A stretch of 64,000 nucleotides of DNA, from the NCBI GenBank assembly GCA_005888095.1, contig VBKF01000094.1, positions 1-64,000 of the forward strand, given 5' to 3'. The notes under the pieces are model-generated. The model was given only the letters and a program-made list of their open reading frames with translations, was not told where the DNA came from and did no database searches. The DNA is from Deltaproteobacteria bacterium (GTDB lineage: Bacteria > Desulfobacterota > Binatia > DP-6). Every line of letters begins with the position of its first letter. Within the stretch, counting starts at the first letter, position 1. The position numbers were made by a program, and so were the translations under genes. Shown piece after piece: positions 1 through 64,000 of the stretch.

Positions 1-1265
1 ACCTGACCGGCGCGGACGGCCTGCACGGCGCGGTAGACGTTCGGCCGCCCATAGCCGTACTGGATGTTGAACGTCGCCCCCGGGAGGCCGGGGAACGGGA
101 GCGTCGGGTCGTCGATCGGCGACACGGTCGAGCGCACGACCTGCTTCACCTCGTCGGCGCTGAGCGGCCCGGCGAGCCTGCCCGCCTGCACGGCGTCGAG
201 GCCGGCGGCGATGACGAGCGCCGCGACGCCGGCCTGGGTGGGCGTGCCGGTCGACGTCGAGCCGTCGTTGTTGGGCACGCTGAAGAGCGCGTGCGGACCG
301 AAGGAGGTGAGCGTCGAGCGGCTTCGGTACGTACGGTTCGCCAGCACGCTCGGCGACTGCTGGCCGCGCGTGGACTGGTCGCCGACGATCGAGTTCCCGG
401 GCCAGATGTGCGGGTAGAACATGCCGTCGGTGTGATCGCCCGAGTCGACCGCGAACGCGATCGCCTCGGCCACCCGGTCGGGCCGGTCGATCGCCTCGTC
501 GCCGGCCTTGACCGTGAGGAGACGGCACCTGGGGCACACGCCGGCCGCGAGAAACCCGTTGTCGGTCTCGGCGACCGCCTGGCGCGACTCGCCGTTGGCG
601 TGGCCGTAGACGCTGTTGTCGGTCTGGGGATCGTTCGTGTCGCGGTGGAAGTTCCAGCCCGAGATGTCGTCGACGTAGCCGTTGCCGTCGCCGTCACGCC
701 CGTCCGAGAACGCGACGATGAGATCCTCGGCCGTGATCCCTCCCGCCTGAGGATGGAGAAGGGGGCGCGGCACGCGCGGGTCGTCGGCGTAGTCGTCCAC
801 GTTCACGACGCCGTCGCCGTTCAGGTCATAGGTGCCGTGCGTGATCCCCTTCCCGTCCTCAGGCAGCGGCAGCTCGCCCGTGTTGAGGTAGGCGCGCAGC
901 CGGAGCTCCGGAGCGTCCGCCAGACGCCAGTTCACGCCGCCCTCCATGTAGGCGACGATGACATCGTCACGGCCGCGGGTGGCGAGCTCGTTCCACACGC
1001 GGTCGACGCTCATGCCGCTCGCGCCCTCGGGATCGCTCGCGAGGGGCGCATCGCTCGGCAGACACGAGTAGAGATACCACTGCTCCTCGTTCCAGGTGGC
1101 CTGCGGATCGCCTCGCTCCGCCGGGGCGTACTCGGGGTCGTTCGGGTAGGCGGCGACGCTGGTGCAGGTGCCACCCACCGCGGCCGCAGGCGGGGCGCCG
1201 GCAAGCGGGGCGAGGAAGCAGAGGGCGGCGAGAACCCTGAGCGAGCAGGGAAGCGAGGCAGTCAG
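1..1265 (-). CDS. S8 (subtilisin-like) family exoprotein, C-terminus cut by window edge
   Basis: 421 codons are visible, and the reading frame runs off position 1. The N-terminus is a signal peptide (hydrophobic stretch around residues 11-22, cleavage near AAA at 27-29). A subtilase core follows. The Asp-motif position reads VAYMEGG, with Glu108 where subtilases have Asp. The His motif is GHANGE with His222, and the Ser motif is STSTGTPTQAG with Ser338. An Asp/Asn-rich calcium-type loop lies at about 188-200 and an EF-hand or dockerin-like segment, LNGDGVVNVDDY, at 148-159. No ATG, GTG or TTG begins the frame. The best start is CTG at 1265, 8 nt after an AGGAG, which makes a complete signal peptide. 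The family call is good. Activity is uncertain because of the Asp-to-Glu change. Confidence 0.75.
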   Translation of the reverse strand, partial: MTASLPCSLRVLAALCFLAPLAGAPPAAAVGGTCTSVAAYPNDPEYAPAERGDPQATWNEEQWYLYSCLPSDAPLASDPEGASGMSVDRVWNELATRGRDDVIVAYMEGGVNWRLADAPELRLRAYLNTGELPLPEDGKGITHGTYDLNGDGVVNVDDYADDPRVPRPLLHPQAGGITAEDLIVAFSDGRDGDGNGYVDDISGWNFHRDTNDPQTDNSVYGHANGESRQAVAETDNGFLAAGVCPRCRLLTVKAGDEAIDRPDRVAEAIAFAVDSGDHTDGMFYPHIWPGNSIVGDQSTRGQQSPSVLANRTYRSRSTLTSFGPHALFSVPNNDGSTSTGTPTQAGVAALVIAAGLDAVQAGRLAGPLSADEVKQVVRSTVSPIDDPTLPFPGLPGATFNIQYGYGRPNVYRAVQAVRAGQ

Positions 1266-1352
1266 TATGCTAGCTCCTTCACATTGGTCAGCATCTGCGT
1301 GGGTACCATTGGCCGGTGAAGGCCACAACGAATCTGACCTGGAAGGAGAGGC

Positions 1353-1395
1353 AAAAAAGGCGGGATCGCGGCGGCCGGCGAAGGGTGACGCCGCC
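1353..1395 (-). terminator. weak terminator-like hairpin after the M23 peptidase gene
   Basis: Read on the minus strand, a GGCGGC/GCCGCC stem (1390-1395 with 1370-1375, 14-nt loop) lies just beyond the M23 stop. A run of six T (1358-1353) follows 11 nt later. The gap between stem and T-run is longer than usual, so this is only a candidate Rho-independent terminator. Confidence 0.3.
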
Positions 1396-1404
1396 GTGTG
1401 AGGA

Positions 1405-2268
1405 TCAGTTCACGAGGTAGCGGCTCGGGTTCACCGGCTCGTTGTTCACGCGAACCTCGTAGTGGAGATGCGTGCCCGTGGCGCGCCCCGAGGCGCCGAC
1501 CGCACCGACCTCCTGGCCGCGGCTGACGCGCTGCCCCTCGCGCACCAAGATCTTCGAGAGGTGCCCGTAGAGCGTCTCGAGGTCGCCGCCGTGATCGACG
1601 ACCACCAGCCGGCCGTAGCCCGGGTCGCGGCCGGCGTAGATCACTTCGCCGGAGCCGCCTGCAGCCACCGGCTTCCCGTACGGCGCCTGGATGTCGATAC
1701 CGGGATGCATCTCGGCACCGCCTCCGTAGGGCGACAGGCGCAAGCCGAACGTCGAGGTCACGACGCCTCGCACCGGCCAGAGCGACGGGGCGGCCGCGAC
1801 GTCCTCTGTCCGCTGCTTCAGGAGCGCGCTCAGGACGCCGAGCGAGTCGGCGGCGGCCGCGAGCTGGCCATCCACCCAGGCGAGATCGCCGAGCGCCCGC
1901 GCCGCATCGTCCGACATGAACGGCGCCCCCGCCACCAGTGAGACCGCCTGCATGGCCGGCTCGGCGAGCGGCTCGCGGCTCTCCTCCAGCTGTGCCGTCC
2001 GCCGGGCCTCGGTGGCCCGGTCGTGCAGCAGGGCGGCGGTGCGCACCAGGCGGTCCGCGGCGGCGATGAGCTCTGCGTTCTGCCGCCGCTCGCGATCGCC
2101 CTGCGTGCGCCCTTCGACGAGCCGCGCCTTTAGCCGGCGCAGCTCGCGCGCCCCACCGCGCCGGCGGGCGACCGTCGACCAGACGAGCTGCGTGCCGAGC
2201 AGCACGCCGACACCGGCGAGCACCGCGGCGAGCCGCGCCCCACGCAGAGCGTGTCGGACCTCAGGCAT
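1405..2268 (-). CDS. M23 family metallopeptidase (LytM/peptidoglycan hydrolase type)
   Basis: 287 aa. One N-terminal membrane anchor (residues ~12-32) is followed by a coiled-coil-like Arg/Glu-rich region (~40-110) and a C-terminal LytM domain (~165-285). The zinc ligands are present: HPGID (H-x3-D) and HLHYE (H-x-H), plus the conserved TSTFGLR start and GYGRLVVVDHG strand. Active members cut peptide cross-links in peptidoglycan in the periplasm. The ATG has a strong GAGGAGGGG site and lies 12 nt after the recN stop, so the gene is the last of nadK-recN-M23. Its anchor plus coiled coil resemble envelope-tethered hydrolases or amidase activators such as EnvC/NlpD, but all zinc ligands are kept, which favours an active enzyme. 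Confidence 0.88.
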   Translation of the reverse strand: MPEVRHALRGARLAAVLAGVGVLLGTQLVWSTVARRRGGARELRRLKARLVEGRTQGDRERRQNAELIAAADRLVRTAALLHDRATEARRTAQLEESREPLAEPAMQAVSLVAGAPFMSDDAARALGDLAWVDGQLAAAADSLGVLSALLKQRTEDVAAAPSLWPVRGVVTSTFGLRLSPYGGGAEMHPGIDIQAPYGKPVAAGGSGEVIYAGRDPGYGRLVVVDHGGDLETLYGHLSKILVREGQRVSRGQEVGAVGASGRATGTHLHYEVRVNNEPVNPSRYLVN

Positions 2269-2280
2269 GATCCCCCCTCC

Positions 2281-3972
2281 TCACGTTTGAGCGGCCTCGC
2301 GCCGCGCCTTCCGCGGCCTCGCCTGCTGGAGAAGATGCTCGGCATGCTCGCGCGTCTCGCGCGTGAGGCGTGCCCCGCCGAGCATCCGGGCCAGCTCCGC
2401 CACCCGCTCGGTCGCCGTGAGCGGCCGGGCCGTGGACGTGGTCCGTCCCGCGTGGACACGCTTGGTGACCGCGATGTGATGCTCGGCGAACGCCGCGATC
2501 AGCGGCAGATGCGTGATGCAGAGCACCTGCCGCGACCGGCCGAGCTGTGCCAGCTTGCGGCCGACGGCCTCGGCCACGGCGCCGCCGATCCCGGCGTCGA
2601 CCTCGTCGAAGATGAGCGTCGCGCCGCGCTCCTCGGCGGCCGCCAGGGTCTTCAAGGCGAGCATGATCCGCGACAGCTCGCCGCCCGAGGCGATGCGGGC
2701 GAGCGACCGCGGCTCCTCGCCAGGGTTGGCCGAGAGGAAGAACTCGATCTCGTCCCAGCCCTCGGGGCCGAGGGCCCGTCCCTCGCCGAAGCGGACGGCG
2801 AAGCGGGCGTCGTCGAGGGCGAGCGTGGCCAGCTCGCGGCCGAGGTCGCGCTCGAGCTCGCGCGCGACGCGCCGGCGCTCGACGGAGAGCCGGCCGGCCC
2901 ACTCGGCCGCCGCGCGGCGCCCGCTCTCGGCCGCGGCCTCGAGCGCGGCGAGCGCTTCGCCGCCGCCCGCCGCGCGCTCGAGCTCGGCCACCACCTCCTC
3001 GCGGCGGCGGATCAGGTCCTCGACCGTGCCGCCGTACTTCCGCCGCAGCCGCGCGAGCTCGCCGAGGCGCTGCTCGACGGCCTCGAGACGCGCGGGATCC
3101 GGCGCGATGCCGCTGAGGTATCGGCCGAGCGCCGCGCCGGCCTCCTCGAGCTCGGCGAGCGCCGATTCGAGCAGGCGGCGCGTCGGCTCGAGGCTCGCGT
3201 CCAGGCGTTCCGCCTCGGCGAAACCGCCGAGCGCTCGCCCGAGGGTCCCGACCGCCGACGCGTCCCCGGAGTAGACACCGGCCTCCGCGGCGGCGACCAG
3301 CGCTGCGAGCCGCTCGGCGTGGGCGAGACGGCTCCGCTCCGCGCCGAGCGTCTCCTGCTCGCCGGGAACGAGACGCGCGCCGGCAAGCTCGCTCGCCTGG
3401 AAGCGCAGGAGCTCGACCCGCTCCGCTGCCGTCCGCTCCGCCTCGCGCCGCTCGGCGACCGCCTGGGTGGCCGCCTGGAGGCGCGCGTGCCGGCGGCGCA
3501 TCTCCTCGACCGCTCCCACGAGCCCACCGATCCCGTCGAGCAGCTCCCGGTGGCTCTCGACACGGCGGAGTGCGTGGTGCTCCTCCTGCCCGTAGGCACG
3601 GAGCAGATGCGGCGCGAGGTCGCGGAGGAGGCCGAGCGAGCCGAGCGCGTCGTTCACGTAGGCGCGCGTCCGGCCGCCGGCGGCGATCACGCGGCGGATG
3701 ACGATCTCGTCGTCGGCCGCGATCCCCGCCGCGGCCAGCACGGCGTACGCGGGCGGCGCGGCGCCGGTGAACAGCGCCTCCACGGCCGCTTCCTCGGCGC
3801 CGGTCCGCACGAGGTCGGCATCGGGGCGCCCGCCGAGCGCCGCGTCGAGGGCCTGGAGGAGGATCGACTTCCCGGCGCCGGTCTCGCCGGTGATGACGTT
3901 CAGCCCGGGCTCGAGGACCAGCTCGAGCTCGTCGATGATCGCCAGGTCACGGAGCTTCAGCGTGCGCAGCAT
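2281..3972 (-). CDS. recN: DNA repair protein RecN
   Basis: 563 aa, the usual RecN length. This is an SMC-like ATPase that acts in double-strand-break repair. It shows Walker A GETGAGKS near residue 30, a long central coiled coil (~150-370), the ABC signature region RIASGGELSRIMLALK, and Walker B TLIFDEVDAGIGG. The start chosen is the ATG at 3972, giving MLRTLKLRDLAIIDELEL, which matches the family N-terminus. A GTG at 3993 would add seven residues and overlap nadK by 11 nt. The gene sits 10 nt behind nadK, a pairing common in proteobacteria. Confidence 0.95.
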   Translation of the reverse strand: MLRTLKLRDLAIIDELELVLEPGLNVITGETGAGKSILLQALDAALGGRPDADLVRTGAEEAAVEALFTGAAPPAYAVLAAAGIAADDEIVIRRVIAAGGRTRAYVNDALGSLGLLRDLAPHLLRAYGQEEHHALRRVESHRELLDGIGGLVGAVEEMRRRHARLQAATQAVAERREAERTAAERVELLRFQASELAGARLVPGEQETLGAERSRLAHAERLAALVAAAEAGVYSGDASAVGTLGRALGGFAEAERLDASLEPTRRLLESALAELEEAGAALGRYLSGIAPDPARLEAVEQRLGELARLRRKYGGTVEDLIRRREEVVAELERAAGGGEALAALEAAAESGRRAAAEWAGRLSVERRRVARELERDLGRELATLALDDARFAVRFGEGRALGPEGWDEIEFFLSANPGEEPRSLARIASGGELSRIMLALKTLAAAEERGATLIFDEVDAGIGGAVAEAVGRKLAQLGRSRQVLCITHLPLIAAFAEHHIAVTKRVHAGRTTSTARPLTATERVAELARMLGGARLTRETREHAEHLLQQARPRKARREAAQT

Positions 3973-3982
3973 CCCGTGTCCG

Positions 3983-4849
3983 TCATCGGCCACCCCAACC
4001 GAGCTTGGAGCGCAGCACGTCGTAGTAGGTGCGGTCGGGCGAGCGAACGAGCGAGACCGGCGAGCGGCCGCGCCGCACGCTCACCACGTCGCCGCCGGCG
4101 AGCCGCCGCGCCTCCTGGCCGTCGATGGTGAGCATGGCGTCGTGCTCGCGGCGCGCGATCGTGATGCAGACCAGGGCACCGGGCCGGAGCGCCACCGGAC
4201 GGTTGGTGAGCGTGTGGGGCGAGATCGGACAGAGAAGCAGCACCTCGGCCGTGGGCTCGACGATCGGACCGCCGGCCGAGAGCGAGTAGGCGGTGGAGCC
4301 GGTCGGCGTGGCGACGATGATGCCGTCCGCCCGGTAGGTCGTGAGGGGGAGGCCGTCGACCGAGACCGAGAACTCGATGATGCGGGCGTGGGCGCCGTTG
4401 GTGACGACCACGTCGTTCAGCGCGCGGAAGGCCCCGAGCCGTTCCCCTGCCCGCTCGAGGGTAGCCGCAAGCGTGAGGCGCCGGTCGAGGTCGAAGCGTC
4501 CCGCCACGACGCGGGCGAGCATCGGCATCGCCTCGGCCTCGACGACCTCCGTGAGGAACCCGAGCTCGCCCAGGTTCACACCGAGGATCGGTACGCGCGC
4601 GCCGGTCCGGCGCGCGATCGAGAGCAGCGTGCCGTCGCCGCCGAGCACGACGACCAGGTCGGCCTCGCGCGCGAGTCGGTCCTTGTCGAGCGCCGGGGCG
4701 CCGCGGAGGCCGGCGTCGGCGTCGAGCAGCGCCTTGATGCCGCGGCGCCGGAGCCAGCCGATCATCCGCTGCGCGAGACGCGCCGCCCGCGGACGGTCGC
4801 GCTTCACCACCAGACCGACCGTCCGTATGCGCGCCCTCACCCCAACCAC
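3983..4849 (-). CDS. nadK: NAD kinase
   Basis: 288 aa. Phosphorylates NAD to NADP with ATP or polyphosphate in the cytoplasm. The diagnostic GGDGTLLS motif is near residue 70. NDVVVTNG (ALNDVVVTNG, ~145) and the substrate loop ATPTGSTAYSLSAGGP (~180) are also present. The called start is a GTG (MVGVRARIRTVGLV); a GTG four codons later would also suit the family. It heads the nadK-recN-M23 operon and is divergent from rarA across 74 bp. Confidence 0.96.
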   Translation of the reverse strand: MVGVRARIRTVGLVVKRDRPRAARLAQRMIGWLRRRGIKALLDADAGLRGAPALDKDRLAREADLVVVLGGDGTLLSIARRTGARVPILGVNLGELGFLTEVVEAEAMPMLARVVAGRFDLDRRLTLAATLERAGERLGAFRALNDVVVTNGAHARIIEFSVSVDGLPLTTYRADGIIVATPTGSTAYSLSAGGPIVEPTAEVLLLCPISPHTLTNRPVALRPGALVCITIARREHDAMLTIDGQEARRLAGGDVVSVRRGRSPVSLVRSPDRTYYDVLRSKLGWGGR

Positions 4850-4923
4850 CCAGCCCCGCGCGTCGTCCTACCACGGCCACCCGACCGATGCCAGGGATTC
4901 AGCGCTGTGATACCTAGGAAAAG
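4850..4923. promoter_or_regulatory. 74-bp divergent promoter region between nadK and rarA
   Basis: This short gap must hold the promoters for both the leftward nadK-recN-M23 operon and rightward rarA. No convincing -35/-10 pair is visible. TAGGAAAAG directly before the rarA ATG serves as its ribosome binding site. Confidence 0.4.
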
Positions 4924-6270
4924 ATGACGCGGCAGTCAGAGCTGTTCCACACCGCGCCCGCGACGAAGGCGACACCGGCGCATGCGCCGCTCGCCGAGCG
5001 CATGCGCCCGCGCGCCATCGACGACTTCGTCGGCCAGCAGCACCTCCTCGGGCCCGGCCACGTGCTGCGCGACATGATCGAGAGCGGCCGCGTCGAGTCG
5101 CTGATCCTCTGGGGACCGCCGGGCAGCGGGAAGACGACGCTCGCGTACCTGCTCGCCGCCGCGAGCGGCGCGCCCGCGGTGGCGTTCTCCGCCGTCCTCC
5201 AGGGCGTCAAGGAGCTGAGGCAGATCGTCGACGATGCGGCGCTGACGCTCGCCCGCACCGGAGGGTCGACGGTGCTGTTCGTCGACGAGATCCACCGCTT
5301 CAACAAGGCGCAGCAGGACGCGTTCCTGCCGCACGTCGAGGCCGGGACCATCACGCTCGTCGGCGCGACCACCGAGAACCCGTCCTTCGAGGTGATCGCG
5401 CCGCTCCTCTCGCGCACCCGCGTCCTCACCCTCGAGCCGCTCGGCGACGCCGAGATCGGCGCCGTCATCGACCGCGCCCTGGCCGACCCCGAGCGCGGCC
5501 TCGGCCGCCAGAAGCTCGCGCTCGACGCGGAGGCGCGCGCCTTCCTGGTCGCCCACGCGCAGGGCGACGCGCGCGTGGCGCTCAACGCGCTCGAGCTGGC
5601 GGCCCGGCTGGCGCGCACCCGCCGGACGCACACCGTCGACGTCCCGCTGCTCGAGGAGGCCGCGCAGCAGCGGGCGCTCCGTTACGACAAGGCGGGCGAG
5701 GAGCACTACAACGTCATCTCGGCGTTCATCAAGAGCCTCCGCGGCAGCGACCCCGACGCGGCGGTCTACTGGATGATGCGCATGCTCGAGGCGGGCGAGG
5801 ACCCGCTCTTCATCGCGCGCCGCATGGTCATCTTCGCCGCCGAGGACGTCGGCAACGCCGAGCCGCAGGCGCTCCAGGTGGCCGTCGCGGCCAAGGACGC
5901 CGTGCACTTCGTCGGCCTGCCCGAGGGACGCATCCCGCTCGCGCAGGCGGCGACCTTCCTCGCCACCTGTCCCAAGTCGAACGCCGCCTATCAGGCGATG
6001 CTGCGCGCCTCGGAGGACGTGCGGGCGAGGGGCGCCCTGCCCGTCCCGCTCCACCTCCGCAATGCGCCGACGCCGCTCATGAAGGGCCTCGGCTACGGCG
6101 CCGACTACCGCTACCCGCACGACCATCCGGATGCCGTCGTCGACCAGGAGTACCTGCCGGAGCGCCTCGCCGGCCGGCGCTACTACGAGCCGACCGACCG
6201 CGGCCGCGAGCGGGAGATCGGCGAGCGGCTCCGCGGCTGGCGCGGTCGGCGGGAGCCGAAGCCTCAGTAG
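4924..6270 (+). CDS. rarA: replication-associated recombination protein A (MgsA/RarA AAA+ ATPase)
   Basis: 448 aa. A clamp-loader-like AAA+ ATPase that acts at stalled or gapped replication forks. Family motifs are clear: MRPRAIDDFVGQ(QH)LLGPG near the N-terminus, Walker A GPPGSGKTT (~62), Walker B LFVDEIHRFNKAQQDA, sensor 1 GATTENPSFE, and the C-terminal tetramerisation part with SAFIKSLRGSDPDAAVYW and KSNAAYQA. The ATG follows an AGGAAAAG site. The 3' end overlaps truA by 7 bp tail to tail. Confidence 0.97.
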   Translation: MTRQSELFHTAPATKATPAHAPLAERMRPRAIDDFVGQQHLLGPGHVLRDMIESGRVESLILWGPPGSGKTTLAYLLAAASGAPAVAFSAVLQGVKELRQIVDDAALTLARTGGSTVLFVDEIHRFNKAQQDAFLPHVEAGTITLVGATTENPSFEVIAPLLSRTRVLTLEPLGDAEIGAVIDRALADPERGLGRQKLALDAEARAFLVAHAQGDARVALNALELAARLARTRRTHTVDVPLLEEAAQQRALRYDKAGEEHYNVISAFIKSLRGSDPDAAVYWMMRMLEAGEDPLFIARRMVIFAAEDVGNAEPQALQVAVAAKDAVHFVGLPEGRIPLAQAATFLATCPKSNAAYQAMLRASEDVRARGALPVPLHLRNAPTPLMKGLGYGADYRYPHDHPDAVVDQEYLPERLAGRRYYEPTDRGREREIGERLRGWRGRREPKPQ

Positions 6271-7001
6271 CGCACGGCCACCAGGAGGAGGCCGTGCGGC
6301 GGCGCCGTCGGACCGGCTTGCGTGCGGTCGCGGCTCTCGAGGATGTCCCGCATTGAAGACGGAGAGCGCTCGCCGCGTCCCACCTCGACCATCGTGCCGA
6401 CGATGTTTCGGACCATGTGCTTCAAGAACCCCGTCGCCTCGATGCGATAGACCAGGAGCGGCCCGTCGGCGCGGACCGCCGTCTCGAGCACGCGGCGGAC
6501 CGTCGAGCGCTGCGGCCCGGCGTCGGCACCGCGGAAGGCGGCGAAGTCGTGCTCGCCGGCGAGCGCCGCGACCGCTTCTTCCATGGCGGCCACGTCGAGC
6601 GGCAGCGGCACGTGCCACGCGTGCCGGCGCCAGAAGGGCGACGGCGCCGGCGCGTTCCAGATGCGGTACTCGTAGACGCGGCTCCGCGCGTGCCGGCGCG
6701 GGTCGAAGGCATCGTCGACGACGGCGATGTCGCGGACCGCGACGTCGTCGGGCGTGAGGGCGTTGAGGCTGCGCCGCAGGCGCTCGAGGTCCGGCGGGAC
6801 GTGGCGCACGCGCACCGCGGCCACCTGCCCGCAGGCATGTACGCCGGCGTCCGTGCGTCCGGCGCCGCGGACGCGGACCGGCTCGCGGAGCGCCGTCGCC
6901 AGCGCCCGTTCGAGCACCTCCTGGACCGTCGCGCCGCCCGGCTGGACCTGCCAGCCCTGGTACGCCGTGCCCTCGTACTCGACGGTGAGCCGGAGCTGCA
7001 C
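6264..7001 (-). CDS. truA: tRNA pseudouridine synthase A
   Basis: 245 aa. Converts U38-40 in the tRNA anticodon stem to pseudouridine. The catalytic motif GRTDAGVHACGQVA carries the essential Asp near residue 51. The N-terminal EYEGTAYQGWQ and C-terminal FLKHMVRNIVGTMVEVG blocks are typical. The start is a GTG that follows the stop of the upstream USG-1-like gene by 1 nt, so the two are co-transcribed. The same asd/usg-truA neighbourhood is known from gammaproteobacteria. Confidence 0.96.
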   Translation of the reverse strand: MQLRLTVEYEGTAYQGWQVQPGGATVQEVLERALATALREPVRVRGAGRTDAGVHACGQVAAVRVRHVPPDLERLRRSLNALTPDDVAVRDIAVVDDAFDPRRHARSRVYEYRIWNAPAPSPFWRRHAWHVPLPLDVAAMEEAVAALAGEHDFAAFRGADAGPQRSTVRRVLETAVRADGPLLVYRIEATGFLKHMVRNIVGTMVEVGRGERSPSSMRDILESRDRTQAGPTAPPHGLLLVAVRY

Positions 7002-7002
7002 G

Positions 7003-8022
7003 TCAGAGGTGGTCGCGGGCGAGGATCTCGGCGATCTGCACCGCGTTGAGCGCCGTGCCCTTGCGCACGTTGTCGAGCGCGATCCAGAGCATCAGGCCCG
7101 GCGGCTCGGCGGACGGGTCGTCGCGGACGCGCCCCACGTGCGTCGCATCGGAGCCGGCCACCTCGGCCGGCGTGGGGTAGGAGCCGCCCGGCTCGTCGTG
7201 CAGCAGGATGCCGGGCGCCCGTTGCAGGATGGCCGTCGCCCCGGCGGCCCCGAGCGGCGATTCCGTCTCGAGGTTCACGCTGAACGCGGAGCCGAAGAAG
7301 ATGGGCACGCGGACCGCGGTCACGCTCATGCCGAGCCCGGGGAGGTCGAGGAGCTTCCGCAGCTCCTCGACGACGAGCAGCTCGTGCGTCGTCGAGCCGC
7401 CCGGCTCGAGCGCCCCCACCTGCGGCACGCAGTTGAAGGCGATCCGCCGCGCAAAGCGCGGGCGGCGGCGAACGCCGCGTGCGTTGAGGAGGTCGATCGT
7501 CTCCTGCGACAGCGCGCCCACCGCGCGCCGCCCGGCGCTCGCCACGCCCTGATAGCTCGAGACCACCACGCGCCGCAGCCCCGCCTCGGCGAGCGCCCCG
7601 AGGACGACCCCGAGTGCGGTCGCCGTGCCGCTCGGGCTCGCGACGATGCCGCGTTCGCGCCACTCGCCGAGCTTCCCGACGTTCACCTCCGGCACGACGA
7701 GCGGGATCTCCGGATCGAGACGGAAGCGGCTGCTGACGTCGATCACCGCCGCGCCCGCCGCCGCGGCGCGCGGCGCATGCTCGCCCGCGACGCCCGGCCC
7801 GGCCGCGAAGAAGGCCAGCTCCACGCCGTCGAAGGCCTGCGGCGTGAGGAGCGCGATCTTCTCCTTGCGCCCGGCGAGCTCGACCTCGGCACCCGCCGTC
7901 CGGTGCGTGCCGAGGAGGCGGATCGAGCCGGCCGGGAACTGGCGCTGCCCGAGCAGCTCGAGTATCTCGCGGCCGACCAGCCCGGCGGGGCCGACGACGG
8001 CGATCGTGAGCTCCGTGGCCAT
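7003..8022 (-). CDS. USG-1-like aspartate-semialdehyde dehydrogenase homologue, catalytic residues missing
   Basis: 339 aa with the full Asd fold: Rossmann motif VVGPAGLVGREILELL at the N-terminus, VIDVSSRFRLDPEIPLVVPEVN at ~94-114, and a C-terminal dimerisation half. The active-site loop normally reads PNCST but here is SPSGTAT (129-135), so no catalytic Cys is present. The GHS position of the catalytic His reads GSA (244-246). The conserved Gln158 of SSYQ remains. This matches the non-catalytic USG-1 paralogue, often found with truA, rather than a working Asd. The ATG at 8022 begins MATELTIAVVG; a longer upstream extension in frame has no family resemblance. A true asd is expected elsewhere in the genome. 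Confidence 0.85.
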   Translation of the reverse strand: MATELTIAVVGPAGLVGREILELLGQRQFPAGSIRLLGTHRTAGAEVELAGRKEKIALLTPQAFDGVELAFFAAGPGVAGEHAPRAAAAGAAVIDVSSRFRLDPEIPLVVPEVNVGKLGEWRERGIVASPSGTATALGVVLGALAEAGLRRVVVSSYQGVASAGRRAVGALSQETIDLLNARGVRRRPRFARRIAFNCVPQVGALEPGGSTTHELLVVEELRKLLDLPGLGMSVTAVRVPIFFGSAFSVNLETESPLGAAGATAILQRAPGILLHDEPGGSYPTPAEVAGSDATHVGRVRDDPSAEPPGLMLWIALDNVRKGTALNAVQIAEILARDHL

Positions 8023-8312
8023 CCCTGGCAGCGTGGCGCAAGACTCCGACCCCTGTAAAGACCCCCGCATCGCGGAGGCGGGCGGTGGAGGCGGTACGGG
8101 CACGCTCAGCCTCCGAGGTGGCGTCCGGCGGCGCTGTAGTGCGCTCCTGCCCGTAGCGGGTCCCGGACGCACCCGGAGGCTCCTCTCGTTGGGTGAGATT
8201 CCTGCCACTCGCTTCGTGAGGCAGCTACCATGTCGCCGGGAGCCGCTCGGCGCGCGTGCCGCCTGCGTGAATATTCTCGCCGACGAGCGGGTCCAAAAAA
8301 CAGAGAGGCCTG
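8023..8312. other. 290-bp divergent intergenic region
   Basis: This gap separates the leftward USG-1-like/truA pair from the rightward SOD-like gene. I see no gene, tRNA or strong hairpin in it. It should contain two divergent promoters, but no clear consensus pair stands out. GAGAGG at the right end is the ribosome binding site for the SOD-like ATG. Confidence 0.4.
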
Positions 8313-8825
8313 ATGGCAAGGAACCTCGGTCAGTGCGCAGCCGCTTCGATTGCACTCGCACTGGCCGCGGTGACGTGTTCCGCGCACGCCGACGTCAAGC
8401 CCGAGTACAACGGCATGCGTCTGCACGAGCTGTACGTCGAGAATCTGACCCCGGACCACCGACCGCTCGACGCTACATCGCCGTTGCATGCCGAGCTGGC
8501 GCGGCACTTCAGGACCTTCGAGGCGTGGCGCCGCGACTTCGCAGCGGTGGCCAGCATGCGAGGGGTCGGCTGGGCGATCCTGTACGAGGACCCCGAGACC
8601 GGCCGGCTCAGCAATCACTGGATCACGCTCCACGAGCACGGGCATCCGGCTGGATTCCGTCCGTTGCTGGTGATGGACGTGTGGGAGCACGCCTTCCTGG
8701 TCGACTACAAGCCGACCGAGCGTTCGCGCTACATCGAGGCGTTCTTCGCGAACGTCGACTGGCGGACGGTCGAGGGTCGATTCGCGCGCGGCGAGGCCGA
8801 GGCGACGCGGGCTCGGCCCGCTTGA
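8313..8825 (+). CDS. secreted half-length Fe/Mn superoxide dismutase-like protein
   Basis: 170 aa. A signal peptide (~1-27, ending SAHA) is followed directly by what corresponds to the C-terminal alpha/beta domain of Fe/Mn SODs. RLHELYVENL and ARHFRTFEAWRRDF align with the end of the helical domain. VGWAILYEDPETGRL is next, then PLLVMDVWEHAFLVDYK with the two metal ligands Asp122 and His126, and YIEAFFANVDWRTVEGRF. The N-terminal helical hairpin with the first His ligand is absent, and the second His ligand position reads Met in NGMRLH. With two of four ligands gone, ordinary SOD activity is doubtful. It is followed 3 nt later by the zinc-ribbon gene. Confidence 0.7.
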   Translation: MARNLGQCAAASIALALAAVTCSAHADVKPEYNGMRLHELYVENLTPDHRPLDATSPLHAELARHFRTFEAWRRDFAAVASMRGVGWAILYEDPETGRLSNHWITLHEHGHPAGFRPLLVMDVWEHAFLVDYKPTERSRYIEAFFANVDWRTVEGRFARGEAEATRARPA

Positions 8826-8828
8826 ACC

Positions 8829-9125
8829 ATGAACACTCGTGCCGAGGAGGACATTTACTTTGCGAAGCGCGACCGCGAGCTCATCCGCCGCCTCCACCAG
8901 GGGAGCGAGGAAGAGCAGCGGCGCCGCGTACGTGAACTCTCCCACATGCGCTGCCCCGAGTGTGGGGCGCGTTTGGCACGCGCCGACCACTTCGGTGTCA
9001 TCATCGAGGAGTGCCCCGTCGGTCACGGGATGTGGCTGACCGAGGTGGAGATGCGCACGCTCGCGCGGCGGGAACGGAATTCCTGGATCGGACGCTACTT
9101 CTACCGGCCGAAGCCGGTCGTTTGA
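8829..9125 (+). CDS. TFIIB-type zinc-ribbon protein (zf-TFIIB family)
   Basis: 98 aa, cytoplasmic. The C-terminal part holds CPECGARL and, 20 residues on, CPVGHGMWLTEVE, which is the CPxC...CxxGHGxW pattern of the zf-TFIIB family (PF13453 type). The N-terminal 45 residues are charged and helical (KRDRELIRRLHQGSEEEQRRR). The function of the family is not established. The ATG lies 3 nt after the stop of the SOD-like gene, so the two are probably one transcript. Confidence 0.8.
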   Translation: MNTRAEEDIYFAKRDRELIRRLHQGSEEEQRRRVRELSHMRCPECGARLARADHFGVIIEECPVGHGMWLTEVEMRTLARRERNSWIGRYFYRPKPVV

Positions 9126-9139
9126 ATCCACCTCACAGC

Positions 9140-9170
9140 GGTGCGCCGACGTCGGACGCGCCGGCGCACC
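9140..9170. terminator. bidirectional hairpin between convergent genes
   Basis: GGTGCGCCG (9140-9148) pairs perfectly with CGGCGCACC (9162-9170) around a 13-nt loop. It sits in the 88-bp gap between the zinc-ribbon stop and the stop of the convergent Cys-rich gene, a normal place for a shared terminator. There is no T-run on either side. Confidence 0.45.
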
Positions 9171-9213
9171 GACAGTGTCGAGTATCCTTTGCAGCCTCGG
9201 ATCGCCCGTGCGC

Positions 9214-10368
9214 TCAGAGGTTCGGGCACTTCGCCAGACAGGCCGCAAAGGAGGCGCTGCAGCTCACGATCGTCGGGTTCGCGGTGCAGGCAGTCTTGCA
9301 CGCGTTATACGCGTCCACGGCAGCGGCGTAGCAGGATTGGACGCCGCCACACTGGCTTCCCGCGGCGACCCAGTCGTTCTGGCAAGTCTTGGTGCACTGC
9401 GTGTTCCCGCTGGAAGCGGTGGAGCCCGTGCACTTGGCCTTCTTGGCGACGCAGGCAGCTGCGCAGGTGACTCCCTTTCCGGGAGCGAAGCAGCTGGCGA
9501 AGTCCGCATCGTAGGCGGCCTGGCAGTCGGCGGCCGTCCCGATCTTCTTGCACGTCTTCTGGGCCGCGGCGGCCTGCTTGATACAGGCCGCGGTGGCGGC
9601 ACTGAACGTGGGCGCGGCCGGCGGAACAGTCGTGGTGGTGGTCGAAGACCGTACCTGAGTGGTGGTCGTCGTCGTGGTGGCACGAGGCGAGATGGTGGTA
9701 GTCGTCGGCCGGATCGTGGTCGTGGTGGTGGTAGTGGACCGCGGCGGCCTTGTCGTTGTCGTCGTGGTCGGCCGAGGCGGCAACGTTGTCGTCGTGGTCG
9801 TCGTGGTCGTCGTAGTCGCCGGACGAACGAGGGTCGTGGTCGTGGTGCCGTCTCCCAGATTCGGGCACTTCGCCAAACAAGCTGCAAAAGCGTCGCGGCA
9901 CTTCAGAGCAGCGGCGTTGCAGGCATCCTTACACGTCTTGTAGTCGTCCTTCGCAGCGGTGAGGCAGGCATGATCCCCGCCACATTGTCCACCTGCGGCA
10001 ACCCAGTCGTTCTGGCAGCTCTTTGTGCATGGCTTGACCGTTGTCGAAGTTGCAGAAGCCGTGCACTTCGCGTTCTTGGCCACGCAGGCGGCGGCGCACG
10101 AGACACCCTTTCCCACGGCGAAGCAGTTCGAAAACGCCGTGTGGTACTCGGCCTGACAAGCCGCGACACTCGCGACCATATTGCACATCTTCTGCTGCGC
10201 GGCGGCTTCCTTGATACAGGCGCCGGTCGCAAGACTGTAAGCGGGCGCTGGCGGCGGCAGCGTGGTCGTCGTGGTGACCGCAGATGCCGCTCGCGATCCC
10301 CGACTGGCGAGCACCACGACGCCGATTGCAAGCGCGGCTGCATACGTGAACGTTCTCATTCTCGACAT
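9214..10368 (-). CDS. secreted Cys-rich protein with duplicated domain and Thr-rich linker
   Basis: 384 aa. A signal peptide (~1-30) precedes a short TTTTTLPPP segment, a Cys-rich domain of ~135 residues, a low-complexity Thr/Arg/Pro linker of ~70 residues, and a second copy of the Cys-rich domain. Both copies share AACxK(Q/E)AAAxQKxC, CAAACVAKxAKC, CTKxCQNDWVAAGxQCGG and AFAACLAKCPNL, so the gene arose by internal duplication. About a dozen Cys per copy suggest disulfide bonds. The ATG at 10368 has GGAGGAG 7 nt upstream; an ATG three codons later would also do. I do not recognise the domain. The linker style recurs in two other exported proteins in this window. Confidence 0.8.
   Translation of the reverse strand: MSRMRTFTYAAALAIGVVVLASRGSRAASAVTTTTTLPPPAPAYSLATGACIKEAAAQQKMCNMVASVAACQAEYHTAFSNCFAVGKGVSCAAACVAKNAKCTASATSTTVKPCTKSCQNDWVAAGGQCGGDHACLTAAKDDYKTCKDACNAAALKCRDAFAACLAKCPNLGDGTTTTTLVRPATTTTTTTTTTTLPPRPTTTTTTRPPRSTTTTTTTIRPTTTTISPRATTTTTTTQVRSSTTTTTVPPAAPTFSAATAACIKQAAAAQKTCKKIGTAADCQAAYDADFASCFAPGKGVTCAAACVAKKAKCTGSTASSGNTQCTKTCQNDWVAAGSQCGGVQSCYAAAVDAYNACKTACTANPTIVSCSASFAACLAKCPNL
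9630..9850. repeat. GTC/GTG-rich low-complexity tract encoding the Thr-rich linker
   Basis: About 220 bp are dominated by GTGGTCGTCGTC-like triplets. Read on the minus strand they encode runs of Thr broken by Arg-Pro, Pro-Pro-Arg and Leu-Pro-Pro. The tract joins the two Cys-rich domains and is a likely site of length variation between strains. Confidence 0.7.
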
Positions 10369-11123
10369 CTCTGATCTCCTCCCATGGGAATGCGTGCGTC
10401 GCGGTCCGGCGATTTTCGGGGCACACTCCCGGTCGTCGCGTCCAGTGGGGCTCATGGCAGCGACTCATCCGTCGCGTGGCGGTGCCAAAGGGCGGAAGCA
10501 ATGGCTCCGGTCAGCCGAGAGTGCCCGTACGTGCAAGCCTTCATCCAGCTCATGGACAGCACGAGTACGGCGACACTGAGCCACAGGACGGGTGCGTGGC
10601 GTCTGATCCCGCGTCCCCATGACAAGCGTCGCAAGTGGCCGGCACCGTAGTGCGACGGTAGACAATGGAGAGCAGCGTCCTCATTTAGGGACGCGTCGGC
10701 AGCCCACGCGCGTGCCTCGATCTTCATGAGCTACACAATAAGCTCGTGCGAGGTTCGCTCCCATTCGTCGAACGGAGGAATTTTTGTACTCCTCTTCGGG
10801 GAGAAAGAAGGCGGCTCTCGGCAAAATCCTCAGCGGCGGGAGCAGCGAGCCGCAAGGACTGTGCTTCGTAGGCTCACACGATGGCCGACGACACGGATGA
10901 CCATATGGACTCGGAGAGATCGCTGCGCTTCTCGAGAGGCCCCTGTCGTAGCGCGCAGCCTAGGACGCAAGCATGCTAGCAGAGGTCCACGGCTGGGGCG
11001 ACGCATGTGTCACTGTCGGCCCATTCCGAGGCGACCCGCCGTGCGGGGATTCGACCCTCGGCCTGGAACGACTATTGCTCCCGTCCGGCCCGGATGCGCT
11101 CCGACGACGGCCAGGACTCCGGC
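10369..11123. other. 755-bp intergenic region without a convincing gene
   Basis: The stretch lies between the leftward Cys-rich gene and the rightward histidine kinase. Its base composition is less biased than the flanks, and short open frames in it lack codon bias. One minus-strand frame (10727-10452, 91 codons) contains a single hydrophobic segment but no ribosome binding site. A small GAGGA/TCCTC hairpin with a T-rich loop lies at about 10776-10795. I see no RNA gene. Confidence 0.4.
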
Positions 11124-12230
11124 ATGACCTGCACGACTTCCGACCTCCAGCCGAAGGTCGCGCGGTGCCGGCTCATTCTCTCCCTGATCGCGATCGTCGC
11201 CGTGTACGTCGATCCGACCGAACCCACGGGGGTGCCGTGGTTACACCTGACCGGCGGCAAGTTCGCGATCGACCCCTACGCGCTGGCCGTCCTTTCGCTG
11301 CATCTCGCGTACAGCTCGTGCGTGTGCTGGGTGATCGCGCGCCACGCGCTGCCGCCGCGGCGCCTCGCTACGCTCACGGCGTGGATTGACGTCGTTCTCG
11401 GCGCCGTCGTCGTCATATTCACCGAAGGCACGAGCAGCCCCTTCTGGGCCTTCTTCGTGTTCGCGGTCGTTGCTGCCGGGGCGGAGGGCGGATTCCGCCG
11501 GAGCATGCTGGTCACGACGGTGAGCGTCGGAATCTACATGAGCCTCATCCTCGTCGCCTGGCACGGGGAAACGAACGTCTACATCGTCCGGCCGGTGTAC
11601 CTCGCCGTCGTGGGATACCTGACCGCCTACCTGGCGCAGGAGCGGCTCCACCTGGAGACGCAGGTCCACCAGCTCGAGACCGCGAAGGAGCGAAACCGAA
11701 TCGCACGCGCCCTCCACGACGGCTGTGTGCAGACGCTCGGCGGCATCAACCTGACGCTGGAGACCTTTCAGCGGCTCATTTGCTCAGGCCGCGCCGAGGA
11801 GGCGCTCTCCGGTCTCGCGCAGCTTCAGACCAGCATCAACCACGAGCACGACGAGCTGCGCGCGTACATCCGCGACCTCGCCGACGTCGAACCCGGCCAG
11901 CCCGCTCGTGGGCACAGCGCCGACACGCGATTCGTCGTGAGCGCGGACTTCGCGGGATCTGGCGCCCTCGTGGACCAAGTCCTTCAGCTCGTGCGCGAGG
12001 CCGTCACGAACATCAGGCGGCACGCCCGAGCAGGCTCGGCCGTGGTCTCCATCGGCGCGGCCGATTCGCACGTCCTCATCACGGTCGGCGACGACGGAGT
12101 CGGCTTCTCGGATCCAGCACAGGTCCCCTGGTCGATCGCCGCGCGCGTTGCGGATGCCGGCGGTACGATCCGCGTCATCCACGACGACATGCCCGGCGCT
12201 CACCTGACGGTCGCACTCCCGGAGGCATGA
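11124..12230 (+). CDS. membrane sensor histidine kinase, NarL/DesK type (HisKA_3)
   Basis: 368 aa from the ATG at 11124 (AGGA 8 nt upstream); ATGs at 11094 and 11007 are possible but add residues unlike the family. About five hydrophobic segments form an N-terminal membrane domain. The HisKA_3 dimerisation helix is ERNRIARALHDGCVQTLGG with the phospho-accepting His. The ATPase domain has an N-box LVREAVTNIRRHARA and a G-box VGDDGVGFSDP. No extracellular sensor domain is present, so the signal is probably sensed in or at the membrane. The stop overlaps the start of the response regulator gene. Confidence 0.88.
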   Translation: MTCTTSDLQPKVARCRLILSLIAIVAVYVDPTEPTGVPWLHLTGGKFAIDPYALAVLSLHLAYSSCVCWVIARHALPPRRLATLTAWIDVVLGAVVVIFTEGTSSPFWAFFVFAVVAAGAEGGFRRSMLVTTVSVGIYMSLILVAWHGETNVYIVRPVYLAVVGYLTAYLAQERLHLETQVHQLETAKERNRIARALHDGCVQTLGGINLTLETFQRLICSGRAEEALSGLAQLQTSINHEHDELRAYIRDLADVEPGQPARGHSADTRFVVSADFAGSGALVDQVLQLVREAVTNIRRHARAGSAVVSIGAADSHVLITVGDDGVGFSDPAQVPWSIAARVADAGGTIRVIHDDMPGAHLTVALPEA

Positions 12231-12874
12231 TGCCGGCTCCTGCGAAGCCCCTCCGCGTTGCGATCGCGGACGACCACGCTCTCTTTCGCCAGGGGCTCCG
12301 GTCGTTGCTCGGCATGACGGACGACGTGTCCGTCGTCGCGGAGACCGATTGCGCCGAGGGGATACAACCGATGGTGGCCGCAACGCCGTGCGACATCCTG
12401 CTGCTCGACCTCCAGATGGAGCGCAGCTCGCTCATCGACATCGCGGCCGTGAGTCCACGAACCGACGTCATCATTGTCACCGCGACCGAGGGGACGGAGA
12501 ACGCGCTCGCTGCCATCCGCGCCGGAGCGAAGGGGATCGTCTTCAAGCGCTTCGCCGTCGAGACGCTGATGGATGCCATTCGCACGGTGTCGAGCGGCCA
12601 GGTGTTCATGCCCGCCGCACTCCAGACACGCCTGGTCGGCGAGCTGCGCGAGCCGTCGCACGAGCCGCTCACCCCGCGCGAGCGCGAGATCGTGCGTCAC
12701 GTGGCCGCGGGCCTGCGCAACTCCGAGATCGCCGCGAAGTTGTTCATCAGCGAGGACACGGTCAAGACGCACCTGGGCAACGTCTTCAAGAAGGTCGGCG
12801 TGCGCGACCGCGTCCAACTCACACGCTACGCGCTTCGCTTGGGCATGGTCGGGGTTCACGACCTCGCCTCGTAG
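12230..12874 (+). CDS. NarL/FixJ-family response regulator
   Basis: 214 aa. The receiver domain has the acidic pair IADDHALFRQGL, the phosphorylated Asp in ILLLDLQM, the T/S position in IIVTAT, and the Lys of IVFKRF. The C-terminal LuxR-type HTH is LTPREREIVRHVAAGLRNSEIAAKL...TVKTHLGNVFKKVGV. Two tandem ATGs at 12227 and 12230 follow a GGAGG at 12221-12225. The second has the better 4-nt spacing, and both overlap the kinase stop, so translation is coupled. Together they form a two-component system of unknown target, with no obvious regulon member adjacent. Confidence 0.92.
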   Translation: MPAPAKPLRVAIADDHALFRQGLRSLLGMTDDVSVVAETDCAEGIQPMVAATPCDILLLDLQMERSSLIDIAAVSPRTDVIIVTATEGTENALAAIRAGAKGIVFKRFAVETLMDAIRTVSSGQVFMPAALQTRLVGELREPSHEPLTPREREIVRHVAAGLRNSEIAAKLFISEDTVKTHLGNVFKKVGVRDRVQLTRYALRLGMVGVHDLAS

Positions 12875-12898
12875 ATCCCTAACGCCCTCCAGGTAATC

Positions 12899-12927
12899 TC
12901 CCTCGCAAGAGGGATACGAAATCCCTC
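12899..12927. repeat. three-part inverted repeat after the response regulator
   Basis: TCCCTC (12899-12904), GAGGGAT (12909-12915) and ATCCCTC (12921-12927) can form either a first hairpin (first with second) or a second, 7-bp perfect hairpin (second with third), but not both. It lies 25 nt after the regulator stop and about 45 nt before the next gene. It could be a terminator or a regulator binding site. Confidence 0.4.
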
Positions 12928-12973
12928 TGCCCACCGATTGCTGGCGTGCACGCCCGCGCGTAGGGTGGCGTAG

Positions 12974-13222
12974 GTGATCGCCTTCTCCGTCAAGATCAAC
13001 GGCCGCGAGGTGCGTCCTTCGGACTTGAGAACCGAGGTCGAGAAGGCGCTCATGGATAACGCGATCAAGGTCATGCAGGAGGCGGGTCGCTTTCGCTGCC
13101 CCGCGCACCGTCAGACCGCGCTCAGGATCACGGCGACCGGTCTGTCCCTCACGCAGCTCGGTTTCTCCGTCGACGGCTGCTGCCGGATCCTCAAGGACGT
13201 CCTCGAGGAGAGCCTACAGTAG
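12974..13222 (+). CDS. hypothetical 82-aa protein
   Basis: Starts at GTG (GTGATCGCC). The protein has no signal peptide or membrane segment. The N-terminal half (KINGREVRPSDLRTEVEKALMDNAIKVMQEA) looks helical. The second half has three Cys (FRCPAHR and DGCCRIL) with nearby His and could bind a metal. Codon use is strongly GC3-biased, which supports real coding. I do not recognise a family. It has its own gap upstream, so it is probably transcribed alone, possibly under control of the preceding two-component system. Confidence 0.55.
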   Translation: MIAFSVKINGREVRPSDLRTEVEKALMDNAIKVMQEAGRFRCPAHRQTALRITATGLSLTQLGFSVDGCCRILKDVLEESLQ

Positions 13223-13307
13223 TGATGCGGTCCGGCTCGTCCCGCGCGTAGTCGGAAGGTCAGCTACCGGGCGTCGGTCCGCCTGGAAGCGATCCGGCGG
13301 GCAGAGG

Positions 13308-13332
13308 CCCCCACCCCGCTCGGGGGTGGGGG
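13308..13332. terminator. strong GC hairpin between convergent genes
   Basis: CCCCCACCCC (13308-13317) pairs perfectly with GGGGTGGGGG (13323-13332) around the loop GCTCG. It stands between the 82-aa gene and the convergent Hsp20 remnant/leuB. There is no U-tract, so it may act as a bidirectional terminator only with Rho or as an RNA 3' end. Confidence 0.5.
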
Positions 13333-13347
13333 AGCGTTTCCCGGGCT

Positions 13348-13440
13348 TCAGGAAGCGGTTATCTGAATCCGCTTCGAACGCTCGCGTGCCTTGGCCGTCT
13401 TCGGCAGCCGCACGGTGAGCAGCCCGTCTTGAACTGGGAC
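13348..13440 (-). pseudogene. C-terminal remnant of an Hsp20-family small heat shock protein
   Basis: In one minus-strand frame the last ~28 codons read VQDGLLTVRLPKTAKARERS followed by KRIQITAS and a stop. This matches the final beta strand and C-terminal tail of alpha-crystallin-type small heat shock proteins (xDGVLTVxLPK...RxIxI). Upstream of VQDG the similarity ends abruptly and the leuB stop follows within ~40 bp. No start or ribosome site belongs to the fragment. It looks like the 3' stub left by a deletion or recombination. Confidence 0.6.
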
Positions 13441-13478
13441 GCCCTTGACAGGGTACTGGACCGACCTAAATCGGGTTT

Positions 13479-14588
13479 CTAGCTTCCGAGGTACTGGCAG
13501 ACCAGGTGTCCCATCGCGCGGCACCCGATCGACGTCCCGCCGCCCGCCAGGTCCGCGGTCCGGTGCCCCGCGGCGATCACCTCGCCGACGGCCCGCTCGA
13601 TGGCACCGGCCGCCGCCGGGCAGGCGAGCGAGTAGCGGCAGAGCATCGCCGCCGACAGGATCGCGGCGAGGGGGTTGGCCTTGTCCTGGCCGGCGATGTC
13701 GGGGGCCGAGCCGTGGATCGGCTCGTAGAGGCCCCGGCACCGGGCGCCCGGGACGGGCGACCCCGCGAGCGAGGCCGAGGGCAGCATGCCCATCGAGCCC
13801 GCGAGCATCGCGGCCTCGTCGGTCAGGATGTCGCCGAAGAGGTTCTCGGTGGCGATCACGTCGAAGTCGCGCGGCCGGCGGAGGAGGTGCATGGCCATGG
13901 CGTCGACCAGCACGTCCTCGTGCTTCACGTCGGGGTAGTCGCGCGCGACCTCGTGGGCGAGCTCCCGCCACAGCCGCGACGACGCCAGGATGTTGGCCTT
14001 GTCGACCGAGGCAAGCCGCCGCCGCCGCTGGCGCGCGAGTGCGAAGGCGGCGTGGAGGAGGCGCGCGATCTCTTCCTCCGTGTAGACGAGCGTGTCCACC
14101 GCCTCGCGGCCGGCGGGCGTCGTCCGGCGCTCGCTCGGCTTTCCGAAGTAGATGCCCCCCGTAAGTTCCCGAACGACGACCAGGTCGACGCCGTCGAGGA
14201 CCTCAGGCCGGAGCGGCGACGCCGGGACGAGCTCCGGCCAGGCGCGGACGGGGCGGAGGTTCGCGTAGAGGCCGAGCCCGTGGCGGAGCCCGAGGAGCGC
14301 CTGCTCGGGTCGCACCGCCGCGGCGGGGTCGTCCCACTTGGGACCGCCGACGGCGCCGAGGAGGACAGCGTCGGCCGCGCGGGCCCGCTCGAGCTCGGCG
14401 GGCGGCAGCGGTACGCCGCAGGCGTCGATGGCGGCCCCGCCGATCAGCCCGCTCGTGAAGGTCAGCTCGAGACCGTGGCGCGGCGCCACGATCTCGAGGA
14501 CGGTGACGGCCTCGGCCGTGACTTCGGGGCCGATCCCGTCGCCGGGGAAGAGAGCGATGCCGGCACGGCCCCCGCCGGGGGCAGTCAT
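13479..14588 (-). CDS. leuB: 3-isopropylmalate dehydrogenase
   Basis: 369 aa. Oxidises and decarboxylates (2R,3S)-3-isopropylmalate with NAD in leucine synthesis. Motifs seen: LFPGDGIGPEVT at the N-terminus, RELTGGIYFGKP, VDKANILASSRLW, VLVDAMAMHLLRRP, and ATENLFGDILTDEAAML with the metal-binding Asp residues. The start at ATG 14588 (MTAPGGG) fits family length. A GTG at 14636 with a GGAG site would add 16 residues of no known similarity and cannot be excluded. leuB is separated by over 20 kb from leuA-leuC-leuD. Confidence 0.95.
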   Translation of the reverse strand: MTAPGGGRAGIALFPGDGIGPEVTAEAVTVLEIVAPRHGLELTFTSGLIGGAAIDACGVPLPPAELERARAADAVLLGAVGGPKWDDPAAAVRPEQALLGLRHGLGLYANLRPVRAWPELVPASPLRPEVLDGVDLVVVRELTGGIYFGKPSERRTTPAGREAVDTLVYTEEEIARLLHAAFALARQRRRRLASVDKANILASSRLWRELAHEVARDYPDVKHEDVLVDAMAMHLLRRPRDFDVIATENLFGDILTDEAAMLAGSMGMLPSASLAGSPVPGARCRGLYEPIHGSAPDIAGQDKANPLAAILSAAMLCRYSLACPAAAGAIERAVGEVIAAGHRTADLAGGGTSIGCRAMGHLVCQYLGS

Positions 14589-14704
14589 CGTCGGAGGATA
14601 CGTCGAATGGCATGCCGGGGCGAGACTGTCGTCCACGACCGTCTCCGCGGCCGCCGACGCTCCCGGGCTGCTTGGCGACGTTGTTGATAGGCCCTGCGGG
14701 GAGC

Positions 14705-14733
14705 GGGACGGGGGAGGTGCTCTCCCCCGTCCC
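14705..14733. terminator. 12-bp perfect hairpin downstream of the small secreted-protein gene
   Basis: GGGACGGGGGAG (14705-14716) and CTCCCCCGTCCC (14722-14733) pair without mismatch around the loop GTGCT. It begins 8 bp beyond the stop of the secreted-protein gene and so probably ends that transcript before leuB. No U-tract follows. Confidence 0.55.
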
Positions 14734-14741
14734 TTGCCCTG

Positions 14742-15341
14742 TCACTGGGCCGCGCCAATCCCCACAGCCCCGTTCACCGCCGCCGAGGTCACGCCCGAGC
14801 CCGCGCACTGCGACGGGTCGGCCTGGAAGCTCACCGCGCCTTGGAGCTGGTCCCCCGCGTAGCGCGTGGTGGTGACGGTCACGGTGGTTGGCTGACCCGG
14901 CTGGGGGTTGACCACTGGCAGGGTCACACCGGCCACGACATTGCCGGCCAAGTTCACGGCGCCGGTGACCGCCTGCGTGGTAAAGCTGACGACGGTCACC
15001 GTACCGTCGACCCACGACGCGATGGCGATCCCCGAGCCGTTGCTGCTCGCACACGAGCCACTGCCCGTCGCCGCCGGCTCCTGCGCCTGCAGCCCGTTGA
15101 CGACGATCACCTGTCCGATGGTAGCCGTGCCGTCCGTCGGGGCGTTGGGAACGTTCGACTGGCAGCTGCTGAGCGCGCCGCTGAAGGTGAACGTGAAGGT
15201 ACCATCCGTGTTGCTGAGTCCCGGGTTGATGTTCGCCGTGCCGCTCAGCTGACAGAACCCCCCGGACTGCGCCGCCGCCGGACGACCGCTGCTCAGCAGA
15301 AGTCCGGCGACAGCTACCGCTGCGAAACGTACCTTGCTCAC
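14742..15341 (-). CDS. small secreted protein of unknown function
   Basis: 199 aa. A clear signal peptide (MSKVRFAAVAVAGLLLSSG..AAAQS) is followed by a Ser/Thr/Gly/Val-rich beta-type domain. The mature part has five Cys in all (FCQL, SSCQS, GSCASS, PSQCAG) and repeated short TVTVVSF-like strands, suggesting a disulfide-stabilised beta sandwich on the cell surface or in the medium. AAGGAGGG lies 8 nt before the ATG. The gene has its own promoter candidate and hairpin terminator. I do not recognise a family. Confidence 0.78.
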   Translation of the reverse strand: MSKVRFAAVAVAGLLLSSGRPAAAQSGGFCQLSGTANINPGLSNTDGTFTFTFSGALSSCQSNVPNAPTDGTATIGQVIVVNGLQAQEPAATGSGSCASSNGSGIAIASWVDGTVTVVSFTTQAVTGAVNLAGNVVAGVTLPVVNPQPGQPTTVTVTTTRYAGDQLQGAVSFQADPSQCAGSGVTSAAVNGAVGIGAAQ

Positions 15342-15481
15342 CGTAGTTCCCTCCTTTCACTCTGCCCTCGCGGGGTTCCCCTGTGGCGCGGGACGAGCTC
15401 ACGGACTCGCTACGGGACCACCGGGCGGGGCCCGGGCCACCGCCTGGCGCGCTCCGGACGCACGGGACATCAGAAGCGCGC

Positions 15482-15511
15482 AAACTAGGTAGCGGAGTGG
15501 CTGTGTGTCAA
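15482..15511 (-). promoter_or_regulatory. sigma70-type promoter for the small secreted-protein gene
   Basis: On the minus strand a perfect TTGACA (15511-15506) is followed after 18 bp by TAGTTT (15487-15482). It would give a ~135-nt 5' UTR ahead of the ATG at 15341. The -35 is exact and the -10 is weak, which is typical of the other promoters I can see in this window. Confidence 0.45.
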
Positions 15512-15725
15512 TAACGCCTCACCGCCGACCAATACCAGGGTCGGGGGCACGATTTACCACGCTCAACGGCACGATTCGCTCCCCAGTGCACGTCCGCACC
15601 GCCGCTGGTGGGTGCACGTTTGCTACCGCGGCCCGACCGTCGGCAGAGGGCCGCGCGCCGGTGATGACCTCCGCAACGGTGCGTGGTAGCGTCACTGCAC
15701 TCTGGTCGTTGGGGAGGGGCCACCC
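15512..15725. other. upstream region of the ebo-type cluster, right-hand arm
   Basis: About 210 bp between the divergent secreted-protein promoter and the quinoprotein-like gene. No gene or convincing promoter consensus is visible. It must carry the promoter of the propeller-eboC-TIM-barrel arm. The GGGAGGGG just before 15726 is the ribosome binding site. Confidence 0.35.
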
Positions 15726-17090
15726 ATGCTCTCGCGACGGCGCTTCCTCGCTTCGTCGGCGGTCGTCGCGGGAGCCGTCTTGCTCTCCCGCCGAGCGCCC
15801 GCACGCGCCCGCGACGACTGGCCCGCGCACGGCTGCGGCCCGGCGCAGACGCGCCACAACGCCGGGGAGTCGAGGCTTCGCCCGGACAACGTCGCGCGGC
15901 TCGCCTTGCGTTGGGACTTCGAAGCGGACTCGGGAATCACCGGCACCCCGGCGGTGGTCGGCGAGCGGGCCGTCGTCGGCTCCTGGGACGGTCGGGTCTA
16001 CGCTCTCGAGTGCAGCTCCGGAAAGCGGCTCTGGACCTTCGAGGCCGGGACACGGAGCTACCCGCCCGACCGGCGGCTAGGTATCTATGCCTCTCCCGCG
16101 GTCTCGGGAGAGACGGTATTCGTCGCCTGTGACCGGCTGCTCGCGCTCGATCTCGAAAGCGGGCGGCGGCGGTGGGAGCGAGTCGTGGGAGATCCGGAGA
16201 AGAGCTTCGAGTACTTCTGGGCGCCGCCGCTCGTCCACGGCGGCAGGGTCTACGCCGGCGTCTCTTCGGGGAGCGAAACGCAGACACGCGGGCGCGTCGT
16301 CTGCCTGGATGCCGCCACGGGAAGGCCGCTGTGGACGTTCTTCACCGTTCCCGCCCGCGTCTCGGGCGGCGCCCTCATCGCCCCGCCGTCGCTCGACCTC
16401 CGCTCCGGAGCGCTCTACGTCGTGACCGGGAACCCCTTTCACGTTCTCCCGGGGAACCTCGAGCACAGCTCGAGCGTGATCGCCCTCGACGCCGCGACCG
16501 GGGCCTTGCGGTGGACCGACCAGGTTCATCCTCACGACGACCGGAACCTGGACTTGAACTGCCCGCCGATGCTCCTCCGCGGCCGGCGCGGAAGACCGCT
16601 CCTCGTGGCCGGCGGCAAAGACGGCATCCGGGCGTGGGATCGCGAAGCGGGACGGCGGCTCTGGCACGTCCAGCTCAGTCCCGCCGTGCCCCCGGGGGGC
16701 GGAGAAGCCCTCCCCACGACCGGGCCCGAAGCCGGTCCAACCGCGACCGCGGACGGTTTCGTCTTCTTCGCCTCCAACCACCACGCGGACAAGGGATGCG
16801 CCGTGGCCGCGATCGAGGCCGACAGCGGCGAGATCCGCTGGCTCCACTTCCTGCCTGCGTTCCAGTTCGGTCCGCTCTCGGTCGCCGGCGGCGTCGTCTT
16901 CCTCGGCTTGATCGACGGCAAGCTTCGCGCCTGGAGGGCAGCCGACGGCGAGCCCCTCTGGGAGTCGGCTGCCGGCCCGCCGATCGCCGGCGGCCCGGCC
17001 ATCGCGCACGGCATGGTCTTCGTCGGTACCGGGGCCGGGCAGTTCCTTCCGGGGAAGAAGCTCCTCGCCTTCGGTCTCCCCTCCGCGTAG
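15726..17090 (+). CDS. Tat-exported PQQ-binding-like beta-propeller protein
   Basis: 454 aa. The N-terminus has a twin-arginine signal (LSRRRFLASSAVVAGAVLL). The mature part is built from repeated blades with the quinoprotein-type signature xxGxxYALxxxxGxxLWxF: RVYALECSSGKRLWTF, LALDLESGRRRWERV, VVCLDAATGRPLWTF, IALDAATGALRW, IRAWDREAGRRLWHV. Such folds either hold PQQ in alcohol or glucose dehydrogenases or serve as scaffolds, as in BamB. I do not see the vicinal Cys pair typical of methanol dehydrogenases. It is the first gene of the arm and ends 10 nt before eboC, so its role is presumably linked to that pathway in the periplasm. Confidence 0.82.
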   Translation: MLSRRRFLASSAVVAGAVLLSRRAPARARDDWPAHGCGPAQTRHNAGESRLRPDNVARLALRWDFEADSGITGTPAVVGERAVVGSWDGRVYALECSSGKRLWTFEAGTRSYPPDRRLGIYASPAVSGETVFVACDRLLALDLESGRRRWERVVGDPEKSFEYFWAPPLVHGGRVYAGVSSGSETQTRGRVVCLDAATGRPLWTFFTVPARVSGGALIAPPSLDLRSGALYVVTGNPFHVLPGNLEHSSSVIALDAATGALRWTDQVHPHDDRNLDLNCPPMLLRGRRGRPLLVAGGKDGIRAWDREAGRRLWHVQLSPAVPPGGGEALPTTGPEAGPTATADGFVFFASNHHADKGCAVAAIEADSGEIRWLHFLPAFQFGPLSVAGGVVFLGLIDGKLRAWRAADGEPLWESAAGPPIAGGPAIAHGMVFVGTGAGQFLPGKKLLAFGLPSA

Positions 17091-17100
17091 GCTCCGGGGC

Positions 17101-17997
17101 GTGACGGCTCCGACGCACCGTAAGGGCCTCGCCGCGGGAGTGCTCGCGCTCCTCCGGCCGCCGAACGTCTTCACCGCCGTCGCCGACTCCTTCGCCGGGC
17201 TCATCCTCGCGCGCCAGGCGGGCCCGGCGTCGGACGATCCCGGGCTCTGGTGCATCGCGGCTTCAGCCTGTCTCTACCTCGGCGGAATCGCCCTCAACGA
17301 CTACTTCGATCGGGAAGTGGATGCGGTCGAGCGACCGGAGCGCCCGATTCCCTCGGGGACCGTTCCGCCGATCGTCGCCGCGGGGCTCGGCGCGGCCCTT
17401 CTGGCCGCGGGAATCGCGTTTGCGGGCCGCGCGGGCACACCCGCCATCATGGTCGCGGCCGTGCTCGCGCTCGCGATCCTGGTCTACGACGGCGTCTTGA
17501 AGGGGACCGCAGCCGGTTTCCTCAACATGGGCGTCTGCCGCGGCCTCAACTTCTGCATGCCCATGTCGCTGGCGCCGCGATCCGTTCCGACGTCTTTTGT
17601 CTTCGCCCCGGTGCTTCTCACCGCGTACATCTCTGTCCTCACGTACCTCTCGCGCGAAGAGGTCGGCGGCAACACGCTCGAACGTGCGCGGCGCGGCGTC
17701 ACCGCGCTGGCCGTCGTCGCGCTGATCATGGCCGTTGCGATCGCCCCGTGGCCTGCGGCGCCGGTCGGATGGGCTTTCCTGGCGGTCCTCGTGGCTCGGG
17801 GTGGAATGCTCTTCGCGCCGCTCTGGACCGAGCCGGGAGGGCCGGCGACCGGACACGCGATCGGCGGAGGAATTCTGCTGATTCCGCTGTTTGACGCGAC
17901 GTTCGTCGCCGCGGCGGCCCACGTCTCATGGGCGTTCGCGGTCGCGTCGCTCATGTTGCCGGCAACGGCGCTCCGGCGCATGTACAGTCCCACCTGA
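17101..17997 (+). CDS. eboC: UbiA-family prenyltransferase, EboC-like
   Basis: 298 aa integral membrane protein with about eight or nine hydrophobic helices. The first aspartate-rich motif is NDYFDREVDAVERPERPIPSG, the NDxxDxxxD signature of UbiA enzymes. The second region reads LVYDGVLKGTAAGFLNMGVCRGLNFCMPM, which resembles EboC-type members rather than ubiquinone or heme O enzymes. UbiA enzymes attach prenyl chains to small acceptors. EboC is the membrane component of ebo clusters, where the product is unknown. Start is GTG. Stop and next ATG are separated by 1 nt. The EboC label rests on the neighbouring EboA, EboB, EboE and EboF homologues. Confidence 0.82.
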   Translation: MTAPTHRKGLAAGVLALLRPPNVFTAVADSFAGLILARQAGPASDDPGLWCIAASACLYLGGIALNDYFDREVDAVERPERPIPSGTVPPIVAAGLGAALLAAGIAFAGRAGTPAIMVAAVLALAILVYDGVLKGTAAGFLNMGVCRGLNFCMPMSLAPRSVPTSFVFAPVLLTAYISVLTYLSREEVGGNTLERARRGVTALAVVALIMAVAIAPWPAAPVGWAFLAVLVARGGMLFAPLWTEPGGPATGHAIGGGILLIPLFDATFVAAAAHVSWAFAVASLMLPATALRRMYSPT

Positions 17998-17998
17998 G

Positions 17999-18829
17999 AT
18001 GCGTCTCGGCTACAACACCAACGGCTTCACTTCCCACCGCCTGCGCGATGCGCTCGAGGTCATCGCCGGGCTCGGCTTCAAGAGCGTCGCCATCACCCTC
18101 GATGCCGGGGCGCTCGATCCGTACGACCGTTCGACGGCCCAGGAGGCGAAGGCGATCGGCGCCTGGCTGGCCGAGCACGACCTCGTGCCCGTCGTCGAGA
18201 CCGGCGCGCGGTTCCTGCTCGATCCCTGGCGCAAGCACTGGCCCACTCTCCTCTCCCCGAGAACCGAAGACCGCGCGCGAAGAATCGACTTCCTGAAGCG
18301 CGCAATAGGCGTCGCCTCGTTGCTCGGCGCGGAAGTCCTCTCGCTCTGGTCGGGAACGGCGGAAGCGGAGGAGCCGGCGGAGCTCCTGGACGAACGCCTC
18401 GCAGAGGGTCTCCGGACTCTCGCGCGCGATGCGGCCGAGCACGGCGTCGTCCTGGGCTTCGAGGCCGAGCCCGGCATGCACATCGAGAACCTGGCGGGTT
18501 TCCGCCGGATACGCGACCGGGTCGGAGAGCCGGGCCTCCGTCTCACTCTGGATGTCGGTCACGCACACATGACCGAGGAAAGCGCGCCAGAAGCCATCCG
18601 GCGCTCCGCGCGCGAGATCGTGAACGTGCACCTCGAGGGCATGCGTCACGACCGCCACGAGCACCTGCTTCCCGGCGAAGGTGACCTGGACCTCGCCGCC
18701 GTCGTGTCCGCCCTCCGTGAGATCGATTACCGCGGCCCGGCCAACCTCGAGTTGAGCCGCCACGGCCACATGGCGGTTGACGCCGCCCGCCGCGCCATCG
18801 AGTTCTTCCGGCCATTCGGGCTGCCATAG
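17999..18829 (+). CDS. xylose-isomerase-like TIM-barrel protein (sugar phosphate isomerase/epimerase)
   Basis: 276 aa. It has the fold of the AP-endonuclease-2/xylose isomerase superfamily. MRLGYNTNGFTSHRLRDALE is the first strand and helix. Likely metal ligands are in LGFEAEPGM (Glu), LTLDVGHAHM (Asp and His), NVHLEGMRHDRHEHL (His) and NLELSRHGH (Glu). Reaction unknown. Family members isomerise or epimerise sugars and cyclitols. It starts 1 nt after the eboC stop and converges on eboF with only 11 bp between stops. It is distinct from the larger EboE barrel in the opposite arm. Confidence 0.85.
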   Translation: MRLGYNTNGFTSHRLRDALEVIAGLGFKSVAITLDAGALDPYDRSTAQEAKAIGAWLAEHDLVPVVETGARFLLDPWRKHWPTLLSPRTEDRARRIDFLKRAIGVASLLGAEVLSLWSGTAEAEEPAELLDERLAEGLRTLARDAAEHGVVLGFEAEPGMHIENLAGFRRIRDRVGEPGLRLTLDVGHAHMTEESAPEAIRRSAREIVNVHLEGMRHDRHEHLLPGEGDLDLAAVVSALREIDYRGPANLELSRHGHMAVDAARRAIEFFRPFGLP

Positions 18830-18840
18830 CCATCAGGACC

Positions 18841-20214
18841 CTAGCGATCGAGGAGATCGAGTGCGAGCGAGAGGACATCGGTCATGGCCATCTTTTCGCG
18901 CGAGAAGCGGGCCTCCGAGCAGATCGCCACCGGGCCTTCCTCCGCTCGATCGGGAAGCCGCCCGTGGGTTCCCCGGACGATGGTCGGATCGAGCGAGATC
19001 ACGTCCATGAGGTAGCGGAGGCCGAGCGCCTTTCGGGCGAGCGCCCAGGCGGCGCGGAGCTTCACCAGCGGGCGAGCGGGATCGAAGAAGAGCTCCGCGG
19101 GGTCGTAGCCGGGCTTGCGATGAATGTCGACGGTGCGCGCGAAGTCGGGAGCCCGCGCGTCATCGAGCCAGTAGTAATAGGTGAACCAGGCATCGCGCTC
19201 CGCCACCGCGACGAGATCTCCCGCCCGCTCGTGGTCGAGACCGAACTCCGCCTTTCCCGCATCGTCGAGCACTCGTTCCACGCCATTCATCGAGCGGAGG
19301 ATCTCGGTCACTCGCTCCCGATCCTCGCGACGCTTCACGTAGACGTGCGCGATCTGGTGATCGGCGACGGCGAAGGCGCGCGACTCGCCGAAGTCGAGCA
19401 GCTCCCAGCCGAGCGGCGTCTCGAGCGCCGAGAGCAGGCCGGCCTCGCGGAGCACTCGGTTCGGATGCAGGGGACGGCGGGCGTCGGTGATGCCGTACTC
19501 CGAAACCACGAGCACCGCTGCGCCTCGCGCCCTCACCTGTGCGATCAGCTCGCCGGCCACCCGATCGATCTTCGTCACCTCGGCACGGGCACGCGGATCG
19601 GAGGCGCCATAGCGCTGGAAGTCATAGTCCAGGTGTGGAAGGTAGACGAGCGCGAGCGTCGGCCGGTGCTTCTCGATCACGTGCAGCGCGGCCCGCGCGA
19701 TCCACGCCGAGGCGTCGATCGCCGCCCCCGGACCCCAGAAGGTGTGGAACGGAAACGCGCCGAGCGCCGACTCGAGCTCGAGGCGAAGGCCGTGCGGGTA
19801 GGTGTAGATGCCGAAGAGCTTGCTCCCGTCGGCCGGGTACGTCGGCCTCGGCGTCACCCCGAGATCCGCCGTGGTGTTCATGTTGTACCACCAGAAGAGG
19901 TTCGCGCAGCGGAGCGACGGATCGCGCCGACGCGCCTCGTCCCACAACTTCTCTCCCTGGATGAGCGCTCCCGACTGCCGCCAGAGCCACACCTCGTTCA
20001 GCTCGCGGAAATACCAGCCGTTGCCGACGATGCCGTGATTGCGCGGAAGCTTCCCCGTCACCATCGTCGCCTGTGCCGAGCAGGTCACCGCGGGGAGCAC
20101 CGGGGCGAGCTCCGCCGCGAAGCCATCGCCAGCGAGTGCCGAGAGGTTCGGCGTCTCGGCCCCGAGCATCCCCCGCGTGAGACCCACGACGTCGAGGAGG
20201 AGAACCGGCTTCAC
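18841..20214 (-). CDS. eboF: alkaline phosphatase/nucleotide pyrophosphatase-family protein, EboF-like
   Basis: 457 aa from a GTG at 20214 that overlaps the eboE stop (GTGA). The N-terminus KPVLLLDVVGLT gives the first metal Asp, and PAVTCSAQATMVTGKLPRNHG holds the nucleophile Thr region of the NPP/alkaline phosphatase superfamily. Two later metal sites differ from textbook members. The DxxGH motif reads LDYDFQRYG (Gln in place of His), and the usual SDHG reads SEYG. The product may therefore be a specialised or weak phosphodiesterase. No signal peptide is visible, so it is probably cytoplasmic. It is the last gene of the ino1-eboA-eboB-eboE-eboF arm. Confidence 0.8.
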   Translation of the reverse strand: MKPVLLLDVVGLTRGMLGAETPNLSALAGDGFAAELAPVLPAVTCSAQATMVTGKLPRNHGIVGNGWYFRELNEVWLWRQSGALIQGEKLWDEARRRDPSLRCANLFWWYNMNTTADLGVTPRPTYPADGSKLFGIYTYPHGLRLELESALGAFPFHTFWGPGAAIDASAWIARAALHVIEKHRPTLALVYLPHLDYDFQRYGASDPRARAEVTKIDRVAGELIAQVRARGAAVLVVSEYGITDARRPLHPNRVLREAGLLSALETPLGWELLDFGESRAFAVADHQIAHVYVKRREDRERVTEILRSMNGVERVLDDAGKAEFGLDHERAGDLVAVAERDAWFTYYYWLDDARAPDFARTVDIHRKPGYDPAELFFDPARPLVKLRAAWALARKALGLRYLMDVISLDPTIVRGTHGRLPDRAEEGPVAICSEARFSREKMAMTDVLSLALDLLDR

Positions 20215-21425
20215 GACTCCCTTCGCGCGCCACACGCGGCCAGCGCGCGCTCGGCGAACTCGATCTCGCGGGCGATCCCTTCGACGAGCGTCTCGTCGTC
20301 GCGCGGCCGGATGGACTCCGGGAGCACGTTCCAGGTGTAGGTCTCGACCTCGAAATGAGGCAGCGGTCGCGTGGCGGCCGCTCGCGAGATCAGCTGGAGG
20401 AGATCCTTCGACGTGGTGCGGAGCCCCTGCCCTTGGGGCTCCCAGTGCAGCGGGGCGTGAAAGTGCACACGCCAATCGGCAGGCTCGGCGAAGCGCTCGC
20501 GAGCGGCCAGCGCGGGGCCGAGGTCGGCCCACCCTTCGACCACGCCGCTTCGGTCCCGGCGCCGCACCTGGTGGAGGAAGCGAATCTCGTCGAAGGGGCG
20601 AAGCCGTGGCTCGGCGCGCGAGGAGTCCTCCCCCGGCACCTCGAGTGCACAGGAGAGCTGGACCTTGCCGACGCGAATACCGGCCTCGGAGATCTTGCTC
20701 CATGCCGCGGCCGGGTCCTCGAACTCGACCGCTTGATGGCAAGCATCGAAGCAGAGGCCGAGATGACGGTCGACGATCGCCGGATCCACTCCCCGCCGGC
20801 GTACGGCCGGGCGGAGGCGATCGTGGAAAAAAGCGATTGCCTGGTCGCTCGTCTCCACGATGCAGTCGGGCTCGGGCTCGAGACAGACCCGGATCCGGCG
20901 GCCGTGCCGGTCGGCGAGCCGATGGAGATCCACCGCCAGGTGGGCAAGGGTCGTCGCGCATTCTTCCGCGCTCGATGCCCCGGCGGTCGGCGCATAGGTC
21001 AGCGGTAGAGTCGAGATCGTTCCCTCCTCAACGTCCGCCGGGAGAAGCTCGCACAGGATGTGCGCGAGATCGAGCGTGTAGTGATGCCGCCGGACGTCGG
21101 CCCAGTCGGGGCGATAGACTTCTTCCTTGACGCGCTCGGCGTGAAAGTCGCCGTAAGGAAAGCCGTTGAGTGTCACGAGCTCGAGCCCGTTCGCCTCGAG
21201 CCCTTCGCGAAGCTGCGTGCGCGTGTCCGGCGAGGCGAGCAGCTCGCTCGCGCTCCGGCGGCTCAGCCAGAGGCCGAGGGAGAGCCGCCGCACGCCGAGC
21301 CGGCGGCGTACCGGCGCGCAGTAACGGGACAGCGCCCCAAGAACGGACTCGAGGTCGTCGATCGCGTGAACGTTGGTGCAGTACGTGAGGATCGTGCGGC
21401 TGCCGTCGGGAAAGCGGATCCGCAT
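20211..21425 (-). CDS. eboE: EboE-like TIM-barrel protein (metabolite traffic protein family)
   Basis: 404 aa. The N-terminus TILTYCTNVHAIDDLESVL and the block LNGFPYGDFHAERVKEEVYRP are characteristic of EboE proteins, which belong to the xylose-isomerase-like TIM barrels. Further support: LPLTYAPT, RIRVCLEPEPDC with an acidic ligand, and LGLCFDACHQAVEF with the Asp/Cys/His set in the place of metal ligands. The C-terminus has PHFEVETYTWNVLP. The biochemical role is unknown; EboE is thought to act with EboF and EboC on a small-molecule precursor. The ATG lies 2 nt after the eboB stop, and the stop overlaps the eboF GTG, so translation is coupled. Confidence 0.85.
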   Translation of the reverse strand: MRIRFPDGSRTILTYCTNVHAIDDLESVLGALSRYCAPVRRRLGVRRLSLGLWLSRRSASELLASPDTRTQLREGLEANGLELVTLNGFPYGDFHAERVKEEVYRPDWADVRRHHYTLDLAHILCELLPADVEEGTISTLPLTYAPTAGASSAEECATTLAHLAVDLHRLADRHGRRIRVCLEPEPDCIVETSDQAIAFFHDRLRPAVRRRGVDPAIVDRHLGLCFDACHQAVEFEDPAAAWSKISEAGIRVGKVQLSCALEVPGEDSSRAEPRLRPFDEIRFLHQVRRRDRSGVVEGWADLGPALAARERFAEPADWRVHFHAPLHWEPQGQGLRTTSKDLLQLISRAAATRPLPHFEVETYTWNVLPESIRPRDDETLVEGIAREIEFAERALAACGARRES

Positions 21426-21427
21426 GC

Positions 21428-22300
21428 TCACCAGTGTTGTCCGCCTCGAAGGAGCGTATTCCCCTCCCACGGGCCTCGGTCGATCGCCAGTGGCTGCTCG
21501 AGCTCCGCGGGGTCGAGGCGGCCCGTCTGCGAGAAGAAGGCGACCGGGTTCTTCCAGACGAGCGTCTCGATCGCCGCGTCGGGGAGGCCTCGGCCGCGAA
21601 GGTGCATCGCCGTCCGCGGGACCTTGAGCGGATCACTCCGTCCCCAGTCGGCGGCGCTGTTGATGATCATGCGCTCGACGCCATAGCGCTCGAAGATCGC
21701 GCCGACGCGCTCCTCGGTCATCTTGGTGTCGGGGTAGATCGAGAAGCCGATGTAGTGACCGGTCTCGACGACGAGCGGCACCGTCTCCTCGGTGTTGTGA
21801 TCGATCAACACGCGCTCGGGTGCTACGTTCATCTCGCGCACGATCGCCACCGTCCGCTCGAGCCCTTTCACCTTGTCGCGGTGGGGAAGGTGGACGAGGA
21901 GGGGGAGCTCGTGCCGCATGGCCAGCTCGATCTGCACGCGAAAGAACTTTTCCTCGGTCGCCGTCTGGTCGTCGAAGCCGATCTCGCCGACCGCCACCAC
22001 GCCGTCCTTCTCGAGGTATCGCGGCAACACCTCGATCACCGCCTGATTCACGCGGCCGTCGTTGGCCTCCTTCGGGTTGAGCGCGACCGTGCAGACGTGG
22101 CGGATGCCGTACTGACTCGCCCGGTAGCGCTCGAAGCCGAGGAGCAGATCGAAGTAGTCGACGAAGGTTCCAACCGACGTCCGTGGCTGGCCCTGCCAGA
22201 AGGCCGGCTCGCAGACCGCGACGATGCCGGCAAGCGCCATGCGCTCGTAGTCGTCGGTCACCCGCGAGGCCATGTGCACGTGCGGCTCGAATATCTTCAT
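21428..22300 (-). CDS. eboB: TatD-like metal-dependent hydrolase, EboB-like
   Basis: 290 aa. The amidohydrolase-superfamily barrel shows HxH in IFEPHVHMASR near the N-terminus, VGEIGFDDQT with the bridging Glu, LLVHLPHRDK (His), VLIDHNTEE (His) and SAADWGRSDP (Asp). It differs from DNA-repair TatD proteins in the central region (FWQGQPRTSVGTFVDYFDLL), which is the form found in ebo clusters. Substrate unknown. AAGG precedes the ATG at 22300. The gap to eboA upstream is 8 nt and to eboE downstream 2 nt. Confidence 0.85.
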   Translation of the reverse strand: MKIFEPHVHMASRVTDDYERMALAGIVAVCEPAFWQGQPRTSVGTFVDYFDLLLGFERYRASQYGIRHVCTVALNPKEANDGRVNQAVIEVLPRYLEKDGVVAVGEIGFDDQTATEEKFFRVQIELAMRHELPLLVHLPHRDKVKGLERTVAIVREMNVAPERVLIDHNTEETVPLVVETGHYIGFSIYPDTKMTEERVGAIFERYGVERMIINSAADWGRSDPLKVPRTAMHLRGRGLPDAAIETLVWKNPVAFFSQTGRLDPAELEQPLAIDRGPWEGNTLLRGGQHW

Positions 22301-22308
22301 CGTGCCTT

Positions 22309-23091
22309 CTATCGCCCCGCGCGCGCGAGTGCCACCTCGAGCATGCGACGCTCGTAGGGATCGGCAGCGGTCGCCAGGCGGTTCCGGATCCGCTCGACGG
22401 TGCCCGGGATCGGGTGGAGCGCGATCACCGGCCAGAGGTCCGCGCCGACGCTCCGCCCCGCGTGCTCGCGTTCGGTGACGTAGGCGAAGAGCATGCGGGC
22501 GAGCTCCGGCGTCGCCCGCTCCTCGACCCGCTCGATGCGCTCGACGCGGAGACCGACGAACGCGCACTTGAGGACCGCCTGATTGAAGAGATCGTCCGGC
22601 AGGTGGCGCGAGGTGTAGCCGTTCTCGCAGATGGCGGCGGCGAAGAGATCGGCGGCATTGGCGCGCAGGGAATCTCTCACGGCCGGGAGCGCCGCGTCGC
22701 TCTCGGGCAGCAGCGCGAGCCCTCGGAGGAGAGCGATCCGCTCCCGGCCGTCGCTCACGAAGTAGAGATCGTTGGCGCGTGCGGGGGCGCCGGCCGGCTC
22801 GCGCCGGGCATCCTCGAGGAGAAGGAGCACCCGCGCGGCCTCATCCACGCGCCATGGGTTCAGGACAGGCCCGCCGGAAAACAGTCGGACGATCTCCGCG
22901 GAGGGCGGCTCGAGGAGCATCGCGTGACCGACCTTCCGAGGTGCGCTCGGAAAATGTCGCCCGAGCGCCAACCCGTCTCCCCGTATCTCCCTTCGGGCGG
23001 TGGAGAGCCACGCCGAGGCCGGCTGGGAAACGCGGGGCGCGAGTCGAGCGTCCAGCGCGTCGATGCTCGCGGGAAGGTTCAACTCACTCAA
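22309..23091 (-). CDS. eboA: EboA-domain protein
   Basis: 260 aa, soluble and mostly helical. The diagnostic C-terminal block is LFNQAVLKCAFVGLRVERIERVEERATPELARMLF as seen in EboA proteins (NQ-VLKALF-G-P--RI), preceded by FAAAICENGYTSRHLP and followed by YVTEREHAGRSVGADLWPVI. Its biochemical function is unknown. No ATG fits the upstream boundary: a TTG at 23091 or 23082, overlapping the stop of the preceding secreted-protein gene, is the likely start by coupling. An ATG at 23169 would overlap that gene by 86 bp and add residues that are only its shadow. Confidence 0.75.
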   Translation of the reverse strand: MSELNLPASIDALDARLAPRVSQPASAWLSTARREIRGDGLALGRHFPSAPRKVGHAMLLEPPSAEIVRLFSGGPVLNPWRVDEAARVLLLLEDARREPAGAPARANDLYFVSDGRERIALLRGLALLPESDAALPAVRDSLRANAADLFAAAICENGYTSRHLPDDLFNQAVLKCAFVGLRVERIERVEERATPELARMLFAYVTEREHAGRSVGADLWPVIALHPIPGTVERIRNRLATAADPYERRMLEVALARAGR

Positions 23092-23740
23092 TCGGCTGAT
23101 CGAGCCCGAGTGCCACCAGGAAGCGCGATGCACACTCCCCGCCTTGCCTCCCGGGATAGGGCCGAGCAAAGCGGAATTCGTACATCGGAAGCCGTCCGTT
23201 GATGGTCACGGGCCGGATCTCTTCCGAGCGCTCGGCGTCCTTCAAGCGCGCCGTGACCGACGGCGCCGATCCGGGCTTCCAGCCAAGCTTCACGTTGACC
23301 AGCGAATTGTGGTTCCAGGCTTGCCCCCCATCCGGTTCACACTTGCACCGGAGCTCTTCCACGATGTCGAAGTCGAGCGCGCTGAATTCTCCCGCCTTCT
23401 CGAATCCGAGGCCGCGGGCGCTGCGGGTGATCACTCCCCAGCCGGCGCCGAAGAGCTTTTCGGGATCGTTCTCGATCGTCGCCGACGACTGGCCGGCTTC
23501 GGTGTAGCGGAGGCGGAAGCTTGCCGGCGGCGCGGATCCTTCGAGATCTGTGTCGCACGGCGGGGGTGCCGGCTCCGCCCAGGAGATCATCTTCACCAGC
23601 GTGACGCGCTCGGGAGGCTTCGCGGCCGCCTTCGGCGGCCCTCCGGGGCCATGGTGATGATGGCGGGGCGCCGCTGCGTGCGGCCGCCAGAGACTGCAAG
23701 AGAGCAGCAAACAGATCGGTGCGAGCCAGCGGGCTTTCAC
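23084..23740 (-). CDS. secreted protein of unknown function in the ebo-type arm
   Basis: 218 aa from a GTG at 23740. The signal peptide WLAPICLLLSCSLW precedes a His/Pro/Ala-rich stretch. The mature domain holds ISWAEPAPPPC, FSALDFDIVEELRCKCEPD and YEFRFARPYPGRQGGEC. These three blocks also occur, in the same order and spacing, in the lipoprotein encoded at 25047-25730, so the two are paralogues. The Cys set suggests disulfides. I do not recognise a family. It lies between ino1 (14 nt upstream) and eboA (overlap), so it belongs to the operon and would act outside the cytoplasm, where the ebo product is thought to be delivered. Confidence 0.75.
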   Translation of the reverse strand: MKARWLAPICLLLSCSLWRPHAAAPRHHHHGPGGPPKAAAKPPERVTLVKMISWAEPAPPPCDTDLEGSAPPASFRLRYTEAGQSSATIENDPEKLFGAGWGVITRSARGLGFEKAGEFSALDFDIVEELRCKCEPDGGQAWNHNSLVNVKLGWKPGSAPSVTARLKDAERSEEIRPVTINGRLPMYEFRFARPYPGRQGGECASRFLVALGLDQPIE

Positions 23741-23754
23741 GGAACACCCGCGAT

Positions 23755-24981
23755 TCACATGCTCGCGCGCTTGCCGCCGGCCAGGGCTGCGATTCGACAG
23801 CGCCGGAGATAACTGTCCAGCATCGCATACTGCCGGCCGAGTTCTTGCTCCTGCGTGCCGACGGGCGCCTTGAAGAAACAGGCCGCCTGGGTCATGGGCC
23901 CGCTCTCGCCGCGCCGGAGCGCCAGATCCGCGAGCCGGACGAGGTCGATCACCAGAGGCGCGGCGAGCACCGAATCGCATCCTTGCCACGTGAACTGCAT
24001 CGTCATGCGCACGCCGAGAAATCCCTGGAAGTGGATCAGGTCCCACGCCGTCTTCCAGTCGCCGAGCGAGGGGACGTAGGTGATCTCGACGCTCGTCTCG
24101 GGCGAATAGCCGAGCACGCCCCGGACGACGCCGTCCTTGGTCTCCACCTTGGCGGCCTTGACCTCGGGCGCGTTCAGGGCGGCGCCGTCGGAATTGCCGA
24201 GCACATTGTCGCCGTGCCAGGCGAGCACCTGGAGGTCGCGCTCACGAAAAAGCGATGCCAGCGCCGACTTGACCAGCGTCTCGCCGGTCTTGCCGTCGGT
24301 TCCGGCGAAGGGCACGCCCTCACGCTCGGCCAGCTCGCGAATGGCCGGAGCGAGCGCGGCGGGCGACGCCGCAAAGTTGATGAACGCTGCACCTTCGCGC
24401 ATGGCAGCATAGGCGTACAGCGTGCTCGGGCGGAATACCGCCGACCCACCGCTCCTCAGACTCTCCTCGAGCCCCGCGAGCGTCAGGTGGTCTTCAGGAG
24501 TCGTGAAGACCGGCTCGGTGGTGGCGAGATTCACCACCACGACCCGCTCCAGGGAGTGCCGCCGCCGAAAGGCTCGGAGATCACCGCCGAGCCTCTGGAC
24601 GACCTCCGCCGGCGTTTCGGCGTCCTCCACCGTCACGCACGGGGGCGGCGACCCTCGAGTTTCACCGTTGACGATGTTCCGGTCGATTTCCTGGAGATCG
24701 AGCGCGAGACGATCGAGCAGACGGGGGTCGAAGATTCGCGCCGACTCGGCGAGTTCGGTCGCCGCATCCAGCAGCGACCCGGCGCGGACCTCCCACCCGC
24801 CGAACACGAGCGCGGACGCTGCGGGCATTGACAGACCCTCGCCCCGCGGCCCCTCGGTCGTGACTCCCCGCAGCGGCAAGAGACGGCGCGCGGCGGCGCG
24901 CGCGCCCACCATCGTCGTGGTCGCCACCGCGCCGCGGGCGCCGATGATCCACACGCCCGTCCGAGGTCCTTCCTCGTTCAC
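23755..24981 (-). CDS. ino1: inositol-3-phosphate synthase family protein
   Basis: 408 aa from a GTG at 24981 with GGGAGG 6 nt upstream. Cyclises glucose 6-phosphate to inositol 3-phosphate using bound NAD. Motifs: GVWIIGARGAVATTTMVGA (Rossmann loop), VVVNLATTEP, GTDGKTGETLVKSAL and LGNSDGAALNAPEVKAAK, the signature active-site blocks of the family with the catalytic Lys residues. It heads the minus-strand ebo arm. In this window there is no 3-dehydroquinate-synthase-like EboD; a second NAD-dependent sugar-phosphate cyclase stands in its place. Its product could feed the pathway or be an inositol-like precursor itself. Confidence 0.88.
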   Translation of the reverse strand: MNEEGPRTGVWIIGARGAVATTTMVGARAAARRLLPLRGVTTEGPRGEGLSMPAASALVFGGWEVRAGSLLDAATELAESARIFDPRLLDRLALDLQEIDRNIVNGETRGSPPPCVTVEDAETPAEVVQRLGGDLRAFRRRHSLERVVVVNLATTEPVFTTPEDHLTLAGLEESLRSGGSAVFRPSTLYAYAAMREGAAFINFAASPAALAPAIRELAEREGVPFAGTDGKTGETLVKSALASLFRERDLQVLAWHGDNVLGNSDGAALNAPEVKAAKVETKDGVVRGVLGYSPETSVEITYVPSLGDWKTAWDLIHFQGFLGVRMTMQFTWQGCDSVLAAPLVIDLVRLADLALRRGESGPMTQAACFFKAPVGTQEQELGRQYAMLDSYLRRCRIAALAGGKRASM

Positions 24982-25046
24982 GGTCGACCTCCCGGAATGG
25001 TTGAAGCGCACCCGCGGCTGCGATACGAAGCGCGAGCCTTCGGACC
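24982..25046. promoter_or_regulatory. 65-bp divergent gap between ino1 and the paralogous lipoprotein gene
   Basis: Promoters for the leftward ino1-ebo arm and the rightward lipoprotein gene must overlap in this gap or extend into the genes. No clear -35/-10 pair is visible. The GGGAGG on the minus strand is the ino1 ribosome site. Confidence 0.35.
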
Positions 25047-25730
25047 ATGAAACGCGCTCTCGTCGGTGTGCTCGCCCTGGCCGCAGCCTGTGGTCCCGCT
25101 GCGCGGCACGGACCGGAAGGCCGGCCAGTCCGCGAGAAGATGCCCGGGCAGACCGACCCGGCGATTCGTGCGAAGCATCTCGCGGAGCGGTTCCCGGGGG
25201 TCGAGCGGATCGACTTCGTGCAGGTGCTTGCCTGGGTCGAGCCCCGCCACGGCCCGTGCTGGAGCGAGCTTTCTCCCGTCCACCGCACCCCGGTCGAGAT
25301 GCGCTACTCGCTCCGCGGCTGGAATCCGATCGCCGGGACCGAGCACGCCGAGGGCCTCGAGGAGCTCGTCGCCCGGGGTTGGACGCGCATCTACCGCGCC
25401 CCGCAGGGCGAAGGGGTCGAGCGCCGCGCGTCCTTCACCGCGCTCGACCTGAGCTACGGCCCGGAGCTGCGCTGCCGCTGCGCCGGTGTGGGAGACGCCG
25501 TCGAAGAGTCGAAGAGCGACGTGAGCCTCCGCTTCCGCTGGGAGCGCGGCAAGATGTTCGAGGCGAGCGCGACGGGCGGAGCGCGGCACACGGGTCTCAG
25601 CCCGGCGATCACGGCCGGGCACCTCGTCACCTACGACTTCGCCACCGAGGGCGCCTTCCCCGGGGGCAAGGCGGGCAGCTGCGGCGCTCACGTCGCGCTC
25701 ACGCTGCTCATCGAGCCGCCGATCCTCTGA
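25047..25730 (+). CDS. lipoprotein of unknown function, paralogue of the 23084-23740 product
   Basis: 227 aa. A short signal peptide ends in LALAAAC, a lipobox. The mature part carries VLAWVEPRHGPC, FTALDLSYGPELRCRCAG and YDFATEGAFPGGKAGSC. These are the same three blocks, in the same order, as in the secreted protein of the opposite arm. Overall identity looks modest, so the duplication is old. The gene diverges from ino1 and ends 3 bp from the stop of the convergent propeller gene. A surface or periplasmic binding role linked to the ebo-type product is possible but not shown. Confidence 0.75.
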   Translation: MKRALVGVLALAAACGPAARHGPEGRPVREKMPGQTDPAIRAKHLAERFPGVERIDFVQVLAWVEPRHGPCWSELSPVHRTPVEMRYSLRGWNPIAGTEHAEGLEELVARGWTRIYRAPQGEGVERRASFTALDLSYGPELRCRCAGVGDAVEESKSDVSLRFRWERGKMFEASATGGARHTGLSPAITAGHLVTYDFATEGAFPGGKAGSCGAHVALTLLIEPPIL

Positions 25731-25733
25731 GCT

Positions 25734-28145
25734 TCACTCGACGACCATCCAATCGTAGGGGGCCTTCAGCTTGATGGGGCTTCCGGGCGCGCCGGGCGCG
25801 AAAGGCTCGGGATACGGGCCGTGGAACAGGTCGCTCCCGCGCGGCGCCGGGCAGGACGGCGCTCCCGGACAGGTTGCGGGAGCGGTCGGGTCGACCCCCA
25901 CGACCGCGATTCCCTTCTGCACCGGCACGTAGATCCTCCCGTCGACGATCGCCGGGCCGCCCCCGCCCGGCGTCGCGGCGGCGGGAAGCCCGACGGTGGC
26001 GAGCAGCTCGGGCTTGCGGCTGGTCGTCGCCGGCGTCACCGGCACGTCGATGCCCGAGTCCATCCGCACCACGTCGAGCCGAGTCCCCGTCGGCATGAAG
26101 AGCATGCCGCTCGCCGCGGCCCCTTCGCCGAAGCTCGCGCCGAGCGTGCTCGACGCCCACTTGAAGTCGCCGGTACAGGCGTCGACGGCGAACGCGTTCA
26201 CGTCATCGCCCGGAAGCGGGCCGAGCGGGAGCGCGGCCGAGGCCGCCAGGATGCGTCCCGAGATCACCCCACCCGCCGCATCGAAGCCGCCGCCCAGGCT
26301 GCCGTAGGCGAAGCAGGGCCGCCAGAGCAGGCGCTGTTGCCCGACGCGCAGGGGATCGAAGTCGAGGTCGCCGACCTGCGGTACGTCGGGCTGCTGTGGG
26401 AAGCCGTAGATGCAGCTGTCCTTGTCGATGGTGACGACCAGGTGGCAGCCGCCGGTTCCGTCGACGTCGACGATCGTCGGCGAGTTGCCGATGTCGAGGT
26501 CCGCGACGTCGACCAGACGGCGCTGGTGCCACCACTGCCGGGCGCCGGTGATCGGATCGAGAGCGACCAGCGACTCCGCCAGCTCGGCCATCTGCGGCTT
26601 CTGCACGCAGTCTCCGGTCGTCATGAAGAGCTGGGTCCGGTCCCGGCTCATGGCGGGCGCCGTCCAGATGACGCCGCCGAGGCCGTCGCCGTTGACGACC
26701 GGATCGAAGGTCCAGAGCTTCTCTCCGGTGAAGGCGTCGAGCGCGTAGAACTCGCCGTTCGAGCAGTCGAGACCGGTCGACGGCACGTAGAGCACGTCCC
26801 GCGGACCGCCCGGGAAAGGCATGTCCGCTGCGAAGAGCGGCGAGCCGTTCAGCGTGTTGCGGTCGCCGCCGAGATCCACGGGCGGCTCGGGCGACCCGAG
26901 CGACATCGGCCAGGGCCCGTCGCAGAAATAGGCCTGGCAGGCGCTCGGCGTGTCTCTCGTGCAGCCCGGCGGATCCGCCGGGCAGTCCCCGTTGACGTTG
27001 CACTCGCACGTGTCTTCGCAGAGCGCGCCGCTCGGGGTGACGCTCCGGTCGGCGACGATCTTGTCCACGTTCAGGCACCAGAGCGTCTTGTCGACCCGAT
27101 TCGCGCCGAAGTAGAGGCGCTGCTCGTCCTGGCCGGTGCTCGGGTTCGTCACCAGCGCCAGGTTGGGCGTCGACTGCACGCCGGTGTAGGTGCCGAGCGC
27201 GCTCCCGACGGGTCCGGCCGTGTGCGTGGCAATCCGGAGGAGGAGGCGAGGCGCCGTCGGCGGCTGCGCGTCGAGACCGCTCACGTCGTAGACGTAGAAC
27301 CAGCCGACCATGTCGCCGAAGAAGACCAGCCGGTCGCCGACCACCGGCGTGTGGTTCACCACGGTCACGCCGAAGGTCGGCGGCCCGTCCGCGGAGAGCG
27401 TCGCCAGCAACGTGAGGTCGGGCGCATTCGCCGGCGTGAGCTTCGGGTCGTCGCCGACGTTGGCGGTGTTCTGCGCGTCGAAGAAGCGGCGCGGCCAGCT
27501 GTCCACCGCGGGCGCCAGCGTCGTCGTCGTGACCGTGCTGATGGTGGTGGTGGTCGTCGGCGGCGGAGTGGTCGTGGTGGTCACGCCGGCTTGCCCCTCT
27601 GCTACCACGAAGCCTGGATCGGCAACCGACCAGATGTCGCCCTGATCCGCATTGGTCTGGACACCGATCCCATTGACGACGTTGCCCGCGAGATAGAACG
27701 TCACCGGCCCCGCGCCGGGATTCGGCGCGACCCAGTCGATGTCCCAGGAGCTGCCGAGCCCCGTGGGACCGACGAATCCGACCGACTTGGGCGCCGAATG
27801 CGTCGCCTGTCCGTCGAGCCCGCTCACCCACGCGCTCGAGTCGAGGGCGTGAAGCGTGCCGGCGGTGGCCTCGAGGTCGAATCCCGCGAAGCGCGGCGCG
27901 GGAAGCGCGATCCCGCGCACCCAGGCCTGCAGGTGATAGGTGGTACTCGGGACGTAGGCATCCGGCAGCCCCACCACCGAAACCTCGGTCGTCTTGTTCG
28001 AGGTCGTTCCGGCCATGCCGTGGCACGTGCAGCCCTGGGCCGGCCGGGCGACGCCGGTGATACCGGTCGAGTACGCCGAGACGAGCGGCGCTAGGAGAAG
28101 GCCCGCGGCAACGAAGCCGAGGAACAACGAAGTCGTCAGTCTCAT
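25734..28145 (-). CDS. secreted choice-of-anchor V (Reeler-like) domain fused to PQQ-like propeller
   Basis: 803 aa. Signal peptide ~1-24; then a Reeler-like choice-of-anchor V domain (~30-185) containing GCTCHG (C39-x-C41-H42, a possible heme-attachment variant) and the closing block AGPVTFYLAGNVVNGIG. A Thr/Pro linker (~188-212) leads to a quinoprotein-like propeller (~215-800). Propeller features include LVALDPITGARQWW, FYALDAFTGEKLWTF and a Cys-rich insert near CEDTCECNVNGDCPADPPGC. AGGAG precedes the ATG. It is the last gene of a four-gene operon with an amidohydrolase and a copper monooxygenase. A role as periplasmic electron acceptor or quinoprotein dehydrogenase in that pathway is inferred. 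Confidence 0.8.
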   Translation of the reverse strand: MRLTTSLFLGFVAAGLLLAPLVSAYSTGITGVARPAQGCTCHGMAGTTSNKTTEVSVVGLPDAYVPSTTYHLQAWVRGIALPAPRFAGFDLEATAGTLHALDSSAWVSGLDGQATHSAPKSVGFVGPTGLGSSWDIDWVAPNPGAGPVTFYLAGNVVNGIGVQTNADQGDIWSVADPGFVVAEGQAGVTTTTTPPPTTTTTISTVTTTTLAPAVDSWPRRFFDAQNTANVGDDPKLTPANAPDLTLLATLSADGPPTFGVTVVNHTPVVGDRLVFFGDMVGWFYVYDVSGLDAQPPTAPRLLLRIATHTAGPVGSALGTYTGVQSTPNLALVTNPSTGQDEQRLYFGANRVDKTLWCLNVDKIVADRSVTPSGALCEDTCECNVNGDCPADPPGCTRDTPSACQAYFCDGPWPMSLGSPEPPVDLGGDRNTLNGSPLFAADMPFPGGPRDVLYVPSTGLDCSNGEFYALDAFTGEKLWTFDPVVNGDGLGGVIWTAPAMSRDRTQLFMTTGDCVQKPQMAELAESLVALDPITGARQWWHQRRLVDVADLDIGNSPTIVDVDGTGGCHLVVTIDKDSCIYGFPQQPDVPQVGDLDFDPLRVGQQRLLWRPCFAYGSLGGGFDAAGGVISGRILAASAALPLGPLPGDDVNAFAVDACTGDFKWASSTLGASFGEGAAASGMLFMPTGTRLDVVRMDSGIDVPVTPATTSRKPELLATVGLPAAATPGGGGPAIVDGRIYVPVQKGIAVVGVDPTAPATCPGAPSCPAPRGSDLFHGPYPEPFAPGAPGSPIKLKAPYDWMVVE

Positions 28146-28166
28146 GACTGGCTCCTCAACCCGCTC

Positions 28167-29660
28167 TCACCAGGAGAGCCCCACCAGGCTGCACCGCCCG
28201 TCGTCCACGCCGTCACCGTAGACGAGGTTGGCGGGCCGGCAGTGCTGAGTCCCGGGGACGGCAGCGCAATCGTTGGTGCTGTTCGGGGACTCGCTCGAGC
28301 TGGCGCAGAACGTCGCCGGGCCGCCGCCCGCGAGCCCAGACAGACCGGGAGGAACGTTGGCGGTCTCCTCGCACCCCCACTTGAGCGGCGAGCTCAGATC
28401 GACGGGCCCCGTCACGTCGTTCAGCATCCAGTTGGTGCCATTGGAGCCGACCGACGCCGCGCCATTCGGTACCCATCCGTTGGCGTGGATGCAGCTGTAG
28501 CCGATCGGGCCGCCTGCGACGTCGGTGTAGCCTTGAGCGACGGTCGACCCCTGGACGAGCATCTGTCCGTTCGCATCGAGAAGCGCGGTCCCCAGCGCTC
28601 TCCGGTCGGACCAGATGCCGACTCTCGCGCTGCCTGCGACCGCCGCCGGCTGCCACGCGCCGCGCGTCTCGCCGTAGCTCTGCGGGGACACGAAGAGCGC
28701 CTGGCTTGCCCCGTCGTCGCGCAGCGGCTGCGCCTGGTTGGCCACCGACGACGCCACATGCACGTTCACGTAGACCGATCCCGTAGTGGTGTTCGTGTAG
28801 GGCGCCGGGCCCACCCAGTAGTCGTTTCGGATCCACTGCTCGATCGCGAGCTGTTGGTTCGGCACGATCGGCACGCCGGCAGCGACGTCGTCGAGCGTCA
28901 GGGAAAGGCTCGGGCCGCGCGCAACGGCGATCGGCGCCGATTCTCCCGCGCGCGACACCGCCACGTATTCCGTCCCGGCCGACGCCGTGATGTCGATCCC
29001 GGTGATGAAGCACTGCTGCTGGGTGTTGTCGCAGGTGGGCGCGGCTCCCACCGGGAGCGTCGTCATCTGCTTCCCGCCGCGCGCCGGGCGATCGACGGTG
29101 AAGGGCGTGCCCACGAGCTGGATGCCGTCGGAAGGCGGCACCGGAGGGCTCAGCGCGGGCTGGCTCAGGTCGCAGACCACCAGCGCAGGGTCGGGCGAGG
29201 GATCTCCATCCACGGCCCCGCACGCGGGCGCGCCCGCCAGGATCCATGCTTTGATCTTCTCGACCCCGCCCGGGCACTGGTAAACGTAGCCGGTGCTCAG
29301 GTTCGGCATCGGGTTGCCTTCGCCGAACTTGAGATCGCCCATCACCTTGTCGACCACGTAGCTGTTCCAGGCCCGCGTGGGATCGACGCGCAGCTTGCCG
29401 ACGCCGGACGCTGCCGTGTTGACGGGAGGCCGGTTGACGAGCGCGGCGTACCAGCCGTCGTCCGTGTTGATGCTGACGGGCATGCCGCCGTTGCCGCTGC
29501 CTCCATGACAGCCCGTGAAGCAGGACAGCTCGAGAATGTTGGAGGAGATACCTTCCCAGGCCGACGCCGAGGAGCAGCCGTGCGCACGCGCCTCGGAGTG
29601 GAAACCGAGGAGCGCCAGCGAGACAGCCGCCGCGGCGACCTCACGTGCGGAGCGCTTCAT
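28167..29660 (-). CDS. secreted heme-motif protein, degenerate paralogue of the neighbouring copper monooxygenase
   Basis: 497 aa. Signal peptide ~1-26. Near residue 47 lies LSCFTGCHGG, a C-x3-C-H motif (C47, C51, H52) that could attach a c-type heme. The C-terminal half repeats features of the next gene upstream: KWGCEETANVPPG against RYGCEEVPGVPPG, and PANLVYGDGVDDGRC against PANIVFANVAEDEMC. The copper-binding Met (EMC) has become GRC, and no HxH copper motif is visible. The protein therefore looks like a non-catalytic or electron-transfer relative. GAGGG lies 6 nt before the ATG at 29660. Gaps are 14 nt upstream and 21 nt downstream. Confidence 0.75.
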   Translation of the reverse strand: MKRSAREVAAAAVSLALLGFHSEARAHGCSSASAWEGISSNILELSCFTGCHGGSGNGGMPVSINTDDGWYAALVNRPPVNTAASGVGKLRVDPTRAWNSYVVDKVMGDLKFGEGNPMPNLSTGYVYQCPGGVEKIKAWILAGAPACGAVDGDPSPDPALVVCDLSQPALSPPVPPSDGIQLVGTPFTVDRPARGGKQMTTLPVGAAPTCDNTQQQCFITGIDITASAGTEYVAVSRAGESAPIAVARGPSLSLTLDDVAAGVPIVPNQQLAIEQWIRNDYWVGPAPYTNTTTGSVYVNVHVASSVANQAQPLRDDGASQALFVSPQSYGETRGAWQPAAVAGSARVGIWSDRRALGTALLDANGQMLVQGSTVAQGYTDVAGGPIGYSCIHANGWVPNGAASVGSNGTNWMLNDVTGPVDLSSPLKWGCEETANVPPGLSGLAGGGPATFCASSSESPNSTNDCAAVPGTQHCRPANLVYGDGVDDGRCSLVGLSW

Positions 29661-29674
29661 GGCGCACCCTCGGC

Positions 29675-31777
29675 TCATAGACCCGGCCCGCAGCCCGAGC
29701 AGTAGCCGATGTCGCTCGGTGACTTGGGCAACCGTCCGGGAGTCCCGTACTTGCTGATGTTGTTCGGGTCTGACTCGAAGTCCTGGATAGCCTGCTGGTT
29801 GAGCGAGCCATCCTGGTTCAGGATCTCGTCGAGCGGCCAGTACATCACGACGCCAATGCACATCTCGTCCTCGGCCACGTTGGCGAAGACGATGTTCGCC
29901 GGGACGCAGTTGCCCGTTCCCGTCGTGCAGATGTCGGGGTTCGGATACCCGCCGTCGACGGGATGGCAGTTCGGGTCCTGTCCCGGAGTGCAGCCCGATG
30001 GATCCGTTGCGGGGTTCGGCGGGCAAACCTGCGCGGGCGACCCCACAGAACCCGGAGGTACGCCCGGTACCTCCTCACAGCCGTAGCGGACGCGGTAGAT
30101 GAGCTGCTTGATCCCGAGATCGTCCTTCTGCTCGCCGAAGAGCACCTCGTCCCCGACGGTGCCGTCGCGGATCGCCGTCCGGAGCGGCTCCGGCGCCTGC
30201 TCGGTCTGGATGACGCCGTTGTTGTGGATGCAGTGGGTCGCCAGGGCGTCGCCCTTGCGCAGGATCAACGGACCATCCGGCTGCTTGTAGTAGCGGCAGA
30301 CCGGCGGATCGTCCCAGTGCCAGTCGGTGTAGATGTGCTCCGGCGGGAGGCCATTCTGGCTCACGCCGCACTCCTCGGGCCTGACTCCGGCGCCCGCCTC
30401 CTCCGCGCTCAGCCCGCCGGTGCGGATGGGGTTGGCTGGCAGGACGTCGATCGTCCCCTTCACCGTGCGCTTGTGGCTGTGGATGGCGAGGATGCCGATC
30501 GCGAGATCATAGGGCGCGTACCAGACGCCGCCCGTGTTCCCGATCGTGTACGGCGGGAAGAACGTGGTGGCGACGTTGACCACGACGTCGAAGCCGACGC
30601 TGAGCGGCTTGTAGTTGCCGTCGGCGACCGGCGCGGTGAAGAGCTGGATGATCATCTCGCCGACGGTCCCGCCGATCGGCGTCGTGCCTGGCGCGGGCCA
30701 GCCGTCTTCCGCGTGCTGGGCGATCAGCCCGCCCTGCTGCTTGCGGAAGTTCCGGAAGGTCGTGTTTCCCTGGTAGCCGATCGGCAGCTCCGAGACGACG
30801 TGGTGGTCGCAGGCCCAGAGCTGGTCCTCGAGGTTGTACACGGCGCGGCCGGTGGGAAGGTCGACGAAGAGGCGGCCCGGGTACTGCGTCGCGTTGCGGA
30901 ACTGCTGGTTGTAGCCGCTGTACACCGAGCAGTGGAAGCCCGGGTCGCTGGCGGGACAGGTCTCCGCGCCCGACTGATAGCTGCCGGCCGGCGGCGGGTT
31001 CCCGTTCGTCCCGCATTCGCTCGTGCTCGAGGCGGTGGCGGAGTCGTCGGGGTTGTTGCAGGGGTTCGGTCCCTGGAGCTGCCCCGTCCCCTGGAACCCC
31101 ACTCCCGGGTTCCAGCAGGTGCCGTGGTGGCTGCCGAAGTGGTTGTAGAACTCGGAGGCGACGTTCCACTCGCGGCGGTTGTCGGGCGCGACGTTGTCGT
31201 CATTGAGCTGATTGGTGTTCTCGAACCGGACGATCACCTCGGCGAGACGATCGTAGATCTTGGGGTCCGTCCCGACCTGCCACGGCCCGTAGTGGACGCG
31301 GACGCCCCGCCGGCACTCGACGGTGTAGAGATTCGTCCCGTCCGTATCCTGACCCGCCGGCGCCCACCATGGGATCTGATGATCGTTGCCCCCGGTGATC
31401 GCGTTGGGCACGTCCGGACAGAGTTGTGTGAGGCCCAGTCCGGGCTCGTCGAACCCGTCCACGCCGTCGGTGTAGAGCGGCGGCGGCCGGTCGACAGGTC
31501 CATGGAGAAATCCGGTGATGGGATCGTACGCCGCCCGCACGGGCACGTGGAGCTGCACCGTCGCCGGCAAGTCCCAGTACAGCGGCTGGCAGTCGGTGGT
31601 GTAGTTCTCCAGGGACTCGATGTTTCCCGGATTGGGGAGCGGATTTTTCTGCAGCGCCGTCCCACAGCGGCTACTCGGCTTGAGCTCGGGGTTGGTGTGG
31701 TAGTCCGCCGTGGCCGTGGTGACTCCGATCAGCAGGGTCGCCGCCGCTCCCAGCGTCATCGGCCTGGTGCGCGTCAT
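29675..31777 (-). CDS. secreted PHM-like copper type II monooxygenase-family protein
   Basis: 700 aa. Signal peptide ~1-24. The C-terminal half matches the peptidylglycine/dopamine monooxygenase fold. CDHHVV (H325-H326) fits the CuH His pair. AIHSHKRTVKG (H433, H435) fits the HxH of CuM. GDALATHCIHNNG corresponds to the conserved GDxLxxxC strand, and AEDEMCIGVVMYW (M639) to the Met ligand. A third CuH His is not obvious. Such enzymes hydroxylate C-H bonds using copper, O2 and an electron donor. The long N-terminal half has many Cys and no recognised domain. GGGAGGG precedes the ATG. Substrate unknown. Operon partners are a Tat amidohydrolase and heme/quinoprotein-like proteins. Confidence 0.78.
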   Translation of the reverse strand: MTRTRPMTLGAAATLLIGVTTATADYHTNPELKPSSRCGTALQKNPLPNPGNIESLENYTTDCQPLYWDLPATVQLHVPVRAAYDPITGFLHGPVDRPPPLYTDGVDGFDEPGLGLTQLCPDVPNAITGGNDHQIPWWAPAGQDTDGTNLYTVECRRGVRVHYGPWQVGTDPKIYDRLAEVIVRFENTNQLNDDNVAPDNRREWNVASEFYNHFGSHHGTCWNPGVGFQGTGQLQGPNPCNNPDDSATASSTSECGTNGNPPPAGSYQSGAETCPASDPGFHCSVYSGYNQQFRNATQYPGRLFVDLPTGRAVYNLEDQLWACDHHVVSELPIGYQGNTTFRNFRKQQGGLIAQHAEDGWPAPGTTPIGGTVGEMIIQLFTAPVADGNYKPLSVGFDVVVNVATTFFPPYTIGNTGGVWYAPYDLAIGILAIHSHKRTVKGTIDVLPANPIRTGGLSAEEAGAGVRPEECGVSQNGLPPEHIYTDWHWDDPPVCRYYKQPDGPLILRKGDALATHCIHNNGVIQTEQAPEPLRTAIRDGTVGDEVLFGEQKDDLGIKQLIYRVRYGCEEVPGVPPGSVGSPAQVCPPNPATDPSGCTPGQDPNCHPVDGGYPNPDICTTGTGNCVPANIVFANVAEDEMCIGVVMYWPLDEILNQDGSLNQQAIQDFESDPNNISKYGTPGRLPKSPSDIGYCSGCGPGL

Positions 31778-31800
31778 CGTCGTTCCCTCCCACCTCTGCG

Positions 31801-33654
31801 CTACGAGATTCTCTTGAGGAAACCCCTCTCGTTCTGCGCGAGCATCGCACCCCGGTGCCACGGATCCTTCCGCAGCGCCGCGAAGAGCTCCCGTCGCGTG
31901 CGTGGCCCACGGACCTCGTTCCGCGCGATGGGGTTCAGCGCGTACTGGTCACGTATCTTCTGGACGTCGTCGCACTTGATTGCCGCAAGAGTCAGGTCCG
32001 GATCGATCCGGTACGGCTCGGCGGCGCTCCGCCCGAGGATGCCGTTGCGGATCGTCCTCCGCGGGTCGGTTGCGAGCTGGGTCGGATCGTCGACGTCGCC
32101 GTCGAGGCCCCACGGCAGGTTGTACGTGGCCCTGGCCTCGTCCGACATCTGGAAGGCCCGCAGAGCCTCGATCAGCCCCTGCGGCGATCCACCCCAGAGG
32201 GCGTCGGTGCCCCACACCACTCGCTTCGGCCCGACGTAGTAGATCAGCTTGCCCAGGAGCCAGCTCCCGCGCGTGGGATTGCCAACGACCGAACCCCACA
32301 CCGAGCCGAGCTCGGCGTAGACGTTGGGAACGTTGGCGTGCGCCGCGTCGGACGGCGCCTCGCCCGCCGCAAGCGGCGTCCCGGGGCTGCCGCCGGGAGC
32401 GAAGTGTCGGGCCGACCAGCCGTTCTCGCGCAGCGCGGTGATGAAGTTGTCGACGCCGCGGCTCGTGGACGGCGCCGCGGTCTCGCCGGGGTAGGGCCCG
32501 TTGGCGCTCGTCCCCTGGTTCAGGGGTCCGCCGAGGCCGACGCCGTCGCCGTCGTAGCCCGAGTGGTAGATGATGAAGATCACGCCGGTGTTGCTCCCGA
32601 GATCCCAGAACATCGGCGCCACCACACCGACGTCGCGGGTGGCCGCCTTCTCCTGATCGAAGCTGGGCAACGCGAAGCCCTTGTGGGCGCAGAGGAGCGG
32701 CGGCATTCCGTACGTGTCCGAGAGATCCTTCACGTGCTGGATGAACTTGAGACCGAATGAGTCATCGAGCCACCAGCCGCTCGTGTTCGGAGCGTCACCC
32801 CAGGGCGTGTAGATCTTCCAGGCGCGGAGGTAGCCGTCGTTCTGGCCGTACTGGGCGGCGGCGGCGGTCATCAGATCCATCTCCTCCTGGAAGAAGACCG
32901 GATCCTGGCCGGCGGCGGTGAGCACCTGTTCGCTGTTGTCTCCAGCCGAACCCCGATTCGGCATCACGAACTTGTGGCAGTACGTGCGGCGCGTGCCGCC
33001 GGCGAGCGTGCGCACGATCTCGGCGGTGTTGATCGATTCGGAAAGCGGCAGCGGCTGGCCGTCCGGCTTCCAGGGAACGGCGGACAGGATGGTCACGTTG
33101 GTCGCGCTGTCGAGCATGAGCTCCTTCAGGTAATGGAAGCGGCTGAGACACTCGTTGCGGTCGAGCTCTCCGCAGCTCGCCTGGCTCCACGCGACGTAGA
33201 AGAACGCCGCTTCGCCGGTGTTCTCCGTGTACCACTCGGCGCTCGGCATCACGTGGTGGGTCTGGAGGTCCATGATGAATTCGCCGGCCAGGTTGTTGAG
33301 CTGGGAGCCGGGATACGCGAGATCGAAGTAGGTGGGCTCCCCGCGCGTTCCGATCGGGGCGTTCAGCCCGCAGCTGTCCTGGGCCCAGGCGTAGTACCCT
33401 CCCCTCGTCCCCATCACCTTGTTGATCGCCGCCAGGCAGATCGCATAAGCCGCGCCCGTCTGAAGAAACCTCCGCCGCGACATCCCCACCTTGCGGGCGG
33501 TCGCGTCACATTCCTCCCGGGCGACCTTCATGATCGCCTTCTGCTCCGGCGTCGGCTCGAGTGGGATGAACTCCTCATTCGAGACCGGGAGCACGTCGAT
33601 CGGCAAGCGATCGGTCAGCGACTCCTCCATCAGAGCCTTCAACCGCTTCGGCAT
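31801..33654 (-). CDS. Tat-exported amidohydrolase-family (amidohydrolase 2) protein
   Basis: 617 aa. An unusually long n-region (~58 residues) precedes a twin-arginine motif SRRRFLQ at 59-65 and a hydrophobic stretch. The enzyme part has MDLQTHHVMP (H133, H134) in the place of the first metal motif, LLCAHKGFALP (His), YAELGSVWG, and VVWGTDALWGG (Asp), which together fit the metal-dependent TIM-barrel hydrolase/decarboxylase group. GGAGGGGAGG precedes the ATG. It is the first gene of the four-gene export operon, 23 bp before the copper monooxygenase. It could hydrolyse or decarboxylate the oxidised product in the periplasm. Confidence 0.82.
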   Translation of the reverse strand: MPKRLKALMEESLTDRLPIDVLPVSNEEFIPLEPTPEQKAIMKVAREECDATARKVGMSRRRFLQTGAAYAICLAAINKVMGTRGGYYAWAQDSCGLNAPIGTRGEPTYFDLAYPGSQLNNLAGEFIMDLQTHHVMPSAEWYTENTGEAAFFYVAWSQASCGELDRNECLSRFHYLKELMLDSATNVTILSAVPWKPDGQPLPLSESINTAEIVRTLAGGTRRTYCHKFVMPNRGSAGDNSEQVLTAAGQDPVFFQEEMDLMTAAAAQYGQNDGYLRAWKIYTPWGDAPNTSGWWLDDSFGLKFIQHVKDLSDTYGMPPLLCAHKGFALPSFDQEKAATRDVGVVAPMFWDLGSNTGVIFIIYHSGYDGDGVGLGGPLNQGTSANGPYPGETAAPSTSRGVDNFITALRENGWSARHFAPGGSPGTPLAAGEAPSDAAHANVPNVYAELGSVWGSVVGNPTRGSWLLGKLIYYVGPKRVVWGTDALWGGSPQGLIEALRAFQMSDEARATYNLPWGLDGDVDDPTQLATDPRRTIRNGILGRSAAEPYRIDPDLTLAAIKCDDVQKIRDQYALNPIARNEVRGPRTRRELFAALRKDPWHRGAMLAQNERGFLKRIS

Positions 33655-33695
33655 TGTGTCCTCCCCTCCGGCCGGCCCGCCCGACGACGAACGCC

Positions 33696-33790
33696 TCAGC
33701 CACCGCCCAGAGTTCGTCTCGGTCCCGCCGGCAGTTTCGTTGACGACGTCCCCGCGAGATGGAACGTGACCGGGCCGACACTCAAGTGGG
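33696..33790 (-). pseudogene. remnant of a choice-of-anchor V domain
   Basis: The minus strand reads VGPVTFHLAG, close to AGPVTFYLAG in the product of 25734-28145. The DNA following it matches that gene's AACGTCGTCAA segment with one base missing. If the frame is corrected, VVNETAGGTETNSG follows, as expected for the domain end. There is no start codon or upstream domain. It is a short decayed copy just before the amidohydrolase gene. Confidence 0.5.
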
Positions 33791-33864
33791 AGTGACCTGC
33801 GAGCTCATGATCGTGGTGTCGTCGCACGTCGCACGCGGAGGGTGATTGTAGAGATCGCAGCTGG

Positions 33865-34156
33865 TTACCCGACGAGCCGCTGGCGTTGCGTTTCGTAGAG
33901 CTCCTGGGCGGAGGTGTCGCCCGTGTCCATGAACGACAGCAGGACGGCCGTCGGCTGGAAGTTGACCCTCGGCTGATCGGCGGGCTTCCCGGCGAAGATC
34001 CGGTTGCAGGCCCGATCGTAGGCGCCCCCCCCGCGGCTCTTCCCCCGGAGGGGTCGACAAGTGGAGCAGCTTCGCACCGGGGCAGGAGGCGTTGTCGTTG
34101 GCGACAACCGTCAGACATGACCCCTCCTTCCCGTTTGCGGTGCGCGGTCCTGCCAC
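33865..34156 (-). pseudogene. small hypothetical gene broken at an eight-G run
   Basis: A GTG at 34156 follows GAGGAG by 4 nt and opens a frame with strong GC3 bias (CLTVVANDNASCPGAKLLHL). At a run of eight G (minus strand, 34032-34025) the biased frame shifts, and coding continues as AYDRACNRIFAGKPADQPRV to QRLVG and a stop at 33865. Joining the two halves gives about 96 residues. It could be a pseudogene, a phase-variable gene slipping at the G run, or a sequencing error. No family recognised. Confidence 0.5.
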
Positions 34157-34524
34157 TCCGCTCCTCGCTGGAAGAAGCTGACTGTGATCGGAACTTGATT
34201 GGGTGCGAGGCTGTCCATACTGCGGCGACCCGCAACCGCAATACCGTCACCCCTATGGTGAAATTCACCTCCAACTAGTGTTGTGGCCCCCTCCAGGCTT
34301 CGTGATTTGCCCACCCTGGCCGGGGACCTCGGCGTTCTCGCCGGCTTCTCTTGACGCCACCGGGTCGCAGGACGGGCCCTCTCCGCCGCGAGGGGTGCGA
34401 CAACTCTCGCCGCGTGCCGTCCACACGGGCCTTCGACGCCGCTCGCGACGATGTGAGGGCGGCCCGCCGAGCCGTTACCGGTGCACATCCGCAGTGCGCC
34501 CGCGCGCCTGATGAAGGATCTCGG
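34157..34524. other. non-coding stretch in the decayed region
   Basis: About 370 bp between the frameshifted small gene and the truncated outer-membrane gene. No frame shows consistent codon bias, and I see no RNA gene or strong hairpin. Its AT content is locally higher (for example around 34240-34280), consistent with relaxed, non-coding sequence that may include the small gene's promoter. Confidence 0.4.
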
Positions 34525-34917
34525 TTACGGGCGCGGGTAGCACTGATACTTCAGCCCAAGGCCCAGATTCTCGAAGCCACTCCTGAGGGACGCGTGATCC
34601 ACGCTCAGCAGTTCGAGACCACCGCTCACGGAGACTTCGAGGTTCGACGTGATGCGCTTCTTCAGCTCGGCCCCGATCTCCGTGATCGTCGACCGCCGTT
34701 CGCCGCCCCCGGCCGGTTTCCGAATGTGGAGCAGCGAGGGCATTGACAGCTCGTCCTCCACGAACGGCTCCGCGATCACCAGTTGATCCGAGAACAGTCG
34801 CTGACCGATGACCTCCTGGCCAAATGCCCTGGGTAATCCGACGCCTGAAACGATGAGATACATGAGCAGGTGAAGAATGGCGCGCGCACCTGGGCACAGA
34901 GGGCCGGCCGGCGACAT
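34525..34917 (-). pseudogene. truncated outer-membrane beta-barrel/transporter-like protein
   Basis: 130 codons. A hydrophobic signal-like segment (LLMYLIVSGVGLPRAFGQ) precedes FSDQLVIAEPFVEDELSMPS, TEIGAELKKRITSNLEVSVS and GFENLGLGLKYQ. This is the N-terminal strand pattern of a family of outer-membrane proteins that normally run to over 250 residues. The frame stops after LKYQCYPRP, so most of the barrel is missing. Out-of-frame sequence after that shows no clear continuation. I interpret it as a gene truncated at its 3' end. Confidence 0.5.
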
Positions 34918-35039
34918 CAGGCACGGCGCGCTGGTACGGGTGAGCAGCCTCGCGGAGCGCGGAGCACGGCGGCCGTTATACTACGGCCCTCGGCAGCCGC
35001 CTGCTGGAACCACGTCGGCTGGGGGCTACGTTCGCGCGG

Positions 35040-35636
35040 TCAGTCGTCAGGACCCGCCGCCGGACCGGCGTCCACGAACTTCTCCGCGGCGGCCGGCGCG
35101 GCGATCATCCCCGTCTGCCGCGCGTAGGCGAAGAGCCCGCCCGCGGCGATCACCGGTCCCGCGTCGCCGAGGGGTCTCAGCGCGTGCACGGCCCCCGTCG
35201 CCACGTTCGTCAGCGTGTTGGCCTCGAGGTCGAGGATCGCCTCCTCGTTCGTGCGAAAGGCGTCCACGAGGCGCGCGGGGGTCTCGCAGGGATAGAGTTC
35301 GCCGGTGGCGACGCAGTTCCGGAAGAAGATGCGGGCGAACGACTCGGCCACCACCGCCTTCGTCCCCGCCGCCCCGAGCGCGATGGGCGCGTGCTCCCGC
35401 GACGACCCGCAGCCGAAATTCTTCCCCGCCACGATGATCGTGTACGGCGTCGTCATCCCTTCGGGCGGCACGAACGGCGGCTGGTCCGGCGTCCGCGCCA
35501 GCCCGGCGAGCGCATAGCTCCCGAGCTTGCAGTACTCCTCGGGGATGGTGGGCACGAGGTTCAGGTATTCGGCCGGGATGATCTGGTCGGTGTCGATGTT
35601 GTCGCCCAGCACGTAGACGCGGCCCCGGATCGTCAT
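35040..35636 (-). CDS. leuD: 3-isopropylmalate dehydratase small subunit
   Basis: 198 aa. Pairs with LeuC to isomerise 2- to 3-isopropylmalate. Motifs: VYVLGDNIDTDQIIPAEYL at the N-terminus, NFGCGSSREHAPIAL, and the FRNCVATGELYP block. The ATG at 35636 overlaps the leuC stop (ATGA). The sequence is of the short, HacB/LeuD2-like form. Upstream open sequence in the same frame is only leuC read out of frame. Confidence 0.95.
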   Translation of the reverse strand: MTIRGRVYVLGDNIDTDQIIPAEYLNLVPTIPEEYCKLGSYALAGLARTPDQPPFVPPEGMTTPYTIIVAGKNFGCGSSREHAPIALGAAGTKAVVAESFARIFFRNCVATGELYPCETPARLVDAFRTNEEAILDLEANTLTNVATGAVHALRPLGDAGPVIAAGGLFAYARQTGMIAAPAAAEKFVDAGPAAGPDD

Positions 35637-36934
35637 TGCAGGAGCTCCCGCGGGTCGGTGATGTGGCCCGTCACGGCGGAGGCCGCAACGGTGTAGGGCG
35701 AGGCGAGGTAGACCTGTCCCTCCTTGGCGCCCATGCGGCCGGGGAAGTTGCGGTTGGTGGTGGAGATGCAGACCTCGGGGCCGTTGATGCGCCCGAAGGT
35801 GTCGCGCGGGCCGCCGAGGCAGGCGGCGCACGAGGCGTCGATCGAGATCTGACAACCGGCGTCGCGGAAGATGTCGAGCAACGGGCGGCCGTCGACGGTG
35901 TGCGTACGGAGGCCGGTCGAGACCTCGGTGGTCGACGGCACGAGGAAGGTGTCCACCGCCACCCGGCGCCCCTTGAGCACCCGGGCCGCATTGATGAAGT
36001 CGGTGATCTTGCCGCCGGTGCACGAGCCGATGTAGGCGCGCGTCAGCCGCACGTCCTTGAGCTCGCGCGCGAGCGCGCGGTTGTCGGGCGAGTGCGGCTT
36101 GGCGACCACGGGCTCGAGCCGCCCGGCGTCGTAACGGCGCTCGAAGCAGAAGGTGGCGCCCGGGTCGTTCGTCACCTCGGTGAACGGCCTCTTCGTGCGC
36201 GCGCCGACGTAGGCGCGCGTCGTCTGGTCGGCCGCGATGATGCCGTTCTTGCCGCCCGCCTCGATCACCATGTTGGCGAGCGTCATCCGCTCCTCCATCG
36301 ACAGGCGCATGACGGCGTCTCCCGCGAATTCCATCGCCCGATACGTTGCCCCGTCGACACCGACGTCGCCGATGATCTGGAGGATCAGGTCCTTGGCGAG
36401 GATGTACGGCGGCACCTCGCCCTCGAAGACGAAGTGCATCGTCGGCGGCACCTTGAGCAGGAGCTTGCCGGTCCCCATGACGAAGGCGGCGTCGGTGTTG
36501 CCGATGCCGGTGGCGAACTCGTTGAAGGCGCCGGCCGTGCAGGTGTGGGAGTCGGTCCCGAAGAGCACCTCGCCGGGGCGGGTGTGGCCCTCCTCGGCGA
36601 GCGCGATGTGGCAGACGCCCTTGTAGCGCGGCGTGCCGACGTCGTAGAGGTGCGGGAGGCCCTGCTCGCCGGCGAACTCGCGCAGGATGTCCACGTTGCG
36701 GTGGGCCTTGTCGTCCTTGGTGAAGATATAGTGGTCCGGGATGAGGACCACGCGGTCGCGGTCCCAGACGCGTGCCGCTTTGCCGAACTCGCGCCGGAAG
36801 ATGCCGATCGTGCCTGGCCCGCAGACGTCGTGGGTCATGAGGACGTCGGCCGCCACCCAGACGTTGTCGCCGGGCTCGACCGTCCGCTTCCCGGCCGCGC
36901 GCGCCAGGATCTTCTCGGTCATGGTCATACTCAT
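35633..36934 (-). CDS. leuC: 3-isopropylmalate dehydratase large subunit
   Basis: 433 aa. Aconitase-family enzyme carrying a 4Fe-4S cluster: the Cys ligands are in YIGSCTGG and DASCAACLGG. TMTEKILARAAG opens the protein, with LFGTDSHTCTAGAFNEFATGIG and the closing GRMGAKEGQVYLASPYT typical of the family. The ATG at 36934 overlaps the leuA stop (ATGA), and the end overlaps leuD the same way, so leuA, leuC and leuD are translationally coupled. Confidence 0.96.
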   Translation of the reverse strand: MSMTMTEKILARAAGKRTVEPGDNVWVAADVLMTHDVCGPGTIGIFRREFGKAARVWDRDRVVLIPDHYIFTKDDKAHRNVDILREFAGEQGLPHLYDVGTPRYKGVCHIALAEEGHTRPGEVLFGTDSHTCTAGAFNEFATGIGNTDAAFVMGTGKLLLKVPPTMHFVFEGEVPPYILAKDLILQIIGDVGVDGATYRAMEFAGDAVMRLSMEERMTLANMVIEAGGKNGIIAADQTTRAYVGARTKRPFTEVTNDPGATFCFERRYDAGRLEPVVAKPHSPDNRALARELKDVRLTRAYIGSCTGGKITDFINAARVLKGRRVAVDTFLVPSTTEVSTGLRTHTVDGRPLLDIFRDAGCQISIDASCAACLGGPRDTFGRINGPEVCISTTNRNFPGRMGAKEGQVYLASPYTVAASAVTGHITDPRELLQ

Positions 36935-38481
36935 GGCCCGACCTCCGCCGTCTGGATCTGCTGGCGGTGGAGGCGCCGGTAAGCGAGCCGGTTGAGCGCG
37001 TTCAGGTAGGCGAGCGCGCTCGCCTGGATGATGTCGGTGTGGCTCCCCTGTCCGAGCACGGTGATGCCGGCCTCCGAGACCAGGCACGACACCTCGCCCT
37101 GCGCGTCGGTGCCGCCGGTGATCGCCTTGACGGCATAGCGCTCGAGCTGCGGGTGCTGCCCGGTGAGGTCGCCGATCACCTTGTAGCAGGCGTCGACCAT
37201 GCCGTCGCCGGTGCCCGATCCCATCACCTCCTCGCCGTCGATCTTGAGCTTCACGGTGGCATGCGGCACGGCCATGCTCGAGGAGGTGACGTTCAGGTAG
37301 GTGAGGACGTAACGCTCGCTCGCGCCGCCGCGCACCGACTGCTGCGCCACGAGCGCGATCAGGTCCTCGTCGTAGACGCTCTTCTTGGCGTCCGCCAGCG
37401 CCTTGAAGCGGTCGAACGCGACGTTCATGTCGACGTCTGTCGTGTCGAGGCCGAGCTCGCGCAGCCGCGCGACGAAGGCGTGCCGCCCCGAGTGCTTGCC
37501 GAGGACCAGGCGGTTCGAGTCGAGGCCGACCGACTCGGGCCGCATGATCTCGTAGTTGAGGCGGTTCTTGAGCACGCCGTCCTGGTGGATGCCGGCCTCG
37601 TGCGCGAACGCGTTGTCGCCGACGATCGGCTTGTTCACCGGCACGGTGAGGCCGGTGATCTGCGCGAGCAGCCGGCTGGTCGGGTAGATCTGCTCGGTCA
37701 CGATGCCGGTGTCGACGCCGAAGCGGTCGCCGCGGGTCTTGATCGCCATGACGACCTCTTCCATGGCGGTGTTGCCGGCCCGCTCGCCGATGCCGTTGAC
37801 CGTGCACTCGATCTGTCGCGCGCCGTTCTGCACGGCGGCCAGCGAGTTGGCGACCGCCATCCCGAGGTCGTTGTGGCAGTGGGCGCTCCAGATGACGCGG
37901 TCCGCCCCCTTGACCCGCTCGCGGAGCAGCCGGAAGAGCGCGCCGTACTCCTCGGGGAGCGCGTAGCCCGTCGTGTCGGGGACGTTGATCGTCCGCGCCC
38001 CGGCCTCGATCACGGCGGAGAAGACCTCGATCAGGTACTCGGGGTCGCTGCGCGAGGCGTCCTCGGCGGAGAACTCGACGTAGTCGAGGTGCTTCTTGGC
38101 GCGCGTGACCGCCCACACCGCGGCGTCGAGCACGTCCTTCCGGCTCATCATGAGCTTGTGCTTCAGGTGAATGTCGGAGGTGGCGATGAAGATGTGGATG
38201 CCGGGCCGCTTGGCGCGCTCGACGGCGCGGAGGGCGCGGTCGACGTCCTGCTCCCGGGTGCGCGCCAGCGAGAGGACGATGGGCCGCGAGACGGCCTCCG
38301 CGACGCGGCGCACCGCCTCGAAGTCGCCCTCGGACGACGCCGCGAACCCGGCCTCGATCACGTCGACGCCGAGGTGCTCGAGCTGGCGGGCGATCGCCAG
38401 CTTCTCCTCCACGTTCATGGTCGCGCCGGGCGACTGCTCGCCGTCGCGCAGCGTCGTGTCGAAGATCTGAACCCGGTCCAT
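36931..38481 (-). CDS. leuA: 2-isopropylmalate synthase
   Basis: 516 aa. Condenses acetyl-CoA with 2-ketoisovalerate, the first committed step of leucine synthesis. The catalytic barrel shows [18 protein letters not shown], the metal HxH in [11 protein letters not shown], and [10 protein letters not shown]. The C-terminal part (~390-510) is the LeuA allosteric domain that binds leucine, with [20 protein letters not shown] lies 7 nt before the ATG. It is preceded by a leucine-rich leader peptide and attenuator (38530-38674), so control is both transcriptional and by feedback. Confidence 0.97.
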
Positions 38482-38529
38482 CGTCTTCTCCTTTCGTCCG
38501 ACGGACCCCCCGCCTCGTGGCCCAGAAAC

Positions 38530-38562
38530 AAAAAAGCCACGAGCGGAAGGTCCGCCCGTGGC
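38530..38562 (-). terminator. leu operon attenuator terminator
   Basis: On the minus strand GCCACGGGCGGA (38562-38551) pairs with TCCGCTCGTGGC (38547-38536) around the loop CCT, with one G-U pair, and six T follow (38535-38530). It stands 48 bp before leuA and 28 bp after the leader-peptide stop. Its left arm can alternatively pair with CCGCCCG in the end of the leader coding sequence (within 38611-38618), which would break the terminator. This is the classical attenuation layout. Confidence 0.85.
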
Positions 38563-38590
38563 ATCTCGCCGAGCTTGGGTTCTCGAGTCC

Positions 38591-38674
38591 CTACGCTCGG
38601 GCGAGAGCCGCGGGCGGGCTGCTAAGCAGCAGGCCCAGGGCCAGTCCGAGCAGGAGTAGGGACAGCGCGTTCAC
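38591..38674 (-). CDS. leuL: leucine operon leader peptide
   Basis: 27 codons beginning GTG AAC GCG CTG and ending at TAG. Eleven codons are Leu, mostly in the first 17, including two short runs (CTA CTC CTG CTC and CTG CTG CTT). Ribosome stalling on these codons when charged leucyl-tRNA is scarce would free the antiterminator and allow leuA-leuC-leuD expression. No ribosome binding site precedes the GTG. The predicted transcription start lies only a few bases upstream, so the leader may be translated as a leaderless message. Confidence 0.75.
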   Translation of the reverse strand: MNALSLLLLGLALGLLLSSPPAALARA

Positions 38675-38683
38675 TGAGTGAAG

Positions 38684-38712
38684 GCGTTACCCGCGTGGCG
38701 CCGGCTTGTCAA
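38684..38712 (-). promoter_or_regulatory. sigma70-type promoter of the leu leader and leuA-leuC-leuD
   Basis: A perfect TTGACA (38712-38707) is followed after 17 bp by TAACGC (38689-38684), a weak -10. Transcription would start at about 38677, three bases before the leader GTG at 38674. Confidence 0.55.
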
Positions 38713-38790
38713 GCACAATCGATTCGGAGGCGGCGGCGCGCCCCCCCAGCCCGGCGCCGACGACGATCACCTTCTTCGGTGCCGTCGCCG
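38687..38790 (-). pseudogene. N-terminal scrap of an FAD/NAD-binding oxidoreductase
   Basis: One minus-strand frame reads APKKVIVVGAGLGGRAAA and stops 15 residues later at 38687. KKVxVVGAGLGGxAAA is the dinucleotide-binding fingerprint that opens phytoene-desaturase and amine-oxidase-type flavoproteins. Nothing after it resembles the family, and no start codon precedes it in frame. It overlaps the leu promoter, so any remnant is now non-coding. Short, so uncertain. Confidence 0.35.
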
Positions 38791-38967
38791 GCGCCGGGGG
38801 TCCGCCGCCCCGGCCCGCCGGGTGATCCGGCAGGCAGATGGTCGACGGTCGCCCAAGGCGCCTCCGCGCGAGGCAGTCCGGCCGGCCGGATGGGGCGCAG
38901 GACCATCCAGTGTTGACTAGCTCTTCCCCCGGGCCGCGAAAAGGCAGCTTCGCCGGGGATTTTTACC
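38791..38967. other. intergenic region between the leu promoter and the GAF-LuxR regulator
   Basis: About 180 bp of GC-rich sequence downstream of the regulator stop. No gene or RNA is visible. A short AT-rich patch follows the GGGGATTTTTACCC sequence near 38957. Confidence 0.35.
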
Positions 38968-39789
38968 CTACGGGGCGTGGACCAGGAGGCTGCCGACGAG
39001 ACCGTGCATCGTGGACACGCTGCGGCGCAGCTTCAGCCGCTCGATGTAATGGCCGACCGTGCGTGGGCTCAGGCCCGTCGCCTCGGCGATCTCCTTGTGG
39101 GTCTTGTCGGCAATGAGCAGCCGCGCGATCGCCCGCTCCTTCCCGGCGAGGCCCAGGAGTGGAGGCGCCGCTGCGCGGGGGCGAGCGAGCTGCACCGCGA
39201 CGCTCGCCACGTGGGCGAGCAGCTTGAGCACGATCTCCTGGTCGCCGGTGCACTGCCAGCACCCCTTCTTCGCCGCCGCGAGCGTGCCGATCGGTCCCTC
39301 TGGCCCACGCAGCGGCACGATGCACAGGCCCCGCACGTCATTGCGGCGCGAGAAGGCGGCGCGCGGGTTGTCACGCAGCCGCCGCACGTCCCCGCAGCGC
39401 AGCGTCCGACCAGAGGTAATGACGGTGCCGCTGAGGCTCGCCGCCACCGGCAGCCGGGTCCCATGGATGGCACCCGGCGCCCCGTACACGCTCACCACCT
39501 CGAGCTCCTGCCGGTCTTCGCGCAGCAGGTTGATCGCCACCATCCGCACCCCGCAGAGATGCGCGGCGCCCTGCACGATCGAGGCGAGCAGCCGCTCGAG
39601 GCCCGTATGCGCGGTCGCCTCCTCGAGCAGGCGATGGAGAAACGTCACCAGCGCGAGTTCGGCCGCCCGAGGCGGTTGCGCTCGCGGCTCGCGCGCGCCG
39701 AGCGGGACCACCACCTTCGAGCGGGCCGCTCGCCGGGCCGCTCCAACGTTCAGGCGACCCACGCCTCCGGTGGTCGACGGGCTCCTCAT
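38968..39789 (-). CDS. GAF-domain LuxR-type transcriptional regulator
   Basis: 273 aa. Residues ~55-200 form a GAF sensor domain (LLASIVQGAAHLCGVRMVAINLL...GLCIVPLRGPEGPIGTLAAAKK), which may bind a small molecule or respond to redox through WQC. The C-terminal LuxR HTH reads KERAIARLLIADKTHKEIAEATGLSPRTVGHYIERLKLRRSV. There is no receiver domain, so it is probably a one-component regulator. It lies 39 bp behind the secreted hydrolase gene on the same strand and may regulate it. No clear ribosome site precedes the ATG. Confidence 0.85.
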   Translation of the reverse strand: MRSPSTTGGVGRLNVGAARRAARSKVVVPLGAREPRAQPPRAAELALVTFLHRLLEEATAHTGLERLLASIVQGAAHLCGVRMVAINLLREDRQELEVVSVYGAPGAIHGTRLPVAASLSGTVITSGRTLRCGDVRRLRDNPRAAFSRRNDVRGLCIVPLRGPEGPIGTLAAAKKGCWQCTGDQEIVLKLLAHVASVAVQLARPRAAAPPLLGLAGKERAIARLLIADKTHKEIAEATGLSPRTVGHYIERLKLRRSVSTMHGLVGSLLVHAP

Positions 39790-39828
39790 GGCGCGTGCTG
39801 CTGGGTAGCGCGGTTGGCGCGTGCCCTC

Positions 39829-42450
39829 CTATGGCGCCAGGCAAGGATTCCCGCCGCAGACGTCGACCACCGTCCCGTTCGCCTTCAGGAACTCGGACTT
39901 CTGCTGCCGCGCCGTCGCCTGGCTGCGCGGCTTCCCGTGCGGATCGCTGCCCGCCGTGGGCGGCGTGTTCGTGATCGGGGGCGGCGGCACGCCGCTGTCC
40001 CACACGACCATCGCCGAGCCGTCGAACGGGAAGCTCGGGATCGCCGGGATGCCGAAGTACGGGTGCACGTCGGTATGGCGCCCCGGCGCGAGGGCGGGCT
40101 GGTAGATGGAGAGCCCGAGCGTCCGCGCCTCCACCTCGGTGGCGACGTTCGCCACCTGGTGGTCGCCGAACGCCTCGTGGACGAGGATCTTGTGCGGCGG
40201 GGTGTTCGGCAACGGGTCGCTCGTGATGTGGTGCGCGTAGCCGTTCGGGTCGGAGCGGTCCCAGAGCATCTGGATGAGCGTGAAGAGGAGCGGCCGCTCG
40301 AGCTCGTTCGGATAGGCGGGGTAGAGGATCATCGCGTAGGTGGCGAAGTCGACGCTGCGCGTGAGGAGCGTCGAGTAGTTCATCGCGGGAACGCCGAGGA
40401 CGCCGCGCGTGATGTCCTGGGCGACGGCCATGAGCGTGCCGCCGGCGATCCCGCCCTGGCTGTTGCCGTCGTAGAAGACGTGGCTCGTGTCGATGACCGG
40501 GTTCCCGAAGGCGTCCTGGAAGGCGGCGTTCGAGACGAAGCCCTGCGGGTGGATCATCAGGCGGGCGAGGAAGAGCTGGTCGAGCATCGCCTGCTGCAGG
40601 CGGTCCGTGAGCGTCGGGAAGTTGGAGAGGTCGACCAGGATCGTGGCGGCGTTCGGGATGTCCTCCTCGGCCATGCCGATCCAGTCGGTCGCGCAGAGGA
40701 CGAAGTCGTGCTCGTTGCCCATCGACTCGACGTTGCCGGCGTTCACCTCGGTGTTGCTGCCGAAGAGACCGTGCCCGTAGAGCGAGGCGCGCCCGGGGTT
40801 GGCGGTCGCGATGGCGCTCGCGAGCGCGGCGCGGGGGATGTTGCAGGTGAAGGACGCCTGCTGCGGCGTCGGCTGGTGGAGCGGGAGGCCGTCCGGCCCG
40901 AGGACGTAGCGCGCACCCGGGCTCGGCGAGCTGACGTAGCGCTCGACGAGGTACGTCCCCGAGACGCGGCGGAAGATCTTGTCGTCCACCCCGGCACCCC
41001 CGCCGTCGTCGATCTGCGAGACGACGAACGTCGGGGCCGCGGCGCCGAGCCGGGCGAAGCCGTCGTCGCGGATGAAGAGGAGGCGCTCCGAGATGTTCCG
41101 CCGGCTCGCCACGGTGAAGTCCCAGGCCAGGTAGAGGTCGCTCCGGCCGACGCCCGCCGCTGCCAGCGTCGCGAACAGCTCCTCCATGTGCGGACGCCGC
41201 GCCTCGGTGGCCGGGTCGGCGGTGGGGGTGCCGTCGCGGTACGCGAGGAAGACGGGGTTCGGCGCGATGAGCGCGCCACCCGAGTCCTTCATCCGGCGGA
41301 GGGCGACGATGTAGCGCGTGCTCTCGGCGAGGTTCACCGCGGGGCGGATGATGACCGCGCGGCTGGCCTCGCTGCTCGCGTTGGAATCGATCTCGGCCCA
41401 GAAGAGGTGGTGGGCAAGCGTCGACGCGTTGACGAGGACGATCGGCGCGTCGGCGTCGAGCGAGCGCTCGATGTCGGTGATCGGTACGGCCCCCGTGGCT
41501 CCGAGGTCGACGCCCGGCACCCGGAGCACCATGCTGGCGCCCGGGCTGAAGCCGTCGTTGCGGTTGTAGTCGGTCGGGTCGATCGGCTTCTGGGACGCGT
41601 TGCGCGGCATGCCGGCGAGCGCGAGGTGCACGCGTCGGCCCGTGTCGGTCGTCGGGTCGGCGACCGTGAAATAGTCGTTCGGGAACGGGTGCAGGCAGAC
41701 GCTCGGCTCGAGGAAGTCGCAGGGACAGGTGCAATCCGTGCCGCAGAGGTCCTGGCCGCACGCCGACCCGGGCGGGTCACACTGCTCGCCGGGGTCGATC
41801 GTACCGTTGCCGCAGAGGGCGGGGACCGTGATGGTCGTGGTCGTGCTGGCCGTCGTGGTGGTGGTTGTCGGCGGCGTCGTGGTGGTGGTCGTCGTCGTGG
41901 CGCTCCCGCAGGAGGCGGGCGGCGGCGCGTTCCTGGCGATGAAGCTGCCCGGCTGGTCGCGGACGACGTCGCCGCCGAAGGAGGCGCAGAAGCGCAGGGT
42001 GCCGCTGGTGAAGATGACCGCAATGCTTCCCTGTGACGGCTCGTCGAGCGTGATGCCCGTGGCGCGCGCCGCCACCCGCGCGGTCGCATGGTCCTTGACG
42101 AGCGCCATCCGCACCGCCGACGGCCCCGCCGGTGCGCTCGGATTCCGAAACTTGTACGCCGTGCCGGCGGCGTTCACCGACCAGCTCGACGCGGGCAGAT
42201 CGAAGGCCGCCGACTCGCCCGAGGCGGCGCGCAGCGCGAGCGTCGCCCCGACGATGGTCGGGTCGTCGGGGCCGCCCGGCGTCGGGGCCGCGATTGCCGT
42301 CGAGCGAGCCAGGAAGAGCATCCGCTGCGCGCCGGAGGCGGCGGCCCGCATCGTGAGCATGCGTCCGGGCAGCAGCTGCTCGGCGGCCGAGGCGCGGCCC
42401 GGCGACGACGCCACGAGCGTGATGGCGCAGATCGCGGCCGCCGTTTTCAT
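39829..42450 (-). CDS. large secreted alpha/beta-hydrolase (lipase-like) with Thr linker and Cys-rich repeat
   Basis: 873 aa. Signal peptide ~1-22; an N-terminal beta domain (~25-180); a Thr-rich linker (~184-210); a Cys-rich repeat opening CGNGTIDPGEQCD, as in myxobacterial exoproteins; then a large hydrolase domain. The nucleophile elbow is YDGNSQGG with Ser664, and the Asp/His candidates are in EAFGDHQVA near 763. HPFPNDYFTV resembles the start of bacterial virulence-factor lipase-like proteins. GAGGAGG precedes the ATG. Likely an extracellular esterase or lipase. The regulator gene follows 39 bp downstream. Confidence 0.78.
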   Translation of the reverse strand: MKTAAAICAITLVASSPGRASAAEQLLPGRMLTMRAAASGAQRMLFLARSTAIAAPTPGGPDDPTIVGATLALRAASGESAAFDLPASSWSVNAAGTAYKFRNPSAPAGPSAVRMALVKDHATARVAARATGITLDEPSQGSIAVIFTSGTLRFCASFGGDVVRDQPGSFIARNAPPPASCGSATTTTTTTTPPTTTTTTASTTTTITVPALCGNGTIDPGEQCDPPGSACGQDLCGTDCTCPCDFLEPSVCLHPFPNDYFTVADPTTDTGRRVHLALAGMPRNASQKPIDPTDYNRNDGFSPGASMVLRVPGVDLGATGAVPITDIERSLDADAPIVLVNASTLAHHLFWAEIDSNASSEASRAVIIRPAVNLAESTRYIVALRRMKDSGGALIAPNPVFLAYRDGTPTADPATEARRPHMEELFATLAAAGVGRSDLYLAWDFTVASRRNISERLLFIRDDGFARLGAAAPTFVVSQIDDGGGAGVDDKIFRRVSGTYLVERYVSSPSPGARYVLGPDGLPLHQPTPQQASFTCNIPRAALASAIATANPGRASLYGHGLFGSNTEVNAGNVESMGNEHDFVLCATDWIGMAEEDIPNAATILVDLSNFPTLTDRLQQAMLDQLFLARLMIHPQGFVSNAAFQDAFGNPVIDTSHVFYDGNSQGGIAGGTLMAVAQDITRGVLGVPAMNYSTLLTRSVDFATYAMILYPAYPNELERPLLFTLIQMLWDRSDPNGYAHHITSDPLPNTPPHKILVHEAFGDHQVANVATEVEARTLGLSIYQPALAPGRHTDVHPYFGIPAIPSFPFDGSAMVVWDSGVPPPPITNTPPTAGSDPHGKPRSQATARQQKSEFLKANGTVVDVCGGNPCLAP
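41815..41910. repeat. GTC/GTG-rich tract encoding a Thr-rich linker
   Basis: Triplet-biased DNA (GTCGTGGTGGTGG and similar) that on the minus strand encodes runs of six to eight Thr broken by Pro-Pro and Ala-Ser. It separates the N-terminal beta domain from the Cys-rich repeat of the secreted hydrolase. Confidence 0.65.
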
Positions 42451-42622
42451 CGGGCTTCCTCCTCGCGCCGGACCGGATGCCTCCCGCCCCGGCCAAAGGG
42501 TGGACCGTTCGCGTATCTCCTCGCCCCGAGGTGCGCAAGCTGGGAAGAGAAGGGAGAGAACTGCGTGACAGCAGGGGAGACGGCGGTTCGGTTTCTCTTC
42601 CGGCCCGCCGCGGCCGCAACCG

Positions 42623-43468
42623 CTAAACTGGAGGCGTCGGTGTACTGCTCCGGACAGCACCCGCGCGACCGCCCGGCGTCTGGCCTGCCCGCGCCGCCAG
42701 CCGCCGCCGCCCGGCCAGGAGCCGGCCCAGGTAGACGACCGGCCCCGAGAGCGCGTACGTCAAGACCCCGAGGAAGAGGACCGGCTGCGGGGCGGCGATG
42801 GCCAGCATGATGACCAGGATGAGTCCGAGCAGAACCTGGAACGGGTGTCGGTGGTGGAGGCGGATCTCCTTGAAGGAGAAGTACCGGATCTCGCTCACCA
42901 TGAACCCCGCCACGGCGTAGATGACGAGCAGCATCAGGATGCGCTTGTTCGGCGCCCCGGCCCCCCCGAAGTAGTAGAAGAGCAGCACCGTCGTCGCGAT
43001 CACGTCGGCCGCGGCCGGGATCGGCAGGCCGACGAAGTGCCGCTTCTCCACCGACCCGACCTGCACGTTGAAGCGCGCGAGCCGGAGCGCCCCGCAGGTC
43101 ACGTAGAGCGTCGCCGCGAGCCAGCCCCAGCGGCCCCACGGCACGAGCGCCCACTGGTAGACGAGGATGCCCGGCGCCACGCCGAAGGCGACCAGGTCCG
43201 CGAGCGAGTCGTACTGCTCGCCGAAGGAGCTGGCCGAGCGGGTGAGGCGGGCGATCCGCCCGTCCAGCACGTCGCACGCCTGGGCGACCAGGATCATGAT
43301 CGCCGCCAGCTGGTAGCGATGGCCGAGGGTGGCGATGATCGAGTAGAAGCCCGTGAACAGGCCGGCCGTCGTGAAGAGGTTCGGCAGGAGGTACACGCCG
43401 CGCCGCAGCGGCGGGATGCGCCGGCGCCGGCGGCCGGGGATGATGCGGATGCCCGGCGTGTCGCTCAC
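42623..43468 (-). CDS. pssA: CDP-diacylglycerol-serine O-phosphatidyltransferase
   Basis: 281 aa membrane protein with about seven hydrophobic helices. The CDP-alcohol phosphotransferase motif is complete: DGRIARLTRSASSFGEQYDS followed by LADLV (DGxxARx8Gx3Dx3D). Makes phosphatidylserine, the precursor for the enzyme encoded just upstream. Start is GTG overlapping the psd stop (GTGA). The C-terminal ~20 residues are Arg/Ala-rich and poorly conserved. Confidence 0.95.
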   Translation of the reverse strand: MSDTPGIRIIPGRRRRRIPPLRRGVYLLPNLFTTAGLFTGFYSIIATLGHRYQLAAIMILVAQACDVLDGRIARLTRSASSFGEQYDSLADLVAFGVAPGILVYQWALVPWGRWGWLAATLYVTCGALRLARFNVQVGSVEKRHFVGLPIPAAADVIATTVLLFYYFGGAGAPNKRILMLLVIYAVAGFMVSEIRYFSFKEIRLHHRHPFQVLLGLILVIMLAIAAPQPVLFLGVLTYALSGPVVYLGRLLAGRRRLAARAGQTPGGRAGAVRSSTPTPPV

Positions 43469-44079
43469 GCGGGCTCCTCCGCGACGACGCTCGTGCCCGC
43501 CCGCACCCGGTCGCCGCGCTGGACCAGCGGCCGGACGTCCGCCGGCACGAAGAGGTCGACCCGCGACCCGAACATGATGAGCCCGCAGCGCTCGCCCCGC
43601 CGCACCCGGTCGCCGGGCGCCAGCCGGCAGACGATGCGCCGCGCCATCGCGCCCGCGATCTGCACCACGAGGTAGCGCCGGCCGCGGCTCTCGACGACGA
43701 GGGCGTTGCGCTCGTTGTCGAGCGAGGCCTTGTCGGCGAAGGCGGCCCGGAACTTCCCCGCGGTGTGCTGGACCCGCTCGACGATGCCGCTCACGGGGTT
43801 GCGGTTCACGTGCACGTCGAGCGGCGACATGAAGATGCTGATGCGGGTGGCGGGAGCGGCGAGGAACCGGTCCTCGCGCTCCGGCACGACGGCGACGACC
43901 CGCCCGTCGGCCGGCGAGAGGACGAGGTGCTCGCCGGGCGGCGGCGCGCGCTCGGGGTCGCGGAAGAAGTTGAGGCAGAGGCCGAGCCCGACGACCAAGG
44001 GCACGATGGCCGCGGGGTGGCCGGCCGCGGCGCCGACCGCAGCGACGAGCCCGAGCACGCCCGCCGCCGTCCCGATCAC
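43465..44079 (-). CDS. psd: phosphatidylserine decarboxylase, short form
   Basis: 204 aa from GTG 44079. Converts phosphatidylserine to phosphatidylethanolamine at the inner membrane. Two hydrophobic helices open the protein. LSPADGRVVAVV, MSPLDVHVNRNP and the self-cleavage site region CGLIMFGSRVDLFVP with the GS pair that yields the pyruvoyl group are present. The family N-terminus IAREGWP is encoded immediately upstream of this GTG (44097-44080) but has no ATG, GTG or TTG before a stop. A strong GGAGG lies 12 nt before the ATC of that segment. The true start may therefore be a non-standard ATC codon at 44097. Confidence 0.92.
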   Translation of the reverse strand: MIGTAAGVLGLVAAVGAAAGHPAAIVPLVVGLGLCLNFFRDPERAPPPGEHLVLSPADGRVVAVVPEREDRFLAAPATRISIFMSPLDVHVNRNPVSGIVERVQHTAGKFRAAFADKASLDNERNALVVESRGRRYLVVQIAGAMARRIVCRLAPGDRVRRGERCGLIMFGSRVDLFVPADVRPLVQRGDRVRAGTSVVAEEPA

Positions 44080-44117
44080 CGGCCAGCCTTCACGAGCGAT
44101 CGCCGCGGCTCACCTCC

Positions 44118-45130
<1,013 letters not shown>

Positions 45131-45134
<4 letters not shown>

Positions 45135-45652
45135 GATGCCGCCCGCTCCTTCTCCTTGCCGTCCGCTGCGAGAAGGCGCGTGCCGCGGAACATCGCCACC
45201 TTCCCGGTGCGCACGATCTCCTTGATGCCGACCGGCTTCAGCAGCTCGATCAGCGCGTGGATCTTGTCCTCGGTGCCCGTCACCTCGATGACGTAGGAGT
45301 GCTGCGAGACGTCGATGATCTTGCCGCGGAAGATGTCGACGATGTTCATCACCTCGCCGCGCGTCCGCTCGTCGGCGGCCACCTTGATGAGCACGAGCTC
45401 GCGCTCGACGTGCTCGGTGCCCGTGAAGTCGGTGAGCTTGATGACCGCGATCAGCTTGTAGAGCTGCTTCTCGATCTGCTCGAGCACCTGGTCGTCGCCG
45501 CGCGTGACCAGCGTGATGCGCGACACGGTCGGGTCCATCGTCTCGGCCACGGACAGGCTCTCGATGTTGAAGCCGCGCCCGCTGAACAGCCCGGCGACGC
45601 GCGCCAGGACGCCGAATTCGTTCTCGACCAGCACGGAAATGGTGTGGCGCAT
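45131..45652 (-). CDS. ilvN: acetolactate synthase small (regulatory) subunit
   Basis: 173 aa. Regulatory partner of acetolactate synthase. The ACT domain begins [35 protein letters not shown], and the C-terminal ALS_ss_C half runs from [13 protein letters not shown] back through [11 protein letters not shown]. It mediates valine feedback. No catalytic subunit gene (ilvB) lies next to it in this window. It follows the YdcH-like gene by 4 nt. Confidence 0.95.
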
Positions 45653-45656
45653 CGGC

Positions 45657-45881
45657 TCAGTGCGGGCGGTAGCGGGCCAGGATCTCCATGATCTTGTCCT
45701 TGCCCGCGAGCTTGAGCTTCTGCAGCCGCTTCTTCTCCACCTCCTCCTCCGTGGTGAGGTGCAGCTTCTGCTGGTAGACGGCGAGGCGGCGTTCCAGATC
45801 GACGTGCTCCTCGTAGTACCGCCTGAGGTCGGGCTCGCGCTCCAGCAGGGACTGGATCAGCTCCTCGTCCTTCTTCTCCAT
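45657..45881 (-). CDS. YdcH/DUF465-family small protein
   Basis: 74 aa, highly charged and predicted all helical. EERLIQSLLE-type opening (MEKKDEELIQSLLEREPDLRR), YYEEHVDLERRLAVYQ and KKRLQKLKLAGKDKIMEIL match the DUF465/YdcH pattern of a short antiparallel coiled coil. Function unknown. It is the first gene after a good promoter (45894-45921), at the head of ydcH-ilvN-ilvC-psd-pssA. Confidence 0.85.
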   Translation of the reverse strand: MEKKDEELIQSLLEREPDLRRYYEEHVDLERRLAVYQQKLHLTTEEEVEKKRLQKLKLAGKDKIMEILARYRPH

Positions 45882-45893
45882 CGCGTGAAAAAC

Positions 45894-45921
45894 CTTATCG
45901 CGCCGTAAAACGGCTTGTCAA
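45894..45921 (-). promoter_or_regulatory. sigma70-type promoter with internal palindrome before ydcH-ilvN-ilvC-psd-pssA
   Basis: TTGACA (45921-45916), a 16-bp spacer and GATAAG (45899-45894). The spacer contains the palindrome GCCGT-TTT-ACGGC (45914-45902), well placed for a repressor. The -35 overlaps the tsaB stop, so the promoter makes the branched-chain/phospholipid genes independent of the rpsB-rseP run upstream. Confidence 0.6.
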
Positions 45922-46598
45922 CGCGACACGGGGCGTGCGAGCTCGGCCTCGGGCAGACGAACGTAGACGGGCTCGAGGTCGCCCGGGTTCGCCCCCTCGC
46001 CCGCGAGGAGCCGCTGCCAGCCGAGCCGCGCCACGATGCCGCCGCGCGGATGGTGGGTCGCGAAGGGACGGATGGTGGCGCGCGCGCCGAGGACGTCGCG
46101 GTACACCGTTCCCGCATCACCGACGAGCACGCACGGCGGCTCGAGCCGGGCGGCGAGCTCGGCCGGGCGCACGGCGAGATCCGGGGTGAGCCGGCGCGGT
46201 CCCGATCCCGTCGCCTCGAAGAGGGCGGCGTACACCTCGCCCTTGCGGGCGTCGAGCGCGGCGCAGATCCGTTCCCCCGGCGCGGCCCCGGCCACCCAGG
46301 CGAGCGCCTCGAGCGTCGGCACGGCGACGAGCGGGACCTGGCCGGCGAACGCAACCCCCTTGGCGTAGCCGAGACCGATGCGGAGCCCGGTGAACGAGCC
46401 GGGACCGATCGAGACCGCGAGCGCATCGAGCGCCCGGACACCGAGCGCCGCGTCGGCGAGCACGCGTGCGACCAGGAGCGGCAAGGCCTGCGCGTGCGAC
46501 CGCGATTCCGGCTGCGCCGCCTCGGCGAGCACCACGCCGTCGCGCACCACACCCACGGCCGCCGTCCAGGTGGCGGTGTCGAGCCCGAGGACGGTCAG
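45918..46598 (-). CDS. tsaB: tRNA threonylcarbamoyladenosine biosynthesis protein TsaB
   Basis: 226 aa. Non-catalytic partner of TsaD in t6A37 tRNA modification. ASKHA-type motifs: VLGLDTATWTAAVGVV at the N-terminus, DALAVSIGPGSFTGLRIGLGYAKGVA, and ICAALDARKGEVYAALFE. No ATG, GTG or TTG is available in frame before the first motif. CTG at 46598 or ATT at 46628 (overlapping the rseP stop, TGATT) are the only upstream options, so initiation is non-standard or coupled to rseP. Confidence 0.93.
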   Translation of the reverse strand: MTVLGLDTATWTAAVGVVRDGVVLAEAAQPESRSHAQALPLLVARVLADAALGVRALDALAVSIGPGSFTGLRIGLGYAKGVAFAGQVPLVAVPTLEALAWVAGAAPGERICAALDARKGEVYAALFEATGSGPRRLTPDLAVRPAELAARLEPPCVLVGDAGTVYRDVLGARATIRPFATHHPRGGIVARLGWQRLLAGEGANPGDLEPVYVRLPEAELARPVSR

Positions 46599-46627
46599 CG
46601 GACGGGAGCGGTGATCACCCGTGGGAA

Positions 46628-47716
46628 TCAGCCCTGAACGAGCCGGTGGATGTCGTTGTAGAAGACGAAGACCATCAGCGTGATGAGGAGCAGCAGCCCC
46701 ACCTGCTGGGCCAGCTCGCGGTGCCGCTGGCGGAGCGGACGGCGCATGAGCCCCTCGATCCCGAAGAAGGCGAGGTGGCCGCCGTCGAGGGCGGGGATGG
46801 GCAGCAGGTTCAGCACGCCGAGGTTGATCGAGAGGAAAGCGAGCATCGTCAGGAAATAGCGGGCGCCCGCGCGGGCCTGCTGGCCGGCGGCCCGGGCGAT
46901 GGCGATCGGCCCGCCCAGCTCGCGCGGCGAGACCCGCCCCTGGACCATCAGGAGGAGGCCCTTGAAGACGACCACCGACGCCGACCAGGTCTGCTGGGCT
47001 GCCATGAGGACGGCGCGCGGGGCGCTCACCTGGGTCCAGTCCCGCGATGCCTCGATGCCGATGCGGTAGACGCGGCCCGTGTCCTCGCCGAAGATCGTCC
47101 GGTTGTCCTTCAGCTCGGGGGTCACCTCGATGGTGAACCGCGAGCCGTCCCGCTCGACGGTCAGGCGCAGGCGACGGCCCTGGGAGCCGAGGACACCCTG
47201 CGAGAGCTGCTCCCACGTCGAGATCGGCGTGTCGTCGACGGCGACGATGCGGTCGTCGGGCTTGAGGCCAGCGTGCTCGGCCGGCATCCCCGACGTGACG
47301 CCCCCGATGCGGGCCTCGTGCGACGGCACCTCGGCGCCCACCGTGGCGAAGAGGATCGCGTAGACGAGGAACGCGAAGACGAAGTTCATGGCCGGGCCGG
47401 CGAAGACGATCGCCGCCCGCCGGCGAGCCGGCTGCGTCGAGAAGGCGCGCTCGGGCTCGGCGATCACGGCCGGGTCGTTCTCGTCCTCCTCGCCGAGCAT
47501 CTTGACGTAGCCGCCGAGCGGCATGGCGGAGAGCGCGTACTCGGTCTCGCCCTTGCGGTGCGACAGGATCACCGGCCCGAAGCCGATGGAGAACCGCTGT
47601 ACGAGGATCCCCAGGCGCTTGGCCACCACGAAGTGGCCGAGCTCGTGGACGAACACGAGAACCCCGAGCGCGACGGCAAAAGCAAGGAATGACACCAGCG
47701 GTCCGGTCATGAGCAT
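46628..47716 (-). CDS. rseP: RIP metalloprotease RseP (site-2 protease)
   Basis: 362 aa inner-membrane zinc protease. Cuts membrane-bound anti-sigma factors and signal peptides in regulated intramembrane proteolysis. HELGH in VFVHELGHFVVAKRLGI near residue 25 is the zinc motif, LNLLPIPALDGGH near the C-terminus gives the third ligand, and a PDZ domain lies around 125-200 (GGVTSGMPAEHAGLKPDD). It follows cdsA by 15 bp. The dxr gene that usually sits between cdsA and rseP is absent. Confidence 0.95.
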   Translation of the reverse strand: MLMTGPLVSFLAFAVALGVLVFVHELGHFVVAKRLGILVQRFSIGFGPVILSHRKGETEYALSAMPLGGYVKMLGEEDENDPAVIAEPERAFSTQPARRRAAIVFAGPAMNFVFAFLVYAILFATVGAEVPSHEARIGGVTSGMPAEHAGLKPDDRIVAVDDTPISTWEQLSQGVLGSQGRRLRLTVERDGSRFTIEVTPELKDNRTIFGEDTGRVYRIGIEASRDWTQVSAPRAVLMAAQQTWSASVVVFKGLLLMVQGRVSPRELGGPIAIARAAGQQARAGARYFLTMLAFLSINLGVLNLLPIPALDGGHLAFFGIEGLMRRPLRQRHRELAQQVGLLLLITLMVFVFYNDIHRLVQG

Positions 47717-47731
47717 GGGCCTTTCTCGACG

Positions 47732-48532
47732 CTAACCGCGCGGAAACGCGGTGTAGTAGTAGACGAACACCATCGGGAACAGGAGACTGTCCAGCCGGTC
47801 CAGGATGCCACCGTGGCCCGGTATAATCCAGCCGGAATCCTTGGCGCCGAAAGCGCGCTTGAGCGCCGACTCGCACAGGTCGCCCAGCTGGGCGAGCAGG
47901 CTGATCGCGCCACCGAGCCCGAGCGCCTCCTCGACAGCGAGCCTCGGGAAGAAGATCACGCGGCAGAGCATGGCGACGAGCATGGCGCCGGCGACGGCGC
48001 CGGCCGCGCCCTCGACGGTCTTGCTCGGGCTGACCGCGGGCAGCAGCTTCCGCCGCCCGTAGGCCCGCCCGGTGAAGTAGCCGCCCGAGTCGGAGCCCAT
48101 GGCGACGAACACGGTGAACAGCACCCAGCGCCAGCCGTCGGGTCCGCCGTGGCGGAGCAGCACGATGTGCGGCGTGACGAAGCCGACATAGAGGACGCCG
48201 AGGACCGTGAGCCCGAGCCGGTGGACCGCGCCCGCGAGGTCCCCGTTCCGCACCAGCGGGAACACCAGCCCGCCGATGACGGTGAGCCCGAGCCCCGCCC
48301 CCCAGAACTCCGGCCGGCGCGCTACGATCCCCGCCCCCACCACCAGCCCCCACACGATACCCACGGCCTGCTCCAGCGGATGCTCCGGCAGCGCCATCGC
48401 GAAGTACTCGAAGAGCCCGACCGCCGTGACCGCCAATATGAACCCCGCAAACAAAGCCGCCGGCAGCTTCCACACCATGACCCACAACGCCGGAATGGCA
48501 ACCGCCGCGGTCAGTAGTCTGGTGCGCAGCAC
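47732..48532 (-). CDS. cdsA: phosphatidate cytidylyltransferase
   Basis: 266 aa membrane protein with about seven hydrophobic helices. Makes CDP-diacylglycerol, the substrate of PssA. The signature SDSGGYFTGRAYGRRKLLPA with SPSKTVEGAAGA and the C-terminal DSGWIIPGHGGILDRLDSL match the CdsA consensus. It lies 127 bp after uppS across a hairpin-rich spacer. Confidence 0.96.
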   Translation of the reverse strand: MLRTRLLTAAVAIPALWVMVWKLPAALFAGFILAVTAVGLFEYFAMALPEHPLEQAVGIVWGLVVGAGIVARRPEFWGAGLGLTVIGGLVFPLVRNGDLAGAVHRLGLTVLGVLYVGFVTPHIVLLRHGGPDGWRWVLFTVFVAMGSDSGGYFTGRAYGRRKLLPAVSPSKTVEGAAGAVAGAMLVAMLCRVIFFPRLAVEEALGLGGAISLLAQLGDLCESALKRAFGAKDSGWIIPGHGGILDRLDSLLFPMVFVYYYTAFPRG

Positions 48533-48564
48533 GGCTCACCAAGTAGGTACGCAGGCGTGGGAGC

Positions 48565-48635
48565 CGGGCGCGGCTTCGCCGCGCCCGAGCGACGGGGTCC
48601 GGGGCCATCGGAGGAGCGCAGCGCGCGAAGCGCGC
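48565..48635. repeat. hairpin-rich spacer between uppS and cdsA
   Basis: Within a 127-bp gap, CGGGCGCGG (48565-48573) pairs with CCGCGCCCG (48579-48587) around CTTCG, and GCGCGC (48621-48626) pairs with GCGCGC (48630-48635) around GAA. CTTCG and GAA loops are unusually stable. It may be a REP-like dispersed element or an mRNA processing/stability site inside the operon. Confidence 0.45.
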
Positions 48636-48659
48636 GAGCACCGCACGGGGCTCCGGAGG

Positions 48660-49417
48660 CTAATTAACCGCACGCAGCCGTTGCTCCCGCTCCACCTGAG
48701 CGGGCGTCCGGCCGAAGCGACGCTGGCGCTGCTGATAGAAAGCCAGCGCCTGGAGGAACTCGCGCTCGCGGAAATCCGGCCAGAGCGTGTCGGTGACGTA
48801 GATCTCCGTGTAGGCGATCTGCCAGAGGAAGAAGTTGCTGAGGCGCATCTCGCCGCTGGTCCGGATGAGCAGGTCGGGATCCGGGATGCCCGCGGTGCCG
48901 AGGTGGCGGCCGACGACGGCCGAGGTGATCTGCTCGGGGCGCAGCTCGCCGCGGCGCACGCGACGGGCGATGGCACGCGCCGCGCGAGTGATCTCCTCGC
49001 GGCCGCCGTAGCTGACCGCGAGGATGACCGTCATCCCGGTGTTGTGTCGCGTCGCCTCGATCGTGGTGCGCAGCGCCTCGCGCACGGCCGGCGGCAGGCG
49101 GCGCAGGCTCCCGACGGCGAGCAGCCGGATCTGGTTCCGCATCATCTTCCCGAGCTCGGTCTCGAGATAGCGGTGGAGCAGCGCCATGAGGCCGTCCACC
49201 TCGCGCGGCGGGCGGCGCCAGTTCTCGCTCGAGAAAGCGTACAGCGAGAGGTACGGGATGCCGAGCCGGCGGCTCGTCTCGACCGCCGCGCGCACCGAGT
49301 CCTTGCCGACCCGGTGGCCGTGCAGGCGCGCGAGGCCGCGCTGCTGCGCCCAGCGGCCGTTGCCGTCCATGATGACGGCGACGTGCCGCGGCATGCGAGA
49401 GGGGTCGAGCTCCACCA

Positions 49418-49418
<1 letters not shown>
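48660..49418 (-). CDS. uppS: isoprenyl transferase (undecaprenyl diphosphate synthase)
   Basis: 252 aa. Extends farnesyl diphosphate with isopentenyl diphosphate to the C55 carrier lipid for peptidoglycan. Signature motifs: VAVIMDGNGRWAQQRGL with the catalytic Asp, GHRVGKDSVR, LSLYAFSSENWRRP, and DLLIRTSGEMRLSNFFLWQ with the RxSGExRxSNF set. The start overlaps the frr stop by one base (TGATG). Confidence 0.97.
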
Positions 49419-51354
<1,936 letters not shown>

Positions 51355-51358
<4 letters not shown>

Positions 51359-52149
51359 GCCTGCGTCGCCCCGGCCTCCGCCGTGCCCGCCAACCGCGCC
51401 CCGAGCGCGACGCCGTTGCTCGCCGCCTCGGGCTCCTGGCCGGCGCCCCGCTGCCGCTCCTCGTAGAGGTTCCGTCCCTCGATGACCGCCTCCGCGATCG
51501 CGGCGCAGAAGAGCCGGATCGCCCGGATGGCGTCGTCGTTGCCGGGAATCCTGTAGTCGATCAGGTCCGGGTCACAGTTGGTGTCCACCACCGCCACCAC
51601 CGGGATGCCGAGCTTGTTGGCCTCCTTGACCGCGATCTCCTCCTTCTTCGGGTCGATCACGAAGAGCGCGTCGGGGAGCTTGCGGAGACCCTTGATGCCG
51701 CCGAGCGACGAGAGGAGCTTCTCCCGCTCGCGCCGCAGTTGCTGCAGCTCCTTCTTGGTCAGCGCCTCGGCGATCTGCGCGTCCTCGAGCATCTCGTCGA
51801 GCTTCTTCAGGCGGTCGATGGACTGTTTGATGGTCTGAAAGTTGGTCAACATACCGCCCAGCCAGCGGGTGTTGACGTAGAAGGCGCCGCAGCGTTCCGC
51901 TTCCTCCCGCATCGCGTCCTGTGCCTGCTTCTTGGTGCCGACGAAGAGGATCTGGCCGCCCTGCGCCGTCAGGTCCCGCACGAAGTTGTACGCGTCGCGG
52001 AACATCTTGACGGTCTGCTGGAGGTCGATGATGTAGATGCCGTTGCGCGCGCCGAAGATGTAGGGCTTCATTTTCGGGTTCCAGCGGCTCGTCTGGTGCC
52101 CGAAGTGCACCCCTGCCTCGAGCAGGTTCTTCATGGTGACGTCCGTCAT
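51355..52149 (-). CDS. rpsB: 30S ribosomal protein S2
   Basis: 264 aa. [60 protein letters not shown] and [30 protein letters not shown] are S2 signatures. The C-terminus has an extra Ala/Gly-rich tail of ~25 residues. It opens the rpsB-tsf-pyrH-frr-uppS-cdsA-rseP-tsaB run, 88 bp after rho. Confidence 0.97.
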
Positions 52150-52237
52150 ACGATGCTCTTGAACGACCCCCCCTTTCTCGGAGACTGGGAAAAAGCGACG
52201 ACTAGCAGAAAGCGCCGGGCGAAGGCAATGAACGTCG

Positions 52238-53551
52238 TCACTGGTTCATCGAGTCCAGGAATTCCTGGTTCGCCTTGGTCCCCTTGACCTTGTCGTGCAG
52301 GAAGTCCATCGCCTCGACGGTGTTCAGCTGCGAGAGGAGCTTGCGGAGGATCCACACGCGGTTGAGGACGTCGCGCGGGAGGAGCAGCTCCTCCTTCCGC
52401 GTCCCCGAGCGGGTGAGATCGATGGTTGGGAACATCCGCTTGTCCATCAGGCGGCGGTCGAGATGGATCTCCATGTTCCCCGTACCCTTGAACTCCTCGA
52501 AGATCACCTCGTCCATCCGGCTTCCGGTGTCGACCAGCGCGGTGCCGATGATCGTGAGGCTGCCGCCGTCCTCGATGTTGCGGGCAGCGCCGAAGAACTT
52601 CTTCGGGCCGCGCAGCGCGTTCGAGTCGACGCCGCCCGAGAGGATCTTCCCGCTCGGCGGGACCACGGAGTTGTAGGCGCGCGCCAGCCGCGTGATCGAG
52701 TCGAGCAGGATCACGACGTCGCGGCCGTGCTCGACGAGCCGCTTGGCCTTCTCGATGACCATCTCGGCCACCTGCACGTGCCGGGTGGCGGGCTCGTCGA
52801 ACGTCGAGCTCACCACCTCGCCCTTGACCGACCGCTGCATGTCGGTCACCTCCTCGGGGCGCTCGTCGATCAGCAGCACGATGAGGACCACGTTCGGGTG
52901 GTTCGCGGTGATGCCGTGCGCGATGTTCTGGAGCATCACGGTCTTGCCGGTGCGCGGCGCGGCGACGATGAGACCGCGCTGTCCCTTCCCGATCGGCACC
53001 AGCAGGTCGATGATGCGCGTCGTGAACTCCTGCGGGTCGAACTCGAGGCGGAGGTGCACGTCGGGATAGAGCGGCGTCAGATTGTCGAAGAGGATCTTCT
53101 CGCGCGCCTTCTCGGGCTCCTCGAAGTTGATCGTCTCGACCTTGAGGAGCGCGAAGTAGCGCTCGCCCTCCTTGGGCGGACGGATCTGCCCATAGACGAC
53201 ATCGCCCGTGCGCAGGTTGAAGCGGCGGATCTGGCTGGGCGACACGTAGATGTCGTCGGGCCCGGGAAGGTAGTTGTAGTCGGGGGCGCGCAGGAAGCCG
53301 AAGCCGTCGGGCAGGATCTCGAGCACGCCCTCACCGCAGATGAAGCCGTTCTGCTCGGTCTGCGCCTGCAGGATCGAGAAGATGAGCTCCTGCTTGCGCA
53401 TGGCCGCCGCGCCCTCGATGTTCATGTCCTTGGCGAGGGCGGCCAGCTCCGCGATCTTCTTCTCCTTCAGCGACTTGAGGTTGAGCGCGCCCGGCTCCTC
53501 CGGCGCGGCTTCGTCGGCCTTCGAACGCGAGCGGACGGGGTTCGTACTCAA
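52238..53551 (-). CDS. rho: transcription termination factor Rho
   Basis: 437 aa from a TTG at 53551 that has GGGAGGGG 7 nt upstream. An ATG at 53572 would add seven residues but lacks a ribosome site. N-terminal RNA-binding fold with [26 protein letters not shown]; ATPase with [13 protein letters not shown] (Walker A), [18 protein letters not shown] and [16 protein letters not shown] (Walker B); Q/R-loop region [11 protein letters not shown] hexameric RNA helicase that ends transcription. The ~140-nt untranslated leader may serve autoregulation, known for rho in other bacteria. Confidence 0.97.
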
Positions 53552-53692
53552 GTCATTCCCCTCCCGAGGCATGTGGCTACCCGTGATCGGCTATGGGATC
53601 ACGCCGGCTCATGCAGCGCCGGCGGTCGTATCGGACGGGAGAGAACGGTTCCTCTCTTTGGGGGACAGTCCCGGGTGGTGGCGGTTGTGGAC

Positions 53693-53721
53693 AACCTAGG
53701 CAATCGACCTGGAACTGTCAA
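53693..53721 (-). promoter_or_regulatory. sigma70-type promoter of rho
   Basis: TTGACA (53721-53716), a 17-bp spacer and TAGGTT (53698-53693) on the minus strand. The -35 overlaps the stop codon of the upstream pseudouridine synthase gene. Transcription from about 53686 gives a leader of roughly 135 nt before the TTG start. Confidence 0.55.
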
Positions 53722-54689
53722 GCAGAACGGGGTGTTTCCGCCGCCGTCCCGGCCGCTTGGCGGAGCACCGCGAGAAGGCTCATGAGGTCGGGCGGGAGGG
53801 GTGCCCGCACCGCGAGCGGGGCACCCGTGGCGGGGTGCCGGAAGCGGATCTCCTCGGCGTGGAGGGCCTGACGCGGGAACTCGGCCAGGACGGTCAGGGC
53901 CCGGCCGCGCCCCCGGGAGCGGGCCCCATAGACCCGGTCCCCCACGATGGGGTGGCCGAGGGCGGCCAGATGGACGCGGAGCTGATGGGTCCGCCCGGTC
54001 CTCGGCTGGAGCCGCAGCACCGTCGCCCCGGGCAGCCGCTCGAGGACCTCGAAGTACGTGACCGCCGCCCGCGGCCGCCGGCTGCGCACGCTCATCCGCT
54101 TCCGCTCGCGCGGATGGCGCCCGATCGGACGGTCGATCGTCCCGCTCGCGCGGGCGACCCGTCCGTGAACCACGGCGAGGTAGCGCTTCTCGACCGAGCG
54201 CTCGCGGAACTGCCGCGCGAGTCCCTCGAGCGCGGCCGGCGTGCGCGCGACGAGCAGCACGCCGGAGGTGTCGCGATCGAGGCGATGCACGATGCCCGGA
54301 CGCTCCGCCTCCCCGGCCGCGGGCAGCGCGCCCAAGCGATGCGCGAGCGCGTGGACGACGGTCCCCCGCCGGGCGCCGGGCGCGGGATGCACCACCATGC
54401 CCGCGGCCTTGTCGATCGCGAGGAGGTCCGCGTCCTCGTGGAGCACGACGAGCGGCAGCGCCTCGGGCTCGATCGCCGACGGCTCCGGCGCGCGGGCCGC
54501 GATCTCCACGCGCTCGCCCGGTCGCACCGCATGCGAGGCCTTGCGCACCACGCCGTCGACGCGGACGCATCCGGCGTCGATCAGCTGCTTCGCCTGCGAG
54601 CGCGTGCCGACGCCGCGCGCCGCCGCCACCACCCGGTCGAGCCGCCGGCCGGCGGCGGCGGGGCGCACCACGAGGACGACGCGCGGCAC
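53718..54689 (-). CDS. RluA-family pseudouridine synthase (RluD-like)
   Basis: 323 aa. An S4-like RNA-binding domain (~10-75) precedes the catalytic domain with GIVHRLDRDTSGVLLVARTP, holding the essential Asp, RYLAVVHGR, and RLQPRTGRTHQLRVHLAALGHPIVGD. Members modify 23S rRNA or tRNA uridines. The domain layout is that of RluD, which modifies helix 69 of 23S rRNA, but substrate cannot be fixed from sequence alone. It follows ribF by 3 bp. Confidence 0.93.
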   Translation of the reverse strand: MPRVVLVVRPAAAGRRLDRVVAAARGVGTRSQAKQLIDAGCVRVDGVVRKASHAVRPGERVEIAARAPEPSAIEPEALPLVVLHEDADLLAIDKAAGMVVHPAPGARRGTVVHALAHRLGALPAAGEAERPGIVHRLDRDTSGVLLVARTPAALEGLARQFRERSVEKRYLAVVHGRVARASGTIDRPIGRHPRERKRMSVRSRRPRAAVTYFEVLERLPGATVLRLQPRTGRTHQLRVHLAALGHPIVGDRVYGARSRGRGRALTVLAEFPRQALHAEEIRFRHPATGAPLAVRAPLPPDLMSLLAVLRQAAGTAAETPRSA

Positions 54690-54692
54690 CCC

Positions 54693-55628
54693 TCACCCCC
54701 CGCCGGCGGCGAGCACGCGACGGGCCTGCGCCACGTCGGCGGCGATGGCCGCCTTGAGCGCCTCGGGGCCCGCGAAGGCGCTCTCGCCCCGCAGCCGCTC
54801 GATGAACTCGACGACCAGCCACCGCCGGTAGAGATCGCCCGTGAAGTCGAGGAAGTGGGCTTCGACCGTGCGCCGCGCGCCGCCGAAGGTCGGCCGCATG
54901 CCGATGTTCAACACGCCCGGCTGGCGCCGCCCGTCGATCGCGGACGACACCGCGTACACGCCGTCGGGGGGCAGCGCCAGCCGCGGCCGCGGATGGAGGT
55001 TCGCGGTCGGGAAGCCGAGCGTGCGGCCGCGCCGGTCGCCGAGGACGACTCGCCCGCGCAGCGCGTAGGGGCGGCCCATCAGGCGGCGAGCCTGCCGCAT
55101 GTCGCCCGCCTGCACTGACTCGCGCAGCCGCGTGCTGCTCACCTGACGCCCGTCCACCTCGACGGGTCCGACGACGTCCACACCGAAGCCGAGCCGGCCG
55201 CCGAGCGCCTGCAGCGTCTCCACCGAGCCGGCGCGGTTGCGGCCGAAGCGCACGTTGTAGCCGACGACCACATGCGTCACCTCGAGGTGGCGGAGGAGGA
55301 AGTCCTCGACGAACTGCTCGGGGGTGAGCGCGGCGAAGGCGCGCGTGAAGCGCTGGACCACGCACAGGTCGAGGCCGACCTCGCGCAGCATTGCCAGCCG
55401 GTCGTGGAGCGGCTGGAGGATGGGCGGCGCCCGGTCGGGCGCGAGCACGGCGATCGGGTGCGGCTCGAAGGTGAGGCCGACCGTCCGCGCGGCCCGTGCG
55501 CGCGCCTCCTCGACGGCCCGGCGGAGGATCGCCTGGTGGCCGAGGTGCACGCCGTCGAAGTTGCCGAGCGTCAGCACGACCCGGGACACCCGCGGGCTGA
55601 CGCGGCGCAGGTGGCGTATGACCTGCAT
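54693..55628 (-). CDS. ribF: bifunctional riboflavin kinase/FAD synthetase
   Basis: 311 aa. The N-terminal FAD synthetase half has LTLGNFDGVHLGHQAIL, TFEPHPIAVL, and VVGYNVRFGRNRAGS. The C-terminal riboflavin kinase half has LRGRVVLGDRRGRTLGFPTANL and GVLNIGMRPTFGG...VEAHFLDFTGDLY. Converts riboflavin to FMN and FAD. ATG at 55628 (MQVIRHL). It lies about 60 bp beyond the cpoB terminator hairpin. Confidence 0.96.
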   Translation of the reverse strand: MQVIRHLRRVSPRVSRVVLTLGNFDGVHLGHQAILRRAVEEARARAARTVGLTFEPHPIAVLAPDRAPPILQPLHDRLAMLREVGLDLCVVQRFTRAFAALTPEQFVEDFLLRHLEVTHVVVGYNVRFGRNRAGSVETLQALGGRLGFGVDVVGPVEVDGRQVSSTRLRESVQAGDMRQARRLMGRPYALRGRVVLGDRRGRTLGFPTANLHPRPRLALPPDGVYAVSSAIDGRRQPGVLNIGMRPTFGGARRTVEAHFLDFTGDLYRRWLVVEFIERLRGESAFAGPEALKAAIAADVAQARRVLAAGGG

Positions 55629-55690
55629 CGACGCCTGCTCTATACCGCCCGCGGCACCCCATTTAAAGTTGGAGTGGCGGGGTGGCGCCG

Positions 55691-55730
55691 CTAGGAGCGC
55701 GACCCAAGACTTCTTGGGTCGCGCTCCTAG
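55691..55730. terminator. 18-bp perfect hairpin at the end of the tol-pal operon
   Basis: CTAGGAGCGCGACCCAAG (55691-55708) and its exact reverse complement (55713-55730) flank the loop ACTT. The cpoB stop codon lies inside the right arm. The stem is very stable and probably ends the tolQ-to-cpoB transcript, although no U-tract follows. Confidence 0.7.
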
Positions 55731-56512
55731 TGCTCGAGCTCCATCAGCTTCTGACGCGCACGCGTCGCTTCGTCGGAGCTCGGATAATCGCGGATCAGCT
55801 TGGAGAAGTTGATGCGCGCATCGGGCGTGTCGCCCATCTCGAGGAAGAGGTTCCCCTGCGCCCACAGCGCCGCGGCGGCCCGGTCGCCCTTCGGGTACTT
55901 GAGGGTGACGTCGTAGAACTTGGAGATCGCCTCGTTCTGCTTCCCCGTGGCGGCGTAGCAGCGCGCCGCCCAGTAGAGCGCGTTGTCGGCGAGCGGCGAG
56001 TCCCGGTGGTTGGTGGCAAAGCTATTGAGCTGTGGGATGGCGCGCGCGCAATCCTTGCGGGCGAGCCCGTCGAGGATGGTGAGGTAGTCGGCGCGCTCGG
56101 GGACATTCACCGTGCCGGCGGCCGACTGCTCGCGCGCCACCTCGCGCCGCCACTCGTCGTCCTCGGGCGCGGCGGGCGGCGGCTTGGCGGCGACCGCGGG
56201 CGGGGCCGTGGTGGGCGGCGGCGAGACGGCCGGCGCCTCGGGCGCCGCCGGCGCGCCGTGCTCGAGGGCCGCCACGCGCTGCTCGAGCGCGGTCAGGCGG
56301 TCGTCGCTGGCGGCCGTGTGCCGGTGGCCGCCGCCCTCCTCGACGTCGGCGCGCAGCCGTTCGAGCTCCCGCTGCACCTGCTCGATCTGCCGGCGGTTCT
56401 CCTGGACGAGGCCGCGCATCTGCCTCTCCTGCTGCAGGAGGTCCGCCCGCGTCGCACACCCGGCGAGCGCGGGCAGCAGCGCGAGGCTCGCGCGAGCGAC
56501 GCGTCGCCTCAC
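55727..56512 (-). CDS. cpoB: Tol-Pal system coordinator CpoB (YbgF)
   Basis: 261 aa from a GTG overlapping the pal stop (GTGA). A lipobox-like LPALAGC ends the signal sequence, unlike E. coli CpoB, which is soluble periplasmic. An N-terminal coiled coil (~25-85) is followed by a Pro/Ala linker and TPR repeats (YLTILDGLARKDCARAIPQL, LADNALYWAARCYAATGKQNEAISKF, AALWAQGNLFLEMGD). It links outer-membrane constriction with peptidoglycan synthesis at division. Confidence 0.9.
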   Translation of the reverse strand: MRRRVARASLALLPALAGCATRADLLQQERQMRGLVQENRRQIEQVQRELERLRADVEEGGGHRHTAASDDRLTALEQRVAALEHGAPAAPEAPAVSPPPTTAPPAVAAKPPPAAPEDDEWRREVAREQSAAGTVNVPERADYLTILDGLARKDCARAIPQLNSFATNHRDSPLADNALYWAARCYAATGKQNEAISKFYDVTLKYPKGDRAAAALWAQGNLFLEMGDTPDARINFSKLIRDYPSSDEATRARQKLMELEH

Positions 56513-57036
56513 GGGCCGAGGACGACGGCGTGCACGCGCCGGTTGCGCGTCCAGCAGGTCTCGTTCTCCTCGTGGCAGAGCGGCAGCTCCTTGCCGTAGC
56601 TGATGGTGGAGATGCGGTCGGCGGCGATCCCCTGCGTCACCAGGTAGTCCTTCACCGTCTTGGCCCGCTTGGCGCCGAGCGCGAGGTTGTACTCGATGGT
56701 GCCGCGGCTGTCGCAGTGGCCTTCGAGCTCCACCTTGGCGCGCGGGTTCTGCCGCAGCCACTCGAGGTTGCGGCCGAGGACGTCGCGCGCCTCGCTGTCC
56801 AGGTCGTAGCGGTCGAAGCCGAAGTGGACGTCCTTGAGGACGCCGTTCTCCTCCGGGCCGAGGCCGCGCTTGGCGCGCTCGAGGCTCGACCCACCCAGCC
56901 CCTCCTCGCCGATCCCGCCGCCCGGCGCGCCGGCCGCGCCCTCACCGGGCCTCGGCCCCTTCTTCTTGCACGCGCCGCCGAGCGGGACGATCAGCACGAG
57001 CGCCAGGGCCACGCGCCAGGTCCACGAGCCGCTCAC
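56509..57036 (-). CDS. pal: peptidoglycan-associated lipoprotein Pal
   Basis: 175 aa. The signal sequence ends in LGGAC, a lipobox. A short Gly/Pro linker leads to the OmpA-type peptidoglycan-binding domain: VHFGFDRYDLDSEARDVLGRN, VELEGHCDSRGTIEYNLALG and AKRAKTVKDYLVTQGI. Anchors the outer membrane to peptidoglycan and binds TolB. Start is GTG (GTGAGCGGC). Confidence 0.95.
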   Translation of the reverse strand: MSGSWTWRVALALVLIVPLGGACKKKGPRPGEGAAGAPGGGIGEEGLGGSSLERAKRGLGPEENGVLKDVHFGFDRYDLDSEARDVLGRNLEWLRQNPRAKVELEGHCDSRGTIEYNLALGAKRAKTVKDYLVTQGIAADRISTISYGKELPLCHEENETCWTRNRRVHAVVLGP

Positions 57037-57069
57037 GCCATCCCCTCCCTCACGCCTTCGGCGACGCGC

Positions 57070-58377
57070 TCACTCGAGCCGCGGCGACCACGCGGGCGAC
57101 GTATCATCACCGGCCCCGTGGGTCAATTGTTTCTGCGTCCTTCCCTCGCGATCGGCGAGGAAGAGATGATGTCCGCCGGCGCGCGTCGACGAGAAGGCGA
57201 GATAGCGCCCGTCGGGCGCCCAGGACGGGTCCTCGTTGCTCCCGGCCGAGGTGATCGTCTGCGCGCTGCCGCCGTCGGGCGTCGTCACCACGATCTGGAA
57301 GCCGCCGCCGCTGCGGGTGGTGTACGCGAGGTGATCGCCCTTGGGCGACCAGCTGGGCGAGGTGTTGTAGCTGCCGGTGTGCGAGACGCGCACGAGGTTC
57401 GAGCCGTCGACGCTCATCACGTAGATCTGCGGGGAGCCCGCGCGCGCCGAGCAGAAGGCGAACCGCCGCCCGTCGGGCGCCCACGCCGGCGAGACGTCGA
57501 TCGCCCAGTGGTCGGTGAGACGCTGCAGCACCTGGCCGCTGCGATCGAGGAGGTAGATGTCGGAGTTGCCGCCCTCCTCGCGCGTCACCAGGAGGCGCGT
57601 CCCGTCGGGCGACCAGGCGCCGTCGAGCACCACGCCGGGGCCGGGGACGAGCCGGGCCACCCGATGGGTTCCGAGGTCCACCTCGAAGAGACGCGGCACG
57701 TGCTCGCGGTAGGAGGCGAAGGCGAGCGCGCGCGCGTCCGGCCGCCAGCGGGGCGCGATCACCAGCGAGCGCTCGTCGGTGGCGCGCACGGGGTCGTCCT
57801 GGTCGAAGGTCCAGGTGTAGACGTCCTTCAGCCGGCCACTGCGCGTGCTGACGAGGGCGAGCTTCGAGTCGAACGGGCCGCGCTCGCTGGTCAGGAACTC
57901 GAGGATGGCGTCGGCCGTCCGGTGCGCCATGCGCGCGACGTCGTCGCGCCCGCCGCTGAAGCGCTTGCTCGCCTGCGGCACGTCGCGCCGCCCGGGCACG
58001 TCGAAGAGCCGGACCTCGAGGCTGATGCCGTTGCCGGCGGCGCTGATGCCACCCTTCACCAGCGCCTGCGCCCCAATGGCCGCCCAGCCGACGAAGTCGA
58101 TCTCGCCCGCCGTGATGCCCGAGGTCTCCGGGTTCTCGACGAAGGTCTTCGGGTCGAGCAGCTTGAAGTAGCCGGAGAAATCGAGGTCGCGGGTCAGCGC
58201 CTTCGCGAACCGGGCGCCGAGCGCACCTCCCGGGTCGCCGCCGAGGTTCTTCGGCGGCACGACGGCGATCGGAAACGACTCGCTGCCGGGACCGACGATC
58301 GTGCCCGTCACGACCGCGTGCGCACTCCGTGCCACGAGCACCACCAGCACCAGACTCGAGAAGACGATCCTTGTCAT
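57070..58377 (-). CDS. tolB: Tol-Pal system protein TolB
   Basis: 435 aa. Signal peptide ~1-22; an N-terminal alpha/beta domain (PIAVVPPKNLGG...) contacts TolA; a six-bladed propeller follows with WD40-like PD40 repeats such as PAWAPDGRRFAFCSARAGSPQIYVM and PSWAPDGRYLAFSSTRAGGHHLFL. Periplasmic. The ATG overlaps the tolA stop (ATGA) and pal follows after 33 bp. Confidence 0.95.
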   Translation of the reverse strand: MTRIVFSSLVLVVLVARSAHAVVTGTIVGPGSESFPIAVVPPKNLGGDPGGALGARFAKALTRDLDFSGYFKLLDPKTFVENPETSGITAGEIDFVGWAAIGAQALVKGGISAAGNGISLEVRLFDVPGRRDVPQASKRFSGGRDDVARMAHRTADAILEFLTSERGPFDSKLALVSTRSGRLKDVYTWTFDQDDPVRATDERSLVIAPRWRPDARALAFASYREHVPRLFEVDLGTHRVARLVPGPGVVLDGAWSPDGTRLLVTREEGGNSDIYLLDRSGQVLQRLTDHWAIDVSPAWAPDGRRFAFCSARAGSPQIYVMSVDGSNLVRVSHTGSYNTSPSWSPKGDHLAYTTRSGGGFQIVVTTPDGGSAQTITSAGSNEDPSWAPDGRYLAFSSTRAGGHHLFLADREGRTQKQLTHGAGDDTSPAWSPRLE

Positions 58378-59402
58378 CCGGCCCCCTGCCCTCCCGTTTC
58401 CTCGGAGCGGAACTCGATCAGGAACTCGTGGAACTCGCTGGCGTAGCGCGCGGGCGGCGGCGGCAGCGGGTTCGCGTGCTGCACGGCGCGGACGGCCGAC
58501 AGGTCGTAGGCGGAGTTCCCCGAGCTCTGCTCGAGCCGGATGTCGCTCACCGCGCCGTCCGGCGCGATCTCGAAGCGCACCTTGGCGACGAGGCCGGGCC
58601 GCGCGAAGACGTTGGTCCACTGGGCCTTGATCGTGGTGATGACCGCCTGGCGATAGACCATGAAGTCGAGCCCCACGAGCTGGCCGCCGCCGCCCTTGCC
58701 CTCGCCGCCGGCGCCGATCGGCCCCGACCCCGTGTCGGTGCCGCCGAGGCCGCCGGCGCGCGAACGCCAGCGCTCGGCCGCGGCGGCGTAGGCGTCGCGC
58801 CGCGGCGATTCCTCGCGCCCTGCCGGACTGCCGGGCTTGGCGCCGGCTGCCGGCGGCTTCGTGGCTGGAGCTTTCGCCGCCGGCTTCGCCTCGGCCCTGG
58901 GCGCGGGCGGCTCCGGTGGACGTGCGGCTGGCGCCGGCTTCGGCGGCTCGGGCGGCTTCGCCTCGGGCTTGGGTTTGGGTTCGGGCTTCGGCTCGGGCTT
59001 GGACTCCGGCTTCGGCTCGGGCGGCTTCTCGGGAATCGTGACCGGGGGCGCCTCCGCCTTCGCCACCTGCTCTGGCGGCTTCGGCGGCGGCTCGGGCTCC
59101 GCAGCCTTCGGCGGCGGTTGAGGCTCCGGGGCGGGTTGACCCTTCGGCTCCGGGGCCGCGGACTTCTGCGGTCCGCCGAGCTCACCGGTCGGCGGACCAG
59201 GCGGCAGACGGCCGCCGAGCGCGCGCGCGTCGGTGAGCTCCACGGTGTAGGCCATCATCGGGAGCGGCCTCAGACGGGCGTAGGGTGCGAGGACGATGAT
59301 CGCCGCGACGATCATCATGTGGGCCGCCGCCGACACGACCACCATGCGCGCGTAGCGGGAGTCCCACTCGGGCGCGAGCCGGAGCGGACGGGCGGGCGGC
59401 AC
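58374..59402 (-). CDS. tolA: TolA/TonB-family energy transducer
   Basis: 342 aa. One N-terminal transmembrane anchor (RMVVVSAAAHMMIVAAIIVL, ~19-38), a long Pro/Glu/Lys/Ala-rich periplasmic spacer (~70-205), and a C-terminal TonB/TolA-like domain with VRFEIAPDGAVSDIRLEQSSGNSAYDLSAVRAV. The spacer is Pro-Glu-rich like TonB rather than the Ala-Lys helix of E. coli TolA. Position between tolR and tolB makes TolA the right role. Confidence 0.9.
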   Translation of the reverse strand: MPPARPLRLAPEWDSRYARMVVVSAAAHMMIVAAIIVLAPYARLRPLPMMAYTVELTDARALGGRLPPGPPTGELGGPQKSAAPEPKGQPAPEPQPPPKAAEPEPPPKPPEQVAKAEAPPVTIPEKPPEPKPESKPEPKPEPKPKPEAKPPEPPKPAPAARPPEPPAPRAEAKPAAKAPATKPPAAGAKPGSPAGREESPRRDAYAAAAERWRSRAGGLGGTDTGSGPIGAGGEGKGGGGQLVGLDFMVYRQAVITTIKAQWTNVFARPGLVAKVRFEIAPDGAVSDIRLEQSSGNSAYDLSAVRAVQHANPLPPPPARYASEFHEFLIEFRSEETGGQGAG

Positions 59403-59405
59403 GGC

Positions 59406-59831
59406 CTAGCGCCGCCGATCGGGCGGCGGCGGCTCGGTCACGAGCCCGACCCGCGTGAGGCCCGCATCGTGCACGGCTCCCATGACCCGCATCACCTGCC
59501 CGTAGGGCACCGACTGATCGGCGCGAACGTAGAGCGGGCGATCGGGACGAGTGGCGGCGATCGCGCGCAGCTTCTCGGTCAGGGCATCGGCCGTCATCGG
59601 CGTGTCGTTGAGGAAGACCTGGCCGCCCTTGCCGACGTTCACGACGAGCTGCTCCTCCTGCCCGGCGAGCGGCCCGGCCGCGACCTTCGGCAGGTCGACG
59701 GCCACCCCCTGCTGCAGGATCGGGGCCGTCACCATGAAGATGATGAGCAGCACGAGCATCACGTCGACGAGCGGCGTGACGTTGATCTGCGAGATCGCGT
59801 CCGTCCCGGCGGGCGTCTGGTCGAAGGCCAT
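59406..59831 (-). CDS. tolR: ExbD/TolR biopolymer transport protein
   Basis: 141 aa. A single transmembrane helix after ISQINVTPLVDVMLVLLIIFM, which contains the essential proton-pathway Asp (LVDVMLVLL). The periplasmic domain ends in VMRVMGAVHDAGLTRVGLVTE. Works with TolQ to couple the proton gradient to TolA. It follows tolQ by 2 bp and precedes tolA by 3 bp. Confidence 0.95.
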   Translation of the reverse strand: MAFDQTPAGTDAISQINVTPLVDVMLVLLIIFMVTAPILQQGVAVDLPKVAAGPLAGQEEQLVVNVGKGGQVFLNDTPMTADALTEKLRAIAATRPDRPLYVRADQSVPYGQVMRVMGAVHDAGLTRVGLVTEPPPPDRRR

Positions 59832-59833
59832 TG

Positions 59834-60595
59834 CTATTTCAAGAAATGACGTTCGGCGATGTTGAGAAATTCAGAGGCGAAGGTGTCCATCTCGGCGGTG
59901 AGCACGCGCAGCTGGCGCGAGAACCGATTGTACATCACGACGGCCGGGATGGCAGCTGCCAGTCCGACGGCGGTGGCGATCAAGGCCTCGGCGATACCGG
60001 GCGCCACGGCCTGGATGCTCGACGAGGTGGTGGTGGAGAGCCCGCGGAAGGCGGTCATGATGCCCCAGACGGTGCCGAAGAGACCGATGAACGGCGCCGT
60101 GCTCGCCGTCGTGGCGAGGAAGGTGAGACCGCGCTCGAGCCGTGTGACCTCCTGCGTCCGGGCGCGGTGCATCGCACGCTGCACGTTCTCGATGCCGCCG
60201 AGCTCGATCGTGTCTTCCTCACCACCGGGGTTGCCGCGCTTGCCCTTGGTGAGCCGCTGCAGCTCCTGATAGCCGCTGCGGAACACCTGCGCGACGGGGC
60301 TCTCCTTCAAATCCATGCTGGCGGTCTGGATGGTCGCCAGGTTCTTGGCGTCCCAGAAGATGTCGATGAAGCGCTCCGACTGGCGGCGCGCGCGGCGCAT
60401 CTCGACCGACTTGGCGAGCGCGATGCCCCAGCAGCCGACCGAGAACGCGAGCAGGATGAGGAGGACGGCGCGGACCACGGGCCCGGAGCCGACGACCATG
60501 TCGAGGACGCTCTCCTGGCGACCGGGCAGCGTCTCGGCGAGCTGGGCCAGCACGGCGCCCCCCCAGGCGACGCTGGTCGAGAAGTCAGGAATCAT
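59834..60595 (-). CDS. tolQ: MotA/TolQ/ExbB proton channel family protein TolQ
   Basis: 253 aa. Three transmembrane helices (near 45-65, 155-175, 190-210). Conserved cytoplasmic RARTQEVTRLERGLTFLATTASTAPFIGLFGTVWGIM and the third-helix block IAEALIATAVGLAAAIPAVVMYN match TolQ. It is the first gene of the operon. The 157-bp gap to divergent gapA should hold its promoter. Confidence 0.95.
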   Translation of the reverse strand: MIPDFSTSVAWGGAVLAQLAETLPGRQESVLDMVVGSGPVVRAVLLILLAFSVGCWGIALAKSVEMRRARRQSERFIDIFWDAKNLATIQTASMDLKESPVAQVFRSGYQELQRLTKGKRGNPGGEEDTIELGGIENVQRAMHRARTQEVTRLERGLTFLATTASTAPFIGLFGTVWGIMTAFRGLSTTTSSSIQAVAPGIAEALIATAVGLAAAIPAVVMYNRFSRQLRVLTAEMDTFASEFLNIAERHFLK

Positions 60596-60752
60596 CGCGT
60601 CCGGTGTGCCCTACAAGCGGCCCCGCCCCCCACCGACCGCGCGACCGTACTCCAGGGTCCGGGGGCAGTCAAACCCGCGGCGCCAAAGCGCTCCTTTGCT
60701 TGACCGACGGGGAACGAAGTGGGATGGATCTCGCGCAGGAGGTGGGGGGTTC
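60596..60752. promoter_or_regulatory. divergent promoter region between tolQ and gapA
   Basis: 157 bp. A TTGACC sits on the plus strand near 60699 but no good -10 follows at the right distance. AGGAGG at 60738-60743 is the gapA ribosome site. No hairpin or small gene seen. Confidence 0.4.
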
Positions 60753-61763
60753 ATGGCGAAGATCCGCGTCGGGATCAACGGGTTCGGGCGCATCGGCAGG
60801 AACGTGCTGCGCGCTTGCCTCGGCGACGAGGCGCTCGAGTTCGTCGCGGTCAACGACATCACGAACGCAAAGACGCTTGCACACCTGCTGGCGTATGATT
60901 CCGTGCACGGACCGCTGCGCGAGCAGGTCCGCGCCGAGGACGACCGCCTCGCCGTTGGCGGCCGCACGGTCCGCGTCCTGGCCGAGCGGGACCCGGCGAA
61001 GCTCCCGTGGAAGGCGCTCGGCGTCGAGCTGGTGCTCGAGTCGAGCGGGCTCTTCACCGAGCGCGAGAAGGCGGCGAAGCACCTCGAGGCCGGGGCAAAG
61101 AAGGTCATCATCTCGGCGCCGTCCAAGAACGCCGACCTCACCATCTGCTACGGCGTGAACCACACCGCCTACGATCCCCGCAGCCACCACGTCGTCTCCA
61201 ACGCCTCCTGCACCACCAACTGCCTGGCGCCGCTCGCCAAGGTGCTGCACGAGACCTTCGGCGTGCGCCGCGGCCTGATGACGACGGTCCACTCCTACAC
61301 CAACGACCAGCGCATCCTCGACCTGCCCCACGAGGACCTGCGGCGCGCCCGCGCCGCCGCCCTCTCCATGATCCCCACCAGCACCGGCGCCGCGCGCGCG
61401 ATCGGGCTCGTGATCCCGGCGCTCAACGGCAAGCTCGACGGCATGGCGGTACGCGTCCCCACGCCCAACGTCTCGCTCGTCGACCTCACGGCCGAGCTCG
61501 AGAAGCCGGCGACCGAGCAGACGGTCAACGCGGCCATGCGGGAAGCGGCGAACGGACCGCTCAAAGGCATCCTGTACTATTGCGAGGAGCCGCTCGTGTC
61601 GGCGGACTTCAACGGCACGCCGTACTCGTCGATCTTCGACAGCCTGCTCACGCGGGTGATCGACAAGACGTTCTGCAAGGTGCTGTCCTGGTACGACAAC
61701 GAGTGGGGCTTCTCGATGCGCATGCGGGACGTGGCGTTGCTCGTCGGCCGAAGCCTCGCCTGA
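60753..61763 (+). CDS. gapA: glyceraldehyde-3-phosphate dehydrogenase, type I
   Basis: 336 aa. Oxidises glyceraldehyde 3-phosphate to 1,3-bisphosphoglycerate with NAD. RVGINGFGRIGRNVLRA opens the Rossmann fold; the catalytic Cys is in SNASCTTNCLAPLAKVLHE; MTTVHSYTNDQRILDLPH, STGAARAIGLVIPALNGKLDGMAVRVPTPNVS and WYDNEWGFS complete the family pattern. Asn-Asp at the end of strand beta2 (FVAVNDITN) fits NAD rather than NADP use. The ATG has AGGAGG upstream. Confidence 0.97.
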   Translation: MAKIRVGINGFGRIGRNVLRACLGDEALEFVAVNDITNAKTLAHLLAYDSVHGPLREQVRAEDDRLAVGGRTVRVLAERDPAKLPWKALGVELVLESSGLFTEREKAAKHLEAGAKKVIISAPSKNADLTICYGVNHTAYDPRSHHVVSNASCTTNCLAPLAKVLHETFGVRRGLMTTVHSYTNDQRILDLPHEDLRRARAAALSMIPTSTGAARAIGLVIPALNGKLDGMAVRVPTPNVSLVDLTAELEKPATEQTVNAAMREAANGPLKGILYYCEEPLVSADFNGTPYSSIFDSLLTRVIDKTFCKVLSWYDNEWGFSMRMRDVALLVGRSLA

Positions 61764-61776
61764 AGGCGGCGGCCGC

Positions 61777-62967
61777 GTGCGCTCGGTCGCGGACCTCGAC
61801 GTCGGCGGCAAGCGGGTCTTCATCCGCGCCGATCTGAACGTCCCGCTCGCCGACGGGCGCATCGGCGACGCCACCCGCATCGACGCCACGCTGCCGACCA
61901 TCCGCTTCGTCCTCCACAATGGCGGGCGACCCGTCGTCGCCTCGCACCTCGGGCGCCCGCAGGGGCAGCGGCGCCCGGAGCTGTCGCTCGCGCCGGTCGC
62001 CGAGTACCTCGGGCGGGCGCTCGGGCGGCGCGTGGAGCTCGCGCCGGACTGCATCGGCGAGGCGACGGAGCGGCTCGTCGGCGGGGCGGCGGGCCCGGTG
62101 GTCCTCGAGAACCTGCGCTTCCACCCCGAGGAGGAGAAGAACGACCCGGGCTTCGCGCGCCAGCTCGCCCGCCTGGCCGACGTCTACGTGAACGACGCCT
62201 TTGGGGCAGCGCATCGCGCCCACGCGTCGACCGCGGGCATGGCGCGGCACTTCCGCGAGAAGGCGGCGGGCTTTCTCCTGCTGCGCGAGGTCGAGTTCCT
62301 CTCGAGGCTGCTCCAGGCTCCCGAGGCGCCGTTCGTGGCCGTGCTCGGGGGCGCCAAGGTGTCGGACAAGATCGGCGTGATCGAGAACCTCCTCGGCCGC
62401 GTCGACGCGTTCTGCATCGGCGGGGCGATGGCGTACACGTTCCTCCGCGCCCAGGGGAAGCCGGTCGGCCGCTCGCGCGTCGAGGAGGACAGGATCGCGC
62501 TCGCGCGGCATGCGCTCGAGCGCGCCGCCGACAAGGGGGTACGCGTGCTCCTGCCCCTGGACCACGTGGCGGCCGACCGGATCGACACCGGCGCCCGCAC
62601 CGCTGTCGTCTCCGCCGATGCGTTCCCGCCCGACCTCCTCGGCGTCGACATCGGTCCGGCCACCACCGAGGCGTTCCGCGCCGAGATCGCCCGGGCACGG
62701 ACCGTCTTCTGGAACGGCCCGATGGGCATCTTCGAGGTGGAGGCGTTCGGCCGCGGCACGCTGGCCGTCGCGCGCGCGCTCGCCGCCTCGCGTGCCACGA
62801 CGGTGGTGGGCGGCGGCGACTCGATCGCGGCGCTGGCGCACGCGGGCGCGCTCGCCTCGGTCACGCACGTCTCCACCGGGGGCGGTGCGTCGCTCGAGTT
62901 CCTCGAGGGACGCGAGCTCCCCGGGGTGCACGCGCTCGACGAGCCTGCGACGGAGCCGCTCACATGA
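61777..62967 (+). CDS. pgk: phosphoglycerate kinase
   Basis: 396 aa, GTG start 13 nt after gapA. Transfers phosphate from 1,3-bisphosphoglycerate to ADP. KRVFIRADLNVPLADG, VVASHLGRPQGQRRPELSLAPV, the KxxGFLLLRE-like AAGFLLLREVEFL, VLGGAKVSDKIGVIENLL, IGGAMAYTFL and the C-terminal GGGDSIAAL with STGGGASLEFLEG are complete. Its stop overlaps the tpiA start. Confidence 0.97.
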   Translation: MRSVADLDVGGKRVFIRADLNVPLADGRIGDATRIDATLPTIRFVLHNGGRPVVASHLGRPQGQRRPELSLAPVAEYLGRALGRRVELAPDCIGEATERLVGGAAGPVVLENLRFHPEEEKNDPGFARQLARLADVYVNDAFGAAHRAHASTAGMARHFREKAAGFLLLREVEFLSRLLQAPEAPFVAVLGGAKVSDKIGVIENLLGRVDAFCIGGAMAYTFLRAQGKPVGRSRVEEDRIALARHALERAADKGVRVLLPLDHVAADRIDTGARTAVVSADAFPPDLLGVDIGPATTEAFRAEIARARTVFWNGPMGIFEVEAFGRGTLAVARALAASRATTVVGGGDSIAALAHAGALASVTHVSTGGGASLEFLEGRELPGVHALDEPATEPLT

Positions 62968-63731
62968 ATCGCACCCCGCTGATCGCCGGCAACTGGAAGA
63001 TGCACGGGACGCGCGACGAGGCCGTGGCGCTCGCCAGGGCGCTCGCCGAGACGGTCGGGCGCGTCACCGGCCGCGAGGTGGCGATCGCCCCGCCCTTCAC
63101 GGCCCTCGAGCCGGTCGCCCGCGAGATCGCCGGCACGCAGATCCGTCTCGGGGCACAGAACGTCCACTGGGAGCCGAAGGGCGCCTACACCGGCGAGATA
63201 TCGACGGCGATGGTGCGCGAGGCGGGGTGCACGTACGTCATCATCGGGCACTCCGAGCGCCGCCAGCACTTCGGCGAGACCGACGAGACCGTGAATCGCC
63301 GGCTGCACGCCGTCCTCGGCGCCGAGCTCGTGCCGATCGTGTGCGTCGGCGAGACGCTCGCCGAGCGCGACGCCGACGCGACCGCCGCGATCGTCGAGCG
63401 GCAGGTGGCGAGCGCCTTCGCCGGCGCCTCGTCCGCCCAGATCGCCCGGTGCGTCATCGCCTACGAGCCCGTCTGGGCCATCGGCACGGGCGTCACCGCA
63501 ACGCCTGGCCAGGCGCAGGAAGTGCACCACGCGATCCGCCGCCAGCTCGTGGGACTTGCCTCGGACACGACGGCCGGGCGCATCCGCATCCTCTATGGCG
63601 GCAGCGTGAAAGCCGCTAATATCGATACCCTCATGGCCGAGCCCGACATCGACGGCGCGCTCGTCGGGGGCGCGAGCCTGGACCCGGCCGAGTTCACGCG
63701 AATCGTCCGTTACGAGGAGAAGCCGCAATGA
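62964..63731 (+). CDS. tpiA: triosephosphate isomerase
   Basis: 255 aa. Interconverts dihydroxyacetone phosphate and glyceraldehyde 3-phosphate. Catalytic residues are seen as IAGNWKMH (Lys), YVIIGHSERRQHFGE (His) and CVIAYEPVWAIGTGVTATP (Glu and loop 6). ILYGGSVKAANI closes the phosphate site. ATG overlaps the pgk stop (ATGA) and the stop overlaps the secG start. Confidence 0.97.
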   Translation: MNRTPLIAGNWKMHGTRDEAVALARALAETVGRVTGREVAIAPPFTALEPVAREIAGTQIRLGAQNVHWEPKGAYTGEISTAMVREAGCTYVIIGHSERRQHFGETDETVNRRLHAVLGAELVPIVCVGETLAERDADATAAIVERQVASAFAGASSAQIARCVIAYEPVWAIGTGVTATPGQAQEVHHAIRRQLVGLASDTTAGRIRILYGGSVKAANIDTLMAEPDIDGALVGGASLDPAEFTRIVRYEEKPQ

Positions 63732-64000
63732 TGGGAATGCTCTACAGCTACGTGATCCCCGCGATCCACGTCTTCGCCTGTTTCTTCCTGATCGTCGTGG
63801 TGCTGCTCCAGACCGGCAAGGGCGCCGACATGGGTGCGGTCTTCGGCGGCGGCAGCCAGACGCTCTTCGGCTCGAGCGGCGCGGGCAACTTCTTGACCAA
63901 GCTCACCGCCGGCACGGCGATCGCCTTCATGGTGACGTCGCTCATCCTGACCTACGGCGCGAGCCGGAACCCCAGCTCCACCCTGGTCCACCGCCTGCCC
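63728..64000 (+). CDS. secG: preprotein translocase subunit SecG, C-terminus cut by window edge
   Basis: 91 codons visible, no stop inside the window. Two transmembrane helices (AIHVFACFFLIVVVLLQ and GTAIAFMVTSLILTYG) flank the conserved GKGADMGAVFGGGSQTLFGSSGAGNFLTK loop, which is diagnostic of SecG. Part of the SecYEG channel. tpiA-secG is a common order. The ATG overlaps the tpiA stop; a second ATG follows immediately. Confidence 0.95.
   Translation, partial: MMGMLYSYVIPAIHVFACFFLIVVVLLQTGKGADMGAVFGGGSQTLFGSSGAGNFLTKLTAGTAIAFMVTSLILTYGASRNPSSTLVHRLP

Follow-up and report, generated by a model that had tools for sequence, protein, structure and literature searches.

Genes and layout of the cluster

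The window, that is, the whole stretch of 64,000 nucleotides that was analysed, is part of a 71-kb contig in a 5.46-Mb draft genome (G000). Between positions 15,726 and 25,730 it carries two convergent gene arms, and all the genes were found exactly where an earlier note on this DNA had placed them, with the layout and spacing given there. The plus arm begins with a gene for a quinoprotein-like beta-propeller with a Tat signal (propeller, 15726..17090, +; PQQ_2/PQQ, PF13360, 137 bits). It is followed after 10 nt by eboC (17101..17997, +), encoding a UbiA-superfamily intramembrane prenyltransferase, and after a further 1 nt by X (17999..18829, +), which encodes a xylose-isomerase-like TIM barrel (AP_endonuc_2, PF01261, 133 bits) and is a companion of Ino1-type ebo clusters. 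The stop codon of X lies 11 bp from that of eboF, the last gene of the minus arm. This arm contains, in order, ino1 (23755..25011, −), encoding a myo-inositol-1-phosphate synthase of an archaeal-like subfamily; sec (23084..23758, −), encoding a Sec-exported orphan predicted to be all-beta; eboA (22309..23091, −), which has a TTG start overlapping sec and encodes an alpha-helical repeat protein; eboB (21428..22300, −), encoding a TatD-like metallo-dependent hydrolase; eboE (20211..21425, −), encoding a TIM-barrel "metabolite traffic protein"; and eboF (18841..20214, −), encoding a hydrolase similar to type I phosphodiesterases/nucleotide pyrophosphatases. Neighbouring genes of this arm overlap or are a few nucleotides apart. 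Divergent from ino1 lies lipo (25047..25730, +), whose product, with the N-terminus MKRALVGVLALAAAC, is a lipoprotein-like paralogue of Sec. A scan of the cluster for promoters and terminators was uninformative.

Immediately beyond the cluster, the gene at 25734-28145 (−) encodes a large PQQ/propeller-like protein that is exported and has a haem-like CxCH motif at its N-terminus; it is the second propeller protein of the neighbourhood. Long open reading frames without a Pfam match were observed nearby at 29678-31861 (−) and 9217-10455 (−).

The earlier note had called the cluster ebo-type, and this is borne out by EboE (NF035939, 423 bits, cut-off 250) and EboA (EboA_domain NF035938, 135 bits, cut-off 50), which both exceed the curated NCBIfam cut-offs and match no unrelated families. 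Its recognition of five Ebo proteins by motifs also holds for EboB and EboF. EboB scores 53 bits with PF01026, over the cut-off, and 467 bits with an EboB profile built from ebo loci, the profile libraries used containing no curated EboB model; EboF matches PF01663 (206 bits) and has NPP relatives in the PDB. EboC is the exception, being under its own equivalog cut-off. NF035940 is nonetheless its top family (197 bits, cut-off 250), nearly tied with the SCO3242 family NF045897 (168 bits, cut-off 260), which places the protein between the two; a UbiA of S. canus reaches 306 bits on the latter model. EboC also matches UbiA (PF01040, 53.5 bits, cut-off 34.2), and relatives with solved structures are limited to DGGGP synthase and chlorophyll synthase.

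The EboA model (pLDDT 91.6) is a HEAT/armadillo-like solenoid. Structure matches were discarded as a guide to its function, since the PDB matches (Z up to 9.7) include many HEAT/armadillo repeats and any helical repeat gives such matches. Across 24 X proteins, 13 polar residues are conserved at 90% or more, including E155, D185, H188, H220 and E251, and X is close to the inosose dehydratase, keto-gluconate epimerase and dehydroshikimate dehydratase families.

Ino1, X and EboD in this genome and in related clusters

A point left out by the earlier note is that no EboD sugar-phosphate cyclase was found, either in the cluster or in the whole genome. The single DHQ-synthase detected in a whole-genome search is AroB, and in a tree of 88 DHQ-synthase rows it is located inside the AroB clade, cleanly separate from the EboD clade. 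The same type of search identified the ino1 gene of the cluster as the only one in the genome. The encoded protein contains both Ino1 domains (PF07994, 160 bits; PF01658, 107 bits), and its nearest solved structure is Archaeoglobus fulgidus Ino1 (1u1i, 273 bits), with which it shares homology over the full length and all four catalytic lysines (Lys274, Lys278, Lys306 and Lys367 in the A. fulgidus numbering), whereas the genomic context differs. In the window, Ino1 and X are linked to EboA, EboB, EboC, EboE and EboF in a genome without EboD, and the cluster is a genuine ebo variant in which ino1 occupies the place of the missing EboD.

Clusters of ebo genes occur across many bacterial phyla and also in the plastids of some algae. 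With the eboABCDEF operon (Yurchenko et al. 2016, PMC5133447; Klicki et al. 2018, PMC6282210) the window shares clustered EboA, EboB, EboC-like, EboE and EboF proteins, but it has no EboD and contains Ino1, the TIM barrel X, two convergent arms and orphan exported proteins. The same seven gene families are found in the actinobacterial SCO3242/SCO3243-type cluster (ino1-UbiA-X-A-B-E-F), which is nearest to the window in the Ino1 tree and, weakly so, in the EboE tree. In Streptomyces and other Actinobacteria the genes ino1-C-X-A-B-E-F form a single operon; the genes of both window arms are linked there, in one collinear order. In contrast to this cluster type, the window carries eboC-X on the convergent arm, has sec inserted and does not show the collinear order; its X and EboA are not fused, and its EboC is under the SCO3242 cut-off. 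For S. coelicolor, SCO3242 and SCO3243 appear in a published listing together with the CDA cluster (PMC3610822). Our literature search found no paper linking Ino1 to ebo.

The distribution of the two cyclases was analysed in 80 named loci gathered by EboE similarity. Together with the window, 52 loci contain ino1 and X without a DHQS and three contain EboD without X; in 15 further loci X is present and ino1 was undetected, in several cases because the contig ends. At the genome level, an ebo-type Ino1 without EboD was found in 10 genomes and EboD without an ebo-type Ino1 in 27 (two of them called from fragments adjoining eboE that were too short for the tree); two genomes have neither and none has both. 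The Fisher p value for this alternation is 3e-9, a figure that ignores kinship and is weakened by it and by the non-random sampling of genomes, the Ino1 set having been obtained through similarity to the EboE of the window. X follows the same division, being present in 17/18 Ino1-type rows versus 0/27 EboD-type rows. In the EboE tree the cyclase state switches five times, and three of the switches, among them switches inside both Gammaproteobacteria and Planctomycetes, are forced by well-supported branches. The independent pairs with support, three in number, all lie in the expected direction and are too few for a phylogenetic sign test to reach significance. The presence of either Ino1 or EboD in the clusters of related genomes supports the view that ebo enzymes make a lipid-linked cyclitol.

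Two kinds of ebo loci were observed in Gammaproteobacteria, X-C-A-B-E-F and EboD-bearing. All five genomes with the former arrangement contain Ino1 and have AroB as their only DHQS, as established by whole-genome searches. In two of the five, Ino1 shares contig and strand with X and lies some 11-12 kb upstream of it, and in three metagenome-assembled genomes Ino1 is on a separate contig. Of 369 gammaproteobacterial genomes sampled evenly, only three contain any Ino1. This sample contained 14 further EboE-positive genomes, 13 of which are EboD-type, one of them by a fragment at a contig end adjoining eboE; the fourteenth has neither cyclase, its cluster being cut by the contig edge. One gammaproteobacterium (G539) combines EboD with an Ino1 that belongs to another subfamily and is unlinked. 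At L270 (G541:C134), in an otherwise complete ebo cluster, a frameshift or in-frame stop seems to divide eboD at about 9705-10700. A further gammaproteobacterial ebo cluster (L077:9090-14900) has convergent B-E-F and C-X arms and is an independent case of a layout resembling that of the window.

In the phylum of the window, the six other EboE-positive genomes sampled are EboD-type and lack Ino1, and no EboE match was found in the single sampled genome of the same family or in the 12 others sampled from the same class. The EboE and Ino1 proteins of the window group, with modest support, with Ino1-type proteins of Actinobacteria, Gammaproteobacteria and Gemmataceae. The cluster was likely acquired horizontally.

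Three loci of the same phylum (L206, L207 and L210), of the form Ino1-X-(B)-X-C-(F), have Ino1, X, an EboC-like protein and EboB- and/or EboF-like proteins in common with the window; unlike it, they contain no EboA or EboE and have two X barrels, and 2/3 carry the exported pair ex and sq described below. They represent a related, apparently undescribed cluster type. In L203-L205, L208, L209 and L216, Ino1 is clustered with one or two X-type TIM barrels, and in L211-L215, also of this phylum, a divergent Ino1 subfamily adjoins a single X barrel with no other ebo genes nearby.

Proposed pathway

EboD is a sugar-phosphate cyclase, and the six-gene ebo operon has been proposed to make an isoprenoid-cyclitol (PMC5133447). 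We consider it probable (roughly 0.6) that the cluster encodes an Ino1-type ebo pathway in which Ino1 and X, in place of EboD, supply the cyclitol for prenylation by EboC. The reactions, their order and the product that we infer would be as follows. Ino1 would convert glucose-6-phosphate to a cyclitol phosphate (inositol phosphate), and would thereby occupy the slot held by EboD in ABCDEF-type clusters. The TIM barrels X and EboE and the hydrolase EboB may remodel the head group, with X acting on a polyhydroxy-ketone intermediate, and EboF may remove or transfer the phosphate. EboC, related to DGGGP synthase, the prenyltransferase of archaeal ether lipids, would add an isoprenoid chain in the membrane, and EboA, as a HEAT/ARM-like repeat protein, would serve as the scaffold of a membrane complex, a role with which its modelled solenoid is compatible. 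The product would be an isoprenoid-cyclitol lipid that is used at the inner membrane's outer face, perhaps as a carrier, as suggested by the Nostoc ebo mutants, all of which failed at the export of the scytonemin monomer in the study concerned (PMC6282210).

Isopentenyl diphosphate (IPP) isomerase genes in or next to ebo clusters suggest an isoprenoid substrate. One of them, confirmed by NCBIfam, adjoins Ino1 in L207 (L207:6112-6654), and close relatives are present in the ebo loci L077 (12482-13165) and L116 (4132-4746). These connections with isoprenoids, and those of the exported pair ex and sq (described below) with the periplasm, agree with both the isoprenoid-cyclitol proposal (PMC5133447) and the export phenotype (PMC6282210). 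Several points count against the pathway as drawn. The sequence of EboC, its key enzyme, scores under the equivalog cut-off, and in vitro a homologue of EboC farnesylated 8-hydroxyquinoline-2-carboxylate (PMC9235831), so that the acceptor may be aromatic. The small number of supported switches, the non-random choice of genomes, the three metagenome-assembled genomes with Ino1 on a separate contig and the EboD-bearing G539 with its unlinked Ino1 also weigh against it.

The exchange of EboD for an unrelated ring-forming enzyme argues independently that a cyclitol is required by the pathway, and the product of Ino1 is known. Since many Streptomyces carry the Ino1 version, inositol phosphate could be used as a test substrate for EboC, and genetically tractable strains are available for finding the molecule. 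We also put forward, tentatively and at somewhat less than even odds, a broader reading in which ebo clusters in general encode an isoprenoid-cyclitol pathway whose ring-forming module, either EboD or Ino1 with X, is interchangeable and was swapped several times between bacterial lineages. The product of this pathway would be a prenylated cyclitol lipid of a class not yet described, serving, together with extracytoplasmic partner proteins, as an export carrier or receptor.

Alternative readings and the exported proteins

The two cluster types could also yield different final products, the shared genes representing a common prenylation and export machinery and Ino1 with X providing a distinct head group. 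This is rather unlikely in our view, but it is favoured by the substrates of the cyclases, as EboD probably takes sedoheptulose-7-phosphate to a C7 ring product (PMC5133447) and Ino1 takes glucose-6-phosphate (C6), and by X being an additional enzyme that EboD-type clusters lack. It is opposed by the retention of EboA, EboB, EboC, EboE and EboF and by the occurrence of ex and sq with both cyclases, although such conservation does not fix the product, given that EboA and EboE are replaceable in L206, L207 and L210. That Ino1 stands in the cluster by chance, supplying inositol for an osmolyte, an inositol phospholipid or a thiol, appears quite improbable. Ino1 is common in other contexts, a copy being present in 53/345 genomes of the phylum, mostly of another subfamily, but its linkage to ebo genes recurs among Actinobacteria, Gammaproteobacteria and relatives from the window's own phylum, EboD is excluded where an ebo-type Ino1 occurs, and X tracks Ino1.

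The earlier note was right to call the cluster a variant, and the replacement of EboD by Ino1 and X is what makes it one; its further proposal, that the variant is defined by extra exported components (the Tat propeller, Sec and the lipoprotein) receiving the product, is very improbable. The three genes do flank or interleave with the operon, and sec overlaps both ino1 and eboA and is therefore probably co-transcribed with them. Nevertheless, sec and lipo were rejected as conserved ebo partners, as the 344 other phylum genomes lack them and so do all the further ebo loci that were examined. The propeller was rejected likewise, its matches being unrelated PQQ proteins only, and it is no regular member of other ebo loci. 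By their position, the three proteins may still use or bind the product of the cluster.

Sec and Lipo are paralogous (29% identity, E 3e-21, BLASTP) and their genes flank ino1; profile searches gave no family match for either. The Sec model (pLDDT 67) could not be assigned to a known fold, with no Foldseek PDB match at E ≤ 0.001. The TAT_signal score of the propeller (19.5 bits) is under the cut-off of 22.7, and its closest solved chains are quinohemoprotein alcohol dehydrogenases, as partial matches.

A different exported pair is shared among other ebo clusters. It consists of ex, a small exported protein, and sq, a secreted squalene-hopene-cyclase-like protein, and makes an extracytoplasmic role of the product generally plausible. 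The pair adjoins EboD in L039 and L041 (sq at L039:6334-7500 and L041:13217-14485) and Ino1 in L207 and L210 (sq at L207:8788-9972 and L210:8374-9567), and sq is found near Ino1 in five gammaproteobacterial loci as well (L174-L178).

Follow-up and report, generated by a model that had tools for sequence, protein, structure and literature searches.

The window analysed here, a stretch of 64,000 nucleotides from a Deltaproteobacteria bacterium of the class Candidatus Binatia, carries on its minus strand a cluster of four genes between positions 25734 and 33654, with gaps of 23, 14 and 21 bp between them. The first, g1 (31801..33654), encodes a 617-residue amidohydrolase-2-like protein with the twin-arginine motif SRRRFLQTG. 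It is followed by g2 (29675..31777), which is predicted to encode a PHM/DBM-type dicopper monooxygenase of 700 residues without a heme motif, and by g3 (28167..29660), whose 497-residue product joins a c-type-cytochrome-like domain to a PHM-like domain free of copper ligands. The last gene, g4 (25734..28145), encodes 803 residues comprising a choice-of-anchor-V domain with a CTCH motif, a Thr-rich linker and a PQQ-like beta-propeller. Each of the four ATGs is preceded by a purine-rich, Shine-Dalgarno-like stretch, and the N-termini of g2, g3 and g4, read by eye, resemble signal peptides. The initial annotation of this locus, which had described a one-strand cluster with small gaps, ribosome sites and export signals on all four products, is therefore borne out in these respects. 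Judging from gene spacing, g1 to g4 are probably co-transcribed. Convergent with the cluster, and separated from g4 by 3 bp, lies a plus-strand gene (25047-25730) for a putative lipoprotein or secreted protein, which is 90% identical in a related genome (G004) and gave no family match.

G004, which is placed in the same family but in another genus, carries the same four genes in the same order and on the same strand, with identities of 91, 90, 80 and 85% for g1, g2, g3 and g4, respectively, and with gaps of 13, 10 and 40 bp. Between these two genera dN/dS amounts to 0.17 for g1, 0.20 for g2, 0.34 for g3 and 0.25 for g4. Because order, strand and identity are kept, the gaps are short, and dN/dS stays between 0.17 and 0.34, the arrangement is not a product of chance; the four genes form a genuine cluster with products bound for export, and purifying selection acts on it. 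Positions 20001-33775 of the window are collinear with contig C202 of G004 at 87.7% DNA identity, and the similarity ends about 120 bp upstream of g1. Among the 98 relatives searched, G004 is the only one with the complete set and the only one with a full-length match to g2, and no further genome among 148 of the class matches g1 at more than 50% identity. In G004, the region upstream of g1 (L019, 14156-15313, minus strand) also holds the remnant of a choice-of-anchor-V gene (E 7.7e-15), and the window retains a 9-residue trace of such a domain at about 33750 (E 0.07); perhaps both derive from a decayed extra copy beside the operon.

The amidohydrolase is a distant member of its family. While g1 itself gave no match to PF04909 (Amidohydro_2) at E<=0.1, and its orthologue scored 21.8 bits, under the cut-off of 26.4, 11 of the 12 members of the g1 family do match this profile (best 1.1e-27). 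Six residues are invariant in the 12 homologues, D129, Q131, H133, K280, H324 and H364, of which we take the last three to be at the places expected for the amidohydrolase superfamily. Since Q131 and H133 are invariant, the usual HxH metal motif reads QxH in this family, the first His being replaced by Gln in 12 out of 12. On these grounds g1 is, as had been proposed, probably an amidohydrolase, a divergent Tat-exported one that differs from typical Amidohydro_2 proteins by its export, by QxH in place of HxH, and by falling below detection when taken individually.

At the other end of the operon, the anchor domain of g4 matches NF041895 at 81.7 bits and its propeller matches PF01011 at 42.6 bits, over the cut-off of 26.7, a likeness it shares with the propeller of PQQ-dependent alcohol dehydrogenases and the acido-empty-quinoprotein family (TIGR04528). 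Unlike a PQQ-dependent dehydrogenase, g4 has no vicinal Cys pair (CC) and is fused to the choice-of-anchor-V domain, and its own genome, rated 100% complete, holds no PqqE over the cut-off (best 63 bits against 381). The lack of vicinal Cys and of a PqqE over the cut-off makes the label 'quinoprotein' doubtful, although uptake of foreign PQQ is possible. Of the earlier suggestion that a PQQ-like propeller carries electrons, the propeller thus stands, while its role as a carrier is weakened, and we take g4 to be a putative binding or redox accessory. Two further propellers may be mentioned: a second Tat-exported PQQ-like propeller protein, encoded some 10 kb away from the operon (window 15726-17090, plus strand; PF13360, 137 bits), and a relative near a PHM fusion in G005:C14 (L022).

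Do g1 and g4 belong with the copper proteins at all? A PHM-family gene was present in the fetched flank of 7 out of 40 other amidohydrolase loci, which makes it the most frequent neighbour family. At four of these loci (G003:C8, G045:C1, G056:C315 and G074:C172) it is directly adjacent and on the same strand, so that the pair is counted in three other lineages, G056 and G074 being of one genus. Based on the PHM counts of the genomes, 0.15 such pairs would be expected (P ~2e-5 for four, 5e-4 for three). The remaining three PHM neighbours lie in opposite orientation at a distance of 3.6-5.4 kb, and their presence could be due to chance. In G045:C1 a PQQ-like propeller adjoins the pair as well. 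These adjacent pairs, together with tight spacing kept in two genera, speak against the idea that g1 and g4 are unrelated neighbours and that g2 and g3 alone belong together. What keeps this idea alive, if rather unlikely, is that the flanks of 33 out of the 40 amidohydrolase loci show no PHM gene, and that neither an amidohydrolase of the g1 family nor such a propeller is found near 30 further PHM loci (L156-L165, L195-L214); most copies of both families stand alone. Of the 98 relatives searched, a single genome thus shows the full gene set, while the adjacent amidohydrolase-PHM pair recurs in three other lineages.

The copper protein g2 carries the motifs HSH and DEMC and two HH pairs, so that the HxH, EMC and HH motifs noted in the initial annotation do exist. 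The alignment assigns SHH (217-218) as the copper pair, with H326 of CDHH as third ligand, and in the register given by PHM chains H217, H218 and H326 presumably form the CuH site, and H433, H435 and M639 the CuM site. All six ligands of the copper type II family (PF01082/PF03712) are thus present in the order HH, H, HxH, M. Moreover, an alignment of 14 members of the g2 family has no more than 11 invariant columns, six of which are the predicted copper ligands. In comparison with known PHM/DBM, g2 is bacterial, exported, interrupted by large inserts and much diverged, its own score against PF03712 being 12.7 bits, under the cut-off of 23. Bacterial PHM-like sequences are present in Pfam and NCBI.

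Profile comparisons reflect this divergence. All 11 PDB sequences matched by profile A1 at E<=1 are PHM or PAM with the ligand motifs in register, be it with E-values of only 0.07-0.99. The fusion-protein-dominated profile A4 did not recover PHM chains from the PDB, its sole match being the cytochrome FoxE (E 0.15), and profile A3 had no match there; phmmer searches of g1, g2 and g4 against the PDB yielded nothing meaningful. Neither did the two-row profiles A8 and A9 give a signal against A7, which includes one out-of-frame row (L147). AlphaFold models of g2 and of the PHM part of a fusion protein (L060), made from only three sequences each, reached a pLDDT of 30 and 28, too low for a usable model. 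The strongest link is the hhalign comparison of A4 with A10, a profile of four PHM-like proteins from loci over the PF03712 cut-off, which aligns at 99.9% probability (1.5e-34) and places the HH, H and HxH motifs in matching columns. Taken with the invariant ligands, this supports the initial reading of g2 as a PHM-like copper protein, and we regard it on sequence grounds as a probable, divergent member of the copper monooxygenases typified by peptidylglycine alpha-hydroxylating monooxygenase (PHM), which processes hormones in animals, and dopamine beta-monooxygenase (DBM).

Elsewhere in the class, the usual form is a single chain in which a heme-like domain with a CX4CH motif precedes an intact PHM. 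In a pool of 112 ORFs from all fetched loci, overlaps between loci included, 69 have all six ligands, and most of these 69 also carry one CX4CH, a minority none. The N-terminal cytochrome part resembles the SO2930-type diheme c-type cytochrome domain (TIGR03806; 1.6e-9 in L120, 3.4e-6 in L155) and, in 2 out of 14, the Planctomycete cytochrome c (PF07635). It differs from both by its single heme-type motif, which is CX4CH in the fusion family and CX3CH in g3. Profile A4 found matches in 21 of 25 genomes that had been chosen for holding the amidohydrolase or for belonging to the window's family, with a maximum of 43 per genome when pieces and cytochrome-only matches are included; they were absent from four genomes of one family (G047, G420, G430 and G432). 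Among the 150 matches listed, at least 120, in at least 18 genomes, are near-full-length (model <=60 to >=550), with at least 18 in G068, 17 in G062, 14 in G030 and 13 in G036. These counts point to a large paralogue expansion of predicted cytochrome-PHM copper monooxygenases in Binatia, a single genome having 18 or more near-full-length copies.

In a phylum sample of 395 genomes, 20 had A4 matches, of which seven lie in the class and match via the PHM part; the matches of the other 13, all outside the class, reach no further than the cytochrome part (at most 217 of the 589 query positions). PF03712 was not found in 14 control genomes, and a plasmid search with L116 gave no match. One narrow scan of genome contigs returned a single locus, L060, on a Candidatus Binatia chromosome, where a 1234-residue protein (7050-10754) combines cytochrome-like and PHM parts with a WD40-like propeller. 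Two variant groups were observed as well: a PHM-like subfamily with His for the CuM Met (NEHC/QEHC instead of DEMC; L001:931-1890, L146-L150 and L152-L155), which several genomes encode, that of the window among them, and a copper-poor paralogue encoded by three members of the window's genus (L007:346-1626, L008:1429-2703 and L016:436-1755), in which three ligands are changed (L, N, V/A) and a heme motif is absent. The neighbours of 38 PHM loci, named by eye from sequence starts, include SDR (8), acyl-CoA dehydrogenase (8), P450 (4) and aldehyde dehydrogenase (4) genes; since this tally has no control, it is not counted as evidence.

Against this background, the make-up of g3 becomes understandable. 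Its cytochrome-like domain (residues ~34-145) holds the motif CFTGCH, which is CFAGCH in G004 and thus CX3CH rather than the canonical CXXCH or the CX4CH of the fusion relatives, and its PHM-like domain (residues ~170-497) has E/Y/Y/W/D/R at the six ligand columns, so that no copper ligand is kept. Residues 34-497 align as a whole with the cytochrome-PHM fusion family (hhalign 99.6%, 1.2e-23), for which reason we dropped the possibility of a separate cytochrome whose C-terminus has a different origin. We therefore read g3, from these alignments, as a paralogue of g2 with the reverse make-up, having kept the cytochrome-like domain and lost the six copper ligands. The initial annotation had called it a heme-motif paralogue, which holds for the heme-type motif and for the paralogy; it is not merely that, being a copper-dead PHM with a cytochrome domain that g2 does not have, and with a motif other than CXXCH. 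Three Cytochrom_C_asm genes over the cut-off indicate that its own genome encodes c-type cytochrome maturation.

How close the two paralogues are was addressed with a tree of 72 distinct PHM domains. Under an IQ-TREE mixture model, g2, its orthologue, a paralogue upstream in G004 and both g3 form one clade (100/95), and g2 and g3 still group when the G004 paralogue is left out (96/88). After removal of the g2 rows, g3 joins the G004 paralogue at just 75% in a quick tree. The branches of g2, g3 and the G004 paralogue are long, and because the tree program warned of this, close paralogy is probable but not assured. An economical account would be that an ancestral single-chain heme-PHM was duplicated, after which complementary loss left copper with g2 and heme with g3. 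So far, only the window's genome and G004 show the split form.

On balance, we lean towards reading the operon as an extracytoplasmic, O2-using monooxygenase of the PHM/DBM type that is split into two chains, with g2 providing copper and catalysis, g3 the entry of electrons through heme, and g1 and g4 accessory functions. In such a system g2, loaded with copper at both sites, would hydroxylate a C-H bond, and g3, with heme attached to its cytochrome domain, would contact g2 as the electron-entry and probably also docking subunit, passing electrons from its heme to the copper of g2 and replacing ascorbate. Tat-exported g1 may then act on the organic substrate or on its hydroxylated product, and g4 may serve in surface or periplasmic binding, as a scaffold or as a redox partner. 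Other genera of the class still have the single-chain form, as their cytochrome-PHM fusions show. The operon would thus differ from known PHM/DBM systems by a heme-domain partner in place of, or besides, ascorbate, and by the distribution of catalytic and heme parts over two chains. That a heme-type protein could be the electron partner of g2 had been suggested at the outset, and g3 is the likely candidate; oxidative breakdown of an organic substrate, also suggested then, fits the gene set.

It could be argued instead that g2 is an ordinary PHM driven by ascorbate or another small reductant, and that g3, a paralogue in decay or with a structural role such as binding protein or scaffold, passes no electrons. 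The dN/dS of g3 is the highest of the four, with 0.40 for the PHM part and 0.30 for the cytochrome part, and because its constraint is the weakest of the four genes, g3 could be drifting. Its CX3CH is non-canonical, and several PHM-like relatives (L026, L007, L008, L016 and others) do without any heme motif. However, both genera have an intact g3 that keeps a heme-type motif, the omega of its cytochrome part is well under 1, and fusions of cytochrome and PHM prevail in the class, all of which renders this alternative improbable. That the copper sites of the family serve to hold or oxidise a metal, O2 or a radical (in copper handling, a peroxide-related role or sensing), without hydroxylation and in a non-catabolic operon, would agree with the extreme paralogue numbers, with the ligands changed or lost in subfamilies (His for Met in L001 and in the majority of L146-L155; loss in L007, L008 and L016) and with the fact that no evidence indicates a substrate, but exact conservation of six PHM ligands in the g2 family next to a heme domain argues for PHM redox chemistry and makes this very unlikely.

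Tentatively, and with slightly less confidence than we would need to call it probable, we propose that Candidatus Binatia hold a large undescribed class of heme-wired, ascorbate-free PHM-type monooxygenases, in which a c-type heme domain feeds a dicopper hydroxylase, and whose expanded paralogues would open a wide range of organic molecules outside the cytoplasm, the window's lineage having split the chain by duplication and complementary loss. In the open-access literature searched, including passages of PMC8262859, PMC8812541, PMC7435645 and PMC11264602, we found no description of a cytochrome-PHM protein or of the four-gene operon, and among the six papers naming the PHM Pfam families or accessions no title concerned bacteria. 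The Binatia are a widespread uncultured group for which one study reports alkane and C1 metabolism (PMC8262859), and cytochrome-PHMs would extend its known repertoire by a family of hydroxylases acting outside the cytoplasm. A bacterial PHM branch with a built-in heme domain, numerous paralogues in each genome and one split lineage would furthermore provide a test system for the route by which electrons reach uncoupled copper sites. If our reading is true, the split in the window's lineage is a natural experiment, showing the heme unit to belong to the catalytic machinery.

Follow-up and report, generated by a model that had tools for sequence, protein, structure and literature searches.

The leader region of leuA in the DNA examined here, a stretch of 64,000 nucleotides (the window), is very probably a ribosome-mediated transcription attenuator that senses leucyl-tRNA and operates on a leaderless leader peptide. 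All of the elements described in the initial annotation are present on the minus strand. A TTGACA hexamer at 38707..38712 and a -10-like TAACGC hexamer at 38684..38689, both read directly, are separated by 17 nt. The leader ORF at 38591..38674, encoding the 27 aa VNALSLLLLGLALGLLLSSPPAALARA before a TAG, contains 11 leucine codons. Its GTG start codon (38674-38672) begins 9 nt past the -10 and is not preceded by an SD-like stretch, and its stop codon is at 38593-38591. The final leucine codon ahead of the antiterminator arm is CTT at 38624..38626, the modelled switch point. The core of the antiterminator 5' arm, CCGCCCG (38611..38617), is within the leader frame, 9 nt from this codon, and was identified from the fold and from in-register pairing. 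Its 3' partner in the fold, CGGGCGG (38552..38558), belongs to the left arm of the intrinsic terminator. This is a folded hairpin of 12 bp at 38536..38562, found 28 nt after the leader stop and followed by a directly read T6 tract (38530..38535); a counterpart is kept in relatives. The regulated gene, leuA (36931..38481, ATG at 38481), has the Shine-Dalgarno sequence AAAGGAG at 38488..38494 by direct reading and encodes a 2-isopropylmalate synthase by its matches to NCBIfam NF002086 (750 bits, cut-off 532) and TIGR00973 (697 bits, cut-off 599).

Among ORFs of 15-45 aa in the 64-kb window, the leader frame alone has a leucine content of 35% or more, and no ORF of this kind occurs in 20 mononucleotide shuffles of the window. 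The terminator hairpin has a folding energy of -22.6 kcal/mol (z -6.2), the antiterminator fold of 38626-38548 one of -47.3 kcal/mol (z -5.9), and the entire leader a z of -5.7. A LuxR-like gene (38968-39789) is upstream of the leader on the same strand. An aconitase-family gene is next after leuA, also on the same strand, and is followed by an ORF that we take to be LeuD-like. A search of the window against Rfam, which includes the T-box and Leu leader families, gave no matches at the gathering score, and a T-box or riboswitch identity was rejected on this basis.

The LeuA relatives found in named records are from Candidatus Binatota or Binatia MAGs, often filed as Deltaproteobacteria, and the window is nested within these sequences in the LeuA tree. 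By sequence, the window genome, that of an uncultured soil bacterium, would belong to Candidatus Binatota, class Binatia. Upstream regions of leuA taken from 58 genomes and 80 named contigs gave 101 distinct loci, of which 64 share the layout of the window, relatives being non-independent samples in this and all counts over these loci. This layout opens with TTGAC and one further base, followed after 16-18 nt by a -10 that is mostly of TA type; then come a start codon, a leucine-containing frame of 23-36 codons and leuA, with a terminator between leader and leuA in nearly all cases. In another 31 loci leuA is directly behind a gene with a pssA-like end. Six are unclassified, L003 among them only because its contig begins inside the leader; the portion present in this locus (97% leuA) agrees with the window. 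Six changes of leader state suffice for the 101 rows of the LeuA tree and the leader is therefore spread over deep Binatia branches. According to the initial annotation, its proposal would be refuted if close relatives lacked the Leu-rich frame; the frame is retained, in L004 and in L005-L008. Its proposal of leucine attenuation is well supported by a Leu-rich frame, a terminator, a covarying antiterminator and a fixed geometry in 64 loci. In the window genome itself, no comparable leader was seen in the sequence upstream of ilvB, trpE or leuS. Several public MAGs with a leuA locus of Binatia type have record names that are probably wrong for this reason, including L035 and L108 (titled Klebsiella pneumoniae), L041 (Desulfurellaceae), L049 (Polyangiaceae) and L082 (Syntrophobacter).

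In the window fold the left arm of the terminator can pair with the last part of the leader coding sequence, as had been proposed from the window alone, and this alternative is conserved. Among the 21 distinct group-A sequences, 95% of the cells of the 7-bp antiterminator core are paired in register, and sliding the arms by 1-4 nt reduces this to 35-59%. A compensated change is seen in L103, L104, L110 and L111, which have G-C in place of the C-G of the other group-A sequences. L044 carries a three-way change: its leader has T for the C of its relatives, the left arm A for G, and the right arm T for C, so that antiterminator and terminator are both preserved in this locus. The terminator stem of group B is paired in 285 of 288 cells, with two-sided changes in 6 of its 12 pairs. 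In most loci the antiterminator arm begins 8-9 nt from the control codon. In 40 of 64 loci the duplex between leader and left arm is stronger (p<=0.05) than in dinucleotide-shuffled leader segments, a proportion lowered partly by the picking of a second tandem terminator. RNAalifold gave no consensus for the whole antiterminator segment of group B, where the alignment is gap-rich, and no result for the group-A terminator owing to its variable loops; anchored pairing was used instead.

Tandem terminators are a feature of family f5, in which the first hairpin between leader and leuA is followed by another strong one with its own T run (L010, L011, L013-L015, L017, L019 and L036-L038). In the window, the right arm of the terminator also pairs past the T tract with GGCCACGAGGCGGGGGGTCC (38553-38503, minus strand, -37.2 kcal/mol), and in L005 and L006 a separate hairpin is found at the place of this pairing.

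Transcript start, translation of the frame, termination and leucine response are predicted from this arrangement. Transcription would begin at or a few bases from the leader start codon, and because of this the ribosome would load at the RNA 5' end with no Shine-Dalgarno sequence to guide it. Under a shortage of charged leucyl-tRNA, it would stall on the run of leucine codons, at the latest on the rare CTT. The downstream CCGCCCG and the sequence beyond it would then be free to pair with the nascent left arm of the terminator, and RNA polymerase would read through into leuA. With ample leucine, the ribosome would move past CTT and cover the antiterminator arm. Since this arm is inside the leader frame, its coverage by the ribosome would allow the terminator to form. 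Equilibrium folding with different ribosome positions and the full terminator was tried and gave no switch, the terminator being more stable in almost every case. The switch must therefore be kinetic, made during transcription, as in classical attenuators. The window has no strong protector (1:2) hairpin; a small one, CUGCUGCUUAGCAG, is present, and it is not kept in L006-L008. When the whole leader region as far as leuA is folded, the antiterminator persists. An untranslated leader may for these reasons read through, a behaviour that would set it apart from the trp paradigm.

The last codon of the leucine cluster is CTT in 57 of the 64 leaders, CTA in six and CTG in one, and the remaining leucine codons of the leader vary more freely. 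CTT and CTA account for 5% and 1% of the leucine codons (together 6%) in the leuA genes of the same 64 loci, and for the window leuA none of the 44 leucine codons is CTT. The position of the ribosome was modelled in 57 loci, with the RNA folded until the left arm of the terminator is just made and the ribosome blocking -18 to +11 around the A-site. With the A-site anywhere before the control codon, the leader holds a modelled 0.75-0.78 of the left arm; this share drops to 0.51 at the control codon and to 0.44, 0.37 and 0.29 at the next three codons. Because the modelled share falls from CTT onward, the conserved rare codon would be the switch point. The tRNA-Leu anticodons found in the genome include CAG, TAG, CAA and GAG, the last of which can read CTT. 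As GAG reads both CTC and CTT, codon rarity or slow wobble decoding would be needed to account for the choice, rather than isoacceptor identity alone.

Of the competing explanations, the one with the best standing applies to the control codon only. It states that CTT or CTA and the next base are kept for RNA structure or for an RNA polymerase pause, instead of for slow or starvation-sensitive decoding. In 54 of 64 loci an A follows the control codon, and none of the 64 leaders has CTC at the control position although tRNA(GAG) reads it too, so that tRNA identity alone is insufficient. However, where CTA replaces CTT in six loci, rarity is kept and base identity is not, and CTT is not itself in the paired arm but immediately beside it. 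The slow leucine codons of Escherichia coli, which are also starvation-variable, are CUU, CUC and CUA (PMC3783181), and theory and experiment on leu attenuators favour codons with these properties (PMC1183508). A change of CUA to CUG in the Salmonella leader lowers its sensitivity, as far as the work of Carter et al. is reported in PMC1183508. The structural explanation is unlikely, though it deserves consideration.

The position of the promoter bears on whether the leader is leaderless. In a search with no distance term, run on starts already chosen, 57 of 64 loci have their best promoter so placed that 5-12 nt separate the -10 from the start codon, most often 9 nt, compared to 9.9% of shuffled upstream regions. 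The choice among in-frame leader starts did carry a mild distance term, and a separate search without it gave the same peak. An anti-SD match of 4 nt before the leader start is absent in 48 of the 64. Transcription usually begins about 6-8 nt after the -10, which predicts a transcript start 0 to about 5 nt ahead of the start codon. A near-absent 5' UTR is therefore predicted to be conserved. Similar promoters are found before the ATG of ordinary-looking genes of the same genome, nine at 6-11 nt and four at 26-31 nt, with none for the reversed pattern; these would back leaderless transcripts without proving them. Of the leaderless start claimed in the initial annotation, the conserved 5-12 nt distance and the weak SD signals stand in support, and the transcript 5' end is a prediction. 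The leuA leader is, on these grounds, supported as leaderless or nearly so.

It is improbable that the attenuator is real and the leader is not leaderless, with the main transcript coming from an upstream promoter or from read-through of the LuxR-like gene and the start codon being internal. The same-strand gene upstream would permit this, as would the weak TAACGC, which matches TATAAT at TA only. The use of GTG as start codon in the window likewise counts against the main explanation. The window promoter is not called by a strict sigma-70 scan; the scan misses it because of the poor -10, and the comparison with relatives supports it. In five of the 64 leaders the distance from promoter to start is longer, at 16-37 nt, and four of these (L013, L036, L026 and L105) have 30-37 nt. 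Against this, TTGAC is at the same place in 64 of 64 leader loci, TANNNN is at the -10 site in nearly all relatives, most leaders are without an SD, and the 57 promoters at 5-12 nt far exceed the 10% expected by chance. A leaderless leader peptide is thus the better account of the locus. That the frame encodes a small secreted or membrane peptide, with the hairpin just ending its own short transcript, is hardly credible: the peptide is Leu/Ala-rich with a signal-peptide-like ALARA end, but its N-terminal half and length are not conserved between families and leucine content, CTT position and terminator pairing are conserved instead, within a locus collection built on leuA and so surveying leuA settings only.

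In L008, L015, L017, L037, L038 and L040-L042, the promoter of the leader and the 3' end of an upstream pssA-like ORF overlap, the stop codon of this ORF (TGA or TAA) being part of the leader -35 or -10. Elsewhere in the window, a 74-aa ORF at 45881 on the minus strand, starting MEKKDEELIQSLLEREPDLRRYYEEH, has a TTGACA-N18-TAAGGT that ends 10 nt before its ATG and is a candidate for another leaderless gene. It has no match in a Pfam search, and a similar protein precedes ilvB in G007.

Other possible attenuators are present in Binatia. The 31 loci with leuA after a pssA-like gene (L009, L018, L024, L029, L047, L059, L065, L070, L078, L080, L082 and about 20 more) have no leader frame, and a terminator-like hairpin is found between the genes, for example CTCCCGTTGGC..GCCGCGGGAG with a T run. 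The second leucine codon of the LSGPLL tail of pssA is the rare TTA in 20 of 26 cases, TTA being 4% in the body of pssA, and rare A-ending codons persist in the tail even when TGG does not follow. Codons of the tail, CGCCGACGGGAG for example, are able to pair with the left arm of the terminator, and in about 9 of the 31 loci this pairing exceeds that of synonymous shuffles. The end of a structural gene may thus act as the attenuator leader for leuA in these loci. In L171, an ilvB-type gene of G003 in the same family, a Val/Leu-rich GTG-start frame, MAPRTDLLTRVAGLVVVLVVVMRVVVPSAS, is located some 220 nt upstream of the gene; TACACA precedes this frame by about 8 nt, and a hairpin with a T run follows it. 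This looks like a second leaderless branched-chain attenuator. A Val/Leu-rich leader of this type is absent from the ilvB of the window genome.

The leuL leaders of E. coli and Salmonella resemble that of Binatia in having a Leu-rich leader, a terminator and an antiterminator before leuA, and in their rare leucine control codons, CUA there and CTT or CTA in Binatia. In contrast, the Binatia start codon is predicted to stand at the transcript 5' end, and the antiterminator arm is within the leader frame. Enterobacterial leuL has a 5' UTR with a ribosome binding site. A leaderless leader peptide outside the enterobacteria had been described as unusual in the initial annotation, a view contradicted by several published cases. 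In Streptomyces lividans the leuL (leuL1 and leuL2), ilvL and trpL leaders are leaderless (PMC8079986), as is the ilvB leader of Corynebacterium diphtheriae (PMC5784534), and rnTrpL of Sinorhizobium meliloti begins at the trpL ATG (PMC7298713). The Binatia leader shares its apparently leaderless peptide with the actinobacterial leuL2-leuS, leuL1-leuA and ilvL of Streptomyces and ilvB of Corynebacterium, and with leuL2-leuS also a hairpin followed by a U stretch (PMC8079986). It differs from the actinobacterial leuA leader, which is without a typical terminator (PMC8079986). The latter is the LEU element, which has a pseudoknot closed where the leucine codon run pairs with the leuA SD, and in which the leucine codons are without effect in mutants (PMC1262725; PMC8079986). 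Identity with this element was ruled out, since in the window a terminator is present and it is the leader end that pairs with the left arm, not the leucine run with the leuA SD. The trpL of S. meliloti, whose RNA starts from the leader ATG and which works by classical ribosome-mediated attenuation (PMC7298713), is alike in both respects to what is predicted for Binatia, and unlike in having Trp for Leu and trpE(G) for leuA. The S. meliloti peptide also acts in trans.

No relevant report on attenuation in Binatota was found in the open-access literature. The Binatia leader is a known type of attenuator in a new phylum, with unusually clear conservation, and adds an uncultured phylum to the groups with ribosome-mediated attenuation on leaders that are apparently leaderless. 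The approximately 60 diverse natural variants with a fixed geometry are a direct test bed for the older idea of starvation-sensitive synonymous codon choice in attenuators. A second older idea that they can test is that leaderless loading helps to keep ribosome and RNA polymerase in step. A broader proposal, put forward tentatively and with somewhat less than even confidence, is that throughout the Binatota leucine is sensed by ribosomes on leaderless RNA at one exactly placed CUU or CUA, kept by selection at the codon where the structure flips. If true, this would be a natural, phylum-wide case of selection on a single codon for starvation sensitivity in GC-rich genomes, in which leaderless loading would lead to tight coupling of the first ribosome and the polymerase.
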